From Ruania halotolerans (GTDB taxonomy: Bacteria > Actinomycetota > Actinomycetes > Actinomycetales > Beutenbergiaceae), in NCBI RefSeq assembly GCF_021049285.1, contig NZ_CP088017.1:3297380-3361379 (forward strand): a stretch of 64,000 bases of DNA, in the 5' to 3' direction. Below are positions 1 through 64,000 of this stretch, one piece after another. The notes under the pieces are model-generated. The model was not told the origin of the DNA, did not search any database, and saw only the letters and a program-made list of their open reading frames with translations. Made by a program: the position numbers and the translations under genes. Every line of letters starts with the position of its first letter. The stretch's first letter is position 1.

Positions 1-446
1 CGCGACTCGGGCGTGGTGATCGGGTCGAGACACTCCTGCGCCTGCTGTTCCGCGACGCCGAGGCGCTGACCGGACCGTTCGCGGGCGGCCTCTATCCGAA
101 CATGTTCGCCGCACACCCGCCCTTCCAGATCGATGCCAACCTCGGTATGCCTGCTCTGATCGCCGAGGCAATCCTGCAGAGCCACGAGGACATCGAACTC
201 CTCCCCGCCCTCCCACCGTCGCTGCACACCGGGAACGCACGCGGCCTCATCGCGAGGCCCGGTGTGATCGTCGACCTCGCCTGGGCGGGTGGCGCCCTGA
301 CCCACGTGCGGCTGCGTGCCCGGGCAGGTACGGCGCAAGTTCGCATTCGCTGGGGCGGCGCCCTGGTCTCGCGCCTGGTCCCGAGCGAGGGTATCGAGCT
401 GACGGCAGACGACTTCACCAACGAGGGCGCGGGGCAGCGGTCATAA
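1..446 (+). CDS. C-terminal part of a GH95-family glycoside hydrolase (alpha-L-fucosidase-like), 5' truncated
   Basis: The reading frame is open from base 3 to the TAA at 444-446, so the gene enters from the left edge. The visible residues include GGLYPNMF followed by HPPFQIDANLG and later ELLPALP. These match the C-terminal half of GH95 enzymes, which usually read HPPFQIDGNFG and LLPALP. Members of this family remove terminal alpha-L-fucose (some act on L-galactose) from oligosaccharides. The usual Gly after Asp-Ala/Gly-Asn differs slightly, and the catalytic domain lies mostly outside the window. A ROK repressor-type gene begins 3 bases after the stop, as is common for sugar-utilisation loci. 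Family placement is fairly secure; substrate is inferred. Confidence 0.8.
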   Translation, partial: RLGRGDRVETLLRLLFRDAEALTGPFAGGLYPNMFAAHPPFQIDANLGMPALIAEAILQSHEDIELLPALPPSLHTGNARGLIARPGVIVDLAWAGGALTHVRLRARAGTAQVRIRWGGALVSRLVPSEGIELTADDFTNEGAGQRS

Positions 447-458
447 ACTATGGTCGTG
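444..458 (+). promoter_or_regulatory. Candidate leaderless promoter: -10 TAAACT overlapping the upstream stop codon
   Basis: The hexamer TAAACT (444-449) begins with the TAA stop of the GH95 gene. It is followed by six bases (ATGGTC) and then GTG at 456, the third codon of the ROK regulator. This spacing is that of actinobacterial leaderless transcripts. The same arrangement occurs at tsaE/tsaB. Inference only. Confidence 0.4.
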
Positions 459-1604
459 CATCCATCCACGCCGGACCTGCACCGCTGGCCGGCCCTCCCG
501 GACACCGAACGCCGGGTCCTGCTGGAATTGCTGGTGCACGGTTCCTTGCCACGGGTACGGATCGCGGAGCGCCTCGGCCTTTCCCGCACGAGCCTGTCCC
601 GGATCACGCGCGGGTTGATCGAGTCAGGTCTGATCACCGAGGGCCCATCGCTCGCCCTGGGTGGGCGGGGCAGGCCGGCCGAGTCACTGCACCTTCGTAG
701 CGACGCCGCCCATTTCGTCGGGATCAAGCTGACCGCCGAGACGATGTACCTCGTCGTGACCGACTTACTTGCGCAGCCGGTGCTGGAGACATCGATGGCG
801 CTGCACTCCCGCGACGTCGGCGAGGTGGTCGCCCTGATCGCCTCGTCCATCCGGTCGCTCGGCCCTGATCTGGCCGACGTCGCCGCCGTCGGGATCGCCG
901 TGGCGGGGGACGTCACCTCGTCGCCGCAAGGGAGCATTCTGCACCAATCCAACTTCCTCGGCTGGGACGCCGTGGCCCTGGGACCACTGGTGAGCGAGGC
1001 GACCTCACTGCACGCCACAGTCGTCAACGATGTGCATGCGTTGACGGGTGCGCATCACTGGTTCGGGACCGACGGCAGTCACCGTTCGCTGGTCGTCTTC
1101 GGTGTGGGTGCAGGGATCGGCTCCGGAGTGGTGATAGACGGCACGTTGCACCCTGGCACGCACGGCCGCGCCGGCCGGGTGGGCCACACCCGGATCGGTG
1201 GGCGCGGCCGACGATGCGAGAACGGCCACGTGGACTGCACGCACAGTTTCGTGACCATCCCCGCCATCGAACACAATGCGGGCGTGGGCGCTGGCGAGTA
1301 CACCCGTGCCCTGGCCGATGCGCGCAAGGGCAATGACGAGGCGCTACGCGCCTTCCACGACGCCGCTCGGGCGCTGGGCGCCGTCGTGGCGGAATCGGTC
1401 AACGCCTTCGACCCGGAGGTGGTCGCGATCATGGGGGAAGGCGTCGACATGATCGATCTCGCCCCGGAGGCGATGTATGCAGCGATGGCGGAGTTCCTTG
1501 AGCAAGGAGATGTCGCCGAAGTTGTCGTCGAGCGACCACCGTTTGCGTTTGGTCTCTATGCGCGAGGCGCTGCCGTGGCGGCGATGCGCGAAGTCCTCAG
1601 CTGA
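450..1604 (+). CDS. ROK-family transcriptional regulator (NagC/XylR type)
   Basis: The 384-residue protein starts with a winged helix-turn-helix (about residues 20-64, with the recognition helix around SRTSLSRITRGL). A ROK sugar-kinase-like domain follows: catalytic-type Asp194 in VVNDVHAL, and a glycine-rich GxGAGIGSG segment near 218-226. The ROK zinc motif is altered: Cys256-x-Asn-Gly...Cys263, so the second cysteine of the usual CxCG motif is Asn. ROK regulators repress sugar-catabolic genes and respond to a sugar or sugar phosphate. Here the likely target is the adjacent GH95 locus. Start is ATG 450 if translation is coupled to the upstream gene (3-base gap), or GTG 456 if leaderless. 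No Shine-Dalgarno is visible. Confidence 0.88.
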   Translation: MVVHPSTPDLHRWPALPDTERRVLLELLVHGSLPRVRIAERLGLSRTSLSRITRGLIESGLITEGPSLALGGRGRPAESLHLRSDAAHFVGIKLTAETMYLVVTDLLAQPVLETSMALHSRDVGEVVALIASSIRSLGPDLADVAAVGIAVAGDVTSSPQGSILHQSNFLGWDAVALGPLVSEATSLHATVVNDVHALTGAHHWFGTDGSHRSLVVFGVGAGIGSGVVIDGTLHPGTHGRAGRVGHTRIGGRGRRCENGHVDCTHSFVTIPAIEHNAGVGAGEYTRALADARKGNDEALRAFHDAARALGAVVAESVNAFDPEVVAIMGEGVDMIDLAPEAMYAAMAEFLEQGDVAEVVVERPPFAFGLYARGAAVAAMREVLS

Positions 1605-1618
1605 GCCCTCCCGCCTCC

Positions 1619-3079
1619 TCAGACGCCGAGCGCGGCCTTGAATTGTGCTCGGGTCTGCCCGATCTGCTCCAGGAGCGCCAATTCGTCCTGCCGGGCTCGG
1701 ATGCCGACATGCCCGGTGTGCAGATCCTGACGGGCGTAGGCCAGCGCCACGGCAGCCTTCTGGAACTTCTTCATGGCCGTGGCGGCGGCAGGTCCGCCCC
1801 GTGCTGCCCAGGCCTTCGCCTGACGGCGTCCCTGCAGCGAGGTCAACATCGCGACCTCTTGAGGAACGAGCCACCCCGACGGAACGTACTCGCTGAGCCG
1901 TTGGCCGACGAGCTTCACCTCGTTCTTGCGCAACCACACCAGGATGATCGCCCAGACCACCAGCGGCAGCCAGTTCACGAAGACGAACAACGCGGCGATA
2001 TCCGCGAGCGACTGGGTATAGCTGGCGAAGCCGTTCCACGCGGCATGCAGAGCGATCGCGCCGAGATAGCCGAGCGGCATCAGCCACAGCCAGGCCCACT
2101 TGCTCTTCTGCCGCGAGGCCACACCAAGTGCCACACCGATGCACGCGGTGTAGATCAGGTGCCCGAACGGGGAAGCCAGGCCGCGCATGATGAAGGTGAA
2201 CGCCACGTCGTCTCCCGCGCCCCCCAGGTACTGGATGTTCTCCACGAACGCGAAGGCCGCGGCAATGACGGCGGCGTAGACGATCCCGTCGACCGGCCCG
2301 TTGAACTGGCGCCGGCGGAGCAGGAAGATCAACAGGACGCCGAGCCCCTTCCACCACTCCTCCACCACCGGAGCCCCGAAGATGGCCGGCATGACCTCAG
2401 CGGGCATCGACGGCGCGAGTGCATTGCCGAGGAGTGACCCGATCGGTGCGTTCATCAAACTGGCGAGCCACACCGAGATGCCACCACCCCAGACGAACGC
2501 GGCGGCGAGCAGCAGTCGTGGTTCGGGTTCCCAGCGGTCCACCCAGAGCACCGCAGCGCCGACGATGGCGAGCGGGATGAGGGAGAGAATCGAGGCGACG
2601 ACGATGCTGCCGACTCCCATTCCCATCGCCATCAGTGCCACGATGGATAGCACGCCGAGTGTGCCGAGCGAGAGCAGGATGATCTCGAAGATCACCCGTC
2701 GCTTGCGACGCGGCCGGAATCGACCCGGCTGCGCCCACGGCTGTTGCGCCGCGGGTGCGTACTGGGCCGATGGCGGTGTCACCGCCACTGGTGCCGGTGG
2801 CTGGTGATACTGCGGGCCGGCGCTATAGGAGGACCGTCCAGGGTTGGGAGCCCCGCCGTAGCTCGCCTGATACTGCTGCGGCATGCCCTGCGGTGCCTGC
2901 TGGTGCGGGTACTGACTCTGCTGCGGGTACTGGCTCGGCGGCGCGTACTGACCCTGCTGCGACTGCTGACCCTGCTGCGGGTACTGGCTCGGCGGCGCGT
3001 ACTGACCCTGAGTCGGCGGCGCGACGGGGTGGTATCCCGGTCCTGGCTGGTTCGGCGGTTGATTGGTCACAGCGCGCAC
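1619..3079 (-). CDS. PrsW-family intramembrane metalloprotease with Gln/Tyr/Pro-rich N-terminus
   Basis: The 486-residue protein has a disordered, Q/Y/P-rich first 115 residues, a basic patch (RPRRKRR), then about eight hydrophobic segments. PrsW signatures are present: DRWEPEPR near 181-188, the EE-WWKG motif (Glu240-Glu241), FVENIQYL (Glu280), GHLIY (His307) and HAAWNGF (His345). These are the proposed metal-binding and catalytic residues of the CPBP/PrsW superfamily. PrsW in Bacillus cleaves an anti-sigma factor; the target here is unknown. A soluble tail of about 120 residues follows the last membrane segment. Two GTG starts are possible (3079 or 3070). It converges on the ROK regulator and diverges from the methyltransferase. 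Confidence 0.87.
   Translation of the reverse strand: MRAVTNQPPNQPGPGYHPVAPPTQGQYAPPSQYPQQGQQSQQGQYAPPSQYPQQSQYPHQQAPQGMPQQYQASYGGAPNPGRSSYSAGPQYHQPPAPVAVTPPSAQYAPAAQQPWAQPGRFRPRRKRRVIFEIILLSLGTLGVLSIVALMAMGMGVGSIVVASILSLIPLAIVGAAVLWVDRWEPEPRLLLAAAFVWGGGISVWLASLMNAPIGSLLGNALAPSMPAEVMPAIFGAPVVEEWWKGLGVLLIFLLRRRQFNGPVDGIVYAAVIAAAFAFVENIQYLGGAGDDVAFTFIMRGLASPFGHLIYTACIGVALGVASRQKSKWAWLWLMPLGYLGAIALHAAWNGFASYTQSLADIAALFVFVNWLPLVVWAIILVWLRKNEVKLVGQRLSEYVPSGWLVPQEVAMLTSLQGRRQAKAWAARGGPAAATAMKKFQKAAVALAYARQDLHTGHVGIRARQDELALLEQIGQTRAQFKAALGV
2918..3010 (-). repeat. 39-bp direct repeat inside the PrsW gene encoding a QYAPPSQYPQQ motif
   Basis: Bases 2918-2956 and 2972-3010 are identical 39-mers spaced 54 bases apart (18 codons, in frame). 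They encode the duplicated Gln/Tyr/Pro-rich cytoplasmic tail. Such coding repeats can change copy number by slippage without breaking the frame. Confidence 0.85.
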
Positions 3080-3154
3080 GGTAGCGGCTTTCGCGCGTAC
3101 GAGCGAGGGGCACCGATGGGGTGAGGTACCCGGGGGTCATGACAGGATCGAACG

Positions 3155-4351
3155 GTGGACCGTCGAACACTCGCCCAGCTGCTCTCCCCGGAAGGGTGGA
3201 CCTTGCTCTCCCAGCTGCCCCCGTATGAGGAGCAGCAGGCCCTCCAGCTGGCCGAAGGATTGCGCTCACGCGGATTGGACGCGGGCTTGGTGGCCGGCGC
3301 TCTCACGCAGAGCCGGTTGCGCACGAAAGCCCGAGCTAAGTTCGGCGAGTTCGCGAGCGAGATGCTGTTCACCGACAGCGGACTCGAACAGGCCACCCGC
3401 CTCACAGTGGCCGCCCGGCACGCGCGCCGGTACGCCGACGCCGGGGCCACCCATATCGCCGATCTGGGTTGCGGGCTCGGCGGAGACGCGATGGCCATGG
3501 CCGGGCTCGGACTGCGCGTGCTGGCCGTCGAGCTCGACGAGGAGACAGCGGCGCTGGCCACGGTGAACCTGCGCGCCTTCGACCACGCCCAAGTGCGGCT
3601 CGGAGATGCCACCGCGATCGACCTACGGTCCGAGGGCATCGATGCCGTGTTCGCCGACCCAGCCCGGCGCACCCGGTCCGGTGCCCGTGTATTCGATCCT
3701 CGCGCGTACTCCCCTGACCTGGACACTCTGCTCGGCCTGCGCGAGCAGGTGCCGAACCTCGGCCTCAAGGTCGGCCCCGGCATCCCCTACACCGCCTTGC
3801 CCTCCCAGACGCATGCACAGTGGGTGAGCGTGGACCGCGCCGTGGTGGAGGCAGGCCTGTGGTTCGGCGATCTGGCACCCGAGGGTGCAGGCCGCAGCGC
3901 CCTGCTGCTGACCGGCGGGCAGGAGCACCTCCTCAGCGCCCCCGGCGATGCCGATGCGCGCGCTGCGCAGGCGCCGGTGGGCGATCTGGGCGCGTACCTG
4001 TACGAACCCGATGGTGCCGTGATCCGCGCCGGACTGGTGGCGCGTACGGCCGAGCTGCTCGAGGGCACCCTCGTGGACGAATCGATCGCCTACATCACCA
4101 CACAGACCCTCCAGGACACACCGTTCGCCGTCGGCTATCGGGTGCTGGACTCCTTCGACTTCGGACTGAAGCGGCTCCGTGCCTACCTGCGCACGCGGAA
4201 CGTGGGACGGCTCACGATCAAGAAGCGAGGCACCGCCGTCGTGCCCGATCAGCTGCGCCAGCAGCTGGCGCTGCGTGGGCAGGACGAGGCGACGATCGTG
4301 CTCACCCGGCTGCGAGGCCAACAGAGTGTGCTCGTGGTCGAACCGGTGTAG
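3155..4351 (+). CDS. THUMP-like-domain class I SAM-dependent methyltransferase
   Basis: The 398-residue protein has a Rossmann methyltransferase core. SAM motif I is DLGCGLGGDA (about residues 103-112). The acidic ribose-binding residue lies in VLAVELDEETAA, and a DPARR motif near 166 resembles the catalytic DP(P/A) loop of some nucleic-acid methyltransferases. The C-terminal quarter (lysine/arginine-rich, RNVGRLTIKKRGT) corresponds to the THUMP-like domain that names this actinobacterial family. An RNA substrate is likely but not shown. The GTG at 3155 has CAGGAT six bases upstream and no Shine-Dalgarno, suggesting a leaderless message. It is divergent from prsW and 39 bases upstream of the carboxylate-amine ligase, possibly one transcript. 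Confidence 0.82.
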   Translation: MDRRTLAQLLSPEGWTLLSQLPPYEEQQALQLAEGLRSRGLDAGLVAGALTQSRLRTKARAKFGEFASEMLFTDSGLEQATRLTVAARHARRYADAGATHIADLGCGLGGDAMAMAGLGLRVLAVELDEETAALATVNLRAFDHAQVRLGDATAIDLRSEGIDAVFADPARRTRSGARVFDPRAYSPDLDTLLGLREQVPNLGLKVGPGIPYTALPSQTHAQWVSVDRAVVEAGLWFGDLAPEGAGRSALLLTGGQEHLLSAPGDADARAAQAPVGDLGAYLYEPDGAVIRAGLVARTAELLEGTLVDESIAYITTQTLQDTPFAVGYRVLDSFDFGLKRLRAYLRTRNVGRLTIKKRGTAVVPDQLRQQLALRGQDEATIVLTRLRGQQSVLVVEPV

Positions 4352-4390
4352 CGGGCAGCGCAGGTCTGTCTGCGATGCGAAGATGACCGC

Positions 4391-5542
4391 GTGACGATCG
4401 ACTTCTCCCCTTCGGCGCGCTCCACTCTGGGGATCGAGTGGGAGCTCGCCCTGGTGGACACCGACACCGGGGATCTGCGGCAGGTGGCCCAGACCGTGCT
4501 GGACGCCGTGGCCCCGGCGGACGGCACACAGCACCCGACCATTCGGCAGGAGTTGTTGCTGAACACAGTCGAGATCGTGACCGGGGTGTGCACCGACGTG
4601 CCGGAAGCGATGGCCGATCTGGCCGCCAGCACGGCACTCGTGCGCGAGGTCACCGAGCCGCTGCGGGTGGAGCTGATGTGCGCGGGCACCCATCCGTTCG
4701 GGCACTGGGGTTCGCAGAAGGTCACCGACAAGCAGCGCTACGCCACCCTGATCGATCGCACCCAGTGGTGGGGCCGTCAGATGTTGATCTACGGCGTGCA
4801 CGTACACGTGGGCATCGAGAGCCGGGACAAAGTGCTGCCGATCCTCGGTGCGCTGCTCTCGTACTACCCGCACCTGCTCTCCCTCTCGGCATCGTCGCCG
4901 TTCTGGGATGGGCGGGACACCGGCTACGCCTCCAACCGCGCCCTGCTCTTCCAACAGCTGCCGACGGCGGGACTTCCGTTCACCACGCTGCGCACCTGGG
5001 CGGACCTGGAGCGGTATGTGGACGACATGCTGCTCACCGGCGTGATCGACGACTTCGACGAGGTGCGCTGGGATCTGCGGCCCTCTCCGAAATTCGGCAC
5101 CCTGGAGATGCGCATCTGCGACGGCGTCTCGAACGCGCTGGAGCTCTCGGCGGTCGCGGCACTCACGCACTGCCTGGTGGAGAAGTTCTCCCGGATGATC
5201 GATGCCGGCGAGCCGTTGCCGCAGATGCCCTCGTGGTTCCTGGCCGAGAACAAGTGGCGCTCGGCCCGGTACGGGATGGAGGCGATCATCATCCTGGACG
5301 AGGCAGGCAATGAGGAACTGGTGACCGATGCGCTCGGGGCGGTGCTGGAGGATGTGGCGCCGATCGCCGACGATCTAGGCTGCACGCGGGAACTCATGGG
5401 GGTGCAGGAGATCATCCGCACCGGGGGCTCGGCGGCCCGGCAGCGGGTGATCGCGGCAGCGTCAGCGCCCGGGGACCTGGGGCCGGTGGTGGGGCACCTC
5501 GTGCGGGAGTTTCACGCTGGCCGGCCGCTGGACCCTTCCTAG
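4391..5542 (+). CDS. YbdK/GCS2-family carboxylate-amine ligase (glutamate--cysteine ligase type 2)
   Basis: The 383-residue protein begins with GIEWELALVDTDTGDL, the GCS2 nucleotide/metal-binding segment. It continues with GTHPFGHWG, VHVHVGIES, SPFWDGRDTGYASNRALLF and FGTLEMRICD, all typical of this family of ATP-dependent gamma-glutamyl ligases. Length fits (about 370-390). Members join a carboxylate to an amine; E. coli YbdK has weak glutamate-cysteine ligase activity. In actinobacteria that use mycothiol the physiological product is unclear, so I name only the family. The GTG start at 4391 is preceded by GAAGAT and six bases, again compatible with a leaderless start. Its end is 9 bases from the convergent HAAS gene. 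Confidence 0.87.
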   Translation: MTIDFSPSARSTLGIEWELALVDTDTGDLRQVAQTVLDAVAPADGTQHPTIRQELLLNTVEIVTGVCTDVPEAMADLAASTALVREVTEPLRVELMCAGTHPFGHWGSQKVTDKQRYATLIDRTQWWGRQMLIYGVHVHVGIESRDKVLPILGALLSYYPHLLSLSASSPFWDGRDTGYASNRALLFQQLPTAGLPFTTLRTWADLERYVDDMLLTGVIDDFDEVRWDLRPSPKFGTLEMRICDGVSNALELSAVAALTHCLVEKFSRMIDAGEPLPQMPSWFLAENKWRSARYGMEAIIILDEAGNEELVTDALGAVLEDVAPIADDLGCTRELMGVQEIIRTGGSAARQRVIAAASAPGDLGPVVGHLVREFHAGRPLDPS

Positions 5543-5551
5543 CAGCTCCCC

Positions 5552-6187
5552 CTAGGTAGTCGGCAACTCCCAGCGGGAGGCTCGCCGGACGCCGACCACG
5601 AGCAGGTAGCCGGCGATGGCCAGCGCGAGGACCGCCCCGGCCGGCACGATCACCGCCCAGGCGTTCAGCCCGGCGTCAGGACCGCCGGACGCCCACGTCA
5701 CGATCAGCAGCGCAAGGAGCACCGGTACCAAGCCGAGCGGAATGCCGATCGCACCGAGCGCCTTCTGCCCAGGCTGCCACAGCGGTGACAAGCACAGCAG
5801 GACGATCCCGGCAATGAGCGCGACGACCGGCACGATGAGCGGGGCACCGAGCGCGCCGAGGACGATGCCGAGCAACGCGACCGGGGGCACCCAGCCACGG
5901 CTGAGGGCGGGGCGTTTCGGAGCCGGTCGGTCCGGCCCGGTGTACTCAGCGCCGGAGGTGCTCCGATCAGCCAACGCTGCCTCGGCCACAGCACCTGGGG
6001 CACCGAGCTCGGACAGGATGCGGTCCACGTCGGCCTCGTTCGGTTCACCCTCCAGATCAGCCAGAGAGGTGTCGATGTGTTCGCGGACGGAGTCGAGCAC
6101 CTCGGCGCGCTCTGCCGGTTCCAGGCTGTCGAGAAGGCGAGCGAGGTCGTCCAGGTAGCGGCTGGTGCGATCGGTGGTCGTTGTCAT
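5552..6187 (-). CDS. HAAS-domain membrane protein, second of a tandem paralogous pair
   Basis: The 211-residue protein has an N-terminal HAAS-type helical domain (about 1-75: RYLDDLARLL, LEPAERAEVLDSVREHI, LGAPGAVAEAALA). Four hydrophobic segments follow toward the C-terminus. Proteins of this type are usually co-transcribed with PadR regulators in actinobacteria and Firmicutes; their function is not established. The ATG at 6187 overlaps the stop of the upstream paralogue by 4 bases (6184-6187). A GGAGAGAG Shine-Dalgarno lies within the end of that gene. The first 75 residues are nearly the same as the upstream paralogue, whereas the membrane part differs. An upstream open frame continues past this ATG but is the upstream gene in another frame. 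Confidence 0.78.
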   Translation of the reverse strand: MTTTTDRTSRYLDDLARLLDSLEPAERAEVLDSVREHIDTSLADLEGEPNEADVDRILSELGAPGAVAEAALADRSTSGAEYTGPDRPAPKRPALSRGWVPPVALLGIVLGALGAPLIVPVVALIAGIVLLCLSPLWQPGQKALGAIGIPLGLVPVLLALLIVTWASGGPDAGLNAWAVIVPAGAVLALAIAGYLLVVGVRRASRWELPTT

Positions 6188-6822
6188 GAGTTCTCTCTCC
6201 AGGTGGGACTCGCGGCGGTTGCGCGAGCGTGCTGAGCGGCGCGTCTGCCGCCGCGGATGCCGATCAGAACGAGCACGGCGAGCGCAGCCGGCAGAAGCAC
6301 GAGCCCCGGGATCAGAACCCGGTCCGCTCCGGTGATGATGCCGATCGTGGCCATCGGGAGCCCTATCGACGGGACAAGTGCGCCAATCACTTTTTCCGGT
6401 ACTGTCCACAGACTGGAGCAGATCAGGAGAGCGATCAGCGCGGCCAACGGAAGCCATCCCGCAGGGCTGATCGAGACAAGGCCGACGAGGAACAGCCCGA
6501 CCGTCACGGTGGGCGGAACCCACCGTCGCATCAGCTGCTCCCGCCACGCATCGCCGTACCCTCGAGAAGATGGGAGTACGCTCGGCGCTGGATCTGGCCG
6601 CTCCGCCAACGCCGCCTCCGCGACCGCGCCCGGCGAGCCGAGCCCGGAGAGGATGCGGTTCACGTCCTCGTCAGTGGGCTCGGCCTCCACCTCGGCCAAT
6701 GCGGCGTCGATGTGCTCACGCACGGAGTCCAGCACCTCCGCCCGCTCGGCCGGCTCCAAGGCCGCGAGCAACCGGGCCAGATCATCCTGATAGCGCTGCG
6801 TCCGTTCGATCGCGGATGTCAT
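6184..6822 (-). CDS. HAAS-domain membrane protein, first of a tandem paralogous pair
   Basis: The 212-residue protein has the same layout as its downstream neighbour: an N-terminal HAAS-type domain (RYQDDLARLLAALEPAERAE and the conserved LGSPGAVAEAALAER), then a linker and about four membrane segments. The start ATG at 6822 overlaps the padR stop by 4 bases, and AAGGGGAG just upstream is a good Shine-Dalgarno. The three genes thus form one tightly coupled operon. I infer that the membrane pair is expressed when PadR leaves its operator. The function of the domain (proposed signalling adaptor) is unproven. Confidence 0.78.
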   Translation of the reverse strand: MTSAIERTQRYQDDLARLLAALEPAERAEVLDSVREHIDAALAEVEAEPTDEDVNRILSGLGSPGAVAEAALAERPDPAPSVLPSSRGYGDAWREQLMRRWVPPTVTVGLFLVGLVSISPAGWLPLAALIALLICSSLWTVPEKVIGALVPSIGLPMATIGIITGADRVLIPGLVLLPAALAVLVLIGIRGGRRAAQHARATAASPTWRENS

Positions 6823-7163
6823 GAGCTCCCCTTCCCCAAGGTGGTGTCGACGGCCGTGCGAAACGGCTCCCAAGCCCGGACGAACACGTCCAGGGCACGT
6901 TCGCCGTCGGGTGTGACCGTGTAGTAGCGGCGCGGCGGCCCAGACGTGGACTCTTGCCAGCGAGTCTCGACCATCCCGGACTTGCGCAGCCGGGCGAGCA
7001 GGGGATAGAGCGTGCCCTCCCCGCCGGCGAGCAACCCGTCGTCCGTGAGTTGCCGGGCAATGTCCCGGCCGTACGAGGCCCCACCACGCAGCGACGCGAG
7101 CACACAGTACTCCAGCGCACCGCGCCTCAAGTTCGTGAGGATGCTCTCCTCGCCAGGTACCAT
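6819..7163 (-). CDS. PadR-family transcriptional regulator
   Basis: The 114-residue protein carries the PadR winged helix: NLRRGALEYCVLASLRGGASYGRDIA, then GGEGTLYPLLARLRKSGMV and PPRRYYTVTPDGERAL, which is the beta-wing and start of the dimerisation helix. It is the first gene of a three-gene operon with two HAAS-domain membrane proteins. The ATG at 7163 lies inside a large inverted repeat (7148-7186), and TACCTT is placed seven bases before it. The transcript is probably leaderless and the operator covers the -10 and start codon, a direct form of autorepression. The purine-rich GAGGAG occurs downstream of this ATG, so a later TTG start (7130) cannot be fully excluded. Confidence 0.88.
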   Translation of the reverse strand: MVPGEESILTNLRRGALEYCVLASLRGGASYGRDIARQLTDDGLLAGGEGTLYPLLARLRKSGMVETRWQESTSGPPRRYYTVTPDGERALDVFVRAWEPFRTAVDTTLGKGSS

Positions 7164-7186
7164 GCGTCACAAGGTACCTGGCGAGG
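7148..7186 (-). promoter_or_regulatory. 14-bp perfect inverted repeat, probable PadR operator overlapping the padR start
   Basis: The arms CCTCGCCAGGTACC (7148-7161) and GGTACCTGGCGAGG (7173-7186) are perfectly complementary with an 11-base spacer. The spacer holds part of the padR start codon, and the upstream arm contains the candidate -10 TACCTT. Known PadR regulators bind long inverted repeats over their own promoters, so autoregulation is a strong inference. Confidence 0.75.
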
Positions 7187-7221
7187 CGAAGACACGCAAC
7201 CACTCGGTACCACCGCTCTCC

Positions 7222-7260
7222 GGTGCTGATCTGACGCACTGGGTACATCGGATCAGCACC
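7222..7260 (-). terminator. 10-bp inverted repeat between the GH3 gene and padR, possible terminator
   Basis: GGTGCTGATC (7222-7231) and GATCAGCACC (7251-7260) form a 10-bp stem with a 19-base loop downstream of the GH3 stop (7415). There is no U-run. Alternatively it could be an operator. The remaining bases between 7187 and 7414 show nothing else I recognise. Confidence 0.35.
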
Positions 7261-7414
7261 ACAGTGGGAACGCGCAGCGGCAGGGCCGAATATTCGGCCC
7301 ATTGGGCTCCGGGGGATCACACTTTCGGCCCCTGGAGGGCCTCGGGTCTGCGCGGGGCGGGGTGAGCGGGGTGAGATGACGCAGGGGGCGGCGCAAGATG
7401 ACGAACGACGCCTC

Positions 7415-9133
7415 TCAGCAGGAGGTTGCCGCCAGCCCATCGACCTCGATCGGTAGGCTCCCAGGGGCCGGAGCGTCCCCAGCCAGCACCGCAGCCACCG
7501 CCTCGAACGCCCCGGCGGTCCGGCCGAAGGCCGCGATCCGCACCGGCGCATCAGTCCCCGTCAGCAACCACGGCGCGTCCAGGGAGATCGCCACATCCGC
7601 CGTCCCGCTGGGCGTGACAGAGGTGAGCAGCCGAACGCTCGTATCCGCAGGCTGTTCCAGGGGCACCACCTGCAAGCCCACCTGCTCCGCCGCGTCCACG
7701 AAGGCGTCCCAATCATCCGCGGTACCACCCCGCACGTGGATCCGTGGACCCGCGAGCGCGCCCCCACAGGTACCCTGCACCACGGTGACCGCTGCAGCGC
7801 TCAGCGCCTGCGAGGCAGCCCCGCCGGAGTCCGACTCCGCCACGGAGACTGGTCCGATCCGCTCGGCCTCATCCGCCTGCCACCGCATCAGGGCGATCAC
7901 CCGCCCGGCGGCCTCATTCACCCGCTCGCGGTCCAGCGACCCGTCCTCGAGCGCCGATACGATCCCGTGCTGCGCTTCGGCCACATCCACCGGCCCGAGG
8001 AGCAGGTCCGCCCCGGCGGCGAGTGCCTCCACGGCGATCTCGTCACTGGTCCGCGTCTGGGTGAGTGCGCCCATATCGAGTGCGTCGGTGATCGCCACCC
8101 CGGTGAAACCGAGGTCCTCGCGGAGCACCTGATACGCCTCCGGCGACAGGGACGCGGGCACACCCGGGTCCCACGCCTCCACCGCGATGTGGCCCATCAT
8201 CACCGTCGGCGCTCCGGCGTCGACACCCACCTGGAATGGGACCAGATCACGGTCGGCCAACTCCTCGGCACTCGCGCTCTGAGTAGGCAGGTCCTCGTGC
8301 GAGTCCACCGTCAGGGAGCCGTGCCCGGGGAAGTGCTTGAGGCTGGACAGGACACCCCCATCGGCGAAACCCTGGACCGCGGCCGTCACCGCACGGGCGG
8401 CTCGCTCCGGGTCCCCCGAGGGCGAGCGGTCACCGATGATGGGGTCGGCAGCACCGATCGTCACGTCCGCCACGGGTGCGAAGTCGTAGTTGATGCCGGT
8501 CGCACGCAGTTCAGTGGCCATCGCCTCCGCCGCCGCGGTCACCACGTCGGCATCATCGGCAGCACCGGCAGCCATGAACGGCGGGAACGATGTCCAGTCC
8601 CCCGTCGCGGCCGAGAGCCGTTGCACGAGCCCGCCCTCGTTGTCCACTGCGATGATCGCCGGCCAGTCCCGCCCCAACTCGCCCTGCGCTTCCTGCACGG
8701 CCTCAGCAGTGTCGGCCACCTGCTCGGCCGAGGCTACGTTGCCCCCGAACACCACCACGCCGGCGAGGTGATCCGCACTCAGCACAGCCGCGGCATCAGC
8801 CGGTTCGGTTCCCGGGAACCGCGCGAGGATCACCTGCCCGGCCACGTCCTCCGGCGTCATCTCCGCGGCCACAGCGATCGCGTCGTCCACCTCATCCTCA
8901 GTGGGCCCCCAGCCCAGAGGTTCGGCAGTCGAGGTGGGGCTCGGAGTCTCGGAGGGCATATCAGTGCTCGGCTCAGCCGTGGGCACAGTCTCCGACGGCG
9001 TGGGCTCACCTGATCCGTCCGGTGGGGTACACGCCGCCAGAGCGAGCGCCCCGACGGCGGCCAGTGCGGTCAGGTGACTGGGTCGCCATGACCTCCTGGT
9101 CACCGACCTCGTGCGAGTCCCCCGGACCGTCAT
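7415..9133 (-). CDS. GH3 family lipoprotein, beta-N-acetylhexosaminidase (NagZ-like)
   Basis: The 572-residue protein has a lipoprotein signal peptide with lipobox LAAC (Cys35) and a Ser/Thr/Pro-rich linker to about residue 75. A GH3 N-terminal domain follows: KHFPGHG (266-272), VDSHEDLP (277-282, the NagZ His/Asp loop), and the nucleophile Asp350 in ITDALDM. The C-terminal GH3 domain follows. NagZ-type enzymes remove N-acetylglucosamine from muropeptides or glycans. Here the enzyme is exported and lipid-anchored, so it probably acts outside the membrane on cell wall or chitin-like sugars. Its ATG overlaps the tsaD stop by 4 bases (9130-9133), making it the last gene of the alr-tsa operon. 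Confidence 0.88.
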
Positions 9134-10194
9134 GCAGTCGCCAGCACCTGCGTCAGGGGCATCTGCGAGTCGATCGTGATCGCGAAGTCCGAGGGCGGCA
9201 GTCCTGCCGCCACCACGGCCGAGCCGAGTGCGGCGATCATCGCGCCGTTGTCGGTGCAGTACCTGATCGGCGGGATCCGCACGTCGATCCCCGCTGCGGT
9301 GAACCGCTCAGTGGCCAGTGAGCGCAGCCTGCTGTTGGCGGAGAACCCGCCCCCGATCACCACGCATCGCACGCCCCGCTCAGTGCACGCGGCGAGTGTC
9401 TTGGTCACCAGCACGTCGGCGACGGCCTCGGAGAAGGAGGCGGCGACGTCGGCGGCCGGTACCTCGAGGCTGTCATCGGTGAAGCCTTCCACCACCCGGG
9501 CCACCGCCGTCTTCAGCCCGGAGAAGGAGAAGTCGTAGGCGTGCGTGGCGAGGTCCTTCGGCCTGGACAGTCCCCGCGGGAACGCGAACGCCGCCGGATC
9601 GCCCTGTTGGGCGAGCTTGTCCACGTGCGGACCACCCGGATAGGGAAGTCCGAGTAGCCGCCCCACCTTGTCGAACGCCTCCCCGGCTGCGTCGTCCAGC
9701 GTCTGGCCGAGCTCCACCACATCGGTGGCGATATCGCGCACGTGCAGCAGGCTGGAGTGACCGCCGGAGACGACCAGGCCGAGGAATTCCTCCGGGAACG
9801 GCCCGTCCACGAGCGCGTCCACGGCCACGTGACCGAGGATGTGGTTCACCCCATACAGCGGTACGCCGAGACCGAGCGCGAGGGACTTCGCCGCGGCGAC
9901 GCCCACGGTGAGCGAGCCCACCAGGCCAGGGCCCGAGGTGACCGCCACCGCGTCGATGTCGGCCAACGTCAGTCCGGCCCGGTCGACGGCGGCCATCAGC
10001 GTGGGGCCGAATGCCTCCAGGTGCGCTCGACTCGCCACTTCCGGCACGATGCCGCCGAAGCGGGCATGTTCGTCCATGGACGACGCGGTGACGTCGATCA
10101 GGAGCTCTTCGCCGCGAACCAGGGCGGCCCCTGTCTCGTCACATGAGGTCTCAATTCCCAGGACGAGTGGGGCGTCGTCGTGCACTGTTGCCAT
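9130..10194 (-). CDS. tsaD: tRNA N6-adenosine threonylcarbamoyltransferase TsaD
   Basis: The protein (354 residues from ATG 10194; a TTG nine bases upstream is in frame) has the Kae1/TsaD signature GIETSCDET at the N-terminus, the metal ligands His118 and His122 in HILGH, and VVSGGHSSL and [11 protein letters not shown] segments of the ASKHA fold. TsaD transfers the threonylcarbamoyl group from TC-AMP to A37 of tRNAs reading ANN codons, working with TsaB and TsaE. All three are in this operon. It lies 11 bases after the rimI/sulfurtransferase gene and overlaps the GH3 gene. Confidence 0.97.
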
Positions 10195-10205
10195 GGCCGC
10201 CAAGC

Positions 10206-11585
10206 CTACGCCCGCCGACCGCCGGGGAACCCGGTGGCGACCGGGCGGGCGTCATCGGCCGACCACTGGGACCAGGATCCGGCGTAGAGGCGGGCGGGCA
10301 CTCCGATCGCCGCGAGCGCCGCCACCTCATGCGCGGCCGTGACCCCGGAACCGCAGTAGACCACCACCTCGCCCGCTTCGGGCGCACCGACGGAGACGAA
10401 GCGTTCGGCAAGCTCCTCACCCGTGCGGAACCGCTGCGCCTCGTCCAGGTTCTCGGCCGTCGGAGCACTGACGGCGCCAGGGATGTGTCCGGCGCGCCGG
10501 TCGACCGGTTCGGTCTCCCCGGCGTACCGGTCCCGCGCTCGGGCGTCCAGGAGCACTCCCCGTACCGGGGCAGCGGCGGCGGCATCGGCGTCCGCGACGG
10601 GCATGTGGCCCGCCGAGAGAGTGACCGTCCCCGGCCCAACGAGCACCTCCCCGTCCTCGAGGATCCCGCCGTTCTCGCTCCAGGCGTGCAGGCCGCCATC
10701 GAGGATCCGCACATCGACCAGTCCGGCCCAGCGCAGCAGCCACCAGGCACGAGCGGCCGATGTGCCACCGGTATCGTCGTAGACCACCACGGGGTCGCCG
10801 TCATCGATCCCCCAACGCCGCGCGGCGGCCTGGAGATCAGTCACCTCAGGTAATGGGTGGCGCCCGGCCTCACTCGAGGGCGGCCCGGCGAGATCTCGAT
10901 CGAGGTCCACGAACTGCGCACCGGGGATGTGCCCGGCGATGTAGAACTTGCGCCCGTCCGGTTCTGCGAGCGACCAGCGCACGTCCAGCACCACCACACG
11001 CTCGGAACGCTCGAGAAGGTCATGCAGGTCCGCAGCCGAGATCAGGACGCTGCTGCGGGCGTCACGATCAGCCATCCGGGTATCCTCCTCGATCGTCTCA
11101 GCCCCCACGGGCCCGGGTCCGGCGCCCTGCGTGCTCAACGGTAGCCGCATCACCACGGCGTCCGCGCCCTCCGGTTGGTAATAACCGCGGCGAATCCCCA
11201 GCGCAGCAAACCCGAACGACCGGTACAAGGCTGCTGCTCCGTCGTCATCGGCACGTACCTCCAGGAAGAGCGACTCGGCGCCGCAGGAGCGCGCATGAGC
11301 GATGAGCTCGGCGAGCATCCTGGCGGCGTGCCCACGCCGGCGATGCGCCGGTGCCACGCCGATCGTCATCACGGTGGCATCGGGCCCGGTGGCCAGGCCC
11401 GCGTAGCCGACGAGTGCGTCGTCCTGCGTGGCTGCCAGGTAGATCCGGTCGGAGCGGCTGAGCTCCTCGGCGTAGACCGCCCTGCTCCACGCGCCCTGCC
11501 CGAACAACTCCGGTTCAAGCGCCATCACGTCGTCCAGGTCAGCGGCCGAGAGCGGGCGCAATCCGAGGGCGGGCCGCGTTGTCAT
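10206..11585 (-). CDS. RimI-type N-acetyltransferase fused to a rhodanese-type sulfurtransferase
   Basis: One continuous 459-codon frame. Residues 1-150 are a GNAT acetyltransferase with the acetyl-CoA loop [16 protein letters not shown] (76-91) and the RimI-like ending [16 protein letters not shown]. After a linker (151-175), residues 178-459 are two rhodanese domains with active-site loop CGSGVTA (Cys411), as in thiosulfate or 3-mercaptopyruvate sulfurtransferases. rimI is expected between tsaB and tsaD and acetylates ribosomal protein S18. The fusion to a sulfurtransferase is unusual. Codon 171 is an ATG (at 11075) preceded by a strong GAGGAGG Shine-Dalgarno, so a separate sulfurtransferase may also be made. 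The start overlaps tsaB by 4 bases. Confidence 0.87.
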
Positions 11586-12289
11586 GACATCGGGGCGCGG
11601 CGTGGTGGACTCATATGCACGTCGGGCCGGCGCAGGTAGAGCGCGTCGGTCGGCTGGCTGGTGCCCCGCTGGGCACGGGCTGCCGCGAGTTGCCCGAGTC
11701 GGGCGGGATCCACGATCAGGGCTGAGCGCTTGGCTCGCTCCTCCTCACTGACCTCCGGAGCGAGAGGTTCCGGATAGAGAGCGACCCCGCGCCCGAGCAC
11801 CTGGCCGGCTGCCACCAGATCTGCATGGTCGGCAGCCACCGTCACGGCGGAGTCCACCCCGGGGCCGGCCACCTGCTGCACGTCCCTGTCGGCAGTGCGC
11901 CGGTAGCGGGCCCAATACACCTCCCGGCGCCGCGCATCGGTGGTCACCAGCAACTCGGGCCCGCCAGTCTCATCGAGAGCCTCATCAGCGAGAGCATCGA
12001 GTGAGCTCACCCCATACACGTCGATCCCCTGTGCAAGTGCGAAGGTCCGCGCAGTCACCAGGCCCACGCGTAGTCCGGTGAACGGCGCCGGGCCGGTGCC
12101 CACGGCCACGGCGGTGATCTCATCGGGAGTCACCTCGGCCCCGGTGAGACAGGCCACGATCATCGGCGTCAGCGTCTCCACATGGCGGCGCGGATCAGCA
12201 CTGCGAGCCGCGGCCAGCGTGGCGCCGTCACGCACGACGGCGACGGCGGCGCCGTCCGAGGTGTCCAAGCACAGGAGAGTCACGCCCAT
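11582..12289 (-). CDS. tsaB: tRNA threonylcarbamoyladenosine biosynthesis protein TsaB
   Basis: The 235-residue ASKHA-fold protein has LCLDTSDGAAVAV at the N-terminus and GTGPAPFTGLRVGLVTARTFA, the diagnostic TsaB segment. It lacks the TsaD metal histidines. TsaB is the non-catalytic partner that dimerises with TsaD and recruits TsaE for t6A37 synthesis. The ATG at 12289 is 3 bases after the tsaE stop. TAAAGT, starting at that stop codon, stands six bases before an in-frame GTG (12283), so an internal leaderless start is possible. Confidence 0.95.
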   Translation of the reverse strand: MGVTLLCLDTSDGAAVAVVRDGATLAAARSADPRRHVETLTPMIVACLTGAEVTPDEITAVAVGTGPAPFTGLRVGLVTARTFALAQGIDVYGVSSLDALADEALDETGGPELLVTTDARRREVYWARYRRTADRDVQQVAGPGVDSAVTVAADHADLVAAGQVLGRGVALYPEPLAPEVSEEERAKRSALIVDPARLGQLAAARAQRGTSQPTDALYLRRPDVHMSPPRRAPMS

Positions 12290-12295
12290 ACTTTA
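12281..12295 (-). promoter_or_regulatory. Candidate internal leaderless promoter: -10 TAAAGT overlapping the tsaE stop
   Basis: On the minus strand the tsaE stop TAA is the first half of TAAAGT, followed by ATGGGC and GTG (third codon of tsaB). This is the same layout as at 444-458. It could give tsaB expression independent of alr-tsaE. Inference from spacing only. Confidence 0.35.
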
Positions 12296-12805
12296 CGCGC
12301 GCTCGGCGAGCTCGTGGAGGGCCGCCCCGGCCCACCGGTCACCGATACCCCGCAGCTCGACACGGCGGGGCTGGTCCTCGTTCGCATCCACGGCGCGGCC
12401 GCCGCGGGGGCGCACGAGGTCGATCTCGAGTCGGTCCTGGGCCAGTCCTTCGACCAGCCCAGCGCCCCACTCGACCACGGTCACCGCTTCCTCCAGGGAA
12501 CTGTCCAGGTCGAGTGCGTCGACCTCCGCGATCGAGGTGAGCCGGTAGGCGTCCACATGAATGAGTCCCGGCCCGTCGCCGATGGGCTGGTGCTCGCGGG
12601 CAATGATGAAGGTGGGTGAAGCGACGCGGCCGCGAACGCCGAGACCATCGCCGATGCCCTGGGTGAGGGTCGTCTTACCCGCACCGAGGTCACCGGTGAG
12701 GATCACCAGGTCCCCGGCGCGCAGGAACGCTGCCAGGCGGCGACCGAACGCCGTGGTCGCCTCGGCATCTCCGAGTTGGACACTCACACCGGTCTGAGCT
12801 GTCAT
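12293..12805 (-). CDS. tsaE: tRNA threonylcarbamoyladenosine biosynthesis ATPase TsaE
   Basis: The 170-residue P-loop ATPase has Walker A GDLGAGKTT (38-46), the TsaE switch segment VASPTFIIAREH and the HVDAYRL motif. TsaE binds the TsaB-TsaD complex and supports multiple rounds of t6A modification. It overlaps the alr stop by 4 bases (12802-12805), which fits the conserved actinobacterial order alr-tsaE-tsaB-rimI-tsaD. The end is about 20 residues longer than minimal TsaE proteins. Confidence 0.94.
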   Translation of the reverse strand: MTAQTGVSVQLGDAEATTAFGRRLAAFLRAGDLVILTGDLGAGKTTLTQGIGDGLGVRGRVASPTFIIAREHQPIGDGPGLIHVDAYRLTSIAEVDALDLDSSLEEAVTVVEWGAGLVEGLAQDRLEIDLVRPRGGRAVDANEDQPRRVELRGIGDRWAGAALHELAERA

Positions 12806-13938
12806 GCACCTTCTCCTCGGTAGATCCGCGGCACCCGCGGCCCGATCTGCGTCACGATCTCGTAACTGATTCCGCCGACGGCGTCCGCCCAGTCCTGCGC
12901 TGTCGGCTCACCTGCGGAGCCGTTGCCGAAAAGGACCGCGGTATCACCCGCGGACACCGGCAGATCCCGCACGTCCAGCACGAACTGGTCCATGCACACC
13001 CGGCCGGCGATCCGGACCTGGTGTCCGGCCACCTGTACCGGGCCCACATTGCTGGCCCTGCGCGGAATGCCGTCGGCGTACCCGAGCGGCACGGTGGCCA
13101 AGGTGGTCGGGTAGGAGGTGGTGTAGGTGTGGCCGTACGAGACACCCTGCCCGGGGCCGGCATCCTTGACCACGTGCAGGTCGGCCTCCAACCGCATCGC
13201 GGGGACCAAGCCGACCTCGGCAGATGGGTGCGTCACGGGCATCGGGGAGAGCCCGTAGACCGCGATCCCCGGGCGGACCAGATCGTAGTGCACCTGGGGC
13301 ACGGAGATCGTGGCCGCGGAGTTCGCCAGGTGCCGCACTTCCAGCGCGGCGCCGGCCGCCTCGGCCCGGCGTACCGCCTCGGCGAACACGTCGAACTGGT
13401 CGAGCACACTGGGGTGATCGACCTCGTCCGCACGGGCCAGGTGGGACCACACGCCCACCACGGTGACCACACCGTCGGCCTGCCACCGGACGGCGTCGTG
13501 CAACATCGCGGTCCAGTCCTCCAGGAACGAGCCGCCGCGGGCCAGGCCGGTATCCACCTTCAGATGTACCCGCGCCGCGCGGCCGGTGGCCCGGGCGGCG
13601 TCGGCGATCTCGGCGAGTGCCCACGGGGCGGGCGCGGAGATGTCGATATCGGCCTCGATCACCTGGGCCAGCGGGGCGCCGGGGCCGTACAGCCAGGTGA
13701 GCACGGGGGCGGTGATTCCGGCCGCGCGCAGCGCGAGCGCCTCGGGCACTTGGGCGGCGCCGAGCCAGGTCGCACCGCCTCGCAGGGCGGCCCGCGCGGC
13801 GGGCACGAGTCCGTGCCCGTAGGCATCACCCTTGACGACGGCCATCACCTGGGCGGTCGGCGCACATTCGCGTAGCCGGATGACGTTGTCGCGGATCGCG
13901 TCGAGATCGACGATGGCGCGCCCCGGGTAGTAGTTCAC
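12802..13938 (-). CDS. alr: Alanine racemase
   Basis: A PLP enzyme of 378 residues that interconverts L- and D-alanine for peptidoglycan. The PLP lysine is in VVKGDAYGHG (usually KADAYGHG, so Ala to Gly next to the lysine). The second catalytic base is the Tyr of VSYGHTY, and RVCMDQF marks the C-terminal domain. I chose GTG 13938, giving NYYPGRAIVDLDAI as the N-terminus. The frame stays open upstream but those residues are low-complexity and not alanine racemase-like. CAGACT six bases before the GTG and no Shine-Dalgarno suggest a leaderless transcript. It heads the tsa operon. Confidence 0.95.
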   Translation of the reverse strand: MNYYPGRAIVDLDAIRDNVIRLRECAPTAQVMAVVKGDAYGHGLVPAARAALRGGATWLGAAQVPEALALRAAGITAPVLTWLYGPGAPLAQVIEADIDISAPAPWALAEIADAARATGRAARVHLKVDTGLARGGSFLEDWTAMLHDAVRWQADGVVTVVGVWSHLARADEVDHPSVLDQFDVFAEAVRRAEAAGAALEVRHLANSAATISVPQVHYDLVRPGIAVYGLSPMPVTHPSAEVGLVPAMRLEADLHVVKDAGPGQGVSYGHTYTTSYPTTLATVPLGYADGIPRRASNVGPVQVAGHQVRIAGRVCMDQFVLDVRDLPVSAGDTAVLFGNGSAGEPTAQDWADAVGGISYEIVTQIGPRVPRIYRGEGA

Positions 13939-14016
13939 ACCGCTAGTCTGCCAGGCAGGCAAGCGTGAGCCGGTGCGCCAGCGGCCCCACGGTGCGAGCC
14001 ACCCACGACCCCGGAG

Positions 14017-14082
14017 CTCACCGTGGCGGGCCCAGCTCACCAGGCCCAGCTCACCAGGCCCGCCTCACCGTGGCGGGCCCAG
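14017..14082. repeat. Short direct repeats at the end of the response-regulator gene
   Basis: The 19-mer beginning CTCACCGTGGCGGGCCC occurs at 14017-14035 and 14064-14082. Between them the 14-mer CCCAGCTCACCAGG is tandemly repeated (14031-14044, 14045-14058) with a partial third copy. The second 19-mer covers the stop codon of the response regulator. The array lies between that stop and alr. Confidence 0.8.
14057..14079 (-). terminator. 8-bp GC hairpin at the response-regulator stop codon
   Basis: GGCCCGCC (14057-14064) pairs with GGCGGGCC (14072-14079) around a 7-base loop that contains the regulator's TGA stop. No U-run follows. It plausibly ends the ABC transporter/two-component operon before alr. 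Confidence 0.45.
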
Positions 14083-14694
14083 GTAGCCACGCGAGAACGC
14101 GGCGGCCACTGCGGCGGCCCGGTCGTTCACTCCCAACTTGGCGTAGGCGTGCAGCAGATGCGACTTCACCGTCGCCTCGCTGATGAACAGGTGCTTGGCC
14201 GCCTCCCGGTTCGTGTAGCCGCCGGCGATCAGCTCCAGCACCTCCAGCTCGCGCCGGGAGAGCGGCTCTGCGGCAGGGCGCCGCATCTGCCCCATCAGCC
14301 GGGCGGCCACCCCCGGGGCGAGGATCGCGCTCCCGGCTGCGGCTGCCTCCACCGCCCGGAACAGCTCCTCCCTCGGCGCGTCCTTGAGCAGGTAGCCAGT
14401 AGCCCCGGCCTCCATCGCCGGCAGCACGTCGCCGTCGGTGTCATAGGTGGTCAGCACGAGCACCCGCGCCGGGATGCTCCGGGCACTGAGCTCCCTGATC
14501 GCCGCGATGCCGTCCATCCTGGGCATCCGCAGATCCATCAGCACCACGTCCGGCCGCAGCGACTCGGCGGCCGCGACCGCCTCGCTGCCGTCAGCCGCCT
14601 CGCCGAGCACCTCGAACCGAGGGTCAGCGCTGAACATCCCGCGCAGGCCGTCCCGCACGACCGGGTGGTCGTCCACGATCAGCACCGAGATCAT
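14065..14694 (-). CDS. NarL/LuxR-family two-component response regulator
   Basis: The 209-residue protein has a receiver domain (VLIVDDHPVVRDGLRGM; phospho-acceptor Asp54 in VVLMDLRMPRMDG; conserved Lys in YLLKDAP). A C-terminal LuxR helix-turn-helix follows (LSRRELEVLELIAGGYTNRE, then LFISEATVKSHL). It overlaps the histidine kinase gene by 4 bases and ends the four-gene operon ATPase-permease-kinase-regulator. It probably controls the exporter encoded upstream, and perhaps its own operon, in response to envelope stress or a drug. That role is inferred from context. Confidence 0.93.
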   Translation of the reverse strand: MISVLIVDDHPVVRDGLRGMFSADPRFEVLGEAADGSEAVAAAESLRPDVVLMDLRMPRMDGIAAIRELSARSIPARVLVLTTYDTDGDVLPAMEAGATGYLLKDAPREELFRAVEAAAAGSAILAPGVAARLMGQMRRPAAEPLSRRELEVLELIAGGYTNREAAKHLFISEATVKSHLLHAYAKLGVNDRAAAVAAAFSRGYLGPPR

Positions 14695-15977
14695 CGTTCA
14701 CCCCCGACCGGGATCGCCGGCACGGATACCGAGATCGCGGTTCCGCCGCCGGGCTCGGACTCGATCTCCACGCGGCCGGCGAGCCGCTGCGCCCGGCGAC
14801 GCATCCCGATCAGCCCGAAGCCGCCGTCACGGGCCTGCCCGTCCGCCCTGGCCTGCCCACCGGCCCTGACCTGTGGAACGAACCCCACGCCGTCGTCACG
14901 TACGTCCAGGGTGACCAGATCGGCCATGTACGACAGGGTGATCCCGACACGACCGGCACGGGCGTGCTTGGCCACGTTCGCCAGGCTCTCCTGAGCCGCG
15001 CGCAGCAGCGTGACCTCCACCTCGGTGTGCATCGGGCGAGGGTCACCGGTGGTGGTCAGCACGGCCTCGACCCGGTGCGCCTGAGACCACTTCCGTGCGA
15101 CGTCGTTGATCGCCTCCGGCAGCAATGCTTCGGCAAGCAGCTCGGGTTCGACCGCGTGCACGGTGCGGCGGGCCTCGGTCAGGCCCTCCCGGGCCAACTT
15201 CATCGCCTTCGCCAGGTGCGGCCGGCCCGCCGGATCGGTGCCCGACTGCTCCGCGGCCTGCAGCTGAGTGAGAATCCCGGCGAGGCTCTGAGCGAGCGTG
15301 TCGTGGATCTCGCGCGCCATCCGCTGCCGTTCGTCATGCACCCCGGCCTCCCGCGCCTGCACCAGCAACTGGGCATGCAGGCCGGCGTTCTCGTCTGCGG
15401 CCTCCTCGAGCCGAAGGTTCGCCTGATGCAGGGCGGACAGCGCCTGTTGCTGTAGTTGCGAGCGGTCGATCCATTGCTGCACCCCATAGAGGCAGGCAGA
15501 CGAGAGCACCGCCCCCAGGGCGCTGATCGAGAGCCACAACCACCACTCATCGGCGTCGATCCGACTCATGCCGCCCAAGTAGGTCACCGCCATGATCATC
15601 GACGTCAGCGTGGCGCCGACGTAACGCCAGGCACCACCGAGGCACTCGAAGGCGTGCGCCCAGCCGATGATCGCGAAGATGCCGTACCAGGGGGCCATCA
15701 CAACCAGCACCCCGGCGAGCACCATCAGACCGGCGTAGTACCCGCCCATCAGCAGCCGGCTGGCTTGGCGGCGCGGGTACAGGGCCACGAAGCCGCCCAG
15801 CCAGAGTGCCGCGGCGACCGTCAGCGCGAGCACGAGCGGACGGTTCACCGGCAACGGCTCACCGAGGGTGATCAGGGTACTGACCGCAAGCAGAGCGAAC
15901 GGGAGCACCCGGATCAGCGCTGCGTCGCGGCGCTCCGCGGTCTCGGCCCGTGCACGGAGGTCGGCCTCGGTGCTCAC
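14691..15977 (-). CDS. Membrane sensor histidine kinase (HisKA_3, DesK/NarX type)
   Basis: The 428-residue kinase has about five to six hydrophobic segments in the first 170 residues without a large extracellular loop, then a coiled region and the HisKA_3 box ERQRMAREIHDTLAQSLAG with the phospho-accepting His. The ATPase domain carries an N-box-like AQESLANVAKHA and GVGF and GFGLIGM motifs. Such kinases sense signals in or near the membrane and phosphorylate NarL-type regulators, here the overlapping downstream gene. The 21-base gap to the permease gene indicates co-transcription with an ABC-2 exporter, an arrangement typical of antimicrobial or lipid-stress sensing. Confidence 0.92.
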   Translation of the reverse strand: MSTEADLRARAETAERRDAALIRVLPFALLAVSTLITLGEPLPVNRPLVLALTVAAALWLGGFVALYPRRQASRLLMGGYYAGLMVLAGVLVVMAPWYGIFAIIGWAHAFECLGGAWRYVGATLTSMIMAVTYLGGMSRIDADEWWLWLSISALGAVLSSACLYGVQQWIDRSQLQQQALSALHQANLRLEEAADENAGLHAQLLVQAREAGVHDERQRMAREIHDTLAQSLAGILTQLQAAEQSGTDPAGRPHLAKAMKLAREGLTEARRTVHAVEPELLAEALLPEAINDVARKWSQAHRVEAVLTTTGDPRPMHTEVEVTLLRAAQESLANVAKHARAGRVGITLSYMADLVTLDVRDDGVGFVPQVRAGGQARADGQARDGGFGLIGMRRRAQRLAGRVEIESEPGGGTAISVSVPAIPVGGER

Positions 15978-15998
15978 CGGTCGACTCCACTCACGGCC

Positions 15999-16739
15999 CT
16001 ACTCCCAACGGAATGTTCGCGCCGCCAGCCCGCCGGCCACGATCGTCCAGGCCACCAGGACCGCGAGGTGGACCAGTTGCGGCCAACCGCCGGCGGCGGC
16101 GTCGTCCAATGCTTGCACACCGGCGCCCAGCGGGGTGAGGTCGCTGATCGTGCGCAGCACCTCGGACATCGAGACTCGAGGCACCCAGAGCCCGGCGAAG
16201 AACAGCAGCGGAAACAGGGACACCAATCCGATCGCGGAAGCGCTCGTGCCGCCCGGCGCCCAGGAGGCGGCCAGCAGACCGACGGAGAGCGTGGCCAGCG
16301 CCGTCAGCGCAAACGCGAGCAGGTAGCCGAGCAGGTTCTGCGGCAGGGCCACGTCGAAGGCAAGCGCGCCGAGGGTGAGCACTGCGAGCGAGGTGATCGC
16401 GGTGACCAGCACGCACATCAGCAGATGCGCACCGAGCAGCACGGTTGGTGTGATCGGCGTGGTGCGCATTCGCCGCAGCACACCCTTCTCGCGATAGGTC
16501 GCGAGGTGCTGAGGCAGATTGGCCAGTGCCACCATCGCGATGGCCATCGCGATGATGATCGGCAGGTACAGGTCGATGATCCGCACGCCGCCGAGGTCCG
16601 GGTCGGGCTCGTTAAAGGAGGGGATCACCCCGAACACGATGAGCAGGACAGGGGGGAGCGCGACCGCGAAGATCACCGAGAGCGGTTCGCGCAGGAACAT
16701 TGTCGTCTCGGCGCTGGTCAGGCGCAGCAGAGCTCGCAT
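15999..16739 (-). CDS. ABC-2 type transporter permease
   Basis: The protein (246 residues) has six predicted membrane segments and the ABC-2 pattern LREPLSVIFAVALPPVLLIVFG near the N-terminus, followed by YREKGVLRRMRTTPI, the cytoplasmic coupling helix, and WVPRVSMSEVLRTISDLTPLGAGVQAL near the end. I chose ATG 16739 because GAGGAG precedes it; an open frame upstream lacks transporter features. It partners with the ATPase encoded 10 bases upstream, forming a DrrAB-like exporter. The substrate is unknown. Confidence 0.9.
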   Translation of the reverse strand: MRALLRLTSAETTMFLREPLSVIFAVALPPVLLIVFGVIPSFNEPDPDLGGVRIIDLYLPIIIAMAIAMVALANLPQHLATYREKGVLRRMRTTPITPTVLLGAHLLMCVLVTAITSLAVLTLGALAFDVALPQNLLGYLLAFALTALATLSVGLLAASWAPGGTSASAIGLVSLFPLLFFAGLWVPRVSMSEVLRTISDLTPLGAGVQALDDAAAGGWPQLVHLAVLVAWTIVAGGLAARTFRWE

Positions 16740-16749
16740 GGTGGTCTCC

Positions 16750-17658
16750 TCAGTTCTCGATGGTGCGGCCGGTGAGCGCGACGAATGCGTCATCCAGCGA
16801 GGTCTGTTCGAGCCGTAGGTCGGCTGCGGTGATCTGGCTTCGGGTGAGCACGGTGGTCACGGCGAAGAGCAGGTCACCGGTGCCGGTAATGACGAGCTGG
16901 CCGCCCACCTCGTCGACGCTGGTGACCTCCTCCAGTGCGTTCAGCGTGGAGTGGTCCACCGGCTGCGACGGCCGGAACGTCAGACGTTGCTGGCCGCCTA
17001 CCCGGGAGACCAGGCCGGCAGGAGTGTCAATGGCCACCATTCGGCCGGAGTCGATGACCGCGAGCCGGTCGCAGAGTCGTTCGGCTTCTTCCATGAAGTG
17101 GGTGACCAGCAGAATGGTCACGCCGCGGTCCCGGATCCGCTCGATAAGGTCCCAGGTGTCCCGCCGGGCCTGCGGGTCCAGACCGGTGGTGAGCTCGTCC
17201 AGCACCACCACGCGGGGGTTGCCGACCATCGCAAGCGCGATCGAGAGCCGTTGCTTCTGCCCTCCGGAGAGGTGCCGGAACTGGGTACCGAGCTTGTCGT
17301 TGAGGCGCAGCGAGTGGATCAGTTCTCGCCAGTCAGCGGGGTGACGATAGAACGAGCTGTACAGCCGCATCAGTTCACTCACCCGGAGCTTGTCCGGCAG
17401 CTCGCTCTCCTGCAGCTGCGCACCGAGGAGCTGGCGAAGCTCGCCGGCCTCGTCTTGCGGATCGAACCCGGCCACCCGGACCGTCCCGCCGTCCGGGCGG
17501 CGCAAGCCTTCGATGCACTCCACCGTGGTGGTCTTTCCCGCGCCGTTCGGCCCCAGGATGCCGAAGATCTCACCCTGCTCGACGGCGAAGCTCACCTCGT
17601 TCACGGCCGTATGACTGCCGTAGCGCTTGAGGAGGTCCTGGACTTCGATGATTGCCAT
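16750..17658 (-). CDS. ABC transporter ATP-binding protein (DrrA/CcmA type)
   Basis: The 302-residue ATPase shows Walker A GPNGAGKTTT, signature LSGGQKQRLS, and Walker B VVVLDELTTGLD, where the usual DEPT is DELT. An H-loop THFMEEAERLCDR follows, and a C-terminal DrrA-like regulatory extension. It powers the adjacent ABC-2 permease. The ATG at 17658 has GGAG upstream. It is the first gene of the exporter/two-component operon; its promoter should be within 17659-17723. Confidence 0.93.
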   Translation of the reverse strand: MAIIEVQDLLKRYGSHTAVNEVSFAVEQGEIFGILGPNGAGKTTTVECIEGLRRPDGGTVRVAGFDPQDEAGELRQLLGAQLQESELPDKLRVSELMRLYSSFYRHPADWRELIHSLRLNDKLGTQFRHLSGGQKQRLSIALAMVGNPRVVVLDELTTGLDPQARRDTWDLIERIRDRGVTILLVTHFMEEAERLCDRLAVIDSGRMVAIDTPAGLVSRVGGQQRLTFRPSQPVDHSTLNALEEVTSVDEVGGQLVITGTGDLLFAVTTVLTRSQITAADLRLEQTSLDDAFVALTGRTIEN

Positions 17659-17723
17659 GGCTCCAGCCTGTCGCCGGGCCAGGTGATCCGAATCGACCAC
17701 ACGGCCAGGGTGCGGTGGAGCGC

Positions 17724-17745
17724 CGGTGGACGCCGGGGTCCACCG
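17724..17745 (-). terminator. 8-bp hairpin downstream of nnrD
   Basis: CGGTGGAC (17724-17731) and GTCCACCG (17738-17745) enclose a 6-base loop, 15 bases after the nnrD stop on the minus strand. There is no U-run, which is usual for actinobacterial terminators. Confidence 0.5.
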
Positions 17746-17760
17746 ATCAGTGGATGCCGA

Positions 17761-19293
17761 TCAGCGGTGTGGGCGGTGGCGCGTCAGCAGGTCGGCGATC
17801 GCCGCTGGCAGGGCGGGCAGCAGATGGTGAGCCCCGATCGGGCCACCTCCTCCGGCCAGCCGGGCGGCGTGGCCGTGCACCAGGGCGGCAGCGGCCGCGG
17901 CCCGGGCGAGCGGGACGTCGGAGGTAGCGGCGAGGGCGCCGAGCGCCCCGGCGAGGACGTCCCCGGAACCCGCCGTGGCCAGCCACGGTGAGCCGTCCGC
18001 GCAGGAGAACAGCACGCCGTCGGGCTGGGCGATCACGGTGACCGGCCCCTTGAGAAGCACCACCGCCCCGGTGAGCTCGGCGGCGAGGGCGGCCCAGGCC
18101 GCGGGCTCCGCTTCCACGTCGGCCCGCTCGGTCGGGTGCCCGTAGGAGCCGAGCAATCCGGCGAGCTCACCGGCGTGCGGGGTCAGCACGCTGCGGGTGC
18201 CACGCAGCATATGTTCCAGCCGCGGCAGCAGATCGAGCGCGCCGGCGTCCCAGACCACGGCAATCGGTTCGCCAGTCGGCGCGGCCTCGATCGCGGTGAG
18301 CAGTGCCTGCTCCACCCGAGCGGTCTCATCCTGCCCGGTGATCCCTGGTCCGACCACCATGGCCTGCACGCGCCCGGTGGCCGTGACCGCCTCCGGATAG
18401 TGGTCCAGGACCCGCGCGGCTACCTCGGTGGCGCCGAGGTAGCGGACCATCCCACAGCCCGTGGCAATCGCGGCACCGGTCGTCAGCACGCCGGCACCGG
18501 GGTAGGCCGGGGAGCCGGCGACCACACCGAGCACGCCGCGGCTGTACTTGTGGTCGGTGGACTGGGGCACGGGCCACTCGGTCGCCACGTCGGCGGCGGT
18601 CAGCCGGGCGACCGCTGGAACCTGGGTGGCGAAGGCATCCTCCAGGCCGAGCGGGCAGGTGTGCACTGTGCCAGCCCGGAGCGCGGCCGGCGGCAGCAGC
18701 ACCCCTGCCTTGGCAGCGCCCATCGTCACGGTGTGGTCAGCGGACAGCACCGGACCGTTCAGACGGCCGGTGCCGGCGTCAATCCCGCTCGGGATGTCGA
18801 CGGCGACCACGGCCGGCGCACCGTCCTGGCGAAGCTGGTTCAGCGCGGTGACCAGGGCGGCACTATGACCACGCAGCCCGCCGCGGACGCCGATGCCCGC
18901 GAGGGCATCCACCCACACATGTGCGTGCCGGGCAGCCTCCCGCCAGCCGGGCGCGGCGAGCTGGTCTGGTGTGGTCACGGGGAGCAGCCGCACACCGGCA
19001 CGGCGGGCACGGTCCAGGCCGCCGGGATGCACCCGGTCCCGGGCAAGTAGCGCGGTGACCGCCACCCCACGGCCGGCCAGGTCGGCGGCTGCATGCAGTC
19101 CGTCCCCGCCGTTGTTTCCGCCGCCGGCGAGGACCAGCACCCGGCCAGAGCGGGCCCGGATGCCGCCGCCGGCCAGCACCTCCCGCACCGTGGCGGCCAC
19201 GGCCTGGGCTGCCCAGCGCATCAGCGGCACGCCGGCCGCGAGCGCGGGTGCCTCCGCTGCGCGGACCGCCTCGGCGTCATATCCGTTGATCAT
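17761..19293 (-). CDS. nnrD: Bifunctional NAD(P)H-hydrate epimerase / ADP-dependent NAD(P)H-hydrate dehydratase
   Basis: The 510-residue protein repairs hydrated NAD(P)H. Residues 1-210 form the YjeF-N epimerase (VLAGGGNNGGDGLHAAADL; VAVDIPSGIDAGTG). Residues 225-505 are the ribokinase-like ADP-dependent dehydratase with SRGVLGVVAGSPAYPGA, LTPHAGELAGLLG and the catalytic AGSGDVLAGALGAL. Length and fusion order are normal for bacteria. The ATG at 19293 follows a GAGGAGG Shine-Dalgarno and is 27 bases from acpS. The glmS-acpS-nnrD order is part of the conserved actinobacterial backbone. Confidence 0.93.
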   Translation of the reverse strand: MINGYDAEAVRAAEAPALAAGVPLMRWAAQAVAATVREVLAGGGIRARSGRVLVLAGGGNNGGDGLHAAADLAGRGVAVTALLARDRVHPGGLDRARRAGVRLLPVTTPDQLAAPGWREAARHAHVWVDALAGIGVRGGLRGHSAALVTALNQLRQDGAPAVVAVDIPSGIDAGTGRLNGPVLSADHTVTMGAAKAGVLLPPAALRAGTVHTCPLGLEDAFATQVPAVARLTAADVATEWPVPQSTDHKYSRGVLGVVAGSPAYPGAGVLTTGAAIATGCGMVRYLGATEVAARVLDHYPEAVTATGRVQAMVVGPGITGQDETARVEQALLTAIEAAPTGEPIAVVWDAGALDLLPRLEHMLRGTRSVLTPHAGELAGLLGSYGHPTERADVEAEPAAWAALAAELTGAVVLLKGPVTVIAQPDGVLFSCADGSPWLATAGSGDVLAGALGALAATSDVPLARAAAAAALVHGHAARLAGGGGPIGAHHLLPALPAAIADLLTRHRPHR

Positions 19294-19320
19294 CGGTCCT
19301 CCTCGCGAGTGCGCGCACGT

Positions 19321-19671
19321 TCACCCTTCGGCGATGGCCACGGCTGAGGCGATCCCGGCGTCGTGGGAGATGGACAGATGCCAGGAACGGACCCCGCGTG
19401 CCTCGGCGGCGGCGAGCACGGTGCCGGACAGGTCCACCACCGGCGCTCCGCCGGCCACCCGGTGCACGGTCGCGTCCTGCCAGCTCATCCCGCCGGGAGC
19501 GCCGAGCGCCTTCGCGATCGCCTCCTTGGCAGCGAACCGGGCCGCGAGCGAGGCGGGAGCCAGTCCGCGTTCGGCCGGGGTGAACAGCCGCTCCCGCAGG
19601 CCGGCGGCGCGTTCGAGGGTGCTGGTGAACCGGTCGACGTCCACCACGTCGATCCCGACGCCAACGATCAT
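19321..19671 (-). CDS. acpS: Holo-[acyl-carrier-protein] synthase
   Basis: The 116-residue phosphopantetheinyl transferase has the two family motifs [10 protein letters not shown] (metal-binding Asp) near the start and [13 protein letters not shown] in the middle, and HLSISHD toward the end. It transfers 4'-phosphopantetheine from CoA to the acyl carrier protein. The gene is 12 bases downstream of glmS and probably co-transcribed. Confidence 0.94.
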
Positions 19672-19683
19672 GCGCTCACACCG

Positions 19684-21543
19684 TTACTCGACGGTGACAG
19701 ACTTGGCGAGGTTGCGCGGCTGGTCCACATCGAGCCCCTTGGCCGTGGCCAGGGCCGCGGCAAAGATCTGCAGCGGAACCACTGTGACCAGCGGAGCGAG
19801 CAGCGTGGGGGTCTGCGGTACCCGGAAGATCACATCGGCGAAGGGCACCACATCCTCGTCCCCGTCCTCGGCGATCACCAGGGTGCGGGCGCCGCGGGCG
19901 CGGATCTCCTGGATGTTGGAGATCACCTTCGAGTGCAGTGCGTCCCGCCCACGGGGCGACGGTGCGATCACGAACACCGGCTGGCCTGGCTCGATCAGCG
20001 CGATCGGACCGTGCTTGAGTTCACCGGCGGCGAAGCCCTCGGCGTGGATATACGCGAGCTCCTTGAGCTTGAGCGCACCTTCGAGGGCTACCGGGAAGCC
20101 GACATGGCGGCCCAGGAAGAGCACAGTGCGCTCGTCCTTCATCTCTTGGGCCACGGCCTGCACCTGTGCCTCGCCGTCCACGACCCGCTGGACCTTCTCC
20201 GGCATCTGACGCAACTGTTCGAGATCCTCGCGGATCTCGTCCGGGAACTTGTTGCCGCGCAGTTGCGCCAGGTAGAGGCCGAGCAGGTAACAGGCGGTGA
20301 TCTGGGCAAGGAAAGCCTTCGTGGACGCCACCGCGACCTCGGGGCCGGCGTGGGTGTACAGCACTGCGTCGGACTCGCGGGCGATCGTGGAGCCGTGCGT
20401 GTTCACGATCGCCAGGACCTTCGCACCCTGCTCCCGGGCGTGCCGGATCGCCATGATGGTGTCCATCGTCTCCCCCGACTGGGAGACGGCCACCACCAGC
20501 GTCTTCTCGCTCACCACCGGATCGCGGTAGCGGAACTCGTGGGCGAGCTCGACCTCCACGGGGATCCGGCACCAGTGTTCGATCGCGTACTTGGCCACGT
20601 GCCCCACGTAGGCGGCTGTACCGCAGGCGATCACGACGATCTTGTCGACCGAGCGCATCACGGTCTCGGGGATACGCATCTCGTCCAGGACGAGCTGCCC
20701 CTCGGCGTCGACGCGCCCGAGCAATGTGTCAGCCACCGCCTGCGGCTGGTCGTGGATCTCCTTCTCCATGAACGTCGCGAACCCGCCCTTGACGGCAGCA
20801 TCAGCGTCCCAATCCACGGTGAACCGGCGCGGGTCCACCCGGGTTCCGTCGGCCTCGGTGACCACCACGTCCTCGGCAGTGATCGTGACGATCTGGTCCT
20901 GCCCCATCTCCATCGCCTCCCGGGTGAAGGCGATGAACGCCGAGACGTCACTGCCCAGGAAGTTCTCTCCCTCACCCAGACCGATCACCAGCGGCGAGTT
21001 ACGCCGGGCTGCGACGACGGTGTCTGGAGCGTCGATGTGCAGGGCCAGCAGCGTGAAGGCACCCTCCAGGCGACCCACCGTGGTGCGCATCGCCTCGGTG
21101 AGATCGCCGGTGGCGTCGTAGGCGCGGGAGAGCAGGTGAGCGACCACCTCGGTGTCGGTCTCGGACAGGAACGTGACGCCGTCGGCGGTGAGCTCGTTCT
21201 TCAGCGCGTGGAAGTTCTCGATGATCCCGTTGTGGATGACGGCGAGTCGCCCCTCACCTGCCAGGTGCGGGTGGGCGTTGAGGTCGGTAGGGCCGCCGTG
21301 CGTGGCCCAGCGGGTGTGCCCGATCGCAGCGGTGCCGTCCGGCAGTTCCCGCTGCTCCAACTCGCTCACGAGATTGGTCAGCTTGCCGGCCTTCTTGGCG
21401 GAGGCGAGCCCTTCTGGGGTGGCCACTGCGACTCCGGCGGAGTCGTAGCCGCGGTACTCGAGTCGCCTCAGGCCCTCCATGACAACGTCGAGGGGACGAG
21501 AGCTGGGCACCCGGGCCCCGACATATCCGACAATTCCGCACAT
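19684..21543 (-). CDS. glmS: Glutamine--fructose-6-phosphate aminotransferase (isomerizing)
   Basis: The 619-residue enzyme starts MCGIVGYVG, with Cys2 as the glutaminase nucleophile after Met removal; RRLEYRGYDSAGVA and GHTRWATHG complete that domain. Two SIS domains follow (VACGTAAYVGH; SQSGETMDT), ending in DQPRNLAKSVTVE. It makes glucosamine-6-phosphate, the entry to UDP-GlcNAc; glmM, the next enzyme, is also in the window. I chose ATG 21543 since the conserved Cys must be residue 2. TACGCT six bases upstream indicates a leaderless transcript. No glmS ribozyme is visible, as expected outside Firmicutes. Confidence 0.97.
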   Translation of the reverse strand: MCGIVGYVGARVPSSRPLDVVMEGLRRLEYRGYDSAGVAVATPEGLASAKKAGKLTNLVSELEQRELPDGTAAIGHTRWATHGGPTDLNAHPHLAGEGRLAVIHNGIIENFHALKNELTADGVTFLSETDTEVVAHLLSRAYDATGDLTEAMRTTVGRLEGAFTLLALHIDAPDTVVAARRNSPLVIGLGEGENFLGSDVSAFIAFTREAMEMGQDQIVTITAEDVVVTEADGTRVDPRRFTVDWDADAAVKGGFATFMEKEIHDQPQAVADTLLGRVDAEGQLVLDEMRIPETVMRSVDKIVVIACGTAAYVGHVAKYAIEHWCRIPVEVELAHEFRYRDPVVSEKTLVVAVSQSGETMDTIMAIRHAREQGAKVLAIVNTHGSTIARESDAVLYTHAGPEVAVASTKAFLAQITACYLLGLYLAQLRGNKFPDEIREDLEQLRQMPEKVQRVVDGEAQVQAVAQEMKDERTVLFLGRHVGFPVALEGALKLKELAYIHAEGFAAGELKHGPIALIEPGQPVFVIAPSPRGRDALHSKVISNIQEIRARGARTLVIAEDGDEDVVPFADVIFRVPQTPTLLAPLVTVVPLQIFAAALATAKGLDVDQPRNLAKSVTVE

Positions 21544-21601
21544 GGGGTCAGCGTAACTTCTCGAGTACGCGTGACGTGGCCGAGAGTGAAAGAGTAGGCG
21601 C
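21544..21601. promoter_or_regulatory. 58-bp divergent glmS/coaA promoter region
   Basis: On the minus strand TACGCT followed by GACCCC directly precedes the glmS ATG. On the plus strand AAGAGT followed by AGGCGC directly precedes the coaA GTG. Both fit -10 elements of leaderless transcripts. The -35 regions would overlap in the middle of the 58 bases. Positions are seen; promoter activity is inferred. Confidence 0.5.
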
Positions 21602-22570
21602 GTGGCAACTTCTGACCTTCTGGCTACCGGCACTCACCCGGTGAGTCCGTATGTGGAGTTCGATCGGACAACCTGGAGCCGGCTGTCCGCCTCCACCCCG
21701 CTCCCGTTGACTGCCGACGACGTCGATCGTCTACGCGGGCTCGGCGACCCGATCGACCTGGCCGAGGTGGACACCGCCTACCGGCCGCTCTCCCGCCTGC
21801 TCACCCTCTACGTGGCCGCGTCCCAGCGGCTGCGTGCGACGACCTCGACATTCCTCGGCGAGCGCACCCATCGGACTCCGTTCGTGATCGGCATCGCCGG
21901 ATCGGTGGCTGTGGGCAAGTCGACGGCGGCTCGCGTGCTGCGCGAGCTGCTGCGTCGATGGCCAGAGACTCCCCGGGTGGAACTGGTGACCACAGACGGC
22001 TTCCTCCATCCCAACGCAGAGCTGCAGCGACGCGGTCTGATGGAACGTAAGGGGTTCCCGGAGTCCTACGACCGCAGGGCGCTCCTGGACTTCCTCACCC
22101 AGGTGAAGGCCGGGGCCGAGCGCGTGACCGCACCGGTGTACTCCCACCTCACCTATGACATCGTGCCCGGGGCACAGGTCGAGGTCCGAACCCCTGAAGT
22201 CTTGATCGTGGAGGGTTTGAATGTTCTCGCTCCCGCGCGGGTGAGCGCCGATGGCGAGGCGAGCCTCGCCGTCAGCGACTTCTTCGACTTCTCCATCTAC
22301 GTCGACGCGGCCGTCGAGCACGTCCGGCAGTGGTACGTGGACCGCTTCTTGGATCTGCGGCAGACGGCCTTCGCGGACGAGCGCTCGTACTTCCACCGCT
22401 ATGCCGGGCTCGACGATGAGGCGGCACGCGCGCGCGCACTGCAGATCTGGGAGTCGATCAACGAGCCAAACCTGGTGCAGAACGTGCTGCCCACTCGTGG
22501 ACGTGCCACGCTCGTCCTCACCAAGGATGCCGATCATCGCCTGAGCCGCTTCGGGTTGCGGAAGATCTGA
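21602..22570 (+). CDS. coaA: Type I pantothenate kinase
   Basis: The 322-residue P-loop kinase has Walker [10 protein letters not shown] near residues 98-106. It also has [26 protein letters not shown] and the VIVEGLNVL segment, all CoaA-diagnostic. It phosphorylates pantothenate in the first step of CoA synthesis, while acpS nearby uses CoA. Start is the GTG at 21602. The downstream esterase starts only 8 bases after the stop. Confidence 0.96.
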
Positions 22571-22578
22571 GCGCTCTG

Positions 22579-24093
22579 GTGCCACGATCCACGCCGCAGA
22601 CCGCGATCGCGAGCCCCCCGTGTGGATCCGTGCGCGGCGAGGTGCGCGCCCGTGCCGATGGGGAGTCGCTGGCCTTCCGCGGGATTCCCTATGCAGCGGC
22701 CCCCGTCGGTCGGTTTCGTTTCGCCGCCCCGGTCCCGCACCCGGGATGGAGGGGCGTACGTGCGGCGCTGCGGAACGGGCCAACGCCTACACTCGGCCCG
22801 AACGGCGATGGGCACTCGATTCCCGAGCCAGTGGTTCCCGGCGAGGAGATCCTGAACCTGAATGTGTTCACCCCAACCCTTGCGGCCCGGCTCCCGGTGT
22901 ACGTGTGGGTGCACGGCGGCAGCTACGTCGGCGGATCCCCGGGTGGGCCGTGGTTCGATGGTGCTGCGTTCAACAAATCCGGCGTGGTGGTGGTCACGAT
23001 CACCTACCGGCTCGGGTTCGAGGGCTACGGCGAGCTACCGGGCGCCCCCTCGAATCGGGCGCTGCGGGACATGGTTGCGGCGTTGACCTGGGTACAGCAG
23101 AACATCGCGGCGTTCGGTGGCGATCCAGACCGGGTGACGCTGGGTGGTCAAAGCGCCGGCGGTGGGGCGGTACTCGCGTTGCTGGCGGCGCCGCAGGCTC
23201 GCGGTTTGTTCCACGCGGCCGTCTGTCACTCCGCGCCACTGCCGGATATCGACCCCGCCACCGCGGAGCGGATCGGCAGGGAGTTCGCCCACGCGTGCGG
23301 TATCGAACATGCGCTTGAGGGCTGGCGCGAGGTCCCGCGTGAGCAGATCGTGGCTGCCGAGCGAGGACTGGACGCCGCCGATCTGTTCTCTGCCGTGGGT
23401 GACCTGTACCGGATCCTCTCGGCACGTGAACCGGTCACAGCATTCGGACCTGTCCTGGACGGGGATTTCCTGCCCTCGAGTGGCGCCGCGACCTTCCGTG
23501 CCGGCAGTGGCGTACCGCTGCTGATGGGTGCAACGAGCCACGAGTTCAACCGGCTGACCCAACCACTCGCACGGTTCCTCGCCCGCGGCGTGAGCGCCGC
23601 GGTCCTGATGGGAATGGGGGTGCCTGCGCCCCTGGCACGGGCGTACCCACACGCTCACCCGCACATGAGCCCGGCCGAACTGCTCGGGCAGGCCATCACC
23701 GACCGGGTGTTCCGCATCCCCGCGGTGCAGGTGGCCCACGAACGAGCGGCCGCAACGGAGACCGCACCCGGGACCCATGCGCCGACGTGGCTCTGGGACT
23801 TCCGGTGGCGCTCACCTGTCACCGACCGTGCCGTGCACTGCCTCGACCTGCCGTTCGCCTGGCACACGCTCGGCGCCGACCGGGTCTGCCGGCTCGCCGG
23901 CGACGACCCTCCCACGGCCCTGGCCGATGAGATGCACACAGCCATTGCTTCGTTCGTTCGGACCCATCGTGCGCACTGGCCCGCCTTCAGTCCTGATGCG
24001 CCGGTGGCGCAGGTCTGGGACCGAGAGAGTTGGACGGGTCGAGACCCGTTCCGGTTCGAGCGGATCGCCGCCAGAGTGTTGGCACAGGTGTGA
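22579..24093 (+). CDS. Type-B carboxylesterase/lipase family protein
   Basis: The 504-residue alpha/beta hydrolase has the family segments FRGIPYAAAPVGRFRF, the oxyanion-hole HGG (112-114) and the nucleophile elbow GGQSAGGG with Ser192. The usual NLD-type motif is present as NLNVFTP. No signal peptide is evident, so it is likely cytoplasmic; substrates of such esterases are broad. It is probably co-transcribed with coaA and ends against the convergent dedA gene. The family is clear, the role is unknown. Confidence 0.88.
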   Translation: MPRSTPQTAIASPPCGSVRGEVRARADGESLAFRGIPYAAAPVGRFRFAAPVPHPGWRGVRAALRNGPTPTLGPNGDGHSIPEPVVPGEEILNLNVFTPTLAARLPVYVWVHGGSYVGGSPGGPWFDGAAFNKSGVVVVTITYRLGFEGYGELPGAPSNRALRDMVAALTWVQQNIAAFGGDPDRVTLGGQSAGGGAVLALLAAPQARGLFHAAVCHSAPLPDIDPATAERIGREFAHACGIEHALEGWREVPREQIVAAERGLDAADLFSAVGDLYRILSAREPVTAFGPVLDGDFLPSSGAATFRAGSGVPLLMGATSHEFNRLTQPLARFLARGVSAAVLMGMGVPAPLARAYPHAHPHMSPAELLGQAITDRVFRIPAVQVAHERAAATETAPGTHAPTWLWDFRWRSPVTDRAVHCLDLPFAWHTLGADRVCRLAGDDPPTALADEMHTAIASFVRTHRAHWPAFSPDAPVAQVWDRESWTGRDPFRFERIAARVLAQV

Positions 24094-24100
24094 GGCGGTT

Positions 24101-24114
24101 GCGGTCAGGACCGC
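24101..24114. terminator. Small hairpin between convergent esterase and dedA genes
   Basis: GCGGT and ACCGC (24101-24114, loop CAGG) form a short GC stem that includes the dedA stop codon. It may serve both converging genes, but the stem is short. Confidence 0.3.
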
Positions 24115-24788
24115 GGCTCTAATACCTGAGGATCGTCGGTGTCCTCACGTTGGTGCACCACCTCATGCATCTGCTCGACTGGGTCGACCCCGCGCCGGCG
24201 CAGGAACAGCCGCACGATTCCGTCTACGACGAACCCCATCACCACACCGAGAGCCACGCCCAGCGCGACCCCGAGCAAGGGGTTGTCATGGAGCGCCGCG
24301 CCAGCGCTCACGCCGAGCAGGATCGAATAGCCGGCCCATGCGACGGCGGCGATGGCGGCGACCACCACGAATCGTCGGTAGGGGTAGCCGACGGCGCCAG
24401 CGGTCATGTTCACGGCAACGCGACCAATCGGGATGTACCGGGCAGCGAGGATGAAGACGGCGCCACGCCTTGCCAGGGCGCGCTCTGCCCATGCGAGAGT
24501 TTTACGACCGCGGCGGGAGCGGAAGATACGGAGCCGGTGGATCGGCACCTTCGTACCGATTGCATAGGCGATGTTGTCTCCGATGAAGGCGCCAACGGCG
24601 GCGACCATACCGATCAACCACAGGCTCGGCGCCTCGTGCGAGATCGCCAAGCTGGTGAGCGCGATGACCAGTGACTCACTCGGCACCGGCGGGAAGAAGC
24701 CATCGATCACGCACCCGGCAAACAACACCAGGAGCACCCACGGCGAGGCCGCCATGGCCAAGACTGGCTCTTGGATTGCTTCGAACAC
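24105..24788 (-). CDS. DedA-family (VTT domain) membrane protein
   Basis: The 227-residue protein has five to six hydrophobic segments and DedA signatures: FPPVPSESLVIALTSLA, GDNIAYAIGTKV, and FILAARYIPIGRVAVNMTAGA, whose Arg residues are functionally important in E. coli homologues. DedA proteins are now known as lipid (undecaprenyl phosphate or phospholipid) translocases in several bacteria. A role in carrier-lipid recycling would suit the polysaccharide genes of this window, but that is inference. The start is a GTG at 24788 with AGGAG upstream. The 142 bases between it and galE hold no recognisable gene. Confidence 0.88.
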   Translation of the reverse strand: MFEAIQEPVLAMAASPWVLLVLFAGCVIDGFFPPVPSESLVIALTSLAISHEAPSLWLIGMVAAVGAFIGDNIAYAIGTKVPIHRLRIFRSRRGRKTLAWAERALARRGAVFILAARYIPIGRVAVNMTAGAVGYPYRRFVVVAAIAAVAWAGYSILLGVSAGAALHDNPLLGVALGVALGVVMGFVVDGIVRLFLRRRGVDPVEQMHEVVHQREDTDDPQVLEPRS

Positions 24789-24930
24789 GAACGCTCCTGT
24801 CGTCGGGCCGCGAGGTACCCACGCTACGCAGTCACCAGCTGGCCGTCATCCGGGTGATCCCTGAATCATCCCCGACGCAGACCCTCAGTTCTCTCCACCC
24901 GTGGCCTGATCTTTACCGCACGGACTGCGA

Positions 24931-25935
24931 CTATCGGCGGCCAAGCAGATCATCGCGCCGTACGGCCCAGGCCAGTGATGACCGGATCGCCTCGTCGAGG
25001 GTGAGCTCGGCCTCCCAGCCCAGCAGCTCTCGGGCCCGCTCCACGTTGGCGTACGCACCGGTGGCGTCACCAGGGCGTGCGGGAGCCTCCCTCATCGGAA
25101 TCGGACGGCCCGTCACACGCTCGGTGGCGGCGTGCAACTCCCGCACCGTCACCCCACCTCCGGTACCCACATTGATCACGAGCGACGGTGTACCGACGGC
25201 GTCCAGCGCCTGGTCAAAGCGCTCCACGGCGCGCACGTGGGAGCGGGCAAGGTCCCATGCGTGGACGTAGTCTCGCAGTCCGGTCCCGTCTCGGGTGGGG
25301 TAATCGGTACCCGTGAGGGTGAAGACCTCCTGCTCTCCACGAGCAGTGCGAATGAGCTGCCCCAAGACATGAGTAGGTTCGGCGGCATGGACGCCGCTAC
25401 GCAGGTCCGGATCCGAGCCCACGGGGTTGAAGTACCGCAGGATCACCGCTCGTAGCCGCGTCGCTATCGAGAGGTCGGTGAGCAGCTGCTCCACCATGAG
25501 CTTGGTACGCCCATACGGAGAGCCCGGAGCCACAGGTGAAGCTTCAGTCACTTCCTCGTCTGCGCTCGGGGCGTAGACCGCAGCAGAAGACGAGAACACC
25601 ACGCGAGGGCGATCGAGCGTGATGAGCTCCTCGAGCAGGTCCAGTGTCTTGACGACGTTCTCGCGGTAGTAAAGACCCGGTTCACCGACCGACTCCGGAA
25701 CAGACGTCCGCGCCGCCATGTGCACCGTGACTTCGATCTCCGGGTGCTCAGCGATGATCCGGCGGACCAACGCCCGGTCGCCGACGTCGCCCTCGTAGAA
25801 GATCCTGTCGCGGGTGAACTCCCGCGGCCCGCTCACGAGTGAGTCGAGGACCACCGGCACATGTCCGGCCCGCAACAGGGCTGTCGCGGTGATCGACCCG
25901 AGGAACCCGGCACCGCCAGTCAGGAGCACCTTCAC
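24931..25935 (-). CDS. galE: UDP-glucose 4-epimerase (SDR family)
   Basis: The 334-residue extended SDR protein has the NAD-binding GGAGFLG at the N-terminus, HMAARTSVPESV, and the catalytic SSSAAVY plus YGRTK (Tyr-x-x-x-Lys). RYFNPVGSDP and the C-terminal RPGDATGAYANVERARELLGW match GalE. It interconverts UDP-glucose and UDP-galactose and could supply the exopolysaccharide cluster 12 kb away. The start is GTG 25935 with TAGGCT six bases upstream, a leaderless layout, and two tandem 31-bp repeats directly upstream of that -10. Confidence 0.92.
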   Translation of the reverse strand: MKVLLTGGAGFLGSITATALLRAGHVPVVLDSLVSGPREFTRDRIFYEGDVGDRALVRRIIAEHPEIEVTVHMAARTSVPESVGEPGLYYRENVVKTLDLLEELITLDRPRVVFSSSAAVYAPSADEEVTEASPVAPGSPYGRTKLMVEQLLTDLSIATRLRAVILRYFNPVGSDPDLRSGVHAAEPTHVLGQLIRTARGEQEVFTLTGTDYPTRDGTGLRDYVHAWDLARSHVRAVERFDQALDAVGTPSLVINVGTGGGVTVRELHAATERVTGRPIPMREAPARPGDATGAYANVERARELLGWEAELTLDEAIRSSLAWAVRRDDLLGRR

Positions 25936-25941
25936 ACGCCC

Positions 25942-26024
25942 AGCCTATACACCGGGCGACCGATCACGCAGGGATCCGCAGGCGCGACCATCGGATCACG
26001 CAGGGATCCGCAGGCGCGACCATC
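25942..26024 (-). promoter_or_regulatory. galE promoter with two tandem 31-bp repeats
   Basis: On the minus strand TAGGCT (25947-25942) then GGGCGT precede the galE GTG. Upstream lie two identical 31-bp copies, 25962-25992 and 25994-26024, with a period of 32 bases, about three helical turns. The promoter-proximal copy covers the expected -35. This is compatible with duplicated regulator sites, or with simple slippage. Confidence 0.55.
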
Positions 26025-26134
26025 AACACCGTTCAGCGACCACACGCTCCATCGACGACGGCAACGCGCACTCCTTCGGCGCGAACTCCGGCAAGCGCAC
26101 CTGGAGTCGGTTCGAGCCACATGTATGCACACGC

Positions 26135-26196
26135 AACAAGGGCCACCGGGTGTGCCCTCACGTTGTGTGGTGGGGGTGTCCCTGGTGGCCCTTGTT
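26135..26196 (-). terminator. rRNA operon terminator hairpin
   Basis: AACAAGGGCCACC (26135-26147) and GGTGGCCCTTGTT (26184-26196) form a perfect 13-bp stem about 10 bases past the 3' end of the 5S gene on the minus strand. The loop is 36 bases with C-rich runs. Position and strength support termination of the rrn transcript. Bases 26025-26134, up to the galE repeats, show no recognisable gene. Confidence 0.75.
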
Positions 26197-26206
26197 GGAA
26201 TGGGTG

Positions 26207-26323
26207 TCCGGCGGTGTCCTACTCTCCCACACCCTCGCGAGTGCAGTACCATCGGCGCTGAGGGGCTTAGCTTCCGGGTTCGGAATGGGACCGGGCGTTT
26301 CCCGCCTCGCTATGGCCGCCGTA
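26207..26323 (-). rRNA. rrf: 5S ribosomal RNA
   Basis: The minus strand reads TTACGGCGGCCATAGCGAGG at the 5' side, has the loop-A/B segment CCCATTCCGAACCCGGAAGC, and ends GGGAGAGTAGGACACCGCCG, a standard actinobacterial 5S of about 117 bases. The termini pair (GGCGG with CCGCC). Ends are accurate to a few bases. Confidence 0.95.
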
Positions 26324-26452
26324 ACTCTATGGAGATATCACACCCACGGGTGTGGGGTGTTGCGGTGTCACCACCCTTTGGTGGTCCCTGTTCCCCGGAT
26401 TGGTGTCCGGGGTTCTGGGACCAGGGGGTGGTGTGCCGGTATCTCGGGAACC

Positions 26453-26466
26453 GCACAGTGGACGCG
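26453..26466 (-). other. 3' strand of the 23S precursor processing stem
   Basis: These 14 bases are perfectly complementary to 29632-29645 on the other side of the 23S gene. The pair would form the long-range precursor stem cut by RNase III. The 5S-23S spacer (26324-26489) has no other recognisable element. Confidence 0.8.
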
Positions 26467-26489
26467 CACATGAATTCTTTGATGTGTGT

Positions 26490-31488
<4,999 letters not shown>

Positions 31489-31780
31489 AAAGCTGAACAG
31501 ACACCCCCAACCAACAAAGACCAAGGGCGCCAACAACCATACGAAAACAAATCCCAGCCAGATGCACACCCCCAACGGAGCAGAAGCGCACACCCAACCA
31601 ATAAAAAACTGGCATCAATCACTACAAACACACTGTTGAGTTCTCAAACAACGAACGCGCACCGCCGGTGCCCAATCCTGGGCTCCCATCCGGGGCTACC
31701 GTCTTTTCCTCGGCCGGATCACTCTACCCGACGTGACGTCCGGTAGCTAGTTGGCCGGTCGATCCCTATCGTACTCAGCA
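31489..31780 (-). promoter_or_regulatory. rRNA operon leader and probable promoter region
   Basis: The leader contains AACACACTGTTG (31627-31638), exactly complementary to 29758-29769, forming the 16S processing stem. A GTTGTTTGAGAAC antitermination-type sequence lies beside it. A -10-like TACGAT is at 31773-31768 on the minus strand and TAGAGT near 31726, but no consensus -35 is evident for either. The exact start of transcription is uncertain. Confidence 0.5.
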
Positions 31781-32104
31781 CGAAAGTTCACGATCCGAGG
31801 GCCACCCTCTCGGGGATCGGCCACCTGGTCGGTGTCCGTTCCTCCCTCACTGGGGCAACGAGTGGAAACATTACGCACCGCCGGGGCCGCGGTCAAATCC
31901 GGCCGGTACGGGTTCCGTGCGGCGGCCGAGCGCACCGGCACAGATCGCAGCAGCGCCCGATATCGTTGGTATTCCGCGCTTCTCGCGCCGCCTTGAGCAC
32001 CCACGAGTTGGCTTGAGCGAGCGTATCGGCAGTCGCTGAGAGCCACACCTGCGACTCAATGTGGTTCAGCACACAGGTGATACCTCGCCCGCGCACCACC
32101 CAGT
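31781..32104. other. Non-coding stretch upstream of the rRNA operon
   Basis: 324 bases with no gene I can support. Several short frames exist but have no recognisable domain, no Shine-Dalgarno and unlike codon use. It may carry upstream elements of the rrn promoter. Confidence 0.5.
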
Positions 32105-32243
32105 CCGCGACACCTGGTCGTGACCTCTCCCGCGCTGCCGGGAGAGCAGTCAGGGGTATCGGGCGGCCACACCCGGCCCGCGACACCTTGTCGTGACGCT
32201 TTCCGCGCTGCCGGGAGAGCGGTCAGGGGTATCGGGCGGCCAC
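32105..32243. repeat. Duplicated 66-bp element with internal hairpin
   Basis: Copies at 32105-32170 and 32178-32243 differ at only a few positions. The first contains a perfect 8-bp hairpin CTCTCCCG/CGGGAGAG (32125-32146, loop CGCTGC); in the second copy one arm is mutated. The copies sit between glmM and the rRNA operon. It may be a dispersed intergenic repeat; no coding potential is convincing. Confidence 0.8.
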
Positions 32244-32344
32244 CACGCTCTACGCGGTCGGTATCGATCCAGCAACTGCGAGATGCCTCAGGTCGCCCTG
32301 TGAGCAGCTCGCGCCGGGCGCCGGGCATCGGGCGTCGAGCTAGC

Positions 32345-32449
32345 GCTGGCGGCTGGCTGCTGGCGGCTGGCGGCTGGCTGCTGGCGGCTGGCGGCTGGCT
32401 GCTGGCGGCTGGCGGCTGGCGGCTGGCGGCTGGCGGCTGGCGGCTGGCG
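32345..32449. repeat. Fifteen tandem copies of the heptamer GCTGGC(G/T)
   Basis: Bases 32345-32449 are 15 uninterrupted 7-mers. The last base alternates G,T,G,G,T,G,G,T and then G seven times, giving a 21-base higher-order period in the first half. The array ends 9 bases past the glmM stop. Arrays of this kind are unstable by replication slippage. Confidence 0.95.
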
Positions 32450-32458
32450 GCGTGAGGA

Positions 32459-33811
32459 TCAGTGCAGAGGGAGTTCTCTACTCACGACTTCGGCGAGAGC
32501 ATGAGCTTCCAGATCAGCTTGATCCTGCGTTGCCGCCTCCACCATCACCCGGACGAGCGGCTCAGTTCCCGAGGGACGCAGGAGCACTCGTCCGCTGTCT
32601 CCCAAGCGCGCTTCGGCAGCTTCCACCGCCGCGGTCACCTCGGGATCGGTCGCGACCCGCGCCTTGTCCACGCCGCGCACATTGACCAGCACCTGCGGAA
32701 GTCGCGTCATCACCGAAGCCAGCGATGCCAAGGTCCGGCCGGTCTGCGCAACGCGGGCGGCCAGATGCAGGGCACTCAGCACACCGTCACCCGTGGTCGC
32801 GTGTTCAGCGAGGATGATGTGGCCCGATTGCTCTCCGCCGAGCGAGTAACCACCGTGACGCATCCGCTCGAGCACGTACCGGTCTCCCACTCCGGTTTGC
32901 ACCACCTCGATCCCCGCCTCCTTCATCGCAAGGGAGAGCCCGAGGTTGCTCATCACCGTCACCACGAGGGTGCTCTCAGCCAACGCGCCGGCCTCGTCCA
33001 TTGCGACGGCGAGGATCCCCATGATCTGGTCGCCATCGACGAGCGCGCCTGTGTGATCAACTGCCAGGCACCGGTCAGCATCGCCGTCGAATGCCACCCC
33101 GAAGTCCGCTTCGGAAGCCACGGTGACGGCTTGAAGCTGCTCGGGGTGGGTCGAGCCACACTTCTCGTTGATGTTTCGCCCGTCCGGTGATGCGTTGATC
33201 ACCACCACATCCGCACCCGCTGCACGCAGCGCCGCCGGGCCTACGTCGCTGGCCGCTCCGTTCGCGCAGTCGACGGCGATGCGCAGGCCGGTGAGGTCGG
33301 TATCGATACTGCCGAGAAGGTGCTCGACGTAGGCATCACCAGCCGAGCCGCGGTTGATGGTCACGCGACCCACGTCGCCACCGGTGGGCAGATCCCATTC
33401 CGTGTCGAGGTGGGACTCGATAGCGTCCTCGATGACGTCGTCGAGCTTCATCCCCCCGCGTGCGAAGAACTTGATCCCGTTGTCGGGCATCGCGTTGTGT
33501 GACGCCGAGATCATCACGGCCAGATCCACGCCTTCGGCCCCGGTGAGATGGGCCACCGCCGGCGTGGGCAGCACGCCGAGGTCCTCGGTGTCCACGCCCG
33601 AACTAGCCAACCCGGCGATCACAGCAGCCGAAAGGAACTGCCCAGATACCCGGGGATCGCGGCCCACGATCGCCCGGGGGCGGTGGCCATCGAACAGACC
33701 GCGTTCAGCGACGACGTGTGCGGCCGCGGCTCCCAGGCGAAGCGCCAGCGACGCCGTCACCTCTCGATTGGCGAGTCCACGCACTCCATCGGTTCCAAAC
33801 AGTCGAGCCAC
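32459..33811 (-). CDS. glmM: Phosphoglucosamine mutase
   Basis: The 450-residue enzyme begins [11 protein letters not shown] after the initiator and has the phosphoserine loop ISASHN with Ser104. It also has the metal-binding DGDADR motif ([12 protein letters not shown]) and the C-terminal [15 protein letters not shown]. It converts glucosamine-6-phosphate, the GlmS product, to glucosamine-1-phosphate for UDP-GlcNAc synthesis. I chose GTG 33811 since the conserved N-terminus starts there and AGAGGGG precedes it. The rplM-rpsI-glmM order is conserved in actinobacteria, but a strong hairpin separates rpsI from glmM, so it may have its own promoter. Confidence 0.96.
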
Positions 33812-33860
33812 CAGCGGGCCCCTCTCATCTCGTCCCCTGCACACGCAGGTAATACGCGTT

Positions 33861-33896
33861 CGGCCCCGAACAACCATGCACGGTTGCTCGGGGCCG
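33861..33896 (-). terminator. Strong hairpin between rpsI and glmM
   Basis: CGGCCCCGAACAACC (33861-33875) and GGTTGCTCGGGGCCG (33882-33896) pair over 14 of 15 positions with a 6-base loop, 12 bases past the rpsI stop. No U-run follows. It likely ends or attenuates the rplM-rpsI transcript. Confidence 0.75.
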
Positions 33897-33908
33897 ATGG
33901 GCAGCGCG

Positions 33909-34400
33909 TCAGCGCTTGGAGTACTGCGGGGCCTTTCGGGCCTTCTTCAGACCTGCCTTCTTGCGCTCGGTCACCCGAGCGTCACGGGTCAGGAAACCGG
34001 CCCGCTTCAGCGCCGCGCGGTTGGAGTCGGTGTCGATCTCGTTCAGCGCACGGGCGATCGCGAGACGAAGTGCACCGGCCTGGCCGGAGACGCCTCCGCC
34101 GTCGATCCGTGCGACGACATCAAAGCGGCCCTCGAGGTCGAGCAGGGTGAACGGCGAGTTCACCAGCTGCTGGTGCAACTTGTTGGGGAAGTACTCCTCC
34201 AGTGCGCGCCCGTTCACCGTCCAGGTGCCGGTGCCCGGCACCAGACGTGCTCGGGCGATGGCCTCCTTCCGGCGGCCCAGGGCCTGTCCGGGGGCGGTCA
34301 GCGAACTACCGCCGCCAGTGACCGGCGCGGTGCTCTCAGAGGTGTACGTGCTCGGGGTTTCGCCCTCGAGCTCGTCGATCTCGGCAGTGGTTTCGGACAC
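33909..34400 (-). CDS. rpsI: 30S ribosomal protein S9
   Basis: The 163-residue protein has the S9 core from [17 protein letters not shown] (about residue 42) to the basic C-terminus [12 protein letters not shown], whose last Lys-Arg contacts P-site tRNA. An acidic, Ser/Thr-rich N-terminal extension of about 40 residues is present, as in many actinobacteria. It follows rplM by 38 bases and is co-transcribed with it. Confidence 0.97.
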
Positions 34401-34438
34401 GGTTCTCCTCAGTTCAGTGTTCGCGTCAGTCCGCCGCG

Positions 34439-34882
34439 TTACTGCGCGACCTGGGTGATATCGAAGGTCTCGGGCTTCTGCGCACCATGCGGGTGCTCGG
34501 CACCGGTGTAGACCTTGAGCTTGCGCAACTGGGCCCGGCCCAGACGCGTCTTGGGGATCATTCCCCGGATCGCCTTCTCCACGGCACGCTCGGGGTGCTT
34601 CTCGAGGAGCTCGACGTAGTTGGTCGCCTTGAGCCCGCCCGGGTAGCCCGAGTGCCGGTAAGCGATCTTCTGCTCCCGCTTCGCGCCTGTGAGCGCGACC
34701 TTCTCCGCGTTGACGACGATGACGAAGTCACCACCGTCCACATGCGGGGCGAAGGTGGGCTTGTGCTTGCCACGCAACACAGTGGCAACGTGGCTCGCCA
34801 ATCGCCCGAGCACCACGTCGGTAGCGTCGATGACGTACCAGGTGGCCTCGGTGTCGCCGGGCTTAGGGGTGTACGTACGCAC
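34439..34882 (-). CDS. rplM: 50S ribosomal protein L13
   Basis: The 147-residue protein starts [19 protein letters not shown] and contains [27 protein letters not shown] and [10 protein letters not shown], all L13 hallmarks. GTG 34882 is the start; the frame remains open upstream but without L13 sequence. A promoter is placed at 35058-35087, giving a leader of about 170 bases that could host autogenous control. Confidence 0.97.
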
Positions 34883-35057
34883 GGTCGTAGCCTTCGTTTC
34901 TCTGCTGGTCTGCGGGGGACGTGCTCTCCTGCGCGGCGTACGCGCGAGAGTCAACCGGCCCCTCTGGTCACTTCTACGGTGGTGAGCGTCTGCGGAGGTA
35001 CCCGGCGCGGTGAGTGGGAGGCACCGACCAGCGAGCATAGACGCACAACGACTCATA
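34883..35057 (-). other. rplM leader region
   Basis: About 170 bases from the predicted start of transcription to the rplM GTG. I see no defined riboswitch. Ribosomal-protein leaders often bind their own protein, which a fold prediction could examine. The other strand holds the upstream region of the DUF5709 gene. Confidence 0.4.
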
Positions 35058-35087
35058 AGAGTACTGTGCGCCGCCCGGTGCGGTCAA
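35058..35087 (-). promoter_or_regulatory. rplM-rpsI promoter (TTGACC-18-TACTCT)
   Basis: On the minus strand TTGACC (35087-35082) and TACTCT (35063-35058) are separated by 18 bases, close to the housekeeping sigma consensus. It is the best canonical promoter I see in the window. Confidence 0.65.
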
Positions 35088-35182
35088 AGCCTGTGGAGCA
35101 GCTCCGCGCGCGATCTTCGTCACTCCTGTGCATGTTCGCCACCCACCGTGCACCTCACCGACCTGCGTGCAAGTGTAGAGCG

Positions 35183-35578
35183 ATGAACTCGACGGACGAT
35201 CCCGGCAATGCACCGGAGCCCGACTCCAACCAGCTGCCCCTGGAGGACACCCTGGTGGATCGAGGCGTTGACGACATCCTGGACGAGGGCTATTCCCCGC
35301 CAGACTGGCCGCACAGCCATCGGTGGGGTGAGACGAGCCTGGAAGAGGCGGAGGGCGAGCCGTTCGAGGAGCGCCTCGCCCAGGAGCTGCCCGACGACGC
35401 ACCGAACAGGCAACCCGACCGAGCCGGCCGACTGGCAGCCGACGAGGACGGCGAAGCGATCGAGGTCGGCGTGGCCGGCGGCGGCGCAGGTGCTGAAGAA
35501 GCCGCGATGCACATCACCGACGGCACGGGCACGTCCGCCGATCAGGACGATCAGGACGGCCAGTCCGAGCAGGTCTGA
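35183..35578 (+). CDS. DUF5709 domain-containing protein
   Basis: The 131-residue acidic protein has the pattern GVDDILDEGYSPPDWP, HRWGETSLEEAEGEPFEERLAQELPD and a C-terminal AGRLAADEDG segment, which I recognise as the actinobacterial DUF5709 family. It has no membrane segment or signal peptide and is probably mostly disordered; its function is unknown. I start it at ATG 35183, with AAGTGT six bases upstream; a longer in-frame extension would run through the rplM gene and is not credible. It is convergent with truA. Confidence 0.75.
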   Translation: MNSTDDPGNAPEPDSNQLPLEDTLVDRGVDDILDEGYSPPDWPHSHRWGETSLEEAEGEPFEERLAQELPDDAPNRQPDRAGRLAADEDGEAIEVGVAGGGAGAEEAAMHITDGTGTSADQDDQDGQSEQV

Positions 35579-35655
35579 CGATCCGTCGGCCTTCCCGAGG
35601 ACGGGCAACCCGGCATCGAGACAAGTCGCCCGGCATCGCGCACGACGTCAGGACC

Positions 35656-36561
35656 TCACGATGGCCCGAGAGTGCGCACCGACCGCGCCATGCGGGCGCG
35701 CGTGGCGAGCGCCGCGTCGTCCGGGTACCGCACCTCTTCCAGCACGAGGCCTCGTGCCGGTGCCACGCCGACGGCCGGCTCCCGGACGCCACCGCGCAGA
35801 ACCTGCGCCGGCCAGGACACGTCACGTCTGCCTTCCCCGACGGCGAGGCTCGCCCCGACCAGCGCCCGCACCATGGAGTGACAGAAGGCGTCCGCGCGCA
35901 CATGCGCGACGGCCAGTCCATCCTCTCCTCGGGACCACCCGAACTCCTGCAACGTTCGGATCGTCGTCGCCCCCGCCCGCGGACGGCAGTACGCGGCGAA
36001 GTCATGCTCACCGAGCACCAGTTGCGCACCCAGATCCATGGCGCGTACATCGAGTGGGCGCCGATGCCAGGTCACCCACGCACGAGTAAGCGGATCCCTG
36101 CGCCCGGGCTCGTCAGCGATACGGTACGCGTACCTCCGCCACAACGCTGAGAAGCGTGCGTCGAATCCTTCGGCAGCCGGCTCGGCGCGAGAGACCACGA
36201 TGTCCCCGGGCAGGACTGCCCCGAGCCGGCGTACTAGGGCAACACCGGGAGGGCGATCGCTGCGGCCAGGGGTAGCGGCCCACGCGGGCTCCGGAATGTC
36301 CACGTGGGCGACCTGACCACGCGCGTGCACCCCGGCGTCGGTACGTCCGGCCACGGTGAGTGCGACTACTGGCAATCGCAGGACCCGCGCCACACCTGCG
36401 GCGAGCTCTCCTTCGACCGTGCGCCGTCCCGGCTGCTTGGCCCATCCCGAGAACGCGGTGCCGTCGTAACTGAGGTCGAGGCGGACGCGGACAGTAGGCG
36501 AGTCCGAATGCTGAAGTTGCTGAGGGCTGACCGCTGCCCCGGCTCTGGTGTGGTCAGGCAC
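35656..36561 (-). CDS. truA: tRNA pseudouridine(38-40) synthase TruA
   Basis: The 301-residue enzyme has the catalytic Asp in [15 protein letters not shown]. It also has [27 protein letters not shown] at the N-terminus, [16 protein letters not shown], and [20 protein letters not shown] near the end. It isomerises uridines 38-40 of the tRNA anticodon arm. I chose GTG 36561: the upstream frame overlaps the divergent ROK gene and lacks TruA sequence. In most actinobacteria truA directly follows rplQ; here 16.7 kb of other genes separate them. Confidence 0.94.
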
Positions 36562-36600
36562 AGCCCTAGTCCACCACAACCCGAGGCTCGTGCGGTGGCG

Positions 36601-36616
36601 TAAAGTCCCAGACGTG
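36601..36616 (+). promoter_or_regulatory. Leaderless promoter of the ROK kinase gene (-10 TAAAGT)
   Basis: TAAAGT at 36601-36606 is followed by seven bases and the GTG start at 36614, the spacing expected when transcription begins at the start codon. No Shine-Dalgarno is present. Confidence 0.5.
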
Positions 36617-37372
36617 CATGAGACTCCTACCACCTTGGCCGTCGACTGCGGCGGCGGAGGCGTGAAGGCCTCCGTGCTGGATGCAGCGGGCACCATGCAC
36701 GCCCAGCCGGTCCGAGCCGTCACACCGTACCCATTGCCGCCGCAGCGGCTGGTGGACCTGATCGCCGACCTCGCCGACCGCCTCCCCCCGGCCGGCCGCG
36801 TCAGCGTCGGTATGCCCGGAATGATCCGGCACGGCGTCGTGGTGGCCACGCCGCACTACGTGACCAAAGCAGGGCCGCGAACCCGGGTACTACCGGAACT
36901 ACAGGAAGCCTGGGCCGGCTTCGACATGCGGGCTACGCTCGAGCGGCGACTCGCAGTGCCGGTGCTGGTGCTCAATGACGCGGAGGTCCATGGCGCCGGC
37001 GTGATCGCCGGTGCCGGCCTGGAACTGATGCTCACGTTCGGCACGGGCCTGGGCAACGCGGTGTTCGACGGCGGCGTGCTCGCCCCCCACCAGGAGCTCT
37101 CGCAGGGGCCGGTGCGCTGGGGCCTGACCTACGACGAGTACGTCGGCGAGCACGAGCGGCTCCGGCTGGGGGATGCGATGTGGTCACGGCGGATCCGGCG
37201 AGTGGTGGAGGCGCTGCGACCGGTGTACCTGTGGGACCGCTTGTACCTCGGCGGCGGGAACTCCCGCCGGCTCACGCCGCAGGTGGTCGAACGACTCGGG
37301 GACGATGTGGTGATCGTGCCGAACAGCGCCGGGATCATCGGAGGGGTTCGCGCCTGGTCGCTGCGGGTCTGA
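36614..37372 (+). CDS. ROK-family sugar kinase, polyphosphate-glucokinase-like
   Basis: The 252-residue protein has the phosphate-1 loop [16 protein letters not shown], the catalytic-type Asp in [13 protein letters not shown], and the phosphate-2 loop [22 protein letters not shown] lies near the C-terminus. The absence of the CxCG zinc motif and the short length fit the actinobacterial polyphosphate/ATP glucokinase group rather than the NagC group. It likely makes a hexose-6-phosphate that can feed the glycan genes next to it. The first Gly-rich loop reads CGGGG instead of the usual IGGS/T, so substrate or donor may differ. It converges with the flippase. Confidence 0.8.
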
Positions 37373-37388
37373 TCGTGCTCAACGATCA
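37370..37388. terminator. Bidirectional hairpin containing both stop codons of convergent genes
   Basis: TGATCGT (37370-37376) and ACGATCA (37382-37388) form a perfect 7-bp stem with loop GCTCA. The first three bases are the ROK gene stop and the last three are the flippase stop, so one short palindrome closes both genes. Confidence 0.55.
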
Positions 37389-38921
37389 CGCACCGGTTCC
37401 CTGCCCTCGACCCCTGCGCCACAGATCGACGTTGAGCCTGCGACGATCGAGAGCACACCACCCCACCAGCAATCCACCTCCGACGATGATCGTGAGAGCC
37501 AGAGCGATCGGGTCGTCACGGCCCAGCAACGCCTGGACTGCGGCGGCGGTACCTCCCACGGTGAGCACTGGGACGGCGAGGGCGTAGCCGACCGATCGTG
37601 GCTCGATCCGCACCCCCACGAGCAGCCGTACCTCGATCGCGGCGAGCAAGGCATCGACCATCATGCTCAGCGCCCACGCCAAGGCGGCACCGATGATCCC
37701 GATCACCGGCACGAGGACGAGATTCCCGATGATGTTCAGGACCAGCGCGACCAGCTTGTTCAGCGCCGCCCACCCGCTGTGCCCACTCATCAGCAAGACG
37801 GAGTGGATGTTCCCCGCGGCCATGGTGATCACCGATCCGAGTGCGAGCACGGCCAGGGCATCGGACCCGGCGACGAAGCCGGGTCCGAGCCAGCCAAGAA
37901 CGGTGGGCGCGAAAACACCAAGCGTGATGTAGATCGGCGTGCTGAGCAGCACCAGCCACATCGCGGCTACACGGTAGAGACTCTGCACCTGCGCGACGTT
38001 CCCCTCAAACATGAAGTGGCTGAAACGCGGTGACACGACCACGCGAATTGCCGTATCGACAATCAGACCGGCCGCGATCAGCCGGCTCGCCCCGCCGTAC
38101 ACGCCTGCTGCGGCCGTCCCGGCGAGGATGCCGACCAGGACGACGTCCAGCCATAACACCGACTGCTCGAGCCCCACTGCGAGTGTGCGCGGGACCGCGA
38201 ACCGCACCATGGCGCTCGTGCGTTGCCGGGTCGGCCACCAGCGCCGCGGCTGATCGGGTTGCTCGAGAGCGCTTACCTGCCGCACGAGGACGAGCACGGC
38301 TGCGATCATCCCGAAGGTGAGAGGCACCGCCCAGGCGCCCACAGCGATGCTGGCTGCACCTCCGAGCAGCCCGATCACGGCCACCAGGACCGGTCGCGCC
38401 ACGGGGACTGCGACGCTGCCCACCAGCACGAACGGAAGGACGCCACCGAGGCCGCGGGTACCGGCCAGTGCGACCGTCATGACGGCACCGGGTGCAACGA
38501 ACCAGGCGAGGAGGCGCAATGCCGAGACCAGCTCCTCGCCCTCCGGCCCGGCGACAAAGGGAGCGACGATCGCCAGCAGGAGGCCCCCGAGCGCTCCCGC
38601 CAGAACCACGACGACCAGCAGGAACACCAGCGCCCCGCGAGCACCTCCCGGATCGCTCGCGCGCAACCGTGGCATCAACCACACCGCGACTGAGTCCATA
38701 CCGCACTTGGCCAACCCGACGGTAATGGAGAACGCGGCGATCGCCTGCAGCACCACTCCGGCGCCATACTCGCCGAAGGTGCGTGCGATCACGAACGTGA
38801 GCACGAAACCCATCAACGCGTTCAGTGCCGCCCCGCCGAAACTGATCAGCCCGGATCGGGCGAGTAGCCGAGACTCACCGTCGTCAGGGTCTGACGCGGC
38901 CGGCACTTGCTCGGACGTCAT
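37386..38921 (-). CDS. Oligosaccharide flippase family protein (Wzx/MOP superfamily)
   Basis: A polytopic protein of 511 residues with about 12-14 hydrophobic segments and the Wzx-like opening LARSGLISFGGAALNALMGF. In the MOP superfamily such proteins flip undecaprenyl-linked oligosaccharides across the membrane. Two ATGs compete (38927, 38921); GGGAG fits the second best. It lies downstream of the wecG-like and wzz-like genes on the same strand, giving the export half of a Wzy-dependent pathway. The C-terminal tail (RRRLNVDLWRRGRGQ) is basic and cytoplasmic. Confidence 0.87.
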   Translation of the reverse strand: MTSEQVPAASDPDDGESRLLARSGLISFGGAALNALMGFVLTFVIARTFGEYGAGVVLQAIAAFSITVGLAKCGMDSVAVWLMPRLRASDPGGARGALVFLLVVVVLAGALGGLLLAIVAPFVAGPEGEELVSALRLLAWFVAPGAVMTVALAGTRGLGGVLPFVLVGSVAVPVARPVLVAVIGLLGGAASIAVGAWAVPLTFGMIAAVLVLVRQVSALEQPDQPRRWWPTRQRTSAMVRFAVPRTLAVGLEQSVLWLDVVLVGILAGTAAAGVYGGASRLIAAGLIVDTAIRVVVSPRFSHFMFEGNVAQVQSLYRVAAMWLVLLSTPIYITLGVFAPTVLGWLGPGFVAGSDALAVLALGSVITMAAGNIHSVLLMSGHSGWAALNKLVALVLNIIGNLVLVPVIGIIGAALAWALSMMVDALLAAIEVRLLVGVRIEPRSVGYALAVPVLTVGGTAAAVQALLGRDDPIALALTIIVGGGLLVGWCALDRRRLNVDLWRRGRGQGTGA

Positions 38922-38950
38922 CCTCATCTCCCTGACTTGGCCACCCGTGC

Positions 38951-39727
38951 CTACGACGAGCGAATGCGGCGCCCACGGACATACTGCCGAGCAAGTCGAG
39001 CGATGAAGGCGGGGTTGCCCAGAAGGTACCGCCGGGCGACGTGTCCAGGATCAATGAACAGTCTGCCCAACCATTCCAGCCCAGCTCTCGCCATCCACCG
39101 CGGCGGCCGAGCGATACGTCCACTCACGACGTCGAAGAGGCCGCCGCAGGTGAGCATGGCCGACACTTTCAGCCGGGAGCGGTAGGTGTCCACCCACTGC
39201 TGCTGCAGTGGATCGCCGAGCCCGACGAACAGGATGTCCGTACCGAACTCGTTGATCCGAGCGATGACGTCGTCGATCTGATTCGCAGCCACGTACCCGT
39301 GGTGAGCATCGATCCGCGCTGCCGGGGTGCGTTCCACAAGCCGTGCCGCGGCACGTTCGGCGACGCCCGGCTGACCCCCATAGAGAAAGATCCGGTGCCC
39401 TGCTGCCGCCGCGCGATCGACGAGCGGGTGGATGAAATCGGTGGTCGCCACGCGCTCAGGAACGCGCACGCCCAGCAATCGCGCAGCCCAGACGACGGAT
39501 TGACCGTCGGCGTAGGCAAGATCGGCAGCGCACATCCGAGTGCGTAGCTGGAGATCGCGCGCCGCCTGATTGCAGGCATGTGCGTTCACTCCGACGGCGA
39601 GCCGCGCTGGACCGGGTTCGTCGACCCAGGAGAGGACGTGCGAGATGACGTCCTCCTCAGTGACAGCGTCGACCCGGAGGTTCAGCACACGTACGGACTC
39701 CCATGGCGCAGATTCCGGGGTGCTCAT
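38951..39727 (-). CDS. WecG/TagA/CpsF family glycosyltransferase
   Basis: The 258-residue protein shows the family block LAYADGQSVVWAARLLG, RVATTDFIHPLV, FLYGGQPGVAERAAARL and VGLGDPLQQQWVDTYRSRL. WecG and TagA add N-acetylmannosamine-type sugars to a lipid-linked first sugar at the inner face of the membrane. In this locus it is the probable second-step transferase after the polyprenyl sugar transferase. The start overlaps the wzz-like gene by 4 bases (39724-39727). Confidence 0.92.
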   Translation of the reverse strand: MSTPESAPWESVRVLNLRVDAVTEEDVISHVLSWVDEPGPARLAVGVNAHACNQAARDLQLRTRMCAADLAYADGQSVVWAARLLGVRVPERVATTDFIHPLVDRAAAAGHRIFLYGGQPGVAERAAARLVERTPAARIDAHHGYVAANQIDDVIARINEFGTDILFVGLGDPLQQQWVDTYRSRLKVSAMLTCGGLFDVVSGRIARPPRWMARAGLEWLGRLFIDPGHVARRYLLGNPAFIARLARQYVRGRRIRSS

Positions 39728-41229
39728 CGGGCTCCTTCGCGGAGCGCCCGATCAGAGGCGGAAGGCAGCGGATGCGGTCGCGTCCGGCTGCGCGGCACCG
39801 TGATGACGGCCAGCAGGGGCACGCCCGATGCGGCGAGCTCGGCGATGCTGTCGTTGATCCGGTCCGTGTGGGTACTGTCCTTGACGACCACCAGGACTGC
39901 CGCCTCACAATGCCGTTCGGCGGCCAGTCGGCTCGGCGCGGGCGCATCTGCGCTCACGGTGACGAAGCGCAGGTCGGCGGTTGCTGTCCCGGTCAACCGC
40001 TGCCGGACAGCGGCGGTGATGATCGGGTCCGGCTCGGTGATCTCAGTTCCAGCGCCGCCAATCGCCACGGTCAAGGTCGGCACCACCGGGCATTCGTACT
40101 CCTGCAACAGACCGGCCGTCCGCGTGGGCTCAAGCTCCAGTCCCGCCACCACCAGTTCGGTGCTGATCTCGTCCGGAGCGGGCAGCACCAGATCAACAGT
40201 GGACCGATCCTGAGCGAACACCATCGCCAGATTCGCGGCCACATCGGCTGGGGCGGGCGTGTGGTCCAGGATGACGATCCGGCGCGTCTGCTTCGGAAGA
40301 TCGACCAGGATGAGCTCACGCGCGAGCCGCAGCCCGGCCAAGTCGCCATCTCGCGCCGGAATCCTCGACTCGGCCCCCGGAAGTGCCACGATCACTCCGG
40401 CGCCGGTGATCAGCGCGATCTCGGCCCGACTGCCCACCCGCCGATCCAGTTTGTTGGCCAGGAACGCAAGCACAAGGCCCAGGAGGAGGCCGCCCAGAAC
40501 GCCTGATGCGGCGATGGTGCGCACATTCGGCGCCGTCTCCAGCGGGTTCTCCTGCGCTGGTGAGAGGATCACCCCTCCCACGGTGTTGATGCTCTCCAGT
40601 ACGTTCTTGCGGGTGATGAGGCTGTTGATCTCGATGGTGACCAACTCACGGTCGCTTTCGGCCTGATTGGCCTCGCTGCTACCCGGTTCAGCGGCCGCGG
40701 AGGCTGCATTCGCACGGACCAGGTCCTGGCGCAACCCGGTGAGCTGGTCGTCGATCATCTCGATCATGCTGGACAGGCGTGCCCGCGCCTGGGCCTCGCG
40801 GTAGTCCAGATAGGCCGCCGCAATCCCATCGGCACCGTCACGTGCGCTCTCTGGGCTGTGCGCCGTGTAGGAGATCTGAAGCACCGTCGCATCGGCAACC
40901 GGAGTGGCCTCACTTGCCTCGCGGATCTCATTCGGGCTGCGTGGTGTGTCGAACTGCGCAGATGCCAGGCTGGCGACGGAGTACGACGTCGCGATGGAGG
41001 CCTCGGTACTGCCGTCGATGAGATCGGACGCCGACTGGGATGACTGGAACGGGTCGCTGGCGATCACATTGATCTGTACGGACGCAGTCGCGGAGTAGGT
41101 TGCCGGCGTCACCACGAGGTAACTGGCTGCGAGCGCCGCCCCGATGACGGTCACCACCAGGATTAAGAGCCAGCGCCCCCGGAGAGTTGCTCCGTAATGC
41201 GCCAGGGTCGACTCGGGCGTCTCCCCCAT
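39724..41229 (-). CDS. Wzz/CapA-type polysaccharide co-polymerase with degenerate kinase-like domain
   Basis: The 501-residue protein has TM1 near residues 20-40 and a Wzz-type extracellular domain (ATYSATASVQINV; coiled coil around 150-215 with SMIEMIDDQLTGLRQDL). TM2 is near 240-260 and a cytoplasmic domain of about 240 residues follows. That domain resembles a BY-kinase fold: ELILVDLPKQTRRIVILDH and PADVAANLAMVFAQ stand where a Walker A would be. But the GK(S/T) residues are missing, so ATP binding is doubtful. Such proteins set chain length with Wzy. GAGGAGG precedes the ATG. It is divergent from the Wzy-like gene. Confidence 0.83.
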   Translation of the reverse strand: MGETPESTLAHYGATLRGRWLLILVVTVIGAALAASYLVVTPATYSATASVQINVIASDPFQSSQSASDLIDGSTEASIATSYSVASLASAQFDTPRSPNEIREASEATPVADATVLQISYTAHSPESARDGADGIAAAYLDYREAQARARLSSMIEMIDDQLTGLRQDLVRANAASAAAEPGSSEANQAESDRELVTIEINSLITRKNVLESINTVGGVILSPAQENPLETAPNVRTIAASGVLGGLLLGLVLAFLANKLDRRVGSRAEIALITGAGVIVALPGAESRIPARDGDLAGLRLARELILVDLPKQTRRIVILDHTPAPADVAANLAMVFAQDRSTVDLVLPAPDEISTELVVAGLELEPTRTAGLLQEYECPVVPTLTVAIGGAGTEITEPDPIITAAVRQRLTGTATADLRFVTVSADAPAPSRLAAERHCEAAVLVVVKDSTHTDRINDSIAELAASGVPLLAVITVPRSRTRPHPLPSASDRALREGAR

Positions 41230-41305
41230 GAACCGCCTCCTCGCTAGAACTGGCGCGCCCTCGCAGCACTTGTGCTACGCGATCGGGTAGGGCATCGTTC
41301 CAAGG

Positions 41306-42670
41306 ATGCCACGGCCCGCGCTGCGAGGTCGCTCTTCGAGCACATCCTCCGCCGAACGTGACTCGTCCTCGCCCATGGAGCCACGTGTGTTCGCCCACCG
41401 GTCTGCGCCGGTTGGCGTGCTCCCCACCTGGCCGCTCGCGGCTGGGTTCGCGGGCTATCCCCTGTGGTGGGTGCTCGGAGTCGGGGACCTCATCTGGCCG
41501 GTGGTCGCTCTCGTGATGATGTGCTATTTGGCGACACGAGGCCGACTGCACGTTCATGTGCCACGCGGATTCGGCCTCTGGCTTCTCTTCCTCGTCTGGA
41601 TGGCGGTCTCGGTGGTTCAGCTCGACACCGCCGGCAGGTTCCTCGGGTTCACCTTCCGGGCCTTGCTCTACGTCAGTGCCACGGTGATCTTCGTCTACGT
41701 CTACAACGCACGCGAGCAGATCACCCGCCACTACGTGTCCCGGGTAGCCTCGGTGTTTCTCGCCGTGATGACGGTCGGTGGTCTCCTGGGCGTGGCGTTC
41801 CCCCTGCTCTCACTACGGACGCCGTTGGCGTCGGTGCTGCCGAGCAGCATCGCCGGGAACGACTTCGTCCAGGAGATGGTGGTCCGTCGAGTCACACAGT
41901 TCAACCCGGACGCCTGGGCTCCGGGCACACCCCGGCCGAGTGCCCCCTTCGTCTACACCAACGGCTGGGGCTACGCGTATGCCATCCTCCTTCCGATCGT
42001 GATCGCCTACGCAATCGAATCCCGAGGCACGCGCCGACTCCGTTGGCTGGTCCCCACCATCGCACTCTCCACAGTGCCGGCACTGCTGAGCCTGAACCGT
42101 GGCATGTTCGTCGGGCTGGGAGTCGCCCTCGTGTACGTGCTGATCCGTGCGATCCTCTCCCGGAACATCAAGGTCATCGGTGCCGTCCTCACGCTGACTG
42201 CCGTGGGCGGACTGGTCTTCGTCGCACTTCCTACCGAGGAACGGCTCTCCCAGCGCCTCGAAGGCAGCAGCACGACCGAGGACCGCTTCGCCCTCTACGT
42301 CGAGACCATCGAGCGCACTGCCGAGTCGCCGATCATCGGCTTCGGCGCACCCCGGCCCTCTGACGCCCTGGGTGTGGCGGTCGGGACTCAAGGGCAGGTG
42401 TGGATGGTGGTGTTCTCCCACGGATTCGGAGCAATCGTTCCCTTCGTCGGGTGGTTCCTCTCCGTGTTCCGACGATCGTGGCAGCTAGGGGACCCGGTCG
42501 GCCTGGCCATGGGCGCCGCCATGGCCAGCACCTCGGTGACGATCTTCTTCTACGGCATCCTGCACACCGGTCTGATGCTCGTCTTCATGATCGCTGGCTC
42601 GGTGATGCAGCCCTCGTCCGGGGGATCTCCGGAGCAGCTCGATCCTGCTCGCCCGGCCGGAACGGTGTGA
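41306..42670 (+). CDS. O-antigen ligase/polymerase-like membrane protein (Wzy/WaaL family)
   Basis: The 454-residue polytopic protein has about 10-11 hydrophobic segments, a large extracellular loop around 190-225, and a second loop holding GSSTTEDRFALYVETIERT and PIIGFGAPRP. The latter resembles the conserved Wzy_C pattern in which Arg and His residues matter. Polymerases of this type join repeat units and ligases move the chain to an acceptor; the two cannot be told apart by sequence alone. The first ATG (41306) gives a Ser/Arg-rich tail; ATG 41375 is an alternative. The wzz-like gene is 76 bases away, divergent. Confidence 0.83.
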   Translation: MPRPALRGRSSSTSSAERDSSSPMEPRVFAHRSAPVGVLPTWPLAAGFAGYPLWWVLGVGDLIWPVVALVMMCYLATRGRLHVHVPRGFGLWLLFLVWMAVSVVQLDTAGRFLGFTFRALLYVSATVIFVYVYNAREQITRHYVSRVASVFLAVMTVGGLLGVAFPLLSLRTPLASVLPSSIAGNDFVQEMVVRRVTQFNPDAWAPGTPRPSAPFVYTNGWGYAYAILLPIVIAYAIESRGTRRLRWLVPTIALSTVPALLSLNRGMFVGLGVALVYVLIRAILSRNIKVIGAVLTLTAVGGLVFVALPTEERLSQRLEGSSTTEDRFALYVETIERTAESPIIGFGAPRPSDALGVAVGTQGQVWMVVFSHGFGAIVPFVGWFLSVFRRSWQLGDPVGLAMGAAMASTSVTIFFYGILHTGLMLVFMIAGSVMQPSSGGSPEQLDPARPAGTV

Positions 42671-42673
42671 CCG

Positions 42674-43579
42674 ATGCCCCGTCTCACAGTCCTGCTGCCC
42701 GTGCGCAACAGCGCTGGCACGATCCGCACGGCGGTGAGATCGGTGCTCCGGGCCCTGCCGCGCGATGCATCGCTGGCAGTTCTGGACGATGGCAGCACCG
42801 ACGAGACGCCAGCCATCCTGGACGCGGTAGCGTGCCGGCAACTGCAGGTGCTGACCTCGTCTGGGATAGGCGTGGCCGAGGGTCTGAACACACTCCTGGA
42901 GCGAACGGACAGCGAATACGTCGCTCGGATGGACGGCGACGACGTCACGCTGCCCTGGCGGTTCACCGTGCAACAGAGGGCGCTCCGCCAGGCGGGAGCG
43001 GATGTGACATTCACGACGATCGCGCTGCTGCACCCGCGTCGGCTGCAGCCGACGCTGCCGATACCGATCCCGCCAGCGGCGTTCGGGCTGCATCTGATGG
43101 TCACTAATCCGGTCGCCCATCCGGCAATGTTTGCCCGGCGGTCGTCCATCGCACAGGTGGGTGGCTATCGCCAGGTGCCGTCGGAGGATTACGACCTGTG
43201 GCTCCGGATGACGCTCGCCGGGGTCCGCCTGCACAAGAGCGCCGAGCCCGGGCTCCTCTATCGCGTGCACGAGAATCAGATCACCGCATCCACTCAGTGG
43301 CGGCAGTCGTCCTGGTCAGACCCAGACATTCAGGCCTCCTACGGTGCGCTCAGCCGTGAGCTGCTCGGAGTGCCGATACCGCGGCTGCTGACTCTCGCCG
43401 CCGACGCAGGAACCACCCGGGCATCCTTTGAGGAACATATCGACACCCTCACGAGCGCACTCCAGCGCCGCGGCTCGGCCCTGCCTCACCGTGACCGGTG
43501 GTATCTCAGCAGGACCGTCGCCACCAGGGTCGCGAACGCTCGCAGGGTCTATGCCCAGGCGCGCCGAGAACGGGAGTGA
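42674..43579 (+). CDS. Family 2 glycosyltransferase (GT-A fold)
   Basis: The 301-residue protein has the GT2 opening LTVLLPVRNSAGTIRTAVRSV, LAVLDDGSTDETP, and the metal/nucleotide-sugar motif YVARMDGDDVTLPWRF (Asp-Gly-Asp). A later GGYRQVPSEDYDLWLRM segment carries the ED catalytic base. No membrane segment is evident, so it is a cytosolic-face transferase for the repeat unit. It begins 3 bases after the Wzy-like gene and is translationally coupled. The sugar is unknown. Confidence 0.92.
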   Translation: MPRLTVLLPVRNSAGTIRTAVRSVLRALPRDASLAVLDDGSTDETPAILDAVACRQLQVLTSSGIGVAEGLNTLLERTDSEYVARMDGDDVTLPWRFTVQQRALRQAGADVTFTTIALLHPRRLQPTLPIPIPPAAFGLHLMVTNPVAHPAMFARRSSIAQVGGYRQVPSEDYDLWLRMTLAGVRLHKSAEPGLLYRVHENQITASTQWRQSSWSDPDIQASYGALSRELLGVPIPRLLTLAADAGTTRASFEEHIDTLTSALQRRGSALPHRDRWYLSRTVATRVANARRVYAQARRERE

Positions 43580-43589
43580 GCGGAGCAAG

Positions 43590-46500
43590 CTACCCGATCG
43601 ACGCCTCCATGCTGAAGGCCAGACTCTCGGCTACCGGATCGCTGGAATGAACTTCGACGGCGATCGTGTTCTCCCCCGGTTCCAGCGTCGTGATCGGGAC
43701 AACGAGCTCCACGGATTCCTCCCTGTCCGGTGCCGCGTCGCCGACGTCGGCCGGCGTCCGGGCTGTCACGTCATCCGGAAGGTTGAGTCGACCGACCTCC
43801 TCTCCATTCGCGTACACGATGAGCCCTAGACCGCTCACCGTGCTCAGCAGCAGCTCACCGGTCGCGGCCTCGGGGAGGGTGAACTCGGTGCGGTAGTACG
43901 AGGTGATCGGCGCAGATCCGAGAACGGTGCTCAGTTCGGGGTTCATGTCGTGAGGACCCCACCCCAACGGCGCCGCCCCGGACTGCCATGACGTCACGTC
44001 GGTGTCCGGCTGCTGCCAGTCGTCAACCACGTCGTCCTCGCCGTCGTAGTAGCGCCATTGTGCGGCCTCATCGATCACGACCACGGCATCAGCTGGCGTT
44101 GCCGGACCCACGGAGTCGCCGTGTCCCTCATCGGCGGCACGCTCCTCACCCTCGGCCGGCTCCTCGACCTCCACCGGCTCCCCCTGCTCGGCCGGCTCCT
44201 CGACCTCCACCGGCTCCCCCTGCTCGGCCGGCTCCTCAGCCTCCACTGGCTCCTCGGCCTCCACCGGCTCGTCAACCTCGCCCGCCTCGTCGTCGGGCGC
44301 TCGCCGCTCCGCTGCCTGCTCCTCGCCTGTTTCGGTCTCGGCAACGGCACCGTCCGCATCCTCATCGGCAGCTGGCTCCTGCTCGACAGGTGCCTGGGCC
44401 GGCCCGGCCAGTGCGACGAACGCGGGAAGGAGGACAGCGCTCATCTCGAAGCTGTGGGTTGGAGTACTGCGATAGTTGGAGTGCACCTCGGCAGTCACCG
44501 TGTTGTCCCCGGGATCCAGGTCGGCGACGGGCACGGTGAACTCGACCGGTTCGGCCGCACGGGGCGCAGCATTCGCGTAGGTGTTCGCCGACACCGGGCC
44601 CGCATCGATGTTCTCCCGTGCCACCTCGACCCCATTCAGGTAGACCACGATCCCATCGTCGGCGCGGGTGCTGAACTGCACGTCTCCCGTGGCGTTCGGG
44701 GGGAGGGCAAACTCGGACCTGTAGTAGGACGCGAGCGGTCGAGGTGAGGCATCCGTGGTGAGCTCGGTGCCCAACTCCGCCTGTCCCCAGCCCAACGGAG
44801 CGGCACCGGTCGGCCACGACGAGACGTCGGTGCCCGGCTGTTGCCAATCCGCGGTCACCGGATCCGCACCGTAGTGGTAATGCCACGAGGAGCCGGCTCC
44901 GATCACCACGCCCGGTTCGGGGTCCGGGTCGGGGTCGGGGTCGGGGTCCTCGATGGGCGGTTGTGTCCCGAAGGTGGCGACCGCGCTCAGCTCGAAGCTG
45001 TGACTGGGGGTACTGCGATAGTTGGAGTGCACCTCGGCGGTGATCGTGTTGGTCCCGGTGGTGACCAGGTTGCCGGGGACGGTCGCCGTGACTGGATTGG
45101 CCACGGCATTGCCTGCGGACACCGCGGTGGTGGCGTAGACGCCGGGGCCCGATGCCCCCGGATCGACGTTCTGCCGCAACACCTCGACGCCGTTCACGTA
45201 CACCACGATGCCGTCATCGGCACGTGTGGTGAGCTGGACCGATTCGACGGTGCTCGCATCGACCACGTCGAAGGTCGAGCGGTAGAAGGAGGCGAGTGGC
45301 CGCAACGGTGCATCGCTGGTCAGCGTCGTCCCGAGGTCGCTGTGGCCCCACCCCAGCGGGGCACTGCCGGTGGGCCAGGAGGAATGGTCGAAGCCCTGAT
45401 TCTCCCAGCCTGCTGCTGGCCCCTCGGCATCGAACCAGTACGACCAGGCCGAACCGGCCGCGATCAACGTCGGATCTTGCGGGCCAGGCTCAGGCGGATC
45501 AACGACGACCGTCGCTGTCGACGCCGACCGATTGTGCGCAGCGTCGACGGCCCGCACCGCGAAGGAGGAGTCGTCGGAGACTCGTGGCAGGGTAACCGTG
45601 GTCTGTGTCGTGGCCGCCAGGACACGTCCCGAGTTGAGTACCTCGTATGACTGTGCGCCACCGACCTCGTCCCACGTCAGACGGACCTCCTCGCCGACCG
45701 CCTGCCCGTCGAGATTGGCCGGAACCGCGGGTGCACTGGTGTCCCGGGGGGCGAATCGGACGAATCCACCGGACCATTGCCGCGTGTATCCCGCACGGAC
45801 CGAAGAGGTGAAGTCCCCGCCCTCCCACAGTGTGCCTGTGGAGTCGACGAACAGCGCCCATGCGCCCGCGCCGTTGCGTTGATGCGTCTCCGGGCTGAAC
45901 TCCGGGTCGAATGCGGCGGTAGTCGCACTCCAGGCACCGGTCGCATTGATGCGGTCCGCCGAGGTCCACGAGGTGCCCACGTTCGGCCAGGAGCTCGCGC
46001 CGGAATAGTTGGCGTCGTAGCAGTGGCAGCCGCCATAGACCGTGACGCCGTCGGAGGCGAGCGCCTGGAAGTCTCCGCCCCGTTGCCCGATATTGGTGCT
46101 GAGCAGACTGAAGTCGTCGCGGCTGTAGGAGTAGAGATTGTGTTCAGATCCTCCGAGCCAGACTCGGTCGCCGACCTCCAGCACGGCTTGTTGGTAACCA
46201 GACCGTTCGGAACTGCTCTTCGGGATGTCCCAGGCCAGCGCCGTGGCATCCGAGGTGCGCAATGCAGCGCCCTTCAGAGTCTCGACGGCGTCGGGCTGAT
46301 TGAACTTCGCCGCAGTGAAGTATCCGGCGAAGTACACCCGATCACCCTGGTCGGAGGCATCGAGATCGACGACCGTCCCGTTGAACTCCGGGTTCCAACT
46401 CCGGTCGGGTGTCCCGTCGGTCACGGAGAACCGCGCTCCGGCCCGGGTGTACGCCTCGCCATTCTCGGTGCCACCCGTGGAGTGGGTGAAGGCGCCGCCC

Positions 46501-47837
46501 ACGTACAGCCACTCGTCGTGCACGTCCACTGATCGCACCGCAACCGCGCTGCCACCGCCGAGATAGTTGATCAGCCGACCGGAGAAGCCCGGATCGAGCT
46601 CCCCCGTGTGTGCGTCGAGCACTGCGAGTCCTTGGCGTGGCTCACCGTTCGTGGTCGTGAAGAAGCCACCCACGGCGAGGCGTCCGCCGGGCAACGCTGC
46701 CAGCGATTTGATCTGATAGTCGAACGTCGGACGGAAGGTGGAGATCCACGCGCCGGTCTCACGGTCGAACGCCGCCAGATACGCCTGGCTCTGCCGGTTC
46801 GCACCGCCGGCGGATGTCTGCACGTGTGTGAAGTTGCCGCCCACGAAGATCATGCCGTCCACCTCGGCGAAGGCCGAGGCTTCGTTGCTCCCCTCGTACG
46901 AGTTCGGGCCGTTTCCGAGGCCGTTGAGGCCCCATGTGGTCCGTTCGGCGAAACTCTGGGGGCCAGGGCCCTGGGTGCTCTGGTCGATGCCCCCGGACGG
47001 GACCGTCAGCGCCACGTCCTCACTGGTGAGCTGTGGCCGCAGGAACACCTGGGTGAAGGGACGAGGGTTGATCATCGACGTGCTGCTGCCCCAGATGTAA
47101 CTCGTCGACGACGAGCTGCCTCGGGCGGAGGTGCCGTAGCCGAAACCGGTCATCCAGCCCTGTGCCGATCCTGCCGTCGTGGTGACCCGGCGGTAGAGGC
47201 TGTCTGATCCGAAGTTGGTTGTCGAGCCACCGGTCCGGGTGACGCCGTCGACCCGCCACTGTCCGACACGCTGATTGTTGTAGAACTGCCACGTCCAGGT
47301 GTCCCGCGGGCTCGCGAGCGTGAAGGTGAGGTCTTGCCACTGGGTCCCGCTCTGGTTCAGGGCGCGGCGAAGCCGGATACCCTCAGCCAGGGATGTGACC
47401 GGTTCACCGTTGAGTAGGCCCTCGATCGTCCGGGAGGGTAACTGCCGCGGCGTGAACGCTGCGGTACCCGTGTGCGGTGAACGCACCTGCCCACTGGTCC
47501 CCGACCCCATATTGGATTCGGACCAGCCCTCTCGGCCACGTCCGATCATGACCCAACCACCGCCGTCGGTGGTCTGGTCGCAGTAGAACTGGTCCGGCGC
47601 ACCCAGCTCCGGGGTCCACAACCAGTAAATCCCGTCAGGTGCGTCGTCGTCGTTCTGCTTGATCTCCCAGCACGACGCCGCGGCTGTGGCCTCGGTGAGT
47701 CCGTCGACCGTACCTGGAGGCTCGATGGCCGAGGCACTCTGCTGCGGAAGAATGGCTAGCAGCGGGGCGAGCAGCGCTCCAGCGGTAGCGAAGGCGAGGA
47801 GCCGGTACCGGCTGGGCGTTGGCTGGGAGCGTGTCAC
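43590..47837 (-). CDS. Very large secreted modular protein: GGGW fibrinogen-like domain, propeller-like repeats, Fn3, three jelly-roll-like modules
   Basis: 1415 residues from GTG 47837, chosen for the AAGGA Shine-Dalgarno and the signal peptide that follows (cleavage near ASA37). Residues 50-270 hold a bacterial fibrinogen-like domain with YCD (85-87) and GGGW (92-95). Residues 300-700 hold repeats of the type VGGxFT (332, 389, 446, 503, 672), like DUF5122/delta-60 propellers. Residues 702-780 are a fibronectin III domain. Three related modules at 790-956, 976-1143 and 1252-1415 share APLGWG, FYRS/YYRS, DDGIVVYVNG and NTITAEVHS. A DPDPDP linker separates modules 1 and 2, and an acidic 90-residue Glu/Pro/Val stretch separates 2 and 3. 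No LPXTG or C-terminal membrane anchor is seen. It is probably an exported glycan-binding or adhesion protein of the polysaccharide locus; the function is inferred. Confidence 0.85.
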   Translation of the reverse strand: MTRSQPTPSRYRLLAFATAGALLAPLLAILPQQSASAIEPPGTVDGLTEATAAASCWEIKQNDDDAPDGIYWLWTPELGAPDQFYCDQTTDGGGWVMIGRGREGWSESNMGSGTSGQVRSPHTGTAAFTPRQLPSRTIEGLLNGEPVTSLAEGIRLRRALNQSGTQWQDLTFTLASPRDTWTWQFYNNQRVGQWRVDGVTRTGGSTTNFGSDSLYRRVTTTAGSAQGWMTGFGYGTSARGSSSSTSYIWGSSTSMINPRPFTQVFLRPQLTSEDVALTVPSGGIDQSTQGPGPQSFAERTTWGLNGLGNGPNSYEGSNEASAFAEVDGMIFVGGNFTHVQTSAGGANRQSQAYLAAFDRETGAWISTFRPTFDYQIKSLAALPGGRLAVGGFFTTTNGEPRQGLAVLDAHTGELDPGFSGRLINYLGGGSAVAVRSVDVHDEWLYVGGAFTHSTGGTENGEAYTRAGARFSVTDGTPDRSWNPEFNGTVVDLDASDQGDRVYFAGYFTAAKFNQPDAVETLKGAALRTSDATALAWDIPKSSSERSGYQQAVLEVGDRVWLGGSEHNLYSYSRDDFSLLSTNIGQRGGDFQALASDGVTVYGGCHCYDANYSGASSWPNVGTSWTSADRINATGAWSATTAAFDPEFSPETHQRNGAGAWALFVDSTGTLWEGGDFTSSVRAGYTRQWSGGFVRFAPRDTSAPAVPANLDGQAVGEEVRLTWDEVGGAQSYEVLNSGRVLAATTQTTVTLPRVSDDSSFAVRAVDAAHNRSASTATVVVDPPEPGPQDPTLIAAGSAWSYWFDAEGPAAGWENQGFDHSSWPTGSAPLGWGHSDLGTTLTSDAPLRPLASFYRSTFDVVDASTVESVQLTTRADDGIVVYVNGVEVLRQNVDPGASGPGVYATTAVSAGNAVANPVTATVPGNLVTTGTNTITAEVHSNYRSTPSHSFELSAVATFGTQPPIEDPDPDPDPDPEPGVVIGAGSSWHYHYGADPVTADWQQPGTDVSSWPTGAAPLGWGQAELGTELTTDASPRPLASYYRSEFALPPNATGDVQFSTRADDGIVVYLNGVEVARENIDAGPVSANTYANAAPRAAEPVEFTVPVADLDPGDNTVTAEVHSNYRSTPTHSFEMSAVLLPAFVALAGPAQAPVEQEPAADEDADGAVAETETGEEQAAERRAPDDEAGEVDEPVEAEEPVEAEEPAEQGEPVEVEEPAEQGEPVEVEEPAEGEERAADEGHGDSVGPATPADAVVVIDEAAQWRYYDGEDDVVDDWQQPDTDVTSWQSGAAPLGWGPHDMNPELSTVLGSAPITSYYRTEFTLPEAATGELLLSTVSGLGLIVYANGEEVGRLNLPDDVTARTPADVGDAAPDREESVELVVPITTLEPGENTIAVEVHSSDPVAESLAFSMEASIG

Positions 47838-47863
47838 TGGAGTGTCCTTCACGGGAGGAGTCG

Positions 47864-48520
47864 TTAACAGGCCGGATCGTCGCCGAATGTGCGCGACACG
47901 ATCACCCATGCACCGTCGACCTGATGGAGGGTGTAGATGTTCACAGCACGTGCTGCCGACGGGTCCTGAGGGAGGGGGGCACCAGCGCTGTCGAGCACAC
48001 GCACCTCGCTGGAATCGATGCACGCATGCACCGTCGCCACCGGCGGGGTGGCGGTACTGTCCTGGTCGATCACACTGGCCGAATCGACCACGGCTGAGCC
48101 GGTGCGGGTCCATCCATTGGAGTCGAGTTCGAGGAGCTCCGCCTCGAGCTCGGCAATGATCGTCTCGCCGGCTACTGCGTCGATGCGCTCCGGCACATCT
48201 TCCGCGTCCGGTGCGATTTCAGCTACGGCGGTCACGTACGTCTCGAGAAGGGTCTGCGCCGTATCGTCATCAATGGCGCCCTGGGCCGGCACCTGCGGGG
48301 CTGGGGTTGACGGCGAGGACGGCGACGACGGAGGACTGGGCGAGGGTGGAGGTGCCGACGATGAGGCCGGATCGCGCGCGGAGCCGGTGGGGTCGGCCGG
48401 ATCCGCGGATGACGTCGAATTCTGAGCGATCAGCACCCCCACGAGCACCATGATCAGCACGAGGACAACGCCGAGCAGAACGACCGTTCGTCGGCCGCGA
48501 CCGGCATGGACGCCGTTCAC
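47864..48520 (-). CDS. Membrane-anchored extracytoplasmic protein with Ser/Pro linker
   Basis: The 218-residue protein has a basic start, one hydrophobic segment (VVLLGVVLVLIMVLVGVLIAQ), a Ser/Pro-rich linker of about 40 residues, and a C-terminal globular domain ending GAWVIVSRTFGDDPAC. That domain has the look of small secreted SnoaL/NTF2-like or IMS-like domains (YVTAVAEI...VDGAWVI), but I do not recognise a named family. The start GTG at 48520 overlaps the glycosyltransferase stop by 4 bases, and the giant secreted protein begins 26 bases after its stop. It may help export or anchor the polymer or that protein. Confidence 0.7.
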   Translation of the reverse strand: MNGVHAGRGRRTVVLLGVVLVLIMVLVGVLIAQNSTSSADPADPTGSARDPASSSAPPPSPSPPSSPSSPSTPAPQVPAQGAIDDDTAQTLLETYVTAVAEIAPDAEDVPERIDAVAGETIIAELEAELLELDSNGWTRTGSAVVDSASVIDQDSTATPPVATVHACIDSSEVRVLDSAGAPLPQDPSAARAVNIYTLHQVDGAWVIVSRTFGDDPAC

Positions 48521-49491
48521 AGCCCTCGACCTCGGCGATTGGCCCAGCCCACGAGCACGTGGGCCGGGACGAGGCGAGCGGCGACCACCATCGCTGCGTA
48601 TGCACGCAGCTGGGTGCGATCGCGTCGGAGTGTCGCCACCACCCAACGGCAGGCGTCCTTTCGCTGCCCGAGTGCAGCGTGCGCGAACGCCACCTGGGCG
48701 CAGATCCTGGCCGTCCCCAGCGCATTGCCGGTGAGTTCAGGGTGCTTGCGAAGCAGGTACGTGAGTCCATCGGCGATCGAGTGCCACTTGCTCGCGAAGT
48801 ACGAGGGTCGGTCCCAGTGCACGACCACGAGCGGCTCGGGTACGCAGCGGAGGTCACCGGACTTGGTGGCTCGCAGCAGCAGGTCATAATCCTCGCCGTA
48901 GGACGCCGGAAGCTCCTCGTCCACCAGGCCGATACGACCGAGCAGGTCCGCGCGGCGCCACAGGACGCTGGACGAGTGGACCTCGGGCACCCGCGATCGC
49001 ACGAAGTCGGAGAACCGCAATCGTTCCTCGGCAACGCGGACGTGGCGTCCACCCGGGGATTGGATGACGATTCCGGTCGCGATCCCGATCGCTTCCGGAT
49101 CGGTCCGCCACGTCTCGAGCTGGGCGGTGAGCTTGCCGGCGAGCCACTCATCGTCATCGTCGCAGAAGGCGATCAGCGTCCCGGTGGCGGCGATGATGCC
49201 GCTGTTGCGCCCGCCGGCTAGCCCCGGCGTGCGGCCGTTCGGAATCGTTCGCAGTTGCCGGTTTTCGGGTACAGCGATGTCAGTGAGCCCATCAACCTCG
49301 GTCTGGTCGAAGACCGCGATCACCTCCACCGCACCGCGGTAGTCCTGCACCAGGATCGAGCGCACGGCGTTCCGGAGCAGCTCGGGCCTACTCCGGGTGG
49401 CGATGACGACCGAGACGGTCGGCACGTGCGCCGCTGATTCGGAACGCTCCGCTGCGGACTGGTCGAGCGCTGTCTGTGCGGCCACTGTCAT
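48517..49491 (-). CDS. Family 2 glycosyltransferase
   Basis: The 324-residue GT-A protein has VSVVIATRSRPELLRNAVRSIL, VIAVFDQTEVDG and FCDDDDEWLAGKL (DxD-type motif in an Asp-rich stretch). GLVDEELPASYGEDYDLLLRA carries the ED motif. It lies within an unbroken chain of overlapping genes from the sugar transferase to the giant protein, so it acts in the same glycan. The C-terminus (about 250-320) has two helices typical of extended GT2 enzymes. Sugar specificity is unknown. Confidence 0.92.
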   Translation of the reverse strand: MTVAAQTALDQSAAERSESAAHVPTVSVVIATRSRPELLRNAVRSILVQDYRGAVEVIAVFDQTEVDGLTDIAVPENRQLRTIPNGRTPGLAGGRNSGIIAATGTLIAFCDDDDEWLAGKLTAQLETWRTDPEAIGIATGIVIQSPGGRHVRVAEERLRFSDFVRSRVPEVHSSSVLWRRADLLGRIGLVDEELPASYGEDYDLLLRATKSGDLRCVPEPLVVVHWDRPSYFASKWHSIADGLTYLLRKHPELTGNALGTARICAQVAFAHAALGQRKDACRWVVATLRRDRTQLRAYAAMVVAARLVPAHVLVGWANRRGRGL

Positions 49492-49916
49492 GCTCCCTTC
49501 GAGTCGAGAGAGTCATAGATGAAACGACGCAGGATGGTCGACGACGTCCGCTGCGTGTACGGGAAATAGACCACTCGAGCTCCGACCTCGGCCATCTCCT
49601 GCTCTAGCAGGGCACCCTTGTAGGTGTCCCGCCAGTCATCGCCTTTGAACAGGACGTCGAACGGATTCGCTCGCCACGCCACGCGTTTGTCCTGCGACGT
49701 GTCGGCAACTGCGTGGTCCACGAGCCGAAGCGTCGCGACCACCTCGAGGCGCTCCTGAAACGGGATCACCGGCTCTCGGCCCTTCATCTCCAGGAGCGAT
49801 TCGTCAGTGGCTACCCCAGCGATCAGGACATCGCACCGCCTTCGTGCCTCCCTGAGGATGTTCAGGTGGCCGATGTGAAACAGGTCGAAGCCGCCTGGTA
49901 CGTATCCCACGGTCAC
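49488..49916 (-). CDS. Cytidylyltransferase-like nucleotidyltransferase (HxGH family)
   Basis: The 142-residue protein starts GYVPGGFDLFHIGHLNILREA with the nucleotide-binding HIGH. It has the substrate segment GVATDESLLEMKGREPVIPFQER and LFKGDDWRD, and ends YFPYTQRTSSTILRRF, where TagD-type enzymes have RTxGISTT. It should activate a phospho-alcohol as a CDP (or ADP) derivative. The next gene upstream encodes a CDP-alcohol phosphotransferase overlapping by 4 bases, so the two probably make and transfer a CDP-linked small alcohol such as glycerol, ethanolamine or a polyol. The identity is not determinable here. Start is GTG 49916. Confidence 0.85.
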   Translation of the reverse strand: MTVGYVPGGFDLFHIGHLNILREARRRCDVLIAGVATDESLLEMKGREPVIPFQERLEVVATLRLVDHAVADTSQDKRVAWRANPFDVLFKGDDWRDTYKGALLEQEMAEVGARVVYFPYTQRTSSTILRRFIYDSLDSKGA

Positions 49917-50713
49917 CGGAGCGTCCTTTCGTCCGGGTCGCTCAGCTGTCGGAACCGACGTCGCATGGAGATGACCGAGTGCACAAGGTTGAGGACGAGC
50001 AGCGCTGCATAGGCAGGCACGAACGCGCCGGGCAGGCCCCAGAGCACGTACAGCCAGCACAGCACGCCGGTATCGGTAGGCAACAGAAAGAAGGACTGCC
50101 CCTGGCGTGGGATCGGTGCGGTGCCGGAGGGCGCCAGTTGCTCTGCCAGCATCTGGCTGAAGAACTGACCGGTGGTGACCACCGCGTAGAGCAACGGCAA
50201 CACGAGCACCCACGGCGCGGTGCCGGTCTGGAACAGCGCAACCAGGGTGCACAGATGGAGCATGGGCATGCGGACCGCGTCAACGACGTGGTCCAGCCAC
50301 TCCCCGGCGCGGCTACTGCGCCCGCTGAGGCGGGCAACCTGACCATCTGCCGAATCGAGGAGGTATCCCGTCGCGAGCAGCATCGCCACCGCTACTCCGG
50401 CGGGAAGGGAAGCCGGCCTCAGCACCAGCACGGCCATCCCTGCCAACGAGACCAGGCCGCTGATCGCCGTCACCTCGTTCGGGCCGAGTCCGCTCCGATA
50501 CGCGGCGGCGGCAGCGTAGCGGGCCAGTCCACGATTCACCCAACGGGTGTAGGCCGGCACGCCCGGCCCAGGTTTCTGCCTCCCACGGAGCACGTCCAGT
50601 GCCTCATCGAAGGCCAGCGGCGGCCGACCGGCTGCCGGTCGCGCCTTCGACCGAGCGTCATCGGTGGCCGGTGGCGTGCCGAAGCTCTCGTGATCGAGAC
50701 GATCAGTACGCAC
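49913..50713 (-). CDS. CDP-alcohol phosphatidyltransferase family membrane protein
   Basis: The 266-residue protein has the complete family signature D-x2-DG-x2-AR-x8-G-x3-D-x3-D in DSADGQVARLSG through GEWLDHVVDA, plus about six membrane helices. Such enzymes transfer a phospho-alcohol from CDP to an alcohol or lipid acceptor, or the reverse, in the membrane. Classical lipid synthases of this family stand alone; this one is embedded in a glycan cluster beside its own nucleotidyltransferase. I favour GTG 50713 (GGGGGTAGGG upstream), overlapping the sugar transferase by 11 bases; GTG 50734 is possible. Confidence 0.9.
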   Translation of the reverse strand: MRTDRLDHESFGTPPATDDARSKARPAAGRPPLAFDEALDVLRGRQKPGPGVPAYTRWVNRGLARYAAAAAYRSGLGPNEVTAISGLVSLAGMAVLVLRPASLPAGVAVAMLLATGYLLDSADGQVARLSGRSSRAGEWLDHVVDAVRMPMLHLCTLVALFQTGTAPWVLVLPLLYAVVTTGQFFSQMLAEQLAPSGTAPIPRQGQSFFLLPTDTGVLCWLYVLWGLPGAFVPAYAALLVLNLVHSVISMRRRFRQLSDPDERTLR

Positions 50714-52223
50714 CCCTACCCCCGAACACCGCACGGAACGTGCGACACAAGATGGTCACGTCCATCAGGAAAGACCAGTTGTCCACGTAGTTGAGATCGA
50801 GGCGCACCGTCTGTGCCCAGTCCAGGTCGGACCGACCACTCACCTGCCACAGCCCCGTGAGCCCAGGCTTGACCCGTAGGCGTTGCCGCGCATCGGCGTC
50901 GTAGCCCGCAATCTCCTCGCCCAGCGGCGGGCGCGGACCGACGAGTGACATCTCGCCCCGCACGACGTTCCATAGCTGCGGCAGTTCGTCGAGGGAGAAC
51001 CGCCGCAAGACGCGTCCGACGGGCGTGACCCGTGGATCCTGGCGCATCTTGAACATCACCGCGTTGCCATCGTTGTGCGGTAGCAAGTCGGTGCGACGCC
51101 TGTCGGCATCGATGTACATCGTGCGCAATTTGATCATCGTGAACGGAACCCCATCTCGACCGATCCGCGTCTGCCGGTAGTACGCGGGGCCGGCTGAGGT
51201 GAGGCGAACGAGGAGTGCACTGGCCGTCAGCACCGGGAGGGAGGCGAGGAGGAGCAGCATGCCGAGCAATCGGTCGATGAGCGACTTGACTGCTCGCTGG
51301 GTTCGGCTCGCCCCGATCGCGACCGTGAGCAACGGGCTTCCGGAGACGGGTCGCAGTGCCACTCGTACCGGGGCGACCTCCTCCATATTCGGCGCGACCA
51401 GCAGTTCGACGCCGTACCGTTCCACCTGCCAGCAGAAGCGCCGCAGGTCGGCTGCTCCCATACACGATGCGGTCACCACGACCACACGGATGCGGTGCTC
51501 GGCGACAACGTCGGCCGCGTGCTCCACATCGCCGAGCACCGGCGCAGCGAGCCAGCCGTCGACCGGTTCGCTCAGGCATGTGCCGACCACCCCGAAGCCG
51601 TAGCGGGGCTGCGCCTCGAACCGGGCGGTGAGCGAGCGCAGCACTTCCGGCTCACCGACCAGGAGGGTGCGGCGCAGCCAGTAGCCATGTCGTCGCCGGT
51701 GCCTGACGAGCGCACGCTGCAGTGAACGTGCCACCAGCACTGTGAGGACGGTCGCTGCAATCGCTGTGAGGAGTTGTCCCGCAGGCACCTCCAGGAGGCC
51801 GATATAGGCCATCGCGACCAGTAGCGACCCCCAGATCCATCCTGCACGCAGGACGGCGCCATACTCGTGTGGGCCGGCGGCTGCCCGGCGCGTGTCATAT
51901 CCGTGCTGCAGCCCGGTGGTGAGCGCGAAGAACGCCCCGGTGGCTGCCGCGTGAGCGGCCAGCAGCGCCGGCGCCATTGCCAGCGGAGCCGTCACCACGG
52001 CCACGATCACCGTGGCGATCAGGGTGTCGCCGGCAGCGGCACCCCACCGGTACGCGTGGCTCCAGGCGCCGTCTGGCCCGGTGTGCGATCGAGCGCCGGT
52101 CCTCGTCTCGGCCAGTGCGGCGGTGGCGGTTGGCTCGGGGGAAGCGACCGTCCCGTAGGGTGAATCGCTGGGGCAGACCTCAGCCAGCTGGTCTAGCACC
52201 ACAGCATTCACTCTCCCTCGCAT
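50703..52223 (-). CDS. Exopolysaccharide polyprenyl-phosphate glycosylphosphotransferase (initiating sugar transferase)
   Basis: About 506 residues: four to five N-terminal membrane segments, a Rossmann-like middle (LLVGEPEVLRSL, VLGDVEHAADVVAEHRI), one more membrane helix, and the catalytic WbaP/CpsE-type domain. The latter has AGPAYYRQTRIGRDGVPFTMIKLRTM, SLDELPQLWNVVRGEMSLVG with PRPP, and KPGLTGLWQVSGRSDLDW near the end. It puts the first sugar-1-phosphate on undecaprenyl phosphate and so starts the polymer. It is the first gene of a six-gene minus-strand operon. The start is uncertain: ATG 52223 is used, but GTG 52211 or 52202 fit the purine-rich GAGGGAGA at least as well. Confidence 0.92.
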   Translation of the reverse strand: MRGRVNAVVLDQLAEVCPSDSPYGTVASPEPTATAALAETRTGARSHTGPDGAWSHAYRWGAAAGDTLIATVIVAVVTAPLAMAPALLAAHAAATGAFFALTTGLQHGYDTRRAAAGPHEYGAVLRAGWIWGSLLVAMAYIGLLEVPAGQLLTAIAATVLTVLVARSLQRALVRHRRRHGYWLRRTLLVGEPEVLRSLTARFEAQPRYGFGVVGTCLSEPVDGWLAAPVLGDVEHAADVVAEHRIRVVVVTASCMGAADLRRFCWQVERYGVELLVAPNMEEVAPVRVALRPVSGSPLLTVAIGASRTQRAVKSLIDRLLGMLLLLASLPVLTASALLVRLTSAGPAYYRQTRIGRDGVPFTMIKLRTMYIDADRRRTDLLPHNDGNAVMFKMRQDPRVTPVGRVLRRFSLDELPQLWNVVRGEMSLVGPRPPLGEEIAGYDADARQRLRVKPGLTGLWQVSGRSDLDWAQTVRLDLNYVDNWSFLMDVTILCRTFRAVFGGRGAY

Positions 52224-52306
52224 GCACCTGGAGCCACGCCCGGCGACCTCAGAACGAGATCCCGACGGCTCGCGCCTACTCAAGCAGAGGGTCCCGCTAC
52301 TGGCAC

Positions 52307-52379
52307 GGGTGAACTGAGGGTGAACATCACCGCCGCCGGTGCGACGCCTCGAGGGTGAGGAAAGGGTGACCCAGGGTGA
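52307..52379 (-). promoter_or_regulatory. PhoP-box-like direct repeats upstream of the sugar transferase operon
   Basis: On the minus strand GTTCACCC occurs twice exactly 11 bases apart (52307-52314 and 52318-52325 in plus coordinates). Three further TCACCC units lie upstream at 10-11 base spacing (52353-52358, 52364-52369, 52374-52379). Streptomyces PhoP binds direct repeats of 11-base units with GTTCACC cores, so regulation of the operon by phosphate status is a reasonable inference. Confidence 0.55.
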
Positions 52380-52412
52380 GATCGAGCTCGGTAGGTCTGC
52401 GGCGATGAGCCC

Positions 52413-53129
52413 TCAGGCCACCGACCGAGAAGCGAGCCGCGCCAGGGACCGGGTCAGTCGAGCGAAGACTGCGGGCTGGTCGGCGGTGATGATGTGTCCC
52501 GCAGCGCGCACGTGGATCAGACGCCCCGTGGGCGCCGCGGCAAGGAACCGGCCCTCCTCCACTCGGAAGTGGTCCCACACACCGTTGACCAGCCACACCG
52601 GTACGTCCAGGAGCGCCAGGTCCGCGAGCGGGTCCACCGTACGCATGCTGCGCAGGGCGGGCACCATCGCCTCGAGCGCCACACCGCCGTCAGAGGCCTC
52701 ATGGGCACCCTCGCGACCGAGCGCACACCTGCTCACCAGTTGGTGCAGGGCCATCCCTTGGTCTGGCAGCCGTGCGATGAGTCGCGCGAGACCGATATAC
52801 CCGGCGAGCGCTACGCCGCGCGGGCGCACGCTGCAGGAGGCGGCGAGCACGGCTTGTACAGGCAGCTGCGTGTGCGCGGCCCAGTGGATGGCCAGATATC
52901 CGCCGAGGGAGAGGCCGACGACAACGACCGGGCCACCTGCGCGGCGGGCCGCATCCTCCAGCACCGTCATGCAGGCATCCACCCCGAACTTCTCGTGCAT
53001 CCGCTCTCCGTGTCCGGGCAGATCCAGGGCAACGACCGGCACATCGTGGGCCACAAGTTCTCGTTCGACGCGCCGCCACATGGTCCGCGACGAACGGATC
53101 CCGTGCACCAGAAGCACTGTGGGGACCAT
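52413..53129 (-). CDS. Alpha/beta hydrolase
   Basis: The 238-residue hydrolase has the oxyanion-loop LLVHGIRSSRTMW, LDLPGHGER, the nucleophile elbow GLSLGG, an acid-bearing VNGVWDHFRVEEG and the catalytic His in RAAGHIITADQP. It resembles small esterases/lipases of the MhpC group; no signal peptide is visible. TACAGT six bases before the ATG suggests a leaderless transcript. It stands between the polysaccharide operon and rplQ, separated from the latter by a hairpin. Substrate unknown. Confidence 0.87.
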   Translation of the reverse strand: MVPTVLLVHGIRSSRTMWRRVERELVAHDVPVVALDLPGHGERMHEKFGVDACMTVLEDAARRAGGPVVVVGLSLGGYLAIHWAAHTQLPVQAVLAASCSVRPRGVALAGYIGLARLIARLPDQGMALHQLVSRCALGREGAHEASDGGVALEAMVPALRSMRTVDPLADLALLDVPVWLVNGVWDHFRVEEGRFLAAAPTGRLIHVRAAGHIITADQPAVFARLTRSLARLASRSVA

Positions 53130-53154
53130 CTGCGCACTGTATCGGTCACACGGC

Positions 53155-53195
53155 GAAGGGCCCGTCCCGGGAGGTCATCCCTGGACGGGCCCTTC
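53155..53195 (-). terminator. Terminator of the infA-rplQ operon
   Basis: GAAGGGCCCGTCC (53155-53167) and GGACGGGCCCTTC (53183-53195) form a perfect 13-bp stem with a 15-base loop, about 60 bases past the rplQ stop. There is no U-run. It separates rplQ from the hydrolase gene. Confidence 0.75.
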
Positions 53196-53256
53196 GTGAG
53201 ACGGGCGAGCCGGTCAGGCTCGTGGGCGCCTCGTGTTCCTCACGAGGAGGAAGTTC

Positions 53257-53853
53257 TTACTTGGAGTCCTCAGACGTCGCCGGCTCCGCCGGTGCATCGC
53301 CCTCGGCAGCCTCAGGCTCGTCGCTGGTCTCGACGTTCTCGGTCTGCTCACCCTCGTCCGTCTGCGCACCCTCGTCCACCGACTCGACGGAGTCACTCTC
53401 GGGCTCCTGCGGCGCTTCCTCGGCCGCAGCGTTCTCCTTGACCGCACGCTTGGCGGCGGCCTCGGCCTCGGCGACAGTGGCCTGCTTCGGGCTGACCGGC
53501 TCCATGACGAGCTCGATCACTGCCATCGGAGCATTGTCCCCCTTACGCGGGGCAATCTTGGTGATGCGGGTGTATCCACCGTCACGCTCGGCCATGGCCG
53601 GAGCGATCTCCGCGAACAGGACGTGGACGACGTCCTTGCGGGAGAGCACAGCATGCACCTGACGGCGAGCGTGCAGGTCACCGCGCTTCGCCTTCGTGAT
53701 CAACCGCTCAGCCAGCGGACGCACACGCTTGGCGCGGGTTTCGGTCGTGGTGATGCTCTGGTGCTCGAACAGCGACTGTGCCAAGTTGGCCAGAATCAGC
53801 CGCTCGTGCGCCGGTCCGCCACCGAGGCGAGGACCCTTTGTGGGCTTAGGCAT
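53257..53853 (-). CDS. rplQ: 50S ribosomal protein L17 with acidic C-terminal extension
   Basis: The first 120 residues are standard L17 ([65 protein letters not shown]). A Glu/Asp/Ala-rich tail of about 75 residues follows, found in many actinobacterial L17 proteins and absent in E. coli. It is the last gene of the infA-rpmJ-rpsM-rpsK-rpoA-rplQ series, 36 bases after rpoA. truA would be expected next but is displaced. Confidence 0.97.
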
Positions 53854-53889
53854 GATGTTTCCTCAGTTTCTTGTGATGGGCCGCGCGGC

Positions 53890-54894
53890 TTAGTTGTAGG
53901 CGTCGAAGTCGTCGCCGTCGTCGTAAGCGCTGGCCACGAGGGTCGGGTCGAAGTCGGCAGGACTGTCCTTCAAGGACAGGCCCAGGCCCACCAGCTTCTC
54001 CTTCACCTCGGTGATCGACTTCGCACCGAAGTTACGGATGTCGAGCAGGTCCGCCTCACTGCGCGCGACGAGCTCGCCCACGGTGTGGATTCCCTCGCGC
54101 TTCAGGCAGTTGTAGGACCGGATGGTCAGGTCCAACTGCTCGATCGGTAGTGCCAGATCCTCGGCAAGCGCCGAGTCCGTCGGCGACGGGCCGATCTCGA
54201 TACCCTCGGCCTCGACGTTCAGCTCACGCGCCAGGCCGAACAGTTCGACCAAGGTCTTTCCCGCTGAGGCGAGCGCATCGCGCGGGTCGATGGAACGCTT
54301 GGTCTCGACATCGACGATCAGCTTGTCGAAGTCAGTGCGCTGCTCAACACGTGTGGCCTCGACCTTGTAGGTCACCTTCAGTACCGGGGAGTAGATCGAG
54401 TCCACCGGGATCCGGCCGATCTCCGCATCGAAGGACTTGTTCTGCGCCGCCGACACGTAGCCTCGGCCGCGCTCCACGGTCAGCTCGACCTCGAGCTTGC
54501 CCTTGGCGTTGATCGTCGCGATGTGCAGATCCGGGTTGTGCACCTCCACCCCGGCAGGCGGGGTGATGTCCGCGGCGGTCACCGTGCCGGGCCCCTGCTT
54601 GCGCAGGTACATCACGACGGGTTCATCGTTCTCCGAGGAAACGACGATGTTCTTGATGTTGAGAATGATCTCGGTGACATCCTCCTTGACCCCGGTGATG
54701 GTGGAGAACTCGTGCAGCACGCCGTCGATACGGATGCTGGTCACGGCGGCGCCGGGAATCGAGGAGAGCAGGGTCCGCCGGAGCGAGTTGCCCAGTGTGT
54801 AGCCGAAACCGGGCTCAAGGGGCTCGATGATGAAGCGAGAGCGGTACTCGTCAACAACATCTTCGGTGAGCGTGGGGCGCTGTGCGATGAGCAC
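53890..54894 (-). CDS. rpoA: DNA-directed RNA polymerase subunit alpha
   Basis: The 334-residue protein opens [20 protein letters not shown] and has the N-terminal dimerisation segment [22 protein letters not shown]. The C-terminal domain includes [20 protein letters not shown] and [14 protein letters not shown], which binds UP-element DNA. A 7-bp stem, CCCCTCG/CGAGGGG (54942-54948, 54963-54969), lies in the 103-base gap after rpsK and might attenuate. rpsD, often between rpsK and rpoA, is absent. Confidence 0.98.
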
Positions 54895-54997
54895 GGGTGT
54901 GTCCTTTCAGCAGGCGTCCGCTATATGACGCCGTGCGCGAGCCCCTCGCCCATCGGTCCGGACGAGGGGGTCCTGCTATACGTGAGGTCCGGCCGGA

Positions 54998-55405
54998 TCA
55001 GACGCGGCGGCGCTTGGGCGGGCGGCACCCGTTGTGCGCCTGCGGGGTGACGTCCTGGATGGAGCCGACCTCGAGGCCGGTGGCCTGGAGCGACCGGATG
55101 GCCGTCTCGCGACCCGAACCCGGTCCCTTGACGAAGACGTCGACCTTCTTCATCCCGTGTTCCTGCGCCTTACGAGCAGCGGCTTCGGCAGCGAGCTGGG
55201 CGGCGAACGGGGTCGACTTCCGCGAGCCCTTGAAGCCGACCTGCCCGGATGAGGCCCAGGAGATCACGGCACCGGAGGGGTCTGTGATGGAGACAATGGT
55301 GTTGTTGAACGTGGACTTGATGTAGGCGTTGCCCGCGGAGATGTTCTTCTTCTCTTTGCGGCGCGGCTTGCGCGCGGCGGTCGCCTGGCGAGTCTTGGGA
55401 GGCAT
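54998..55405 (-). CDS. rpsK: 30S ribosomal protein S11
   Basis: The 135-residue protein has [59 protein letters not shown] and the ending [11 protein letters not shown], all S11-specific. It binds 16S rRNA in the platform. It is 73 bases downstream of rpsM in the alpha-type operon. Confidence 0.98.
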
Positions 55406-55478
55406 CTGAGATTCTCTCTTCTTCGGTGAGGTCGTCGGTCCGGACCGGCTGTCCGCGGAAAGCCGGTCGACGGGCTAC

Positions 55479-55856
55479 TTAGCGACCGGCCTTCTTCTTG
55501 CCGGCGACGGTCCGCTTGGGACCCTTACGGGAGCGTGCGTTGGTCTTGGTCCGCTGCCCGTGCACGGGCAGACCACGACGGTGCCGCAGCCCCTGGTAGC
55601 AACCGATCTCGACCTTGCGGCGGATGTCAGCAGCGATCTCACGCCGCAGGTCGCCCTCGAGCTTGTACGCACCCTCGAGGAAGTCACGCAAGGCGACCAC
55701 CTCGTTGTCGTTCAGGTCTTTCACCCGCAGATCGGGGCTCAGGCCCGTTGCCGTCAGGGCTTCGGCTGCGCGGGTACGCCCGACACCGAAGATGTAGGTG
55801 AGTGCCACCTCGAGCCGCTTATCGCGGGGGAGGTCGACACCGACGATTCGTGCCAT
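55479..55856 (-). CDS. rpsM: 30S ribosomal protein S13
   Basis: The 125-residue protein starts [19 protein letters not shown] and has [15 protein letters not shown] and the C-terminal [20 protein letters not shown] basic tail that reaches tRNA in the P site. The start has GGAGTGAG upstream. It follows rpmJ by 144 bases. Confidence 0.98.
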
Positions 55857-56000
55857 TCGTTCTCACTCCTGTGAGTCGCGGAGGTCTTTCGCACCATCAC
55901 CCCGGTTCCTCCGGGCCCCGGCCTCCGACCGAGGGTGTACCGCCAGTGACGGCGGACGATGATGCGCTGAGTGCGTCCGTGGACGCGGGGTGGGCTGCGT

Positions 56001-56114
56001 TCAGCCCTGGCGCTGCTTGTGCCGCAAGTTGGTGCAGATCACGCGCACAGTCCCGTTTCGACGGATGACCTTGCAGCTGTCGCAGATCTTCTTGACGCTC
56101 GGCTTGACCTTCAT
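56001..56114 (-). CDS. rpmJ: 50S ribosomal protein L36
   Basis: The frame from ATG 56114 to TGA at 56001 encodes 37 residues beginning [20 protein letters not shown] and ending LRHKQRQG. Cys11, Cys14 and Cys27 with His32 are the zinc ligands, so this is the zinc-binding (C+) form. Its place between infA and rpsM is the conserved one. AAAGGAAT upstream is a Shine-Dalgarno. Confidence 0.97.
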
Positions 56115-56193
56115 GGGGATTCCTTTGCCGGGCGCGACCGACGATCACCCAGGAAGTGGGCGATCGGGTCCCGCCGACGTGCTCGGAGGGCTA

Positions 56194-56415
56194 TTACTTG
56201 TAGCGGTAGACGATGCGGCCGCGGGTCAGGTCGTACGGGCTCAACTCAACCACCACCCGGTCCTCTGGAAGGATCCGAATGTAGTGCTGACGCATCTTGC
56301 CCGAAATGTGAGCGAGAACCTTGTGCCCGTTGCTGAGCTCCACGCGGAACATCGCGTTCGGCAAAGCCTCGACCACGCTGCCCTCGATCTCGATGACACC
56401 GTCCTTCTTACCCAT
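56194..56415 (-). CDS. infA: Translation initiation factor IF-1
   Basis: The 73-residue OB-fold protein reads [20 protein letters not shown] and ends [14 protein letters not shown] 56415 gives the canonical length; an ATG three codons upstream (56424) is also in frame. IF-1 binds the 30S A site during initiation. It is the first gene of the ribosomal operon; a TTTGCT/TAGGAT promoter lies about 150 bases upstream. Confidence 0.97.
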
Positions 56416-56568
56416 GTCCTCCACTAACTGCAGTGCTGTTCTGACACCAGCGCGCCCGCCCCCACTCCCCCGGGCGCGTCAGCGCGAACTCCACCACACC
56501 ATCTGGTTGAGAATTCGTTCGACACGAGCCGAGGGCACGACCAGGTGACAGAGCACGCCCAACGGTTC

Positions 56569-56597
56569 ATCCTACGGCATCGGGCCTGTCGAGCAAA
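56569..56597 (-). promoter_or_regulatory. Candidate promoter of the infA-rplQ operon (TTTGCT-17-TAGGAT)
   Basis: On the minus strand TTTGCT (56597-56592) and TAGGAT (56574-56569) are spaced 17 bases, between the end of the LuxR-type gene and infA. The long leader includes GC-rich complementary arms near 56450-56480. It suggests that infA is transcribed separately from map. Confidence 0.5.
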
Positions 56598-56628
56598 GTC
56601 GTCCCGGGTCGCTCAGATGCGGTATCGC

Positions 56629-59004
56629 TCACACCGGGCGTTCGTCGCCGTGCGCCGCTTGCGACTCATCGTCATGGCTTCCGTAGATGCCGAGCGCGTG
56701 CCCACGATGCACAGCATCAGCCCTGTTGTGCACACCGAGCTTGGCGTACAGCGTGCGCATATGGCTCTTCACCGTGTTCGTGGACAGGTAAAGTCGCTGC
56801 GCCATCGCGCCAAGAGATTCACCATCATCGAGACCGCGAAGGATGACGACCTCTTGTTCGGTCAGGCTCGCCCGCTCGGACTGCGGGAATCCGGCCACGT
56901 CGCGGGTGCGCTCGACCCTTTGCAGCAGCGGTCGCATCTCAGGGACTTGGGTGGCGATCACTCGCAGTTCCGCCGCCGGGACGGAAAGGAATGGCCAGTA
57001 CAGGTCGTGCATCTCTGCGACGGTCATGGCCAGCCGCATCGTGCGCAGCGCTTCACCCACGAGACGCAGACGATGCAACGCGCAGGAGCGCAACACGAGG
57101 TGCTCGATTGCTCCGCGCGGGTAGAGCGCAATCCATTGTTCGCTCTGTGCCGTCAGGGCAAGCACGCGGTCGAGATCTCCAGAGGACAGAGCCAGTCGCA
57201 CCCTCGGCAGATGTGTCTCGCGGACTGCCGGAGGCTGCGCCTCCAGGAGGCTGCTGCACCGATCGAACGCCCCCTCGGACAGGTGTGCGCCTGCTAGTGC
57301 CACGAAGGCGATCGTTGCGGCCAGGTCGGGAGCGGGCAGGTCCCGCACTACTGACCACTGGGCGCGCAGGTCTGCAAGTGCAGAGTCCCGGGCCGCTGGG
57401 TACCGGACGCGGAAGGCTGCATCGAGCGCGTGCGCGAGCGAAACCAGCTCGGTCCCTTCCCACCCGGAGGCGTCGATCGGCTCCGGTGGGCCGATCACGA
57501 CCTGGTCAACGTTCAACAGCCACGTCGCCAACGCGCGGAGTTCACGTTCGGTACTCGTTGGCGGATCTTCCTCGGCGAGGCTCCGCCCGCGTTCGCACCA
57601 CTGCAACGCCCCCCGCCGCTGCCCGAGTATCGCCAGTGTGAGTGCGCACCCCCACGCGGCCGCGCGCCGCTGCGGCTCGTCATTCGCGGTTCGCGCGAGG
57701 CGGTGCGCATGACTGAACACCTGAACGGCACCGATGAGGTTCACGGTGCGGAGCCGGTACAGGCCCCATTGCATCATCAGCTCGGGCAGGCGCTCCCTAC
57801 TGTCAGCATCGGGACCGGACGCTGACCCGGGCGGTAGTCGGCCGGAGTCGCTGACGTGGTCCCGCAGGATCACAATCTCCGGCCGCTTCGCATACTTCTC
57901 CGGAACGTACGGCAATGCGCGCGTCACTGCGTCGTGATGATCCGTCAGAGGAAGCCACGATCGCGTCAGGATCCCGAGCACGCCGACAGTGTCTGCTCCA
58001 CGGATCGCGTGATCGAGCGCCCGCACCGGCTCGCCGAGCCGTTCCAGGCGGCGGGCCAGTCGACGATGAATCTCAGCCGCGCCAGTCGGATCGACCTCGT
58101 CGATGACAGCGGCCGCCGCCGCTCGGATCATCGCAGGCAGATCACCATTGGAGCGGAGCAGTCCTGCTTCGGCAATCGGCCGGGTGATCAGCTCGACTGG
58201 TTCGCCCACCCCGAGGACCTCGCGGAGCGACGGCTCATCGATGCGGTCCATCAGCGAGAGTGACATCAGCGGCTGAGCGAACTCGGCTGACTCCGGCTCC
58301 GCGAACACTGTCTGTAGATATCGCTCCACCAGCCGCTGACCGCCGTCACCATGGCCCAACTCCACCGCCCGCAGCATCGCACGCACGAGCGCAGGCCACC
58401 CGGCAACGTCATCGGCAATCCTGAACGCGTCCTCGTCCGAGATCGATATGCCGAGCGCATCGGCGAGCGCAACGGTCTCGTCTCCGCCGAGCGCGAGCTG
58501 GCGGCTACGCACGATGATCCCGTCAGTGTCGATGACCGCCAAGGACTCGATCGGTTGCTCGGCTCGGGTGAGCAGCATCACCGAGACCGCTTCGTTGGAC
58601 CGGGCAAGGTGGATGATCTGGTCGTCGAGCAGGGGATCGTTCACGTGGTGATACGACTCCAGGACGAGGACGAGGCGCTCCCCGTGCATCGCCATCCGCT
58701 CCGCCACCGACGTGACGAGTTCTGGACCAGAGAGCCAGGAGGTCTCGGCGTGTCCAAGCTGCTGAAGGTGCTGGTCCACGAGCCGCCAGAGATCGTGGCT
58801 GCCCATTCCTCTCGGTAGCACGCACCACACCGGCACGATCCCCTCAAGCCGTCGCAACCACCACGAGGCGACCGTCGCTTTGCCCCAGCCGCGAGGCGCC
58901 CGGAACACCGTCACCGGGGGGATGGAGTTCAGTGTCCTGACCAGACCGGCCGGCGGCACGACTGCACTCGGCATCCGCGGGAGCGGAAGGTGCAGAGGAT
59001 TCAC
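56629..59004 (-). CDS. Large LuxR-family (LAL/MalT-like) regulator with degenerate ATPase motifs
   Basis: The 791-residue protein has an N-terminal STAND-type NTPase region, a helical-repeat middle, and a C-terminal LuxR helix-turn-helix (SLTEQEVVILRGLDDGESLG, LSTNTVKSHMRTLYAKLGVHNRADA). The P-loop reads APRGWGKAT (36-44): the Ser/Thr directly after Lys42 is Ala. Walker B reads LVLVLESYHH with Glu116 where Asp-Asp is usual. ATP binding or hydrolysis may therefore be lost. It begins 3 bases after the paralogous regulator and sits between map and infA, an unusual place for a regulator. Target genes are unknown. Confidence 0.87.
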   Translation of the reverse strand: MNPLHLPLPRMPSAVVPPAGLVRTLNSIPPVTVFRAPRGWGKATVASWWLRRLEGIVPVWCVLPRGMGSHDLWRLVDQHLQQLGHAETSWLSGPELVTSVAERMAMHGERLVLVLESYHHVNDPLLDDQIIHLARSNEAVSVMLLTRAEQPIESLAVIDTDGIIVRSRQLALGGDETVALADALGISISDEDAFRIADDVAGWPALVRAMLRAVELGHGDGGQRLVERYLQTVFAEPESAEFAQPLMSLSLMDRIDEPSLREVLGVGEPVELITRPIAEAGLLRSNGDLPAMIRAAAAAVIDEVDPTGAAEIHRRLARRLERLGEPVRALDHAIRGADTVGVLGILTRSWLPLTDHHDAVTRALPYVPEKYAKRPEIVILRDHVSDSGRLPPGSASGPDADSRERLPELMMQWGLYRLRTVNLIGAVQVFSHAHRLARTANDEPQRRAAAWGCALTLAILGQRRGALQWCERGRSLAEEDPPTSTERELRALATWLLNVDQVVIGPPEPIDASGWEGTELVSLAHALDAAFRVRYPAARDSALADLRAQWSVVRDLPAPDLAATIAFVALAGAHLSEGAFDRCSSLLEAQPPAVRETHLPRVRLALSSGDLDRVLALTAQSEQWIALYPRGAIEHLVLRSCALHRLRLVGEALRTMRLAMTVAEMHDLYWPFLSVPAAELRVIATQVPEMRPLLQRVERTRDVAGFPQSERASLTEQEVVILRGLDDGESLGAMAQRLYLSTNTVKSHMRTLYAKLGVHNRADAVHRGHALGIYGSHDDESQAAHGDERPV

Positions 59005-59007
59005 CGA

Positions 59008-61419
59008 TCACCCCCTGCTCCGCGCAGCTGCGAGAGCCTCGGCGCGATTGGCCGCGCCGAGCTTGCGATAGATCGCTCGCAGGTGCGTTTTCACGGTGTT
59101 GGAGGACATTCCCAGTGCACGCGCGATCCCCGCCGCGCCGGGATAGTCCTCCAGAGCGCGCAATACCTCGCCTTCGCGTGCGGTCAGACTGGCGACACCG
59201 GACTGTTCGTGGCCCCCTGGCTCCCGTGCCCCCGGCCACAGACCGAGCATCTCCGCATCCCCCGCCGTGAGCACCTGGAAGACATACCGGCGCATGAGGA
59301 GAAACGGGCGGCGCTGCCCGGTCTGGCGGGCGATATCGGTCGCTGCGTTGAAGGCGGCGCGGGCAGCGTCTCCCCGCCCAGCGGCAAAGTGGCTTCCGGC
59401 CATGAGGACGTAGCACTCCATCGCATGACGCCTGGTGACATGCCACGCATCCAGAACCTCCGTGGCAATCCGCACCACGTCGTCATAGGCATGCTCCTTC
59501 ATGGCGAGCTTGGCCAGACCGACACGGACGAGTCGTTGCGGTTCGAAGCGTTCGACGACCTGCCGAGCAACATCAGTGTTTCCGCTGAAGAGCAGTGCCT
59601 CGATCAGCGACTCGCTGAGCAGGGCTTCCGTACGGGACCCGGGACGGATGTATCTGACGGCTGCACGCAGTTCACTCGTCAGTGCGACGATTTCCTCACG
59701 CCGCTCAGTCAGCACTGCATAGTGCGCCCTGATGAAAACGCCCAGCGCCCACAGCTCATCACGGTGGTGCAGCTCGGGCAGCGCACGTACCGCTTCGGCT
59801 GCACGGTCCGACGCCGAATCGACGTATGCCAGGGCCTTGGCGACTGCCGCGACCTCACCGACCACACCGTCACTCGGAGTGAGCGCACCATCGAACTCAG
59901 CGAGCCACCGCAGCGCGGATGAGGGCTCGCCCTGGAGCGCGTGGACGAGCGCCAAGCCGGCGGCACCCAGGTGCGCGACTGCGACGTTCTCGTGGTCGCG
60001 CATACCCACCGCCCGGGCCTGGGCGAAGGCATAGAGCGCCACGTCGAGCCTGCCTTGCAACATGCTCGTCAGACCCCACTGCAGCAGCACGAGCAACACG
60101 TCCTCCCCGTGTTGGGTCAGTTGTTCATGATGAGTCACCATCTCGGCCTGCAGCGTGGGCGAATCGACATCTCGCCACCGGGCTGAACGACCCCTGGGAG
60201 GAAGAGCGCCGTCGAGATGATCGACGGCTACACGCAGTCGTGGATTCTCGGCGACCATCGATGCCGGGAACTGGCGGGCAGCCTCGATCAGGGTGAGCGG
60301 ATCCTCCACCAGCAATCGGACCCAATCGTGCTCCAGCACGTCGAGTGCCAGCTCCCACTCTCCGGCCTGGACCGCGTGCGAGAGCACCCGGGCCGGCTCG
60401 TTCTTGCCCTCCCACAGTCGCACCAACGCGTGATGCACTTCGCGCTCGATCTCGGGGCACGAATCGCGCATGACCCGGAGCAACGCTGCGCGCGTTGCGG
60501 GAGCGAAGGAGTACATCACCCCGTTCACAGTGCGCCGCTCCGAAATCAGTCCGGCGTCATGCACATTCCTGAGCATTCGTGCCGTATGACCCTTGGGAAC
60601 AATCGCCCGGGCCATCTCGAGGTCGAATTCCTCCGGGATCGCTGTGCGCAACAGGAAGGAGCGCATCTTCTCGAACCGAAGGTCTCGAACCATCGCGATG
60701 ATGTAGTTCTCCACGAGTTCGGTGTCAATGTCCCCTGAGCCATTTCCCGCAGAATGAGTGAGGCCGGCCCGGATGGCAGAGGGCCAGCCACCGAGGTCGA
60801 CAGCGACCTGTTGTGCACCATCCAACGTCAGATCCACACCCAGGCGCCGGGCCAGGCGATACACGGACGCGCCGGTCAAGCGCAGTTCCCTCGGACCGAT
60901 CAGGACCGAATCGACCGACAACGACCCGACCGTCTCAATTTCACGCACGGTCCGGCCGGCGACCACCAAGTACAGGTTCTCGTTCCGCCGCACCAGATCC
61001 ACAAGGAGATCGTCGATGCGCTCAGGATCGTCGTGGAGACCGGCCTCGTGCATATCGTCGATGATCAGCAGCAGGGGCTCAGTCAGAGACGCGAGAGCCC
61101 GGGTCACCGCGCTCTGCGCTCCCGCTCCCATAACAAAGTCCTCGGTCAGCAGTCCCGCCGCGGCCAAGTTCGCTGCCACCTGGGTCCAGAAGCCCTCGTC
61201 CTGGTTGCTCGCCATGCTCAAGGCGATGTACACCGCGTGGGGCAGATCGTCTGCGCTCTCCAGCCAGCGGGCCAGCAAACTCGTCTTCCCGTACCCCCTG
61301 GGTCCGCGCAGCACGGTCAAGGGCCGGAGCGTGGCAAGCATCGCGAGCACGTCGTCGGAGAACTCCGAGTCTCGCGGCAGCCGGGGCATCCCGAGCGGGC
61401 GTTGCGGTTCGCTGGGCAT
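59008..61419 (-). CDS. Large LuxR-family (LAL/MalT-like) ATP-binding regulator
   Basis: The 803-residue paralogue of the next gene has an intact Walker A GPRGYGKTS (39-47), Walker B LLLIIDDMHE (Asp121-Asp122), helical repeats and a C-terminal LuxR helix-turn-helix (SLTAREGEVLRALEDYPG, LGMSSNTVKTHLRAIYRKLG). LAL regulators act as ATP-dependent, ligand-sensing activators, as MalT does. ATG 61419 is preceded by GGGGGTGAAGA; residues upstream of it are not conserved in type. A -10-like TATTCT lies about 43 bases upstream. Together the pair could form a hetero-oligomeric switch, which is inference. Confidence 0.88.
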   Translation of the reverse strand: MPSEPQRPLGMPRLPRDSEFSDDVLAMLATLRPLTVLRGPRGYGKTSLLARWLESADDLPHAVYIALSMASNQDEGFWTQVAANLAAAGLLTEDFVMGAGAQSAVTRALASLTEPLLLIIDDMHEAGLHDDPERIDDLLVDLVRRNENLYLVVAGRTVREIETVGSLSVDSVLIGPRELRLTGASVYRLARRLGVDLTLDGAQQVAVDLGGWPSAIRAGLTHSAGNGSGDIDTELVENYIIAMVRDLRFEKMRSFLLRTAIPEEFDLEMARAIVPKGHTARMLRNVHDAGLISERRTVNGVMYSFAPATRAALLRVMRDSCPEIEREVHHALVRLWEGKNEPARVLSHAVQAGEWELALDVLEHDWVRLLVEDPLTLIEAARQFPASMVAENPRLRVAVDHLDGALPPRGRSARWRDVDSPTLQAEMVTHHEQLTQHGEDVLLVLLQWGLTSMLQGRLDVALYAFAQARAVGMRDHENVAVAHLGAAGLALVHALQGEPSSALRWLAEFDGALTPSDGVVGEVAAVAKALAYVDSASDRAAEAVRALPELHHRDELWALGVFIRAHYAVLTERREEIVALTSELRAAVRYIRPGSRTEALLSESLIEALLFSGNTDVARQVVERFEPQRLVRVGLAKLAMKEHAYDDVVRIATEVLDAWHVTRRHAMECYVLMAGSHFAAGRGDAARAAFNAATDIARQTGQRRPFLLMRRYVFQVLTAGDAEMLGLWPGAREPGGHEQSGVASLTAREGEVLRALEDYPGAAGIARALGMSSNTVKTHLRAIYRKLGAANRAEALAAARSRG

Positions 61420-61460
61420 CGACGAGTCTTCACCCCCACACGGCGCACACGGTGCGACGA

Positions 61461-61466
61461 AGAATA
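61461..61466 (-). promoter_or_regulatory. Candidate -10 (TATTCT) for the LuxR-type pair
   Basis: TATTCT on the minus strand lies 42-47 bases before the ATG at 61419. A palindromic TCTAAGTTAGA sits about 30 bases further upstream (near 61488-61498), a possible operator. No good -35 is visible. Confidence 0.35.
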
Positions 61467-61557
61467 GCACCGCGATGCGCCAAACGATCTAACTTAGACG
61501 AAGTGGAATACGCTCGTCCAGGTCGCCATCTCACCAAATGAGACGGCCGTTTCGTGG

Positions 61558-62379
61558 TCAGTCCAGAGGGACGGGTGACACTCCGTGTGGTGCCAGACCT
61601 GCGGCACCGCCATCGCGAGCAGTGAGTACCCAGACACCGTTCTCGTGTACCGCGACCGAATGCTCCGCATGCGCCGCCCGGGATCCGTCCGTGGTCACCA
61701 CAGTCCAGTCGTCGGCAAGTACCTCGGTCTCACCGCTGCCGGCGGAGATCATCGGCTCGATCGCGACGCACAAACCAGGCTTAATCTTGACGCCACGGTG
61801 GCCGGAACGATAATTGAGCACATCGGGCGGCTGGTGCATCTGGGTGCCGATTCCGTGCCCGACGTACTCCCGCACGATTCCGAATTCCCGATCTCCGGAT
61901 GCCACGACATCCTCGACGGCATCGCCGACCACGCCGAGTCGGCCCCCGCGCGCCAGCGCCGCAATACCCGCCCACAGAGCAGCGTCAGTGAGATCGACCA
62001 GTCCTCGATCGGTGGGGTCGGCCTCACCGACGACGGCCGTGAACGCGGCGTCTGCGTGCCAACCATCGACGATCGCGCCAGCGTCCACTGAGACCACATC
62101 ACCCTCAGCGAGCACTCGTTCCCCAGGGATCCCGTGCACCACTTCGTCGTTCACGGAGACGCAGATGACGCCCGGAAAACCGTGATATCCGAGAAAATTC
62201 GACGCAGCCCCGGCCCTCTCGAGAACGGCCGCCGCGACATCGTTCAACTCCCGCGTACGCGCACCGGGATCGAGAGCGGTTCGCACCGCGTCGTGAACAT
62301 CGGCCACGACGAGTCCCGCCCGCCGCATCACTCGAATCTGATCGTGAGTCTTCAGCTCGATTCGTCGCTGCCCGAACAT
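61558..62379 (-). CDS. map: Methionine aminopeptidase, type I
   Basis: The 273-residue enzyme has YHGFPGVICVSVNDEVVHGIP and the five metal ligands in VSVDAGAIVDGWHAD (two Asp), EYVGHGIG (His), AIEPM (Glu) and AEHSVAV (Glu). It removes initiator methionine from nascent proteins. It is 12 bases after adk in the secY-adk-map order typical of the spc region. Confidence 0.97.
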   Translation of the reverse strand: MFGQRRIELKTHDQIRVMRRAGLVVADVHDAVRTALDPGARTRELNDVAAAVLERAGAASNFLGYHGFPGVICVSVNDEVVHGIPGERVLAEGDVVSVDAGAIVDGWHADAAFTAVVGEADPTDRGLVDLTDAALWAGIAALARGGRLGVVGDAVEDVVASGDREFGIVREYVGHGIGTQMHQPPDVLNYRSGHRGVKIKPGLCVAIEPMISAGSGETEVLADDWTVVTTDGSRAAHAEHSVAVHENGVWVLTARDGGAAGLAPHGVSPVPLD

Positions 62380-62391
62380 CTGGGGCGCCCG

Positions 62392-62961
62392 CTACGCGAG
62401 CGCGGTGCTCAGGCGCTCGGTGACCTCGTCGACGGCGCCCATGCCGTCGACCTGAACCAGCAGGCCACGCTGGGAATAGACGTCCACCAGCGGCGCCGTC
62501 TGCTCGGCGTACACCTCCAGGCGGCGTCGGATCACCGATTCGGTGTCATCTGCACGCCCTTGATCCTGCGCGCGTGCGAGCAGACGCTGCACGACTTCGT
62601 CGGTATCAGCAGTCAGTTCGACCACATGGCTCAGCTCCCGGCCCTGGGCTGCCAGGATCGAGTCGAGCTCATCCACCTGTGCAGCGGTGCGCGGGTACCC
62701 ATCCAGCAAGAACCCGTCCGCCGCATCAGGCTGGGCGAGCCGTGCCGCCACCATGTGATTGGTGACCTCGTCGGGCACGTACTCTCCCGCATCCATGTAC
62801 TTCTGGGCGAGCTGACCCAGCTCCGTCCCGTCCGAGACGTTCTGTCGGAAGATATCGCCGGTGGAGATGGCCGGCACGTCGAGCCGCTCGGCCAACCTCG
62901 CGGCCTGGGTCCCCTTACCTGCTCCGGGAGGACCGAGGAGGATCAGCCGTACGCGCGTCAT
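62392..62961 (-). CDS. adk: Adenylate kinase
   Basis: The 189-residue kinase has the P-loop [11 protein letters not shown], the NMP-binding [10 protein letters not shown] and the DGYPRTAAQ segment. The LID is short, without the four zinc-type cysteines, giving the short form common in actinobacteria. It interconverts ATP + AMP and 2 ADP. It overlaps the secY stop by 4 bases (62958-62961), ensuring coupled expression. Confidence 0.97.
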
Positions 62962-64000
62962 CTCAGGAACCCTTCGTAGTGCCTTTGCTGCAGCTGCGAG
63001 TCGATCTGCTTGACGGTTTCCAGGCCCACGCTCACGAGGATGAGCAACGAGGTCCCGCCGAACGGAATCGTGGTGCTGATCCCCATCAGCTTGAATGCGA
63101 TGGTCGGGATCAGGGCCACGATGGCTAGATAGATCGAGCCGGCCGTGGTGATTCGCGTGATCACGTACTGGAGGTATTCAGCAGTGGGACGACCTGCGCG
63201 GATGCCTGGGATGAAGCCACCGTACCGCTTCATATTGTCCGCGACCTCGTCCGGGTTGAACGTGATCGAGGTGTAGAAGTGCGCGAAGAAGATGATCAGT
63301 ACCACATAGACAGCGATGTAGACGTTCTGCCCCGGGTCAGCCAGGTTCAGGCTCACCCACTGCACCCACGGCGTGGTCTGATCGTCCACGAACTGCGCTG
63401 CCAGCACTGGCAGCGCCATCAACGAGGACGCGAAGATCACCGGGATCACACCGGACATATTGATCTTGATCGGGATGTACGTGCTCGAACCGCCGTACAT
63501 CCGCCGGCCGACCATGCGCTTGGCGTATTGCACCGGGATCCGGCGCTGGGACTGTTCCACGAACACGATCAGCCCGATCACCAGCAGCGAGATCGCCACG
63601 AAGATCGCAAGCTTGACCACACCGTTGTCGGCAAGCTGGATCTGCCGGAACGCCGAGGGGAAGCTCGAGGCGATCGAGGTGAAGATCAGCAGCGACATCC
63701 CGTTGCCGACCCCCTTCTCGGTGATCAGCTCACCCATCCACATGACCAGTCCGGTACCAGCGGTCATGGTGAGGATCATCAGCAGGATCGTCAACACGGA
63801 GTCGTCGACGAGGATATCCAGGCCGCAGTTCTCATACAGGTTGCCGCTGCGAGCCACGGTGATGATGGTGGTTGCCTGCAGGATCGCGAGGCCGATGGTC
63901 AGGTACCGGGTGTACTGCGTCAGGACGGCAGTCCCGGACTGGCCCTCCTTGTGCAGGTCATCGAAGCGTGGGATGACCACTCGCAGCAACTGCGTGATGA
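62958..64000 (-). CDS. secY: Protein translocase subunit SecY, 5' truncated by the window
   Basis: The frame is open to the right edge. The visible 347 residues include [62 protein letters not shown]-like [22 protein letters not shown] and the C-terminal QRHYEGFLR. This covers transmembrane helices 3 to 10 of the translocon channel; roughly 90 residues, including the plug, are missing. The 3' end overlaps adk. Confidence 0.97.

What the first reader, a model, noticed from the sequence alone, without database searches (positions are those of the whole stretch)
43590..47837. 1415-residue secreted protein with a GGGW domain, propeller-like repeats, Fn3 and three new-looking modules
The architecture is unusual: bacterial fibrinogen-like YCD/GGGW domain, VGGxFT repeats, Fn3, then three homologous modules of about 165 residues (APLGWG ... 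YYRS ... DDGIVVYVNG ... TAEVHS). A 90-residue Glu-rich spacer separates modules 2 and 3. Module 3 has lost the DDG and NYRSTP features (VSGLGLIVYANG, SSDP), so it is diverging. Placement at the end of the glycan operon suggests that it binds the polymer or serves as a matrix adhesin.
Basis: partly seen in the sequence, partly recalled or inferred. Interest (0 to 1): 0.7.

Follow-up and report, generated by a model that had tools for sequence, protein, structure and literature searches.

The report
Secreted propeller protein of sugar-polymer loci
This large secreted bacterial protein belongs to a widespread, little-studied actinobacterial family that is usually encoded beside genes for making a surface sugar polymer, and it most likely binds that polymer and holds it together or in place.

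Summary
The ORF is real: 43590-47837, minus strand, GTG start with ribosome-binding site, 1415 aa. Order: export signal, fibrinogen-like GGGW domain, propeller (seven motifs by eye), Fn3, three homologous ~160-residue modules, with an acidic linker before the degenerate third. The modules are not a new fold type: by profile they fall among jelly-roll accessory domains of glycan enzymes (beta-galactosidase, PL4 lyase, GH78 rhamnosidase), though no curated family covers them.

The locus link is strong. Of 64 homologous loci of at least 22 kb, 59 carry at least 4 of 7 core genes of the window's glycan cassette; 0 of 20 control regions carry any. The module is also fused to GH16 and GH26 hydrolases within 10 kb. 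Other propeller proteins (LamG in 8 of 8 scanned) occur near the CDP-alcohol transferase in 14 of 23 loci without GGGW. Propeller residue H605 is kept in 101 of 102 GGGW-type and 33 of 33 other propellers, D589 in 102 of 102 and 25 of 33; module number varies from 0 to 3.

Best reading: a secreted, non-covalently held matrix protein of the locus's own polymer, working like (not homologous to) Vibrio Bap1/RbmC.

The parts
47724..47837 (-). N-terminal export signal (residues 1-38)
   Evidence: read by eye from the translation; of 78 proteins in which the script found the ASC motif, 70 have a hydrophobic run of 12+ before it and 8 miss that rule
46968..47705 (-). fibrinogen-like YCD/GGGW domain (residues 45-290), Cys56 and Cys86 invariant in alignment A2
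   Evidence: NF040941 at residues 55-98, E 7e-20; 68 of 68 aligned stretches match it; XEEL/intelectin structures by profile, best E 1.7e-10; invariant columns
45756..46886 (-). beta-propeller (residues 318-694), seven GG-x-F-like motifs counted by eye
   Evidence: DUF5122 / Rax2 matches in the family
46020..46073 (-). conserved propeller motif GGDFQ...GGCHC: Asp589, Gln591, Cys604-His605-Cys606
   Evidence: H605 in 101 of 102 GGGW-type and 33 of 33 other propellers; D589 in 102 of 102 and 25 of 33
45504..45743 (-). Fn3-like domain (residues 699-778)
   Evidence: family profile matches 1k85, E 1.4e-9
44988..45467 (-). jelly-roll module 1 (residues 791-950)
   Evidence: module HMM 204 bits
44442..44906 (-). 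jelly-roll module 2 (residues 978-1132)
   Evidence: module HMM 187 bits
44079..44441 (-). acidic linker (residues 1133-1253), contains 36-bp tandem repeats
   Evidence: 33% Asp+Glu; repeat array 44150-44279
43608..44078 (-). degenerate jelly-roll module 3 (residues 1254-1410)
   Evidence: module HMM 138 bits; BetaGal_gal-bd at residues 1314-1390, 23.6 bits, cut-off 27.3
47864..48646 (-). small protein directly upstream, one membrane stretch seen by eye, start uncertain
   Evidence: homologue found in 55 of 78 loci; no Pfam match at E 0.05
48517..49491 (-). glycosyltransferase family 2
   Evidence: PF00535, E 5.7e-17; in 67 of 78 loci
49488..49916 (-). TagD-like cytidylyltransferase (start inferred)
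   Evidence: PF01467, E 2.4e-14; in 45 of 78 loci
49913..50734 (-). CDP-alcohol phosphotransferase
   Evidence: PF01066, E 2e-11; in 61 of 78 loci
50703..52283 (-). initiating sugar-phosphate transferase
   Evidence: PF02397, E 1.9e-63; in 43 of 78 loci
42674..43579 (+). second family-2 glycosyltransferase, convergent
   Evidence: PF00535, E 1.5e-16; in 21 of 78 loci, and in 1 of 20 control regions
41306..42670 (+). Wzy-like polymerase / O-antigen ligase-like
   Evidence: PF04932, E 1e-6, 29.0 bits, below the cut-off of 31.7; in 67 of 78 loci
39724..41229 (-). Wzz-like chain-length protein
   Evidence: PF02706, E 9.8e-7; in 47 of 78 loci
38951..39727 (-). WecG/TagA/CpsF glycosyltransferase
   Evidence: PF03808, E 4.2e-54; in 23 of 78 loci
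37386..38927 (-). Wzx-type flippase
   Evidence: PF01943, E 8.7e-10; in 70 of 78 loci

Best explanation
It is the extracellular matrix protein of the Wzy-type glycan made by the surrounding locus, whose enzymes suggest a phospho-alcohol modification. After export through the general secretion route it stays outside without covalent anchoring (no LPXTG, no C-terminal membrane stretch). The propeller with its conserved Asp/His pair and the fibrinogen-like domain form the constant core. The C-terminal jelly-roll modules, strung on Pro/Asp- and Glu-rich linkers, give several weak contacts to the polymer, so that the protein cross-links it or ties it to the cell or a surface. Shown here: the architecture, the conserved genomic link, the fusion of the same module to glycan hydrolases in such loci, the constancy of the propeller residues. 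Inferred: polymer binding, multivalency, and the cross-linking or anchoring role.
For: 59 of 64 homologous loci of at least 22 kb hold 4 or more of 7 core cassette genes; 0 of 20 control regions hold any of the 7. Of 119 genomes of the order, 10 have the GGGW-propeller and 31 the CDP-alcohol transferase, 8 have both (two searches of apparently the same draw; Fisher p 3e-4); in 6 of the 8 the matches lie 1.4-12 kb apart, in the other 2 they are on different contigs of draft assemblies. Of 9 module-hydrolase fusions scanned, 7 pass the curated GH16 or GH26 cut-off, L038 is just below the GH26 one, L085 (cut short) has no match; two also carry malectin. Module profile matches GH78 rhamnosidase 3w5m, E 2e-12. 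14 of 23 cassette loci without GGGW have a propeller protein; of their 21 propeller frames 8 were scanned and all 8 have a LamG domain, one also CBM96. No LPXTG or hydrophobic C-terminus in 89 proteins (a few are cut by contig ends). Precedent: in Vibrio Bap1/RbmC a propeller binds the exopolysaccharide and other domains face outwards (PMC10102183, abstract and passages).
Against: Related jelly-roll domains in enzymes can be purely structural. The Asp/His pair and CHC may mean an enzyme. Five of 64 loci lack the cassette (0 or 1 of 7 genes). Two of 10 GGGW-propeller genomes (G069, G110) lack the CDP-alcohol transferase at the threshold used, and 9 of 23 cassette loci without GGGW show no propeller protein. 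Some cassette genes vary (WecG in 23 of 78), so the polymers differ. Only the best 80 of 195 relatives were kept, so rates for distant relatives are unknown.
Confidence: 0.5

Rival explanations
1. It is an extracellular enzyme that trims, cross-links or attaches the polymer; the propeller carries the active site (Asp589, His605, perhaps with Cys604/Cys606 and His566), and the modules only target it to the glycan.
For: Of the 20 columns kept both in GGGW-type (90% or more) and other propellers (70% or more), the only residues other than Gly, Phe and Tyr are T411, D589, H605 and R694. In the GGGW type Cys604, Cys606, His566 and Gln591 are also 99% kept. The same module is fused to true hydrolases in such loci. 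One of 68 homologous stretches matches the exoglucanase CbhB model (E 1.3e-11).
Against: No catalytic family is seen otherwise in 68 stretches; the CbhB match and three matches to the RGI_lyase beta-sheet domain I take to be Fn3-type likeness (inference). CHC is absent from 32 of 33 other propellers. The residues could be structural or hold a metal.
Confidence: 0.25
2. It is an outward-facing adhesin or lectin that binds foreign surfaces or glycans; the polymer genes are only co-regulated.
For: GGGW relates to intelectins and other fibrinogen-like lectins. Outward parts vary most between relatives: 0-3 modules, LamG, PKD, CBM96.
Against: The polymer link holds over twelve families, and the same module is fused to hydrolases of such loci. 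Only about 50-75 residues of the fibrinogen-like domain align to intelectins, so their ligand site is not shown.
Confidence: 0.15
3. It is an assembly or export factor that acts at the cell surface during polymerisation, together with the small membrane-type protein encoded just upstream.
For: The small protein has homologues in 55 of 78 loci and ends 26 bases before the gene in the window.
Against: No membrane anchor in the protein; 23 of 78 loci show no homologue of the small protein at the threshold used (divergent copies are possible, and some loci are short).
Confidence: 0.08

Closest known systems
Vibrio cholerae RbmC / Bap1 biofilm matrix adhesins
   Same: Secreted multi-domain proteins with a propeller and sugar-binding folds that work with an exopolysaccharide; there the propeller was shown to bind it (PMC10102183, passages).
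   Different: No Bap1/RbmC chain among the PDB hits listed; I did not run a direct comparison. Their propeller has eight blades, here seven motifs by eye; they carry beta-prisms, not GGGW and these modules.
NCBIfam NF040941 fibrinogen-like YCDxxxxGGGW domain
   Same: Clear match, 70.8 bits against 30.
   Different: The model is 46 residues long and names a domain; it says nothing of propeller, modules or function.
DUF5122 / TIGR02608 delta-60 repeat and Rax2 propellers
   Same: 54, 5 and 30 of 68 homologous stretches match at E up to 0.01.
   Different: The window protein stays below the DUF5122 cut-off. The 36-residue repeat model does not describe the D/H/CHC motif.
Galactose-binding-like accessory domains (BetaGal_gal-bd, BetaGal_ABD2, PL4 CBM-like domain III, GH78 rhamnosidase 3w5m)
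   Same: Profile match E 2e-12 to 3w5m; 31, 18 and 10 of 80 single modules match PL4 CBM-like, BetaGal_ABD2 and BetaGal_gal-bd at E up to 0.01.
   Different: No curated family covers the module; module 1 of the window matches none.
Intelectins (XEEL, ITLN1)
   Same: Start of the GGGW domain aligns (best E 1.7e-10).
   Different: Only about 50-75 residues align; ligand site not shown; intelectins have no propeller (recalled).

Membership tests
NF040941 GGGWT_bact domain | score above curated cut-off | tested here: met
   70.8 bits, cut-off 30
DUF5122 propeller | score above curated cut-off | tested here: not met
   22.9 bits, cut-off 27; homologue L045 passes with 34.3
RbmC/Bap1 | sequence similarity to solved Bap1 or RbmC chains | tested here: not met
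   no such chain among 23 hits at E up to 1 for the whole protein, 11 at E up to 1 for the module profile, 26 at E up to 0.1 for the N-terminal profile; that such chains are in the PDB copy is recalled
RbmC/Bap1 | propeller binds the exopolysaccharide | not testable with these tools
   needs purified protein and polymer
GH78-type / CBM67 rhamnose-binding module | profile match to the CBM67 domain of SaRha78A (3w5m) | tested here: inconclusive
   E 2e-12 for the chain; best stretch 29.5 bits at chain residues 256-351, a second 19.0 bits at 151-209; which one is CBM67 was not established
GH78-type / CBM67 rhamnose-binding module | calcium-dependent rhamnose binding | not testable with these tools
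   needs a binding assay
BetaGal_gal-bd (PF21467) | score above curated cut-off | tested here: not met
   window 23.6 bits, cut-off 27.3; homologue L038 passes with 32.1
Sortase-anchored surface adhesins | LPXTG motif and hydrophobic C-terminus | tested here: not met
   none of 89 proteins, the window's included
Intelectin/fibrinogen lectins | conserved calcium and sugar-binding site | not tested
   only the N-terminal part aligns; no structure model available

The most novel reading that the evidence does not exclude
An undescribed, actinobacteria-wide 'propeller plus exchangeable lectin' system: one constant secreted propeller with an Asp/His (in the GGGW type Cys-His-Cys) site is a regular extracellular partner of Wzy glycans built with a CDP-alcohol transferase. 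It reads or chemically joins the phospho-alcohol-bearing polymer, while GGGW, jelly-roll, LamG, PKD and CBM parts are swapped to suit each polymer or surface. It would be an independent counterpart of Vibrio's polysaccharide-binding propeller adhesins.
Probability: 0.3. Interest if true: 0.72.

Novelty: new variant of a known kind. Interest (0 to 1): 0.5.

Why it matters
Proteins that organise surface glycans in Actinomycetota are little known (my own knowledge, not searched in full). Here one protein family marks a recurring polymer locus in twelve families of the phylum. That gives a handle on an unstudied surface polymer, names residues to test (D589, H605, C604/C606), and offers a possible second case of an exopolysaccharide-binding propeller with swapped outward domains.

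Tried and rejected
Enzyme domain in the modules: rejected, the profile matches are to accessory domains. Sortase anchoring: rejected. Origin on a plasmid: no record covers 80% of the GGGW-propeller part; 6 records hold partial, weak matches, 5 Leptospira and 1 Arthrobacter; G+C is 65-69% throughout the locus. Uniqueness of the acidic linker plus decayed last module: rejected. Horizontal gain: the window lies among Microbacteriaceae in the tree, and its genome bears another family label (f1) than G127 and G059 (f19), which I take to be Microbacteriaceae by inference; support is 93 on a long branch, so this stays open. A scan of genome contigs with the single protein found nothing; the second and last one, with alignment A1, worked. 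Papers: listings only. 'fibrinogen-like YCDxxxxGGGW' gave 0 papers; 'DUF5122' or 'delta-60 repeat' gave 1, of which I saw two passages on modelling. Passages only in PMC4690510, PMC12419801, PMC10102183 and PMC5825169.
Full report
Observation. The ORF at 43590-47837 on the minus strand encodes 1415 residues from a GTG with a ribosome-binding site. Module 3 lacks DDG, while the second D and the G are kept in 76 and 78 of 80 aligned modules. The three modules score 204, 187 and 138 bits with one HMM that was seeded with them and refined on homologues.

Setting. The window is bases 3297380-3361379 of a single 4.27-Mb contig. The gene is the last of a tightly packed minus-strand unit: initiating sugar transferase, CDP-alcohol phosphotransferase, TagD-like cytidylyltransferase, family-2 glycosyltransferase, a small membrane-type protein, then this protein. 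A Wzy-like gene and a second glycosyltransferase converge on it; Wzz, WecG-like and Wzx genes follow. The block 37386-52283 lies between truA with a ROK-like ORF and an alpha/beta hydrolase, an rplQ-like ORF (by eye) and rpoA. So the gene is inside the locus, not at its edge.

Own lineage. The genome has one copy. Of 59 genomes searched as relatives, 8 matched at E 1e-5, the own one included; apart from G054 the others match only in part, mostly over the propeller. Of the eight genomes of the genus in that list, own included, only the own one has the full protein. In draws of 119 genomes of the order, own included, the module is found in 8 and the GGGW-propeller part in 10.

Relatives. A profile search of the species-genome collection found 195 relatives, of which the best 80 were kept as 78 loci. 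In the tree of 67 of them plus the window, twelve families are named: Microbacteriaceae, Micrococcaceae, Dermabacteraceae, Dermatophilaceae, Intrasporangiaceae, Nocardioidaceae, Actinomycetaceae, Propionibacteriaceae, Cellulomonadaceae, Pseudonocardiaceae, Streptosporangiaceae and Jiangellaceae. The aligned GGGW-propeller-Fn3 parts are 39-58% identical to the window's. All 68 rows match NF040941.

Locus link. tblastn with ten window cassette proteins against the 78 loci and 20 control regions (E 1e-5, one database) gave, of 78: flippase 70, first glycosyltransferase 67, Wzy-like 67, CDP-alcohol transferase 61, small upstream protein 55, Wzz 47, TagD 45, sugar transferase 43, WecG 23, second glycosyltransferase 21. 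In the controls the only hit was one to the second glycosyltransferase. Of the 64 loci of 22 kb or more, 59 had at least 4 of 7 core genes (CDP-alcohol transferase, TagD, first glycosyltransferase, Wzy, Wzx, Wzz, sugar transferase). The other five are L083, L092, L093, L097 and L120; the last four are extra copies in genomes that have another copy in a cassette locus (L079, L072), and L083 is from a metagenome bin. Controls lay at places I picked in relatives' genomes and are not matched for function. At genome level 8 of 10 GGGW-propeller genomes have the CDP-alcohol transferase against 23 of 109 others (p 3e-4); relatedness of genomes is not corrected for.

Modules elsewhere. In 89 proteins (83 with GGGW, six without) the module HMM finds none in 8, one in 31, two in 43 and three in 7; some are cut by contig ends (L068, L075, L104). 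A six-frame scan of the fetched loci found 22 module-bearing frames without GGGW. Several are hydrolases within 10 kb of the GGGW protein: of 9 scanned, 7 pass the GH16 or GH26 cut-off, two of them with malectin. L038 and L058 are the same DNA, as are the frames of L079 and L097; L058, L062, L079 and L097 were not scanned. By established knowledge, sugar-binding modules joined to glycan hydrolases aim the enzyme at its substrate. A hydrolase kept with a polymer locus most likely acts on that polymer, so the module most likely binds it. That is inference.

What the module is. Of 80 single modules, 31 match PL4 CBM-like, 18 BetaGal_ABD2 and 10 BetaGal_gal-bd at E up to 0.01; module 1 of the window matches none. 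The profile matches Streptomyces rhamnosidase 3w5m at E 2e-12, best stretch 29.5 bits. PMC4690510 (passages) says that this enzyme has a calcium-dependent rhamnose-binding CBM67; I did not establish whether the matched stretch is that domain. Hence: known fold type by sequence, no curated family of its own.

The constant part. Propellers were aligned from GGGW proteins (102 rows, window apart) and from other propeller proteins in the fetched loci (33 rows, four of them, L043, L044, L046 and L047, from loci without the cassette). Of 20 columns kept in both sets, 16 are Gly, Phe or Tyr; the rest are T411, D589, H605 and R694. H605 is present in 101 of 102 and 33 of 33, D589 in 102 of 102 and 25 of 33. 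The GGGW type adds Cys604 and Cys606 (101 of 102 each); of the 33 others only L043 has CHC. The two GGGW rows that break the motif are from L110 (His kept) and L097 (His lost). Tandem copies and near relatives are among the rows, so they are not independent.

Sister systems. For all 23 genomes of the draw that have the CDP-alcohol transferase but no GGGW-propeller I fetched the surroundings; four stretches are shorter than 20 kb. Fourteen carry at least one propeller frame, 21 frames in all; nine do not; none of 20 control regions has one. Eight of the 21 were scanned: all eight have LamG, seven have PKD, one has CBM96. So the propeller stays while the lectin-like parts are exchanged.

Mechanism. 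I favour a secreted matrix protein: propeller and fibrinogen-like core plus repeated modules give several glycan contacts on flexible linkers, with no covalent anchor. Vibrio Bap1 and RbmC work in this manner: their propeller binds the exopolysaccharide and other domains face outwards (PMC10102183, abstract and passages). No sequence relation was seen, so this is likeness of working, not membership. The main rival is an enzyme with the Asp/His site.

Limits. No structure could be predicted. No binding is known. Blade number is counted by eye. That little is in print rests, in a library of open-licence papers only.

Noticed in passing
47864-48646 minus: Small protein with one membrane stretch (by eye) and a Ser/Pro-rich region, no Pfam family, just upstream; homologues in 55 of 78 homologous loci.
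   Followed up: partly
L149-L171: Propeller proteins near the CDP-alcohol transferase in 14 of 23 loci without GGGW; 8 scanned have LamG, with PKD or CBM96.
   Followed up: yes
L098-L109: Nine Actinomyces/Schaalia-type loci (L098, L099, L100, L102, L103, L105, L106, L107, L109) give two separate matches to the GGGW-propeller part, perhaps tandem copies.
   Followed up: no
L059, L123, L127: Acidic linker of 179, 81 and 102 residues before a lower-scoring last module, as in the window.
   Followed up: partly
26491-31489 minus: rRNA genes: 23S 26491-29612 and 16S 29963-31489.
   Followed up: yes
35656-37372 and 52413-54894: The glycan locus sits between truA and rplQ-like/rpoA genes; in G127 (L049, L038) truA- and glmM-like frames also lie just before the homologous locus (read by eye).
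   Followed up: partly
56629-61470 minus: Two adjacent large LuxR-type regulators, one with NACHT/AAA matches.
   Followed up: no
L071 12787-14168: Further module stretches lie in other frames just after the GGGW protein of this Brachybacterium locus; cause not examined.
   Followed up: no
Leptospira plasmid records: Hypothetical proteins about 28% identical to part of the propeller in five records.
   Followed up: no
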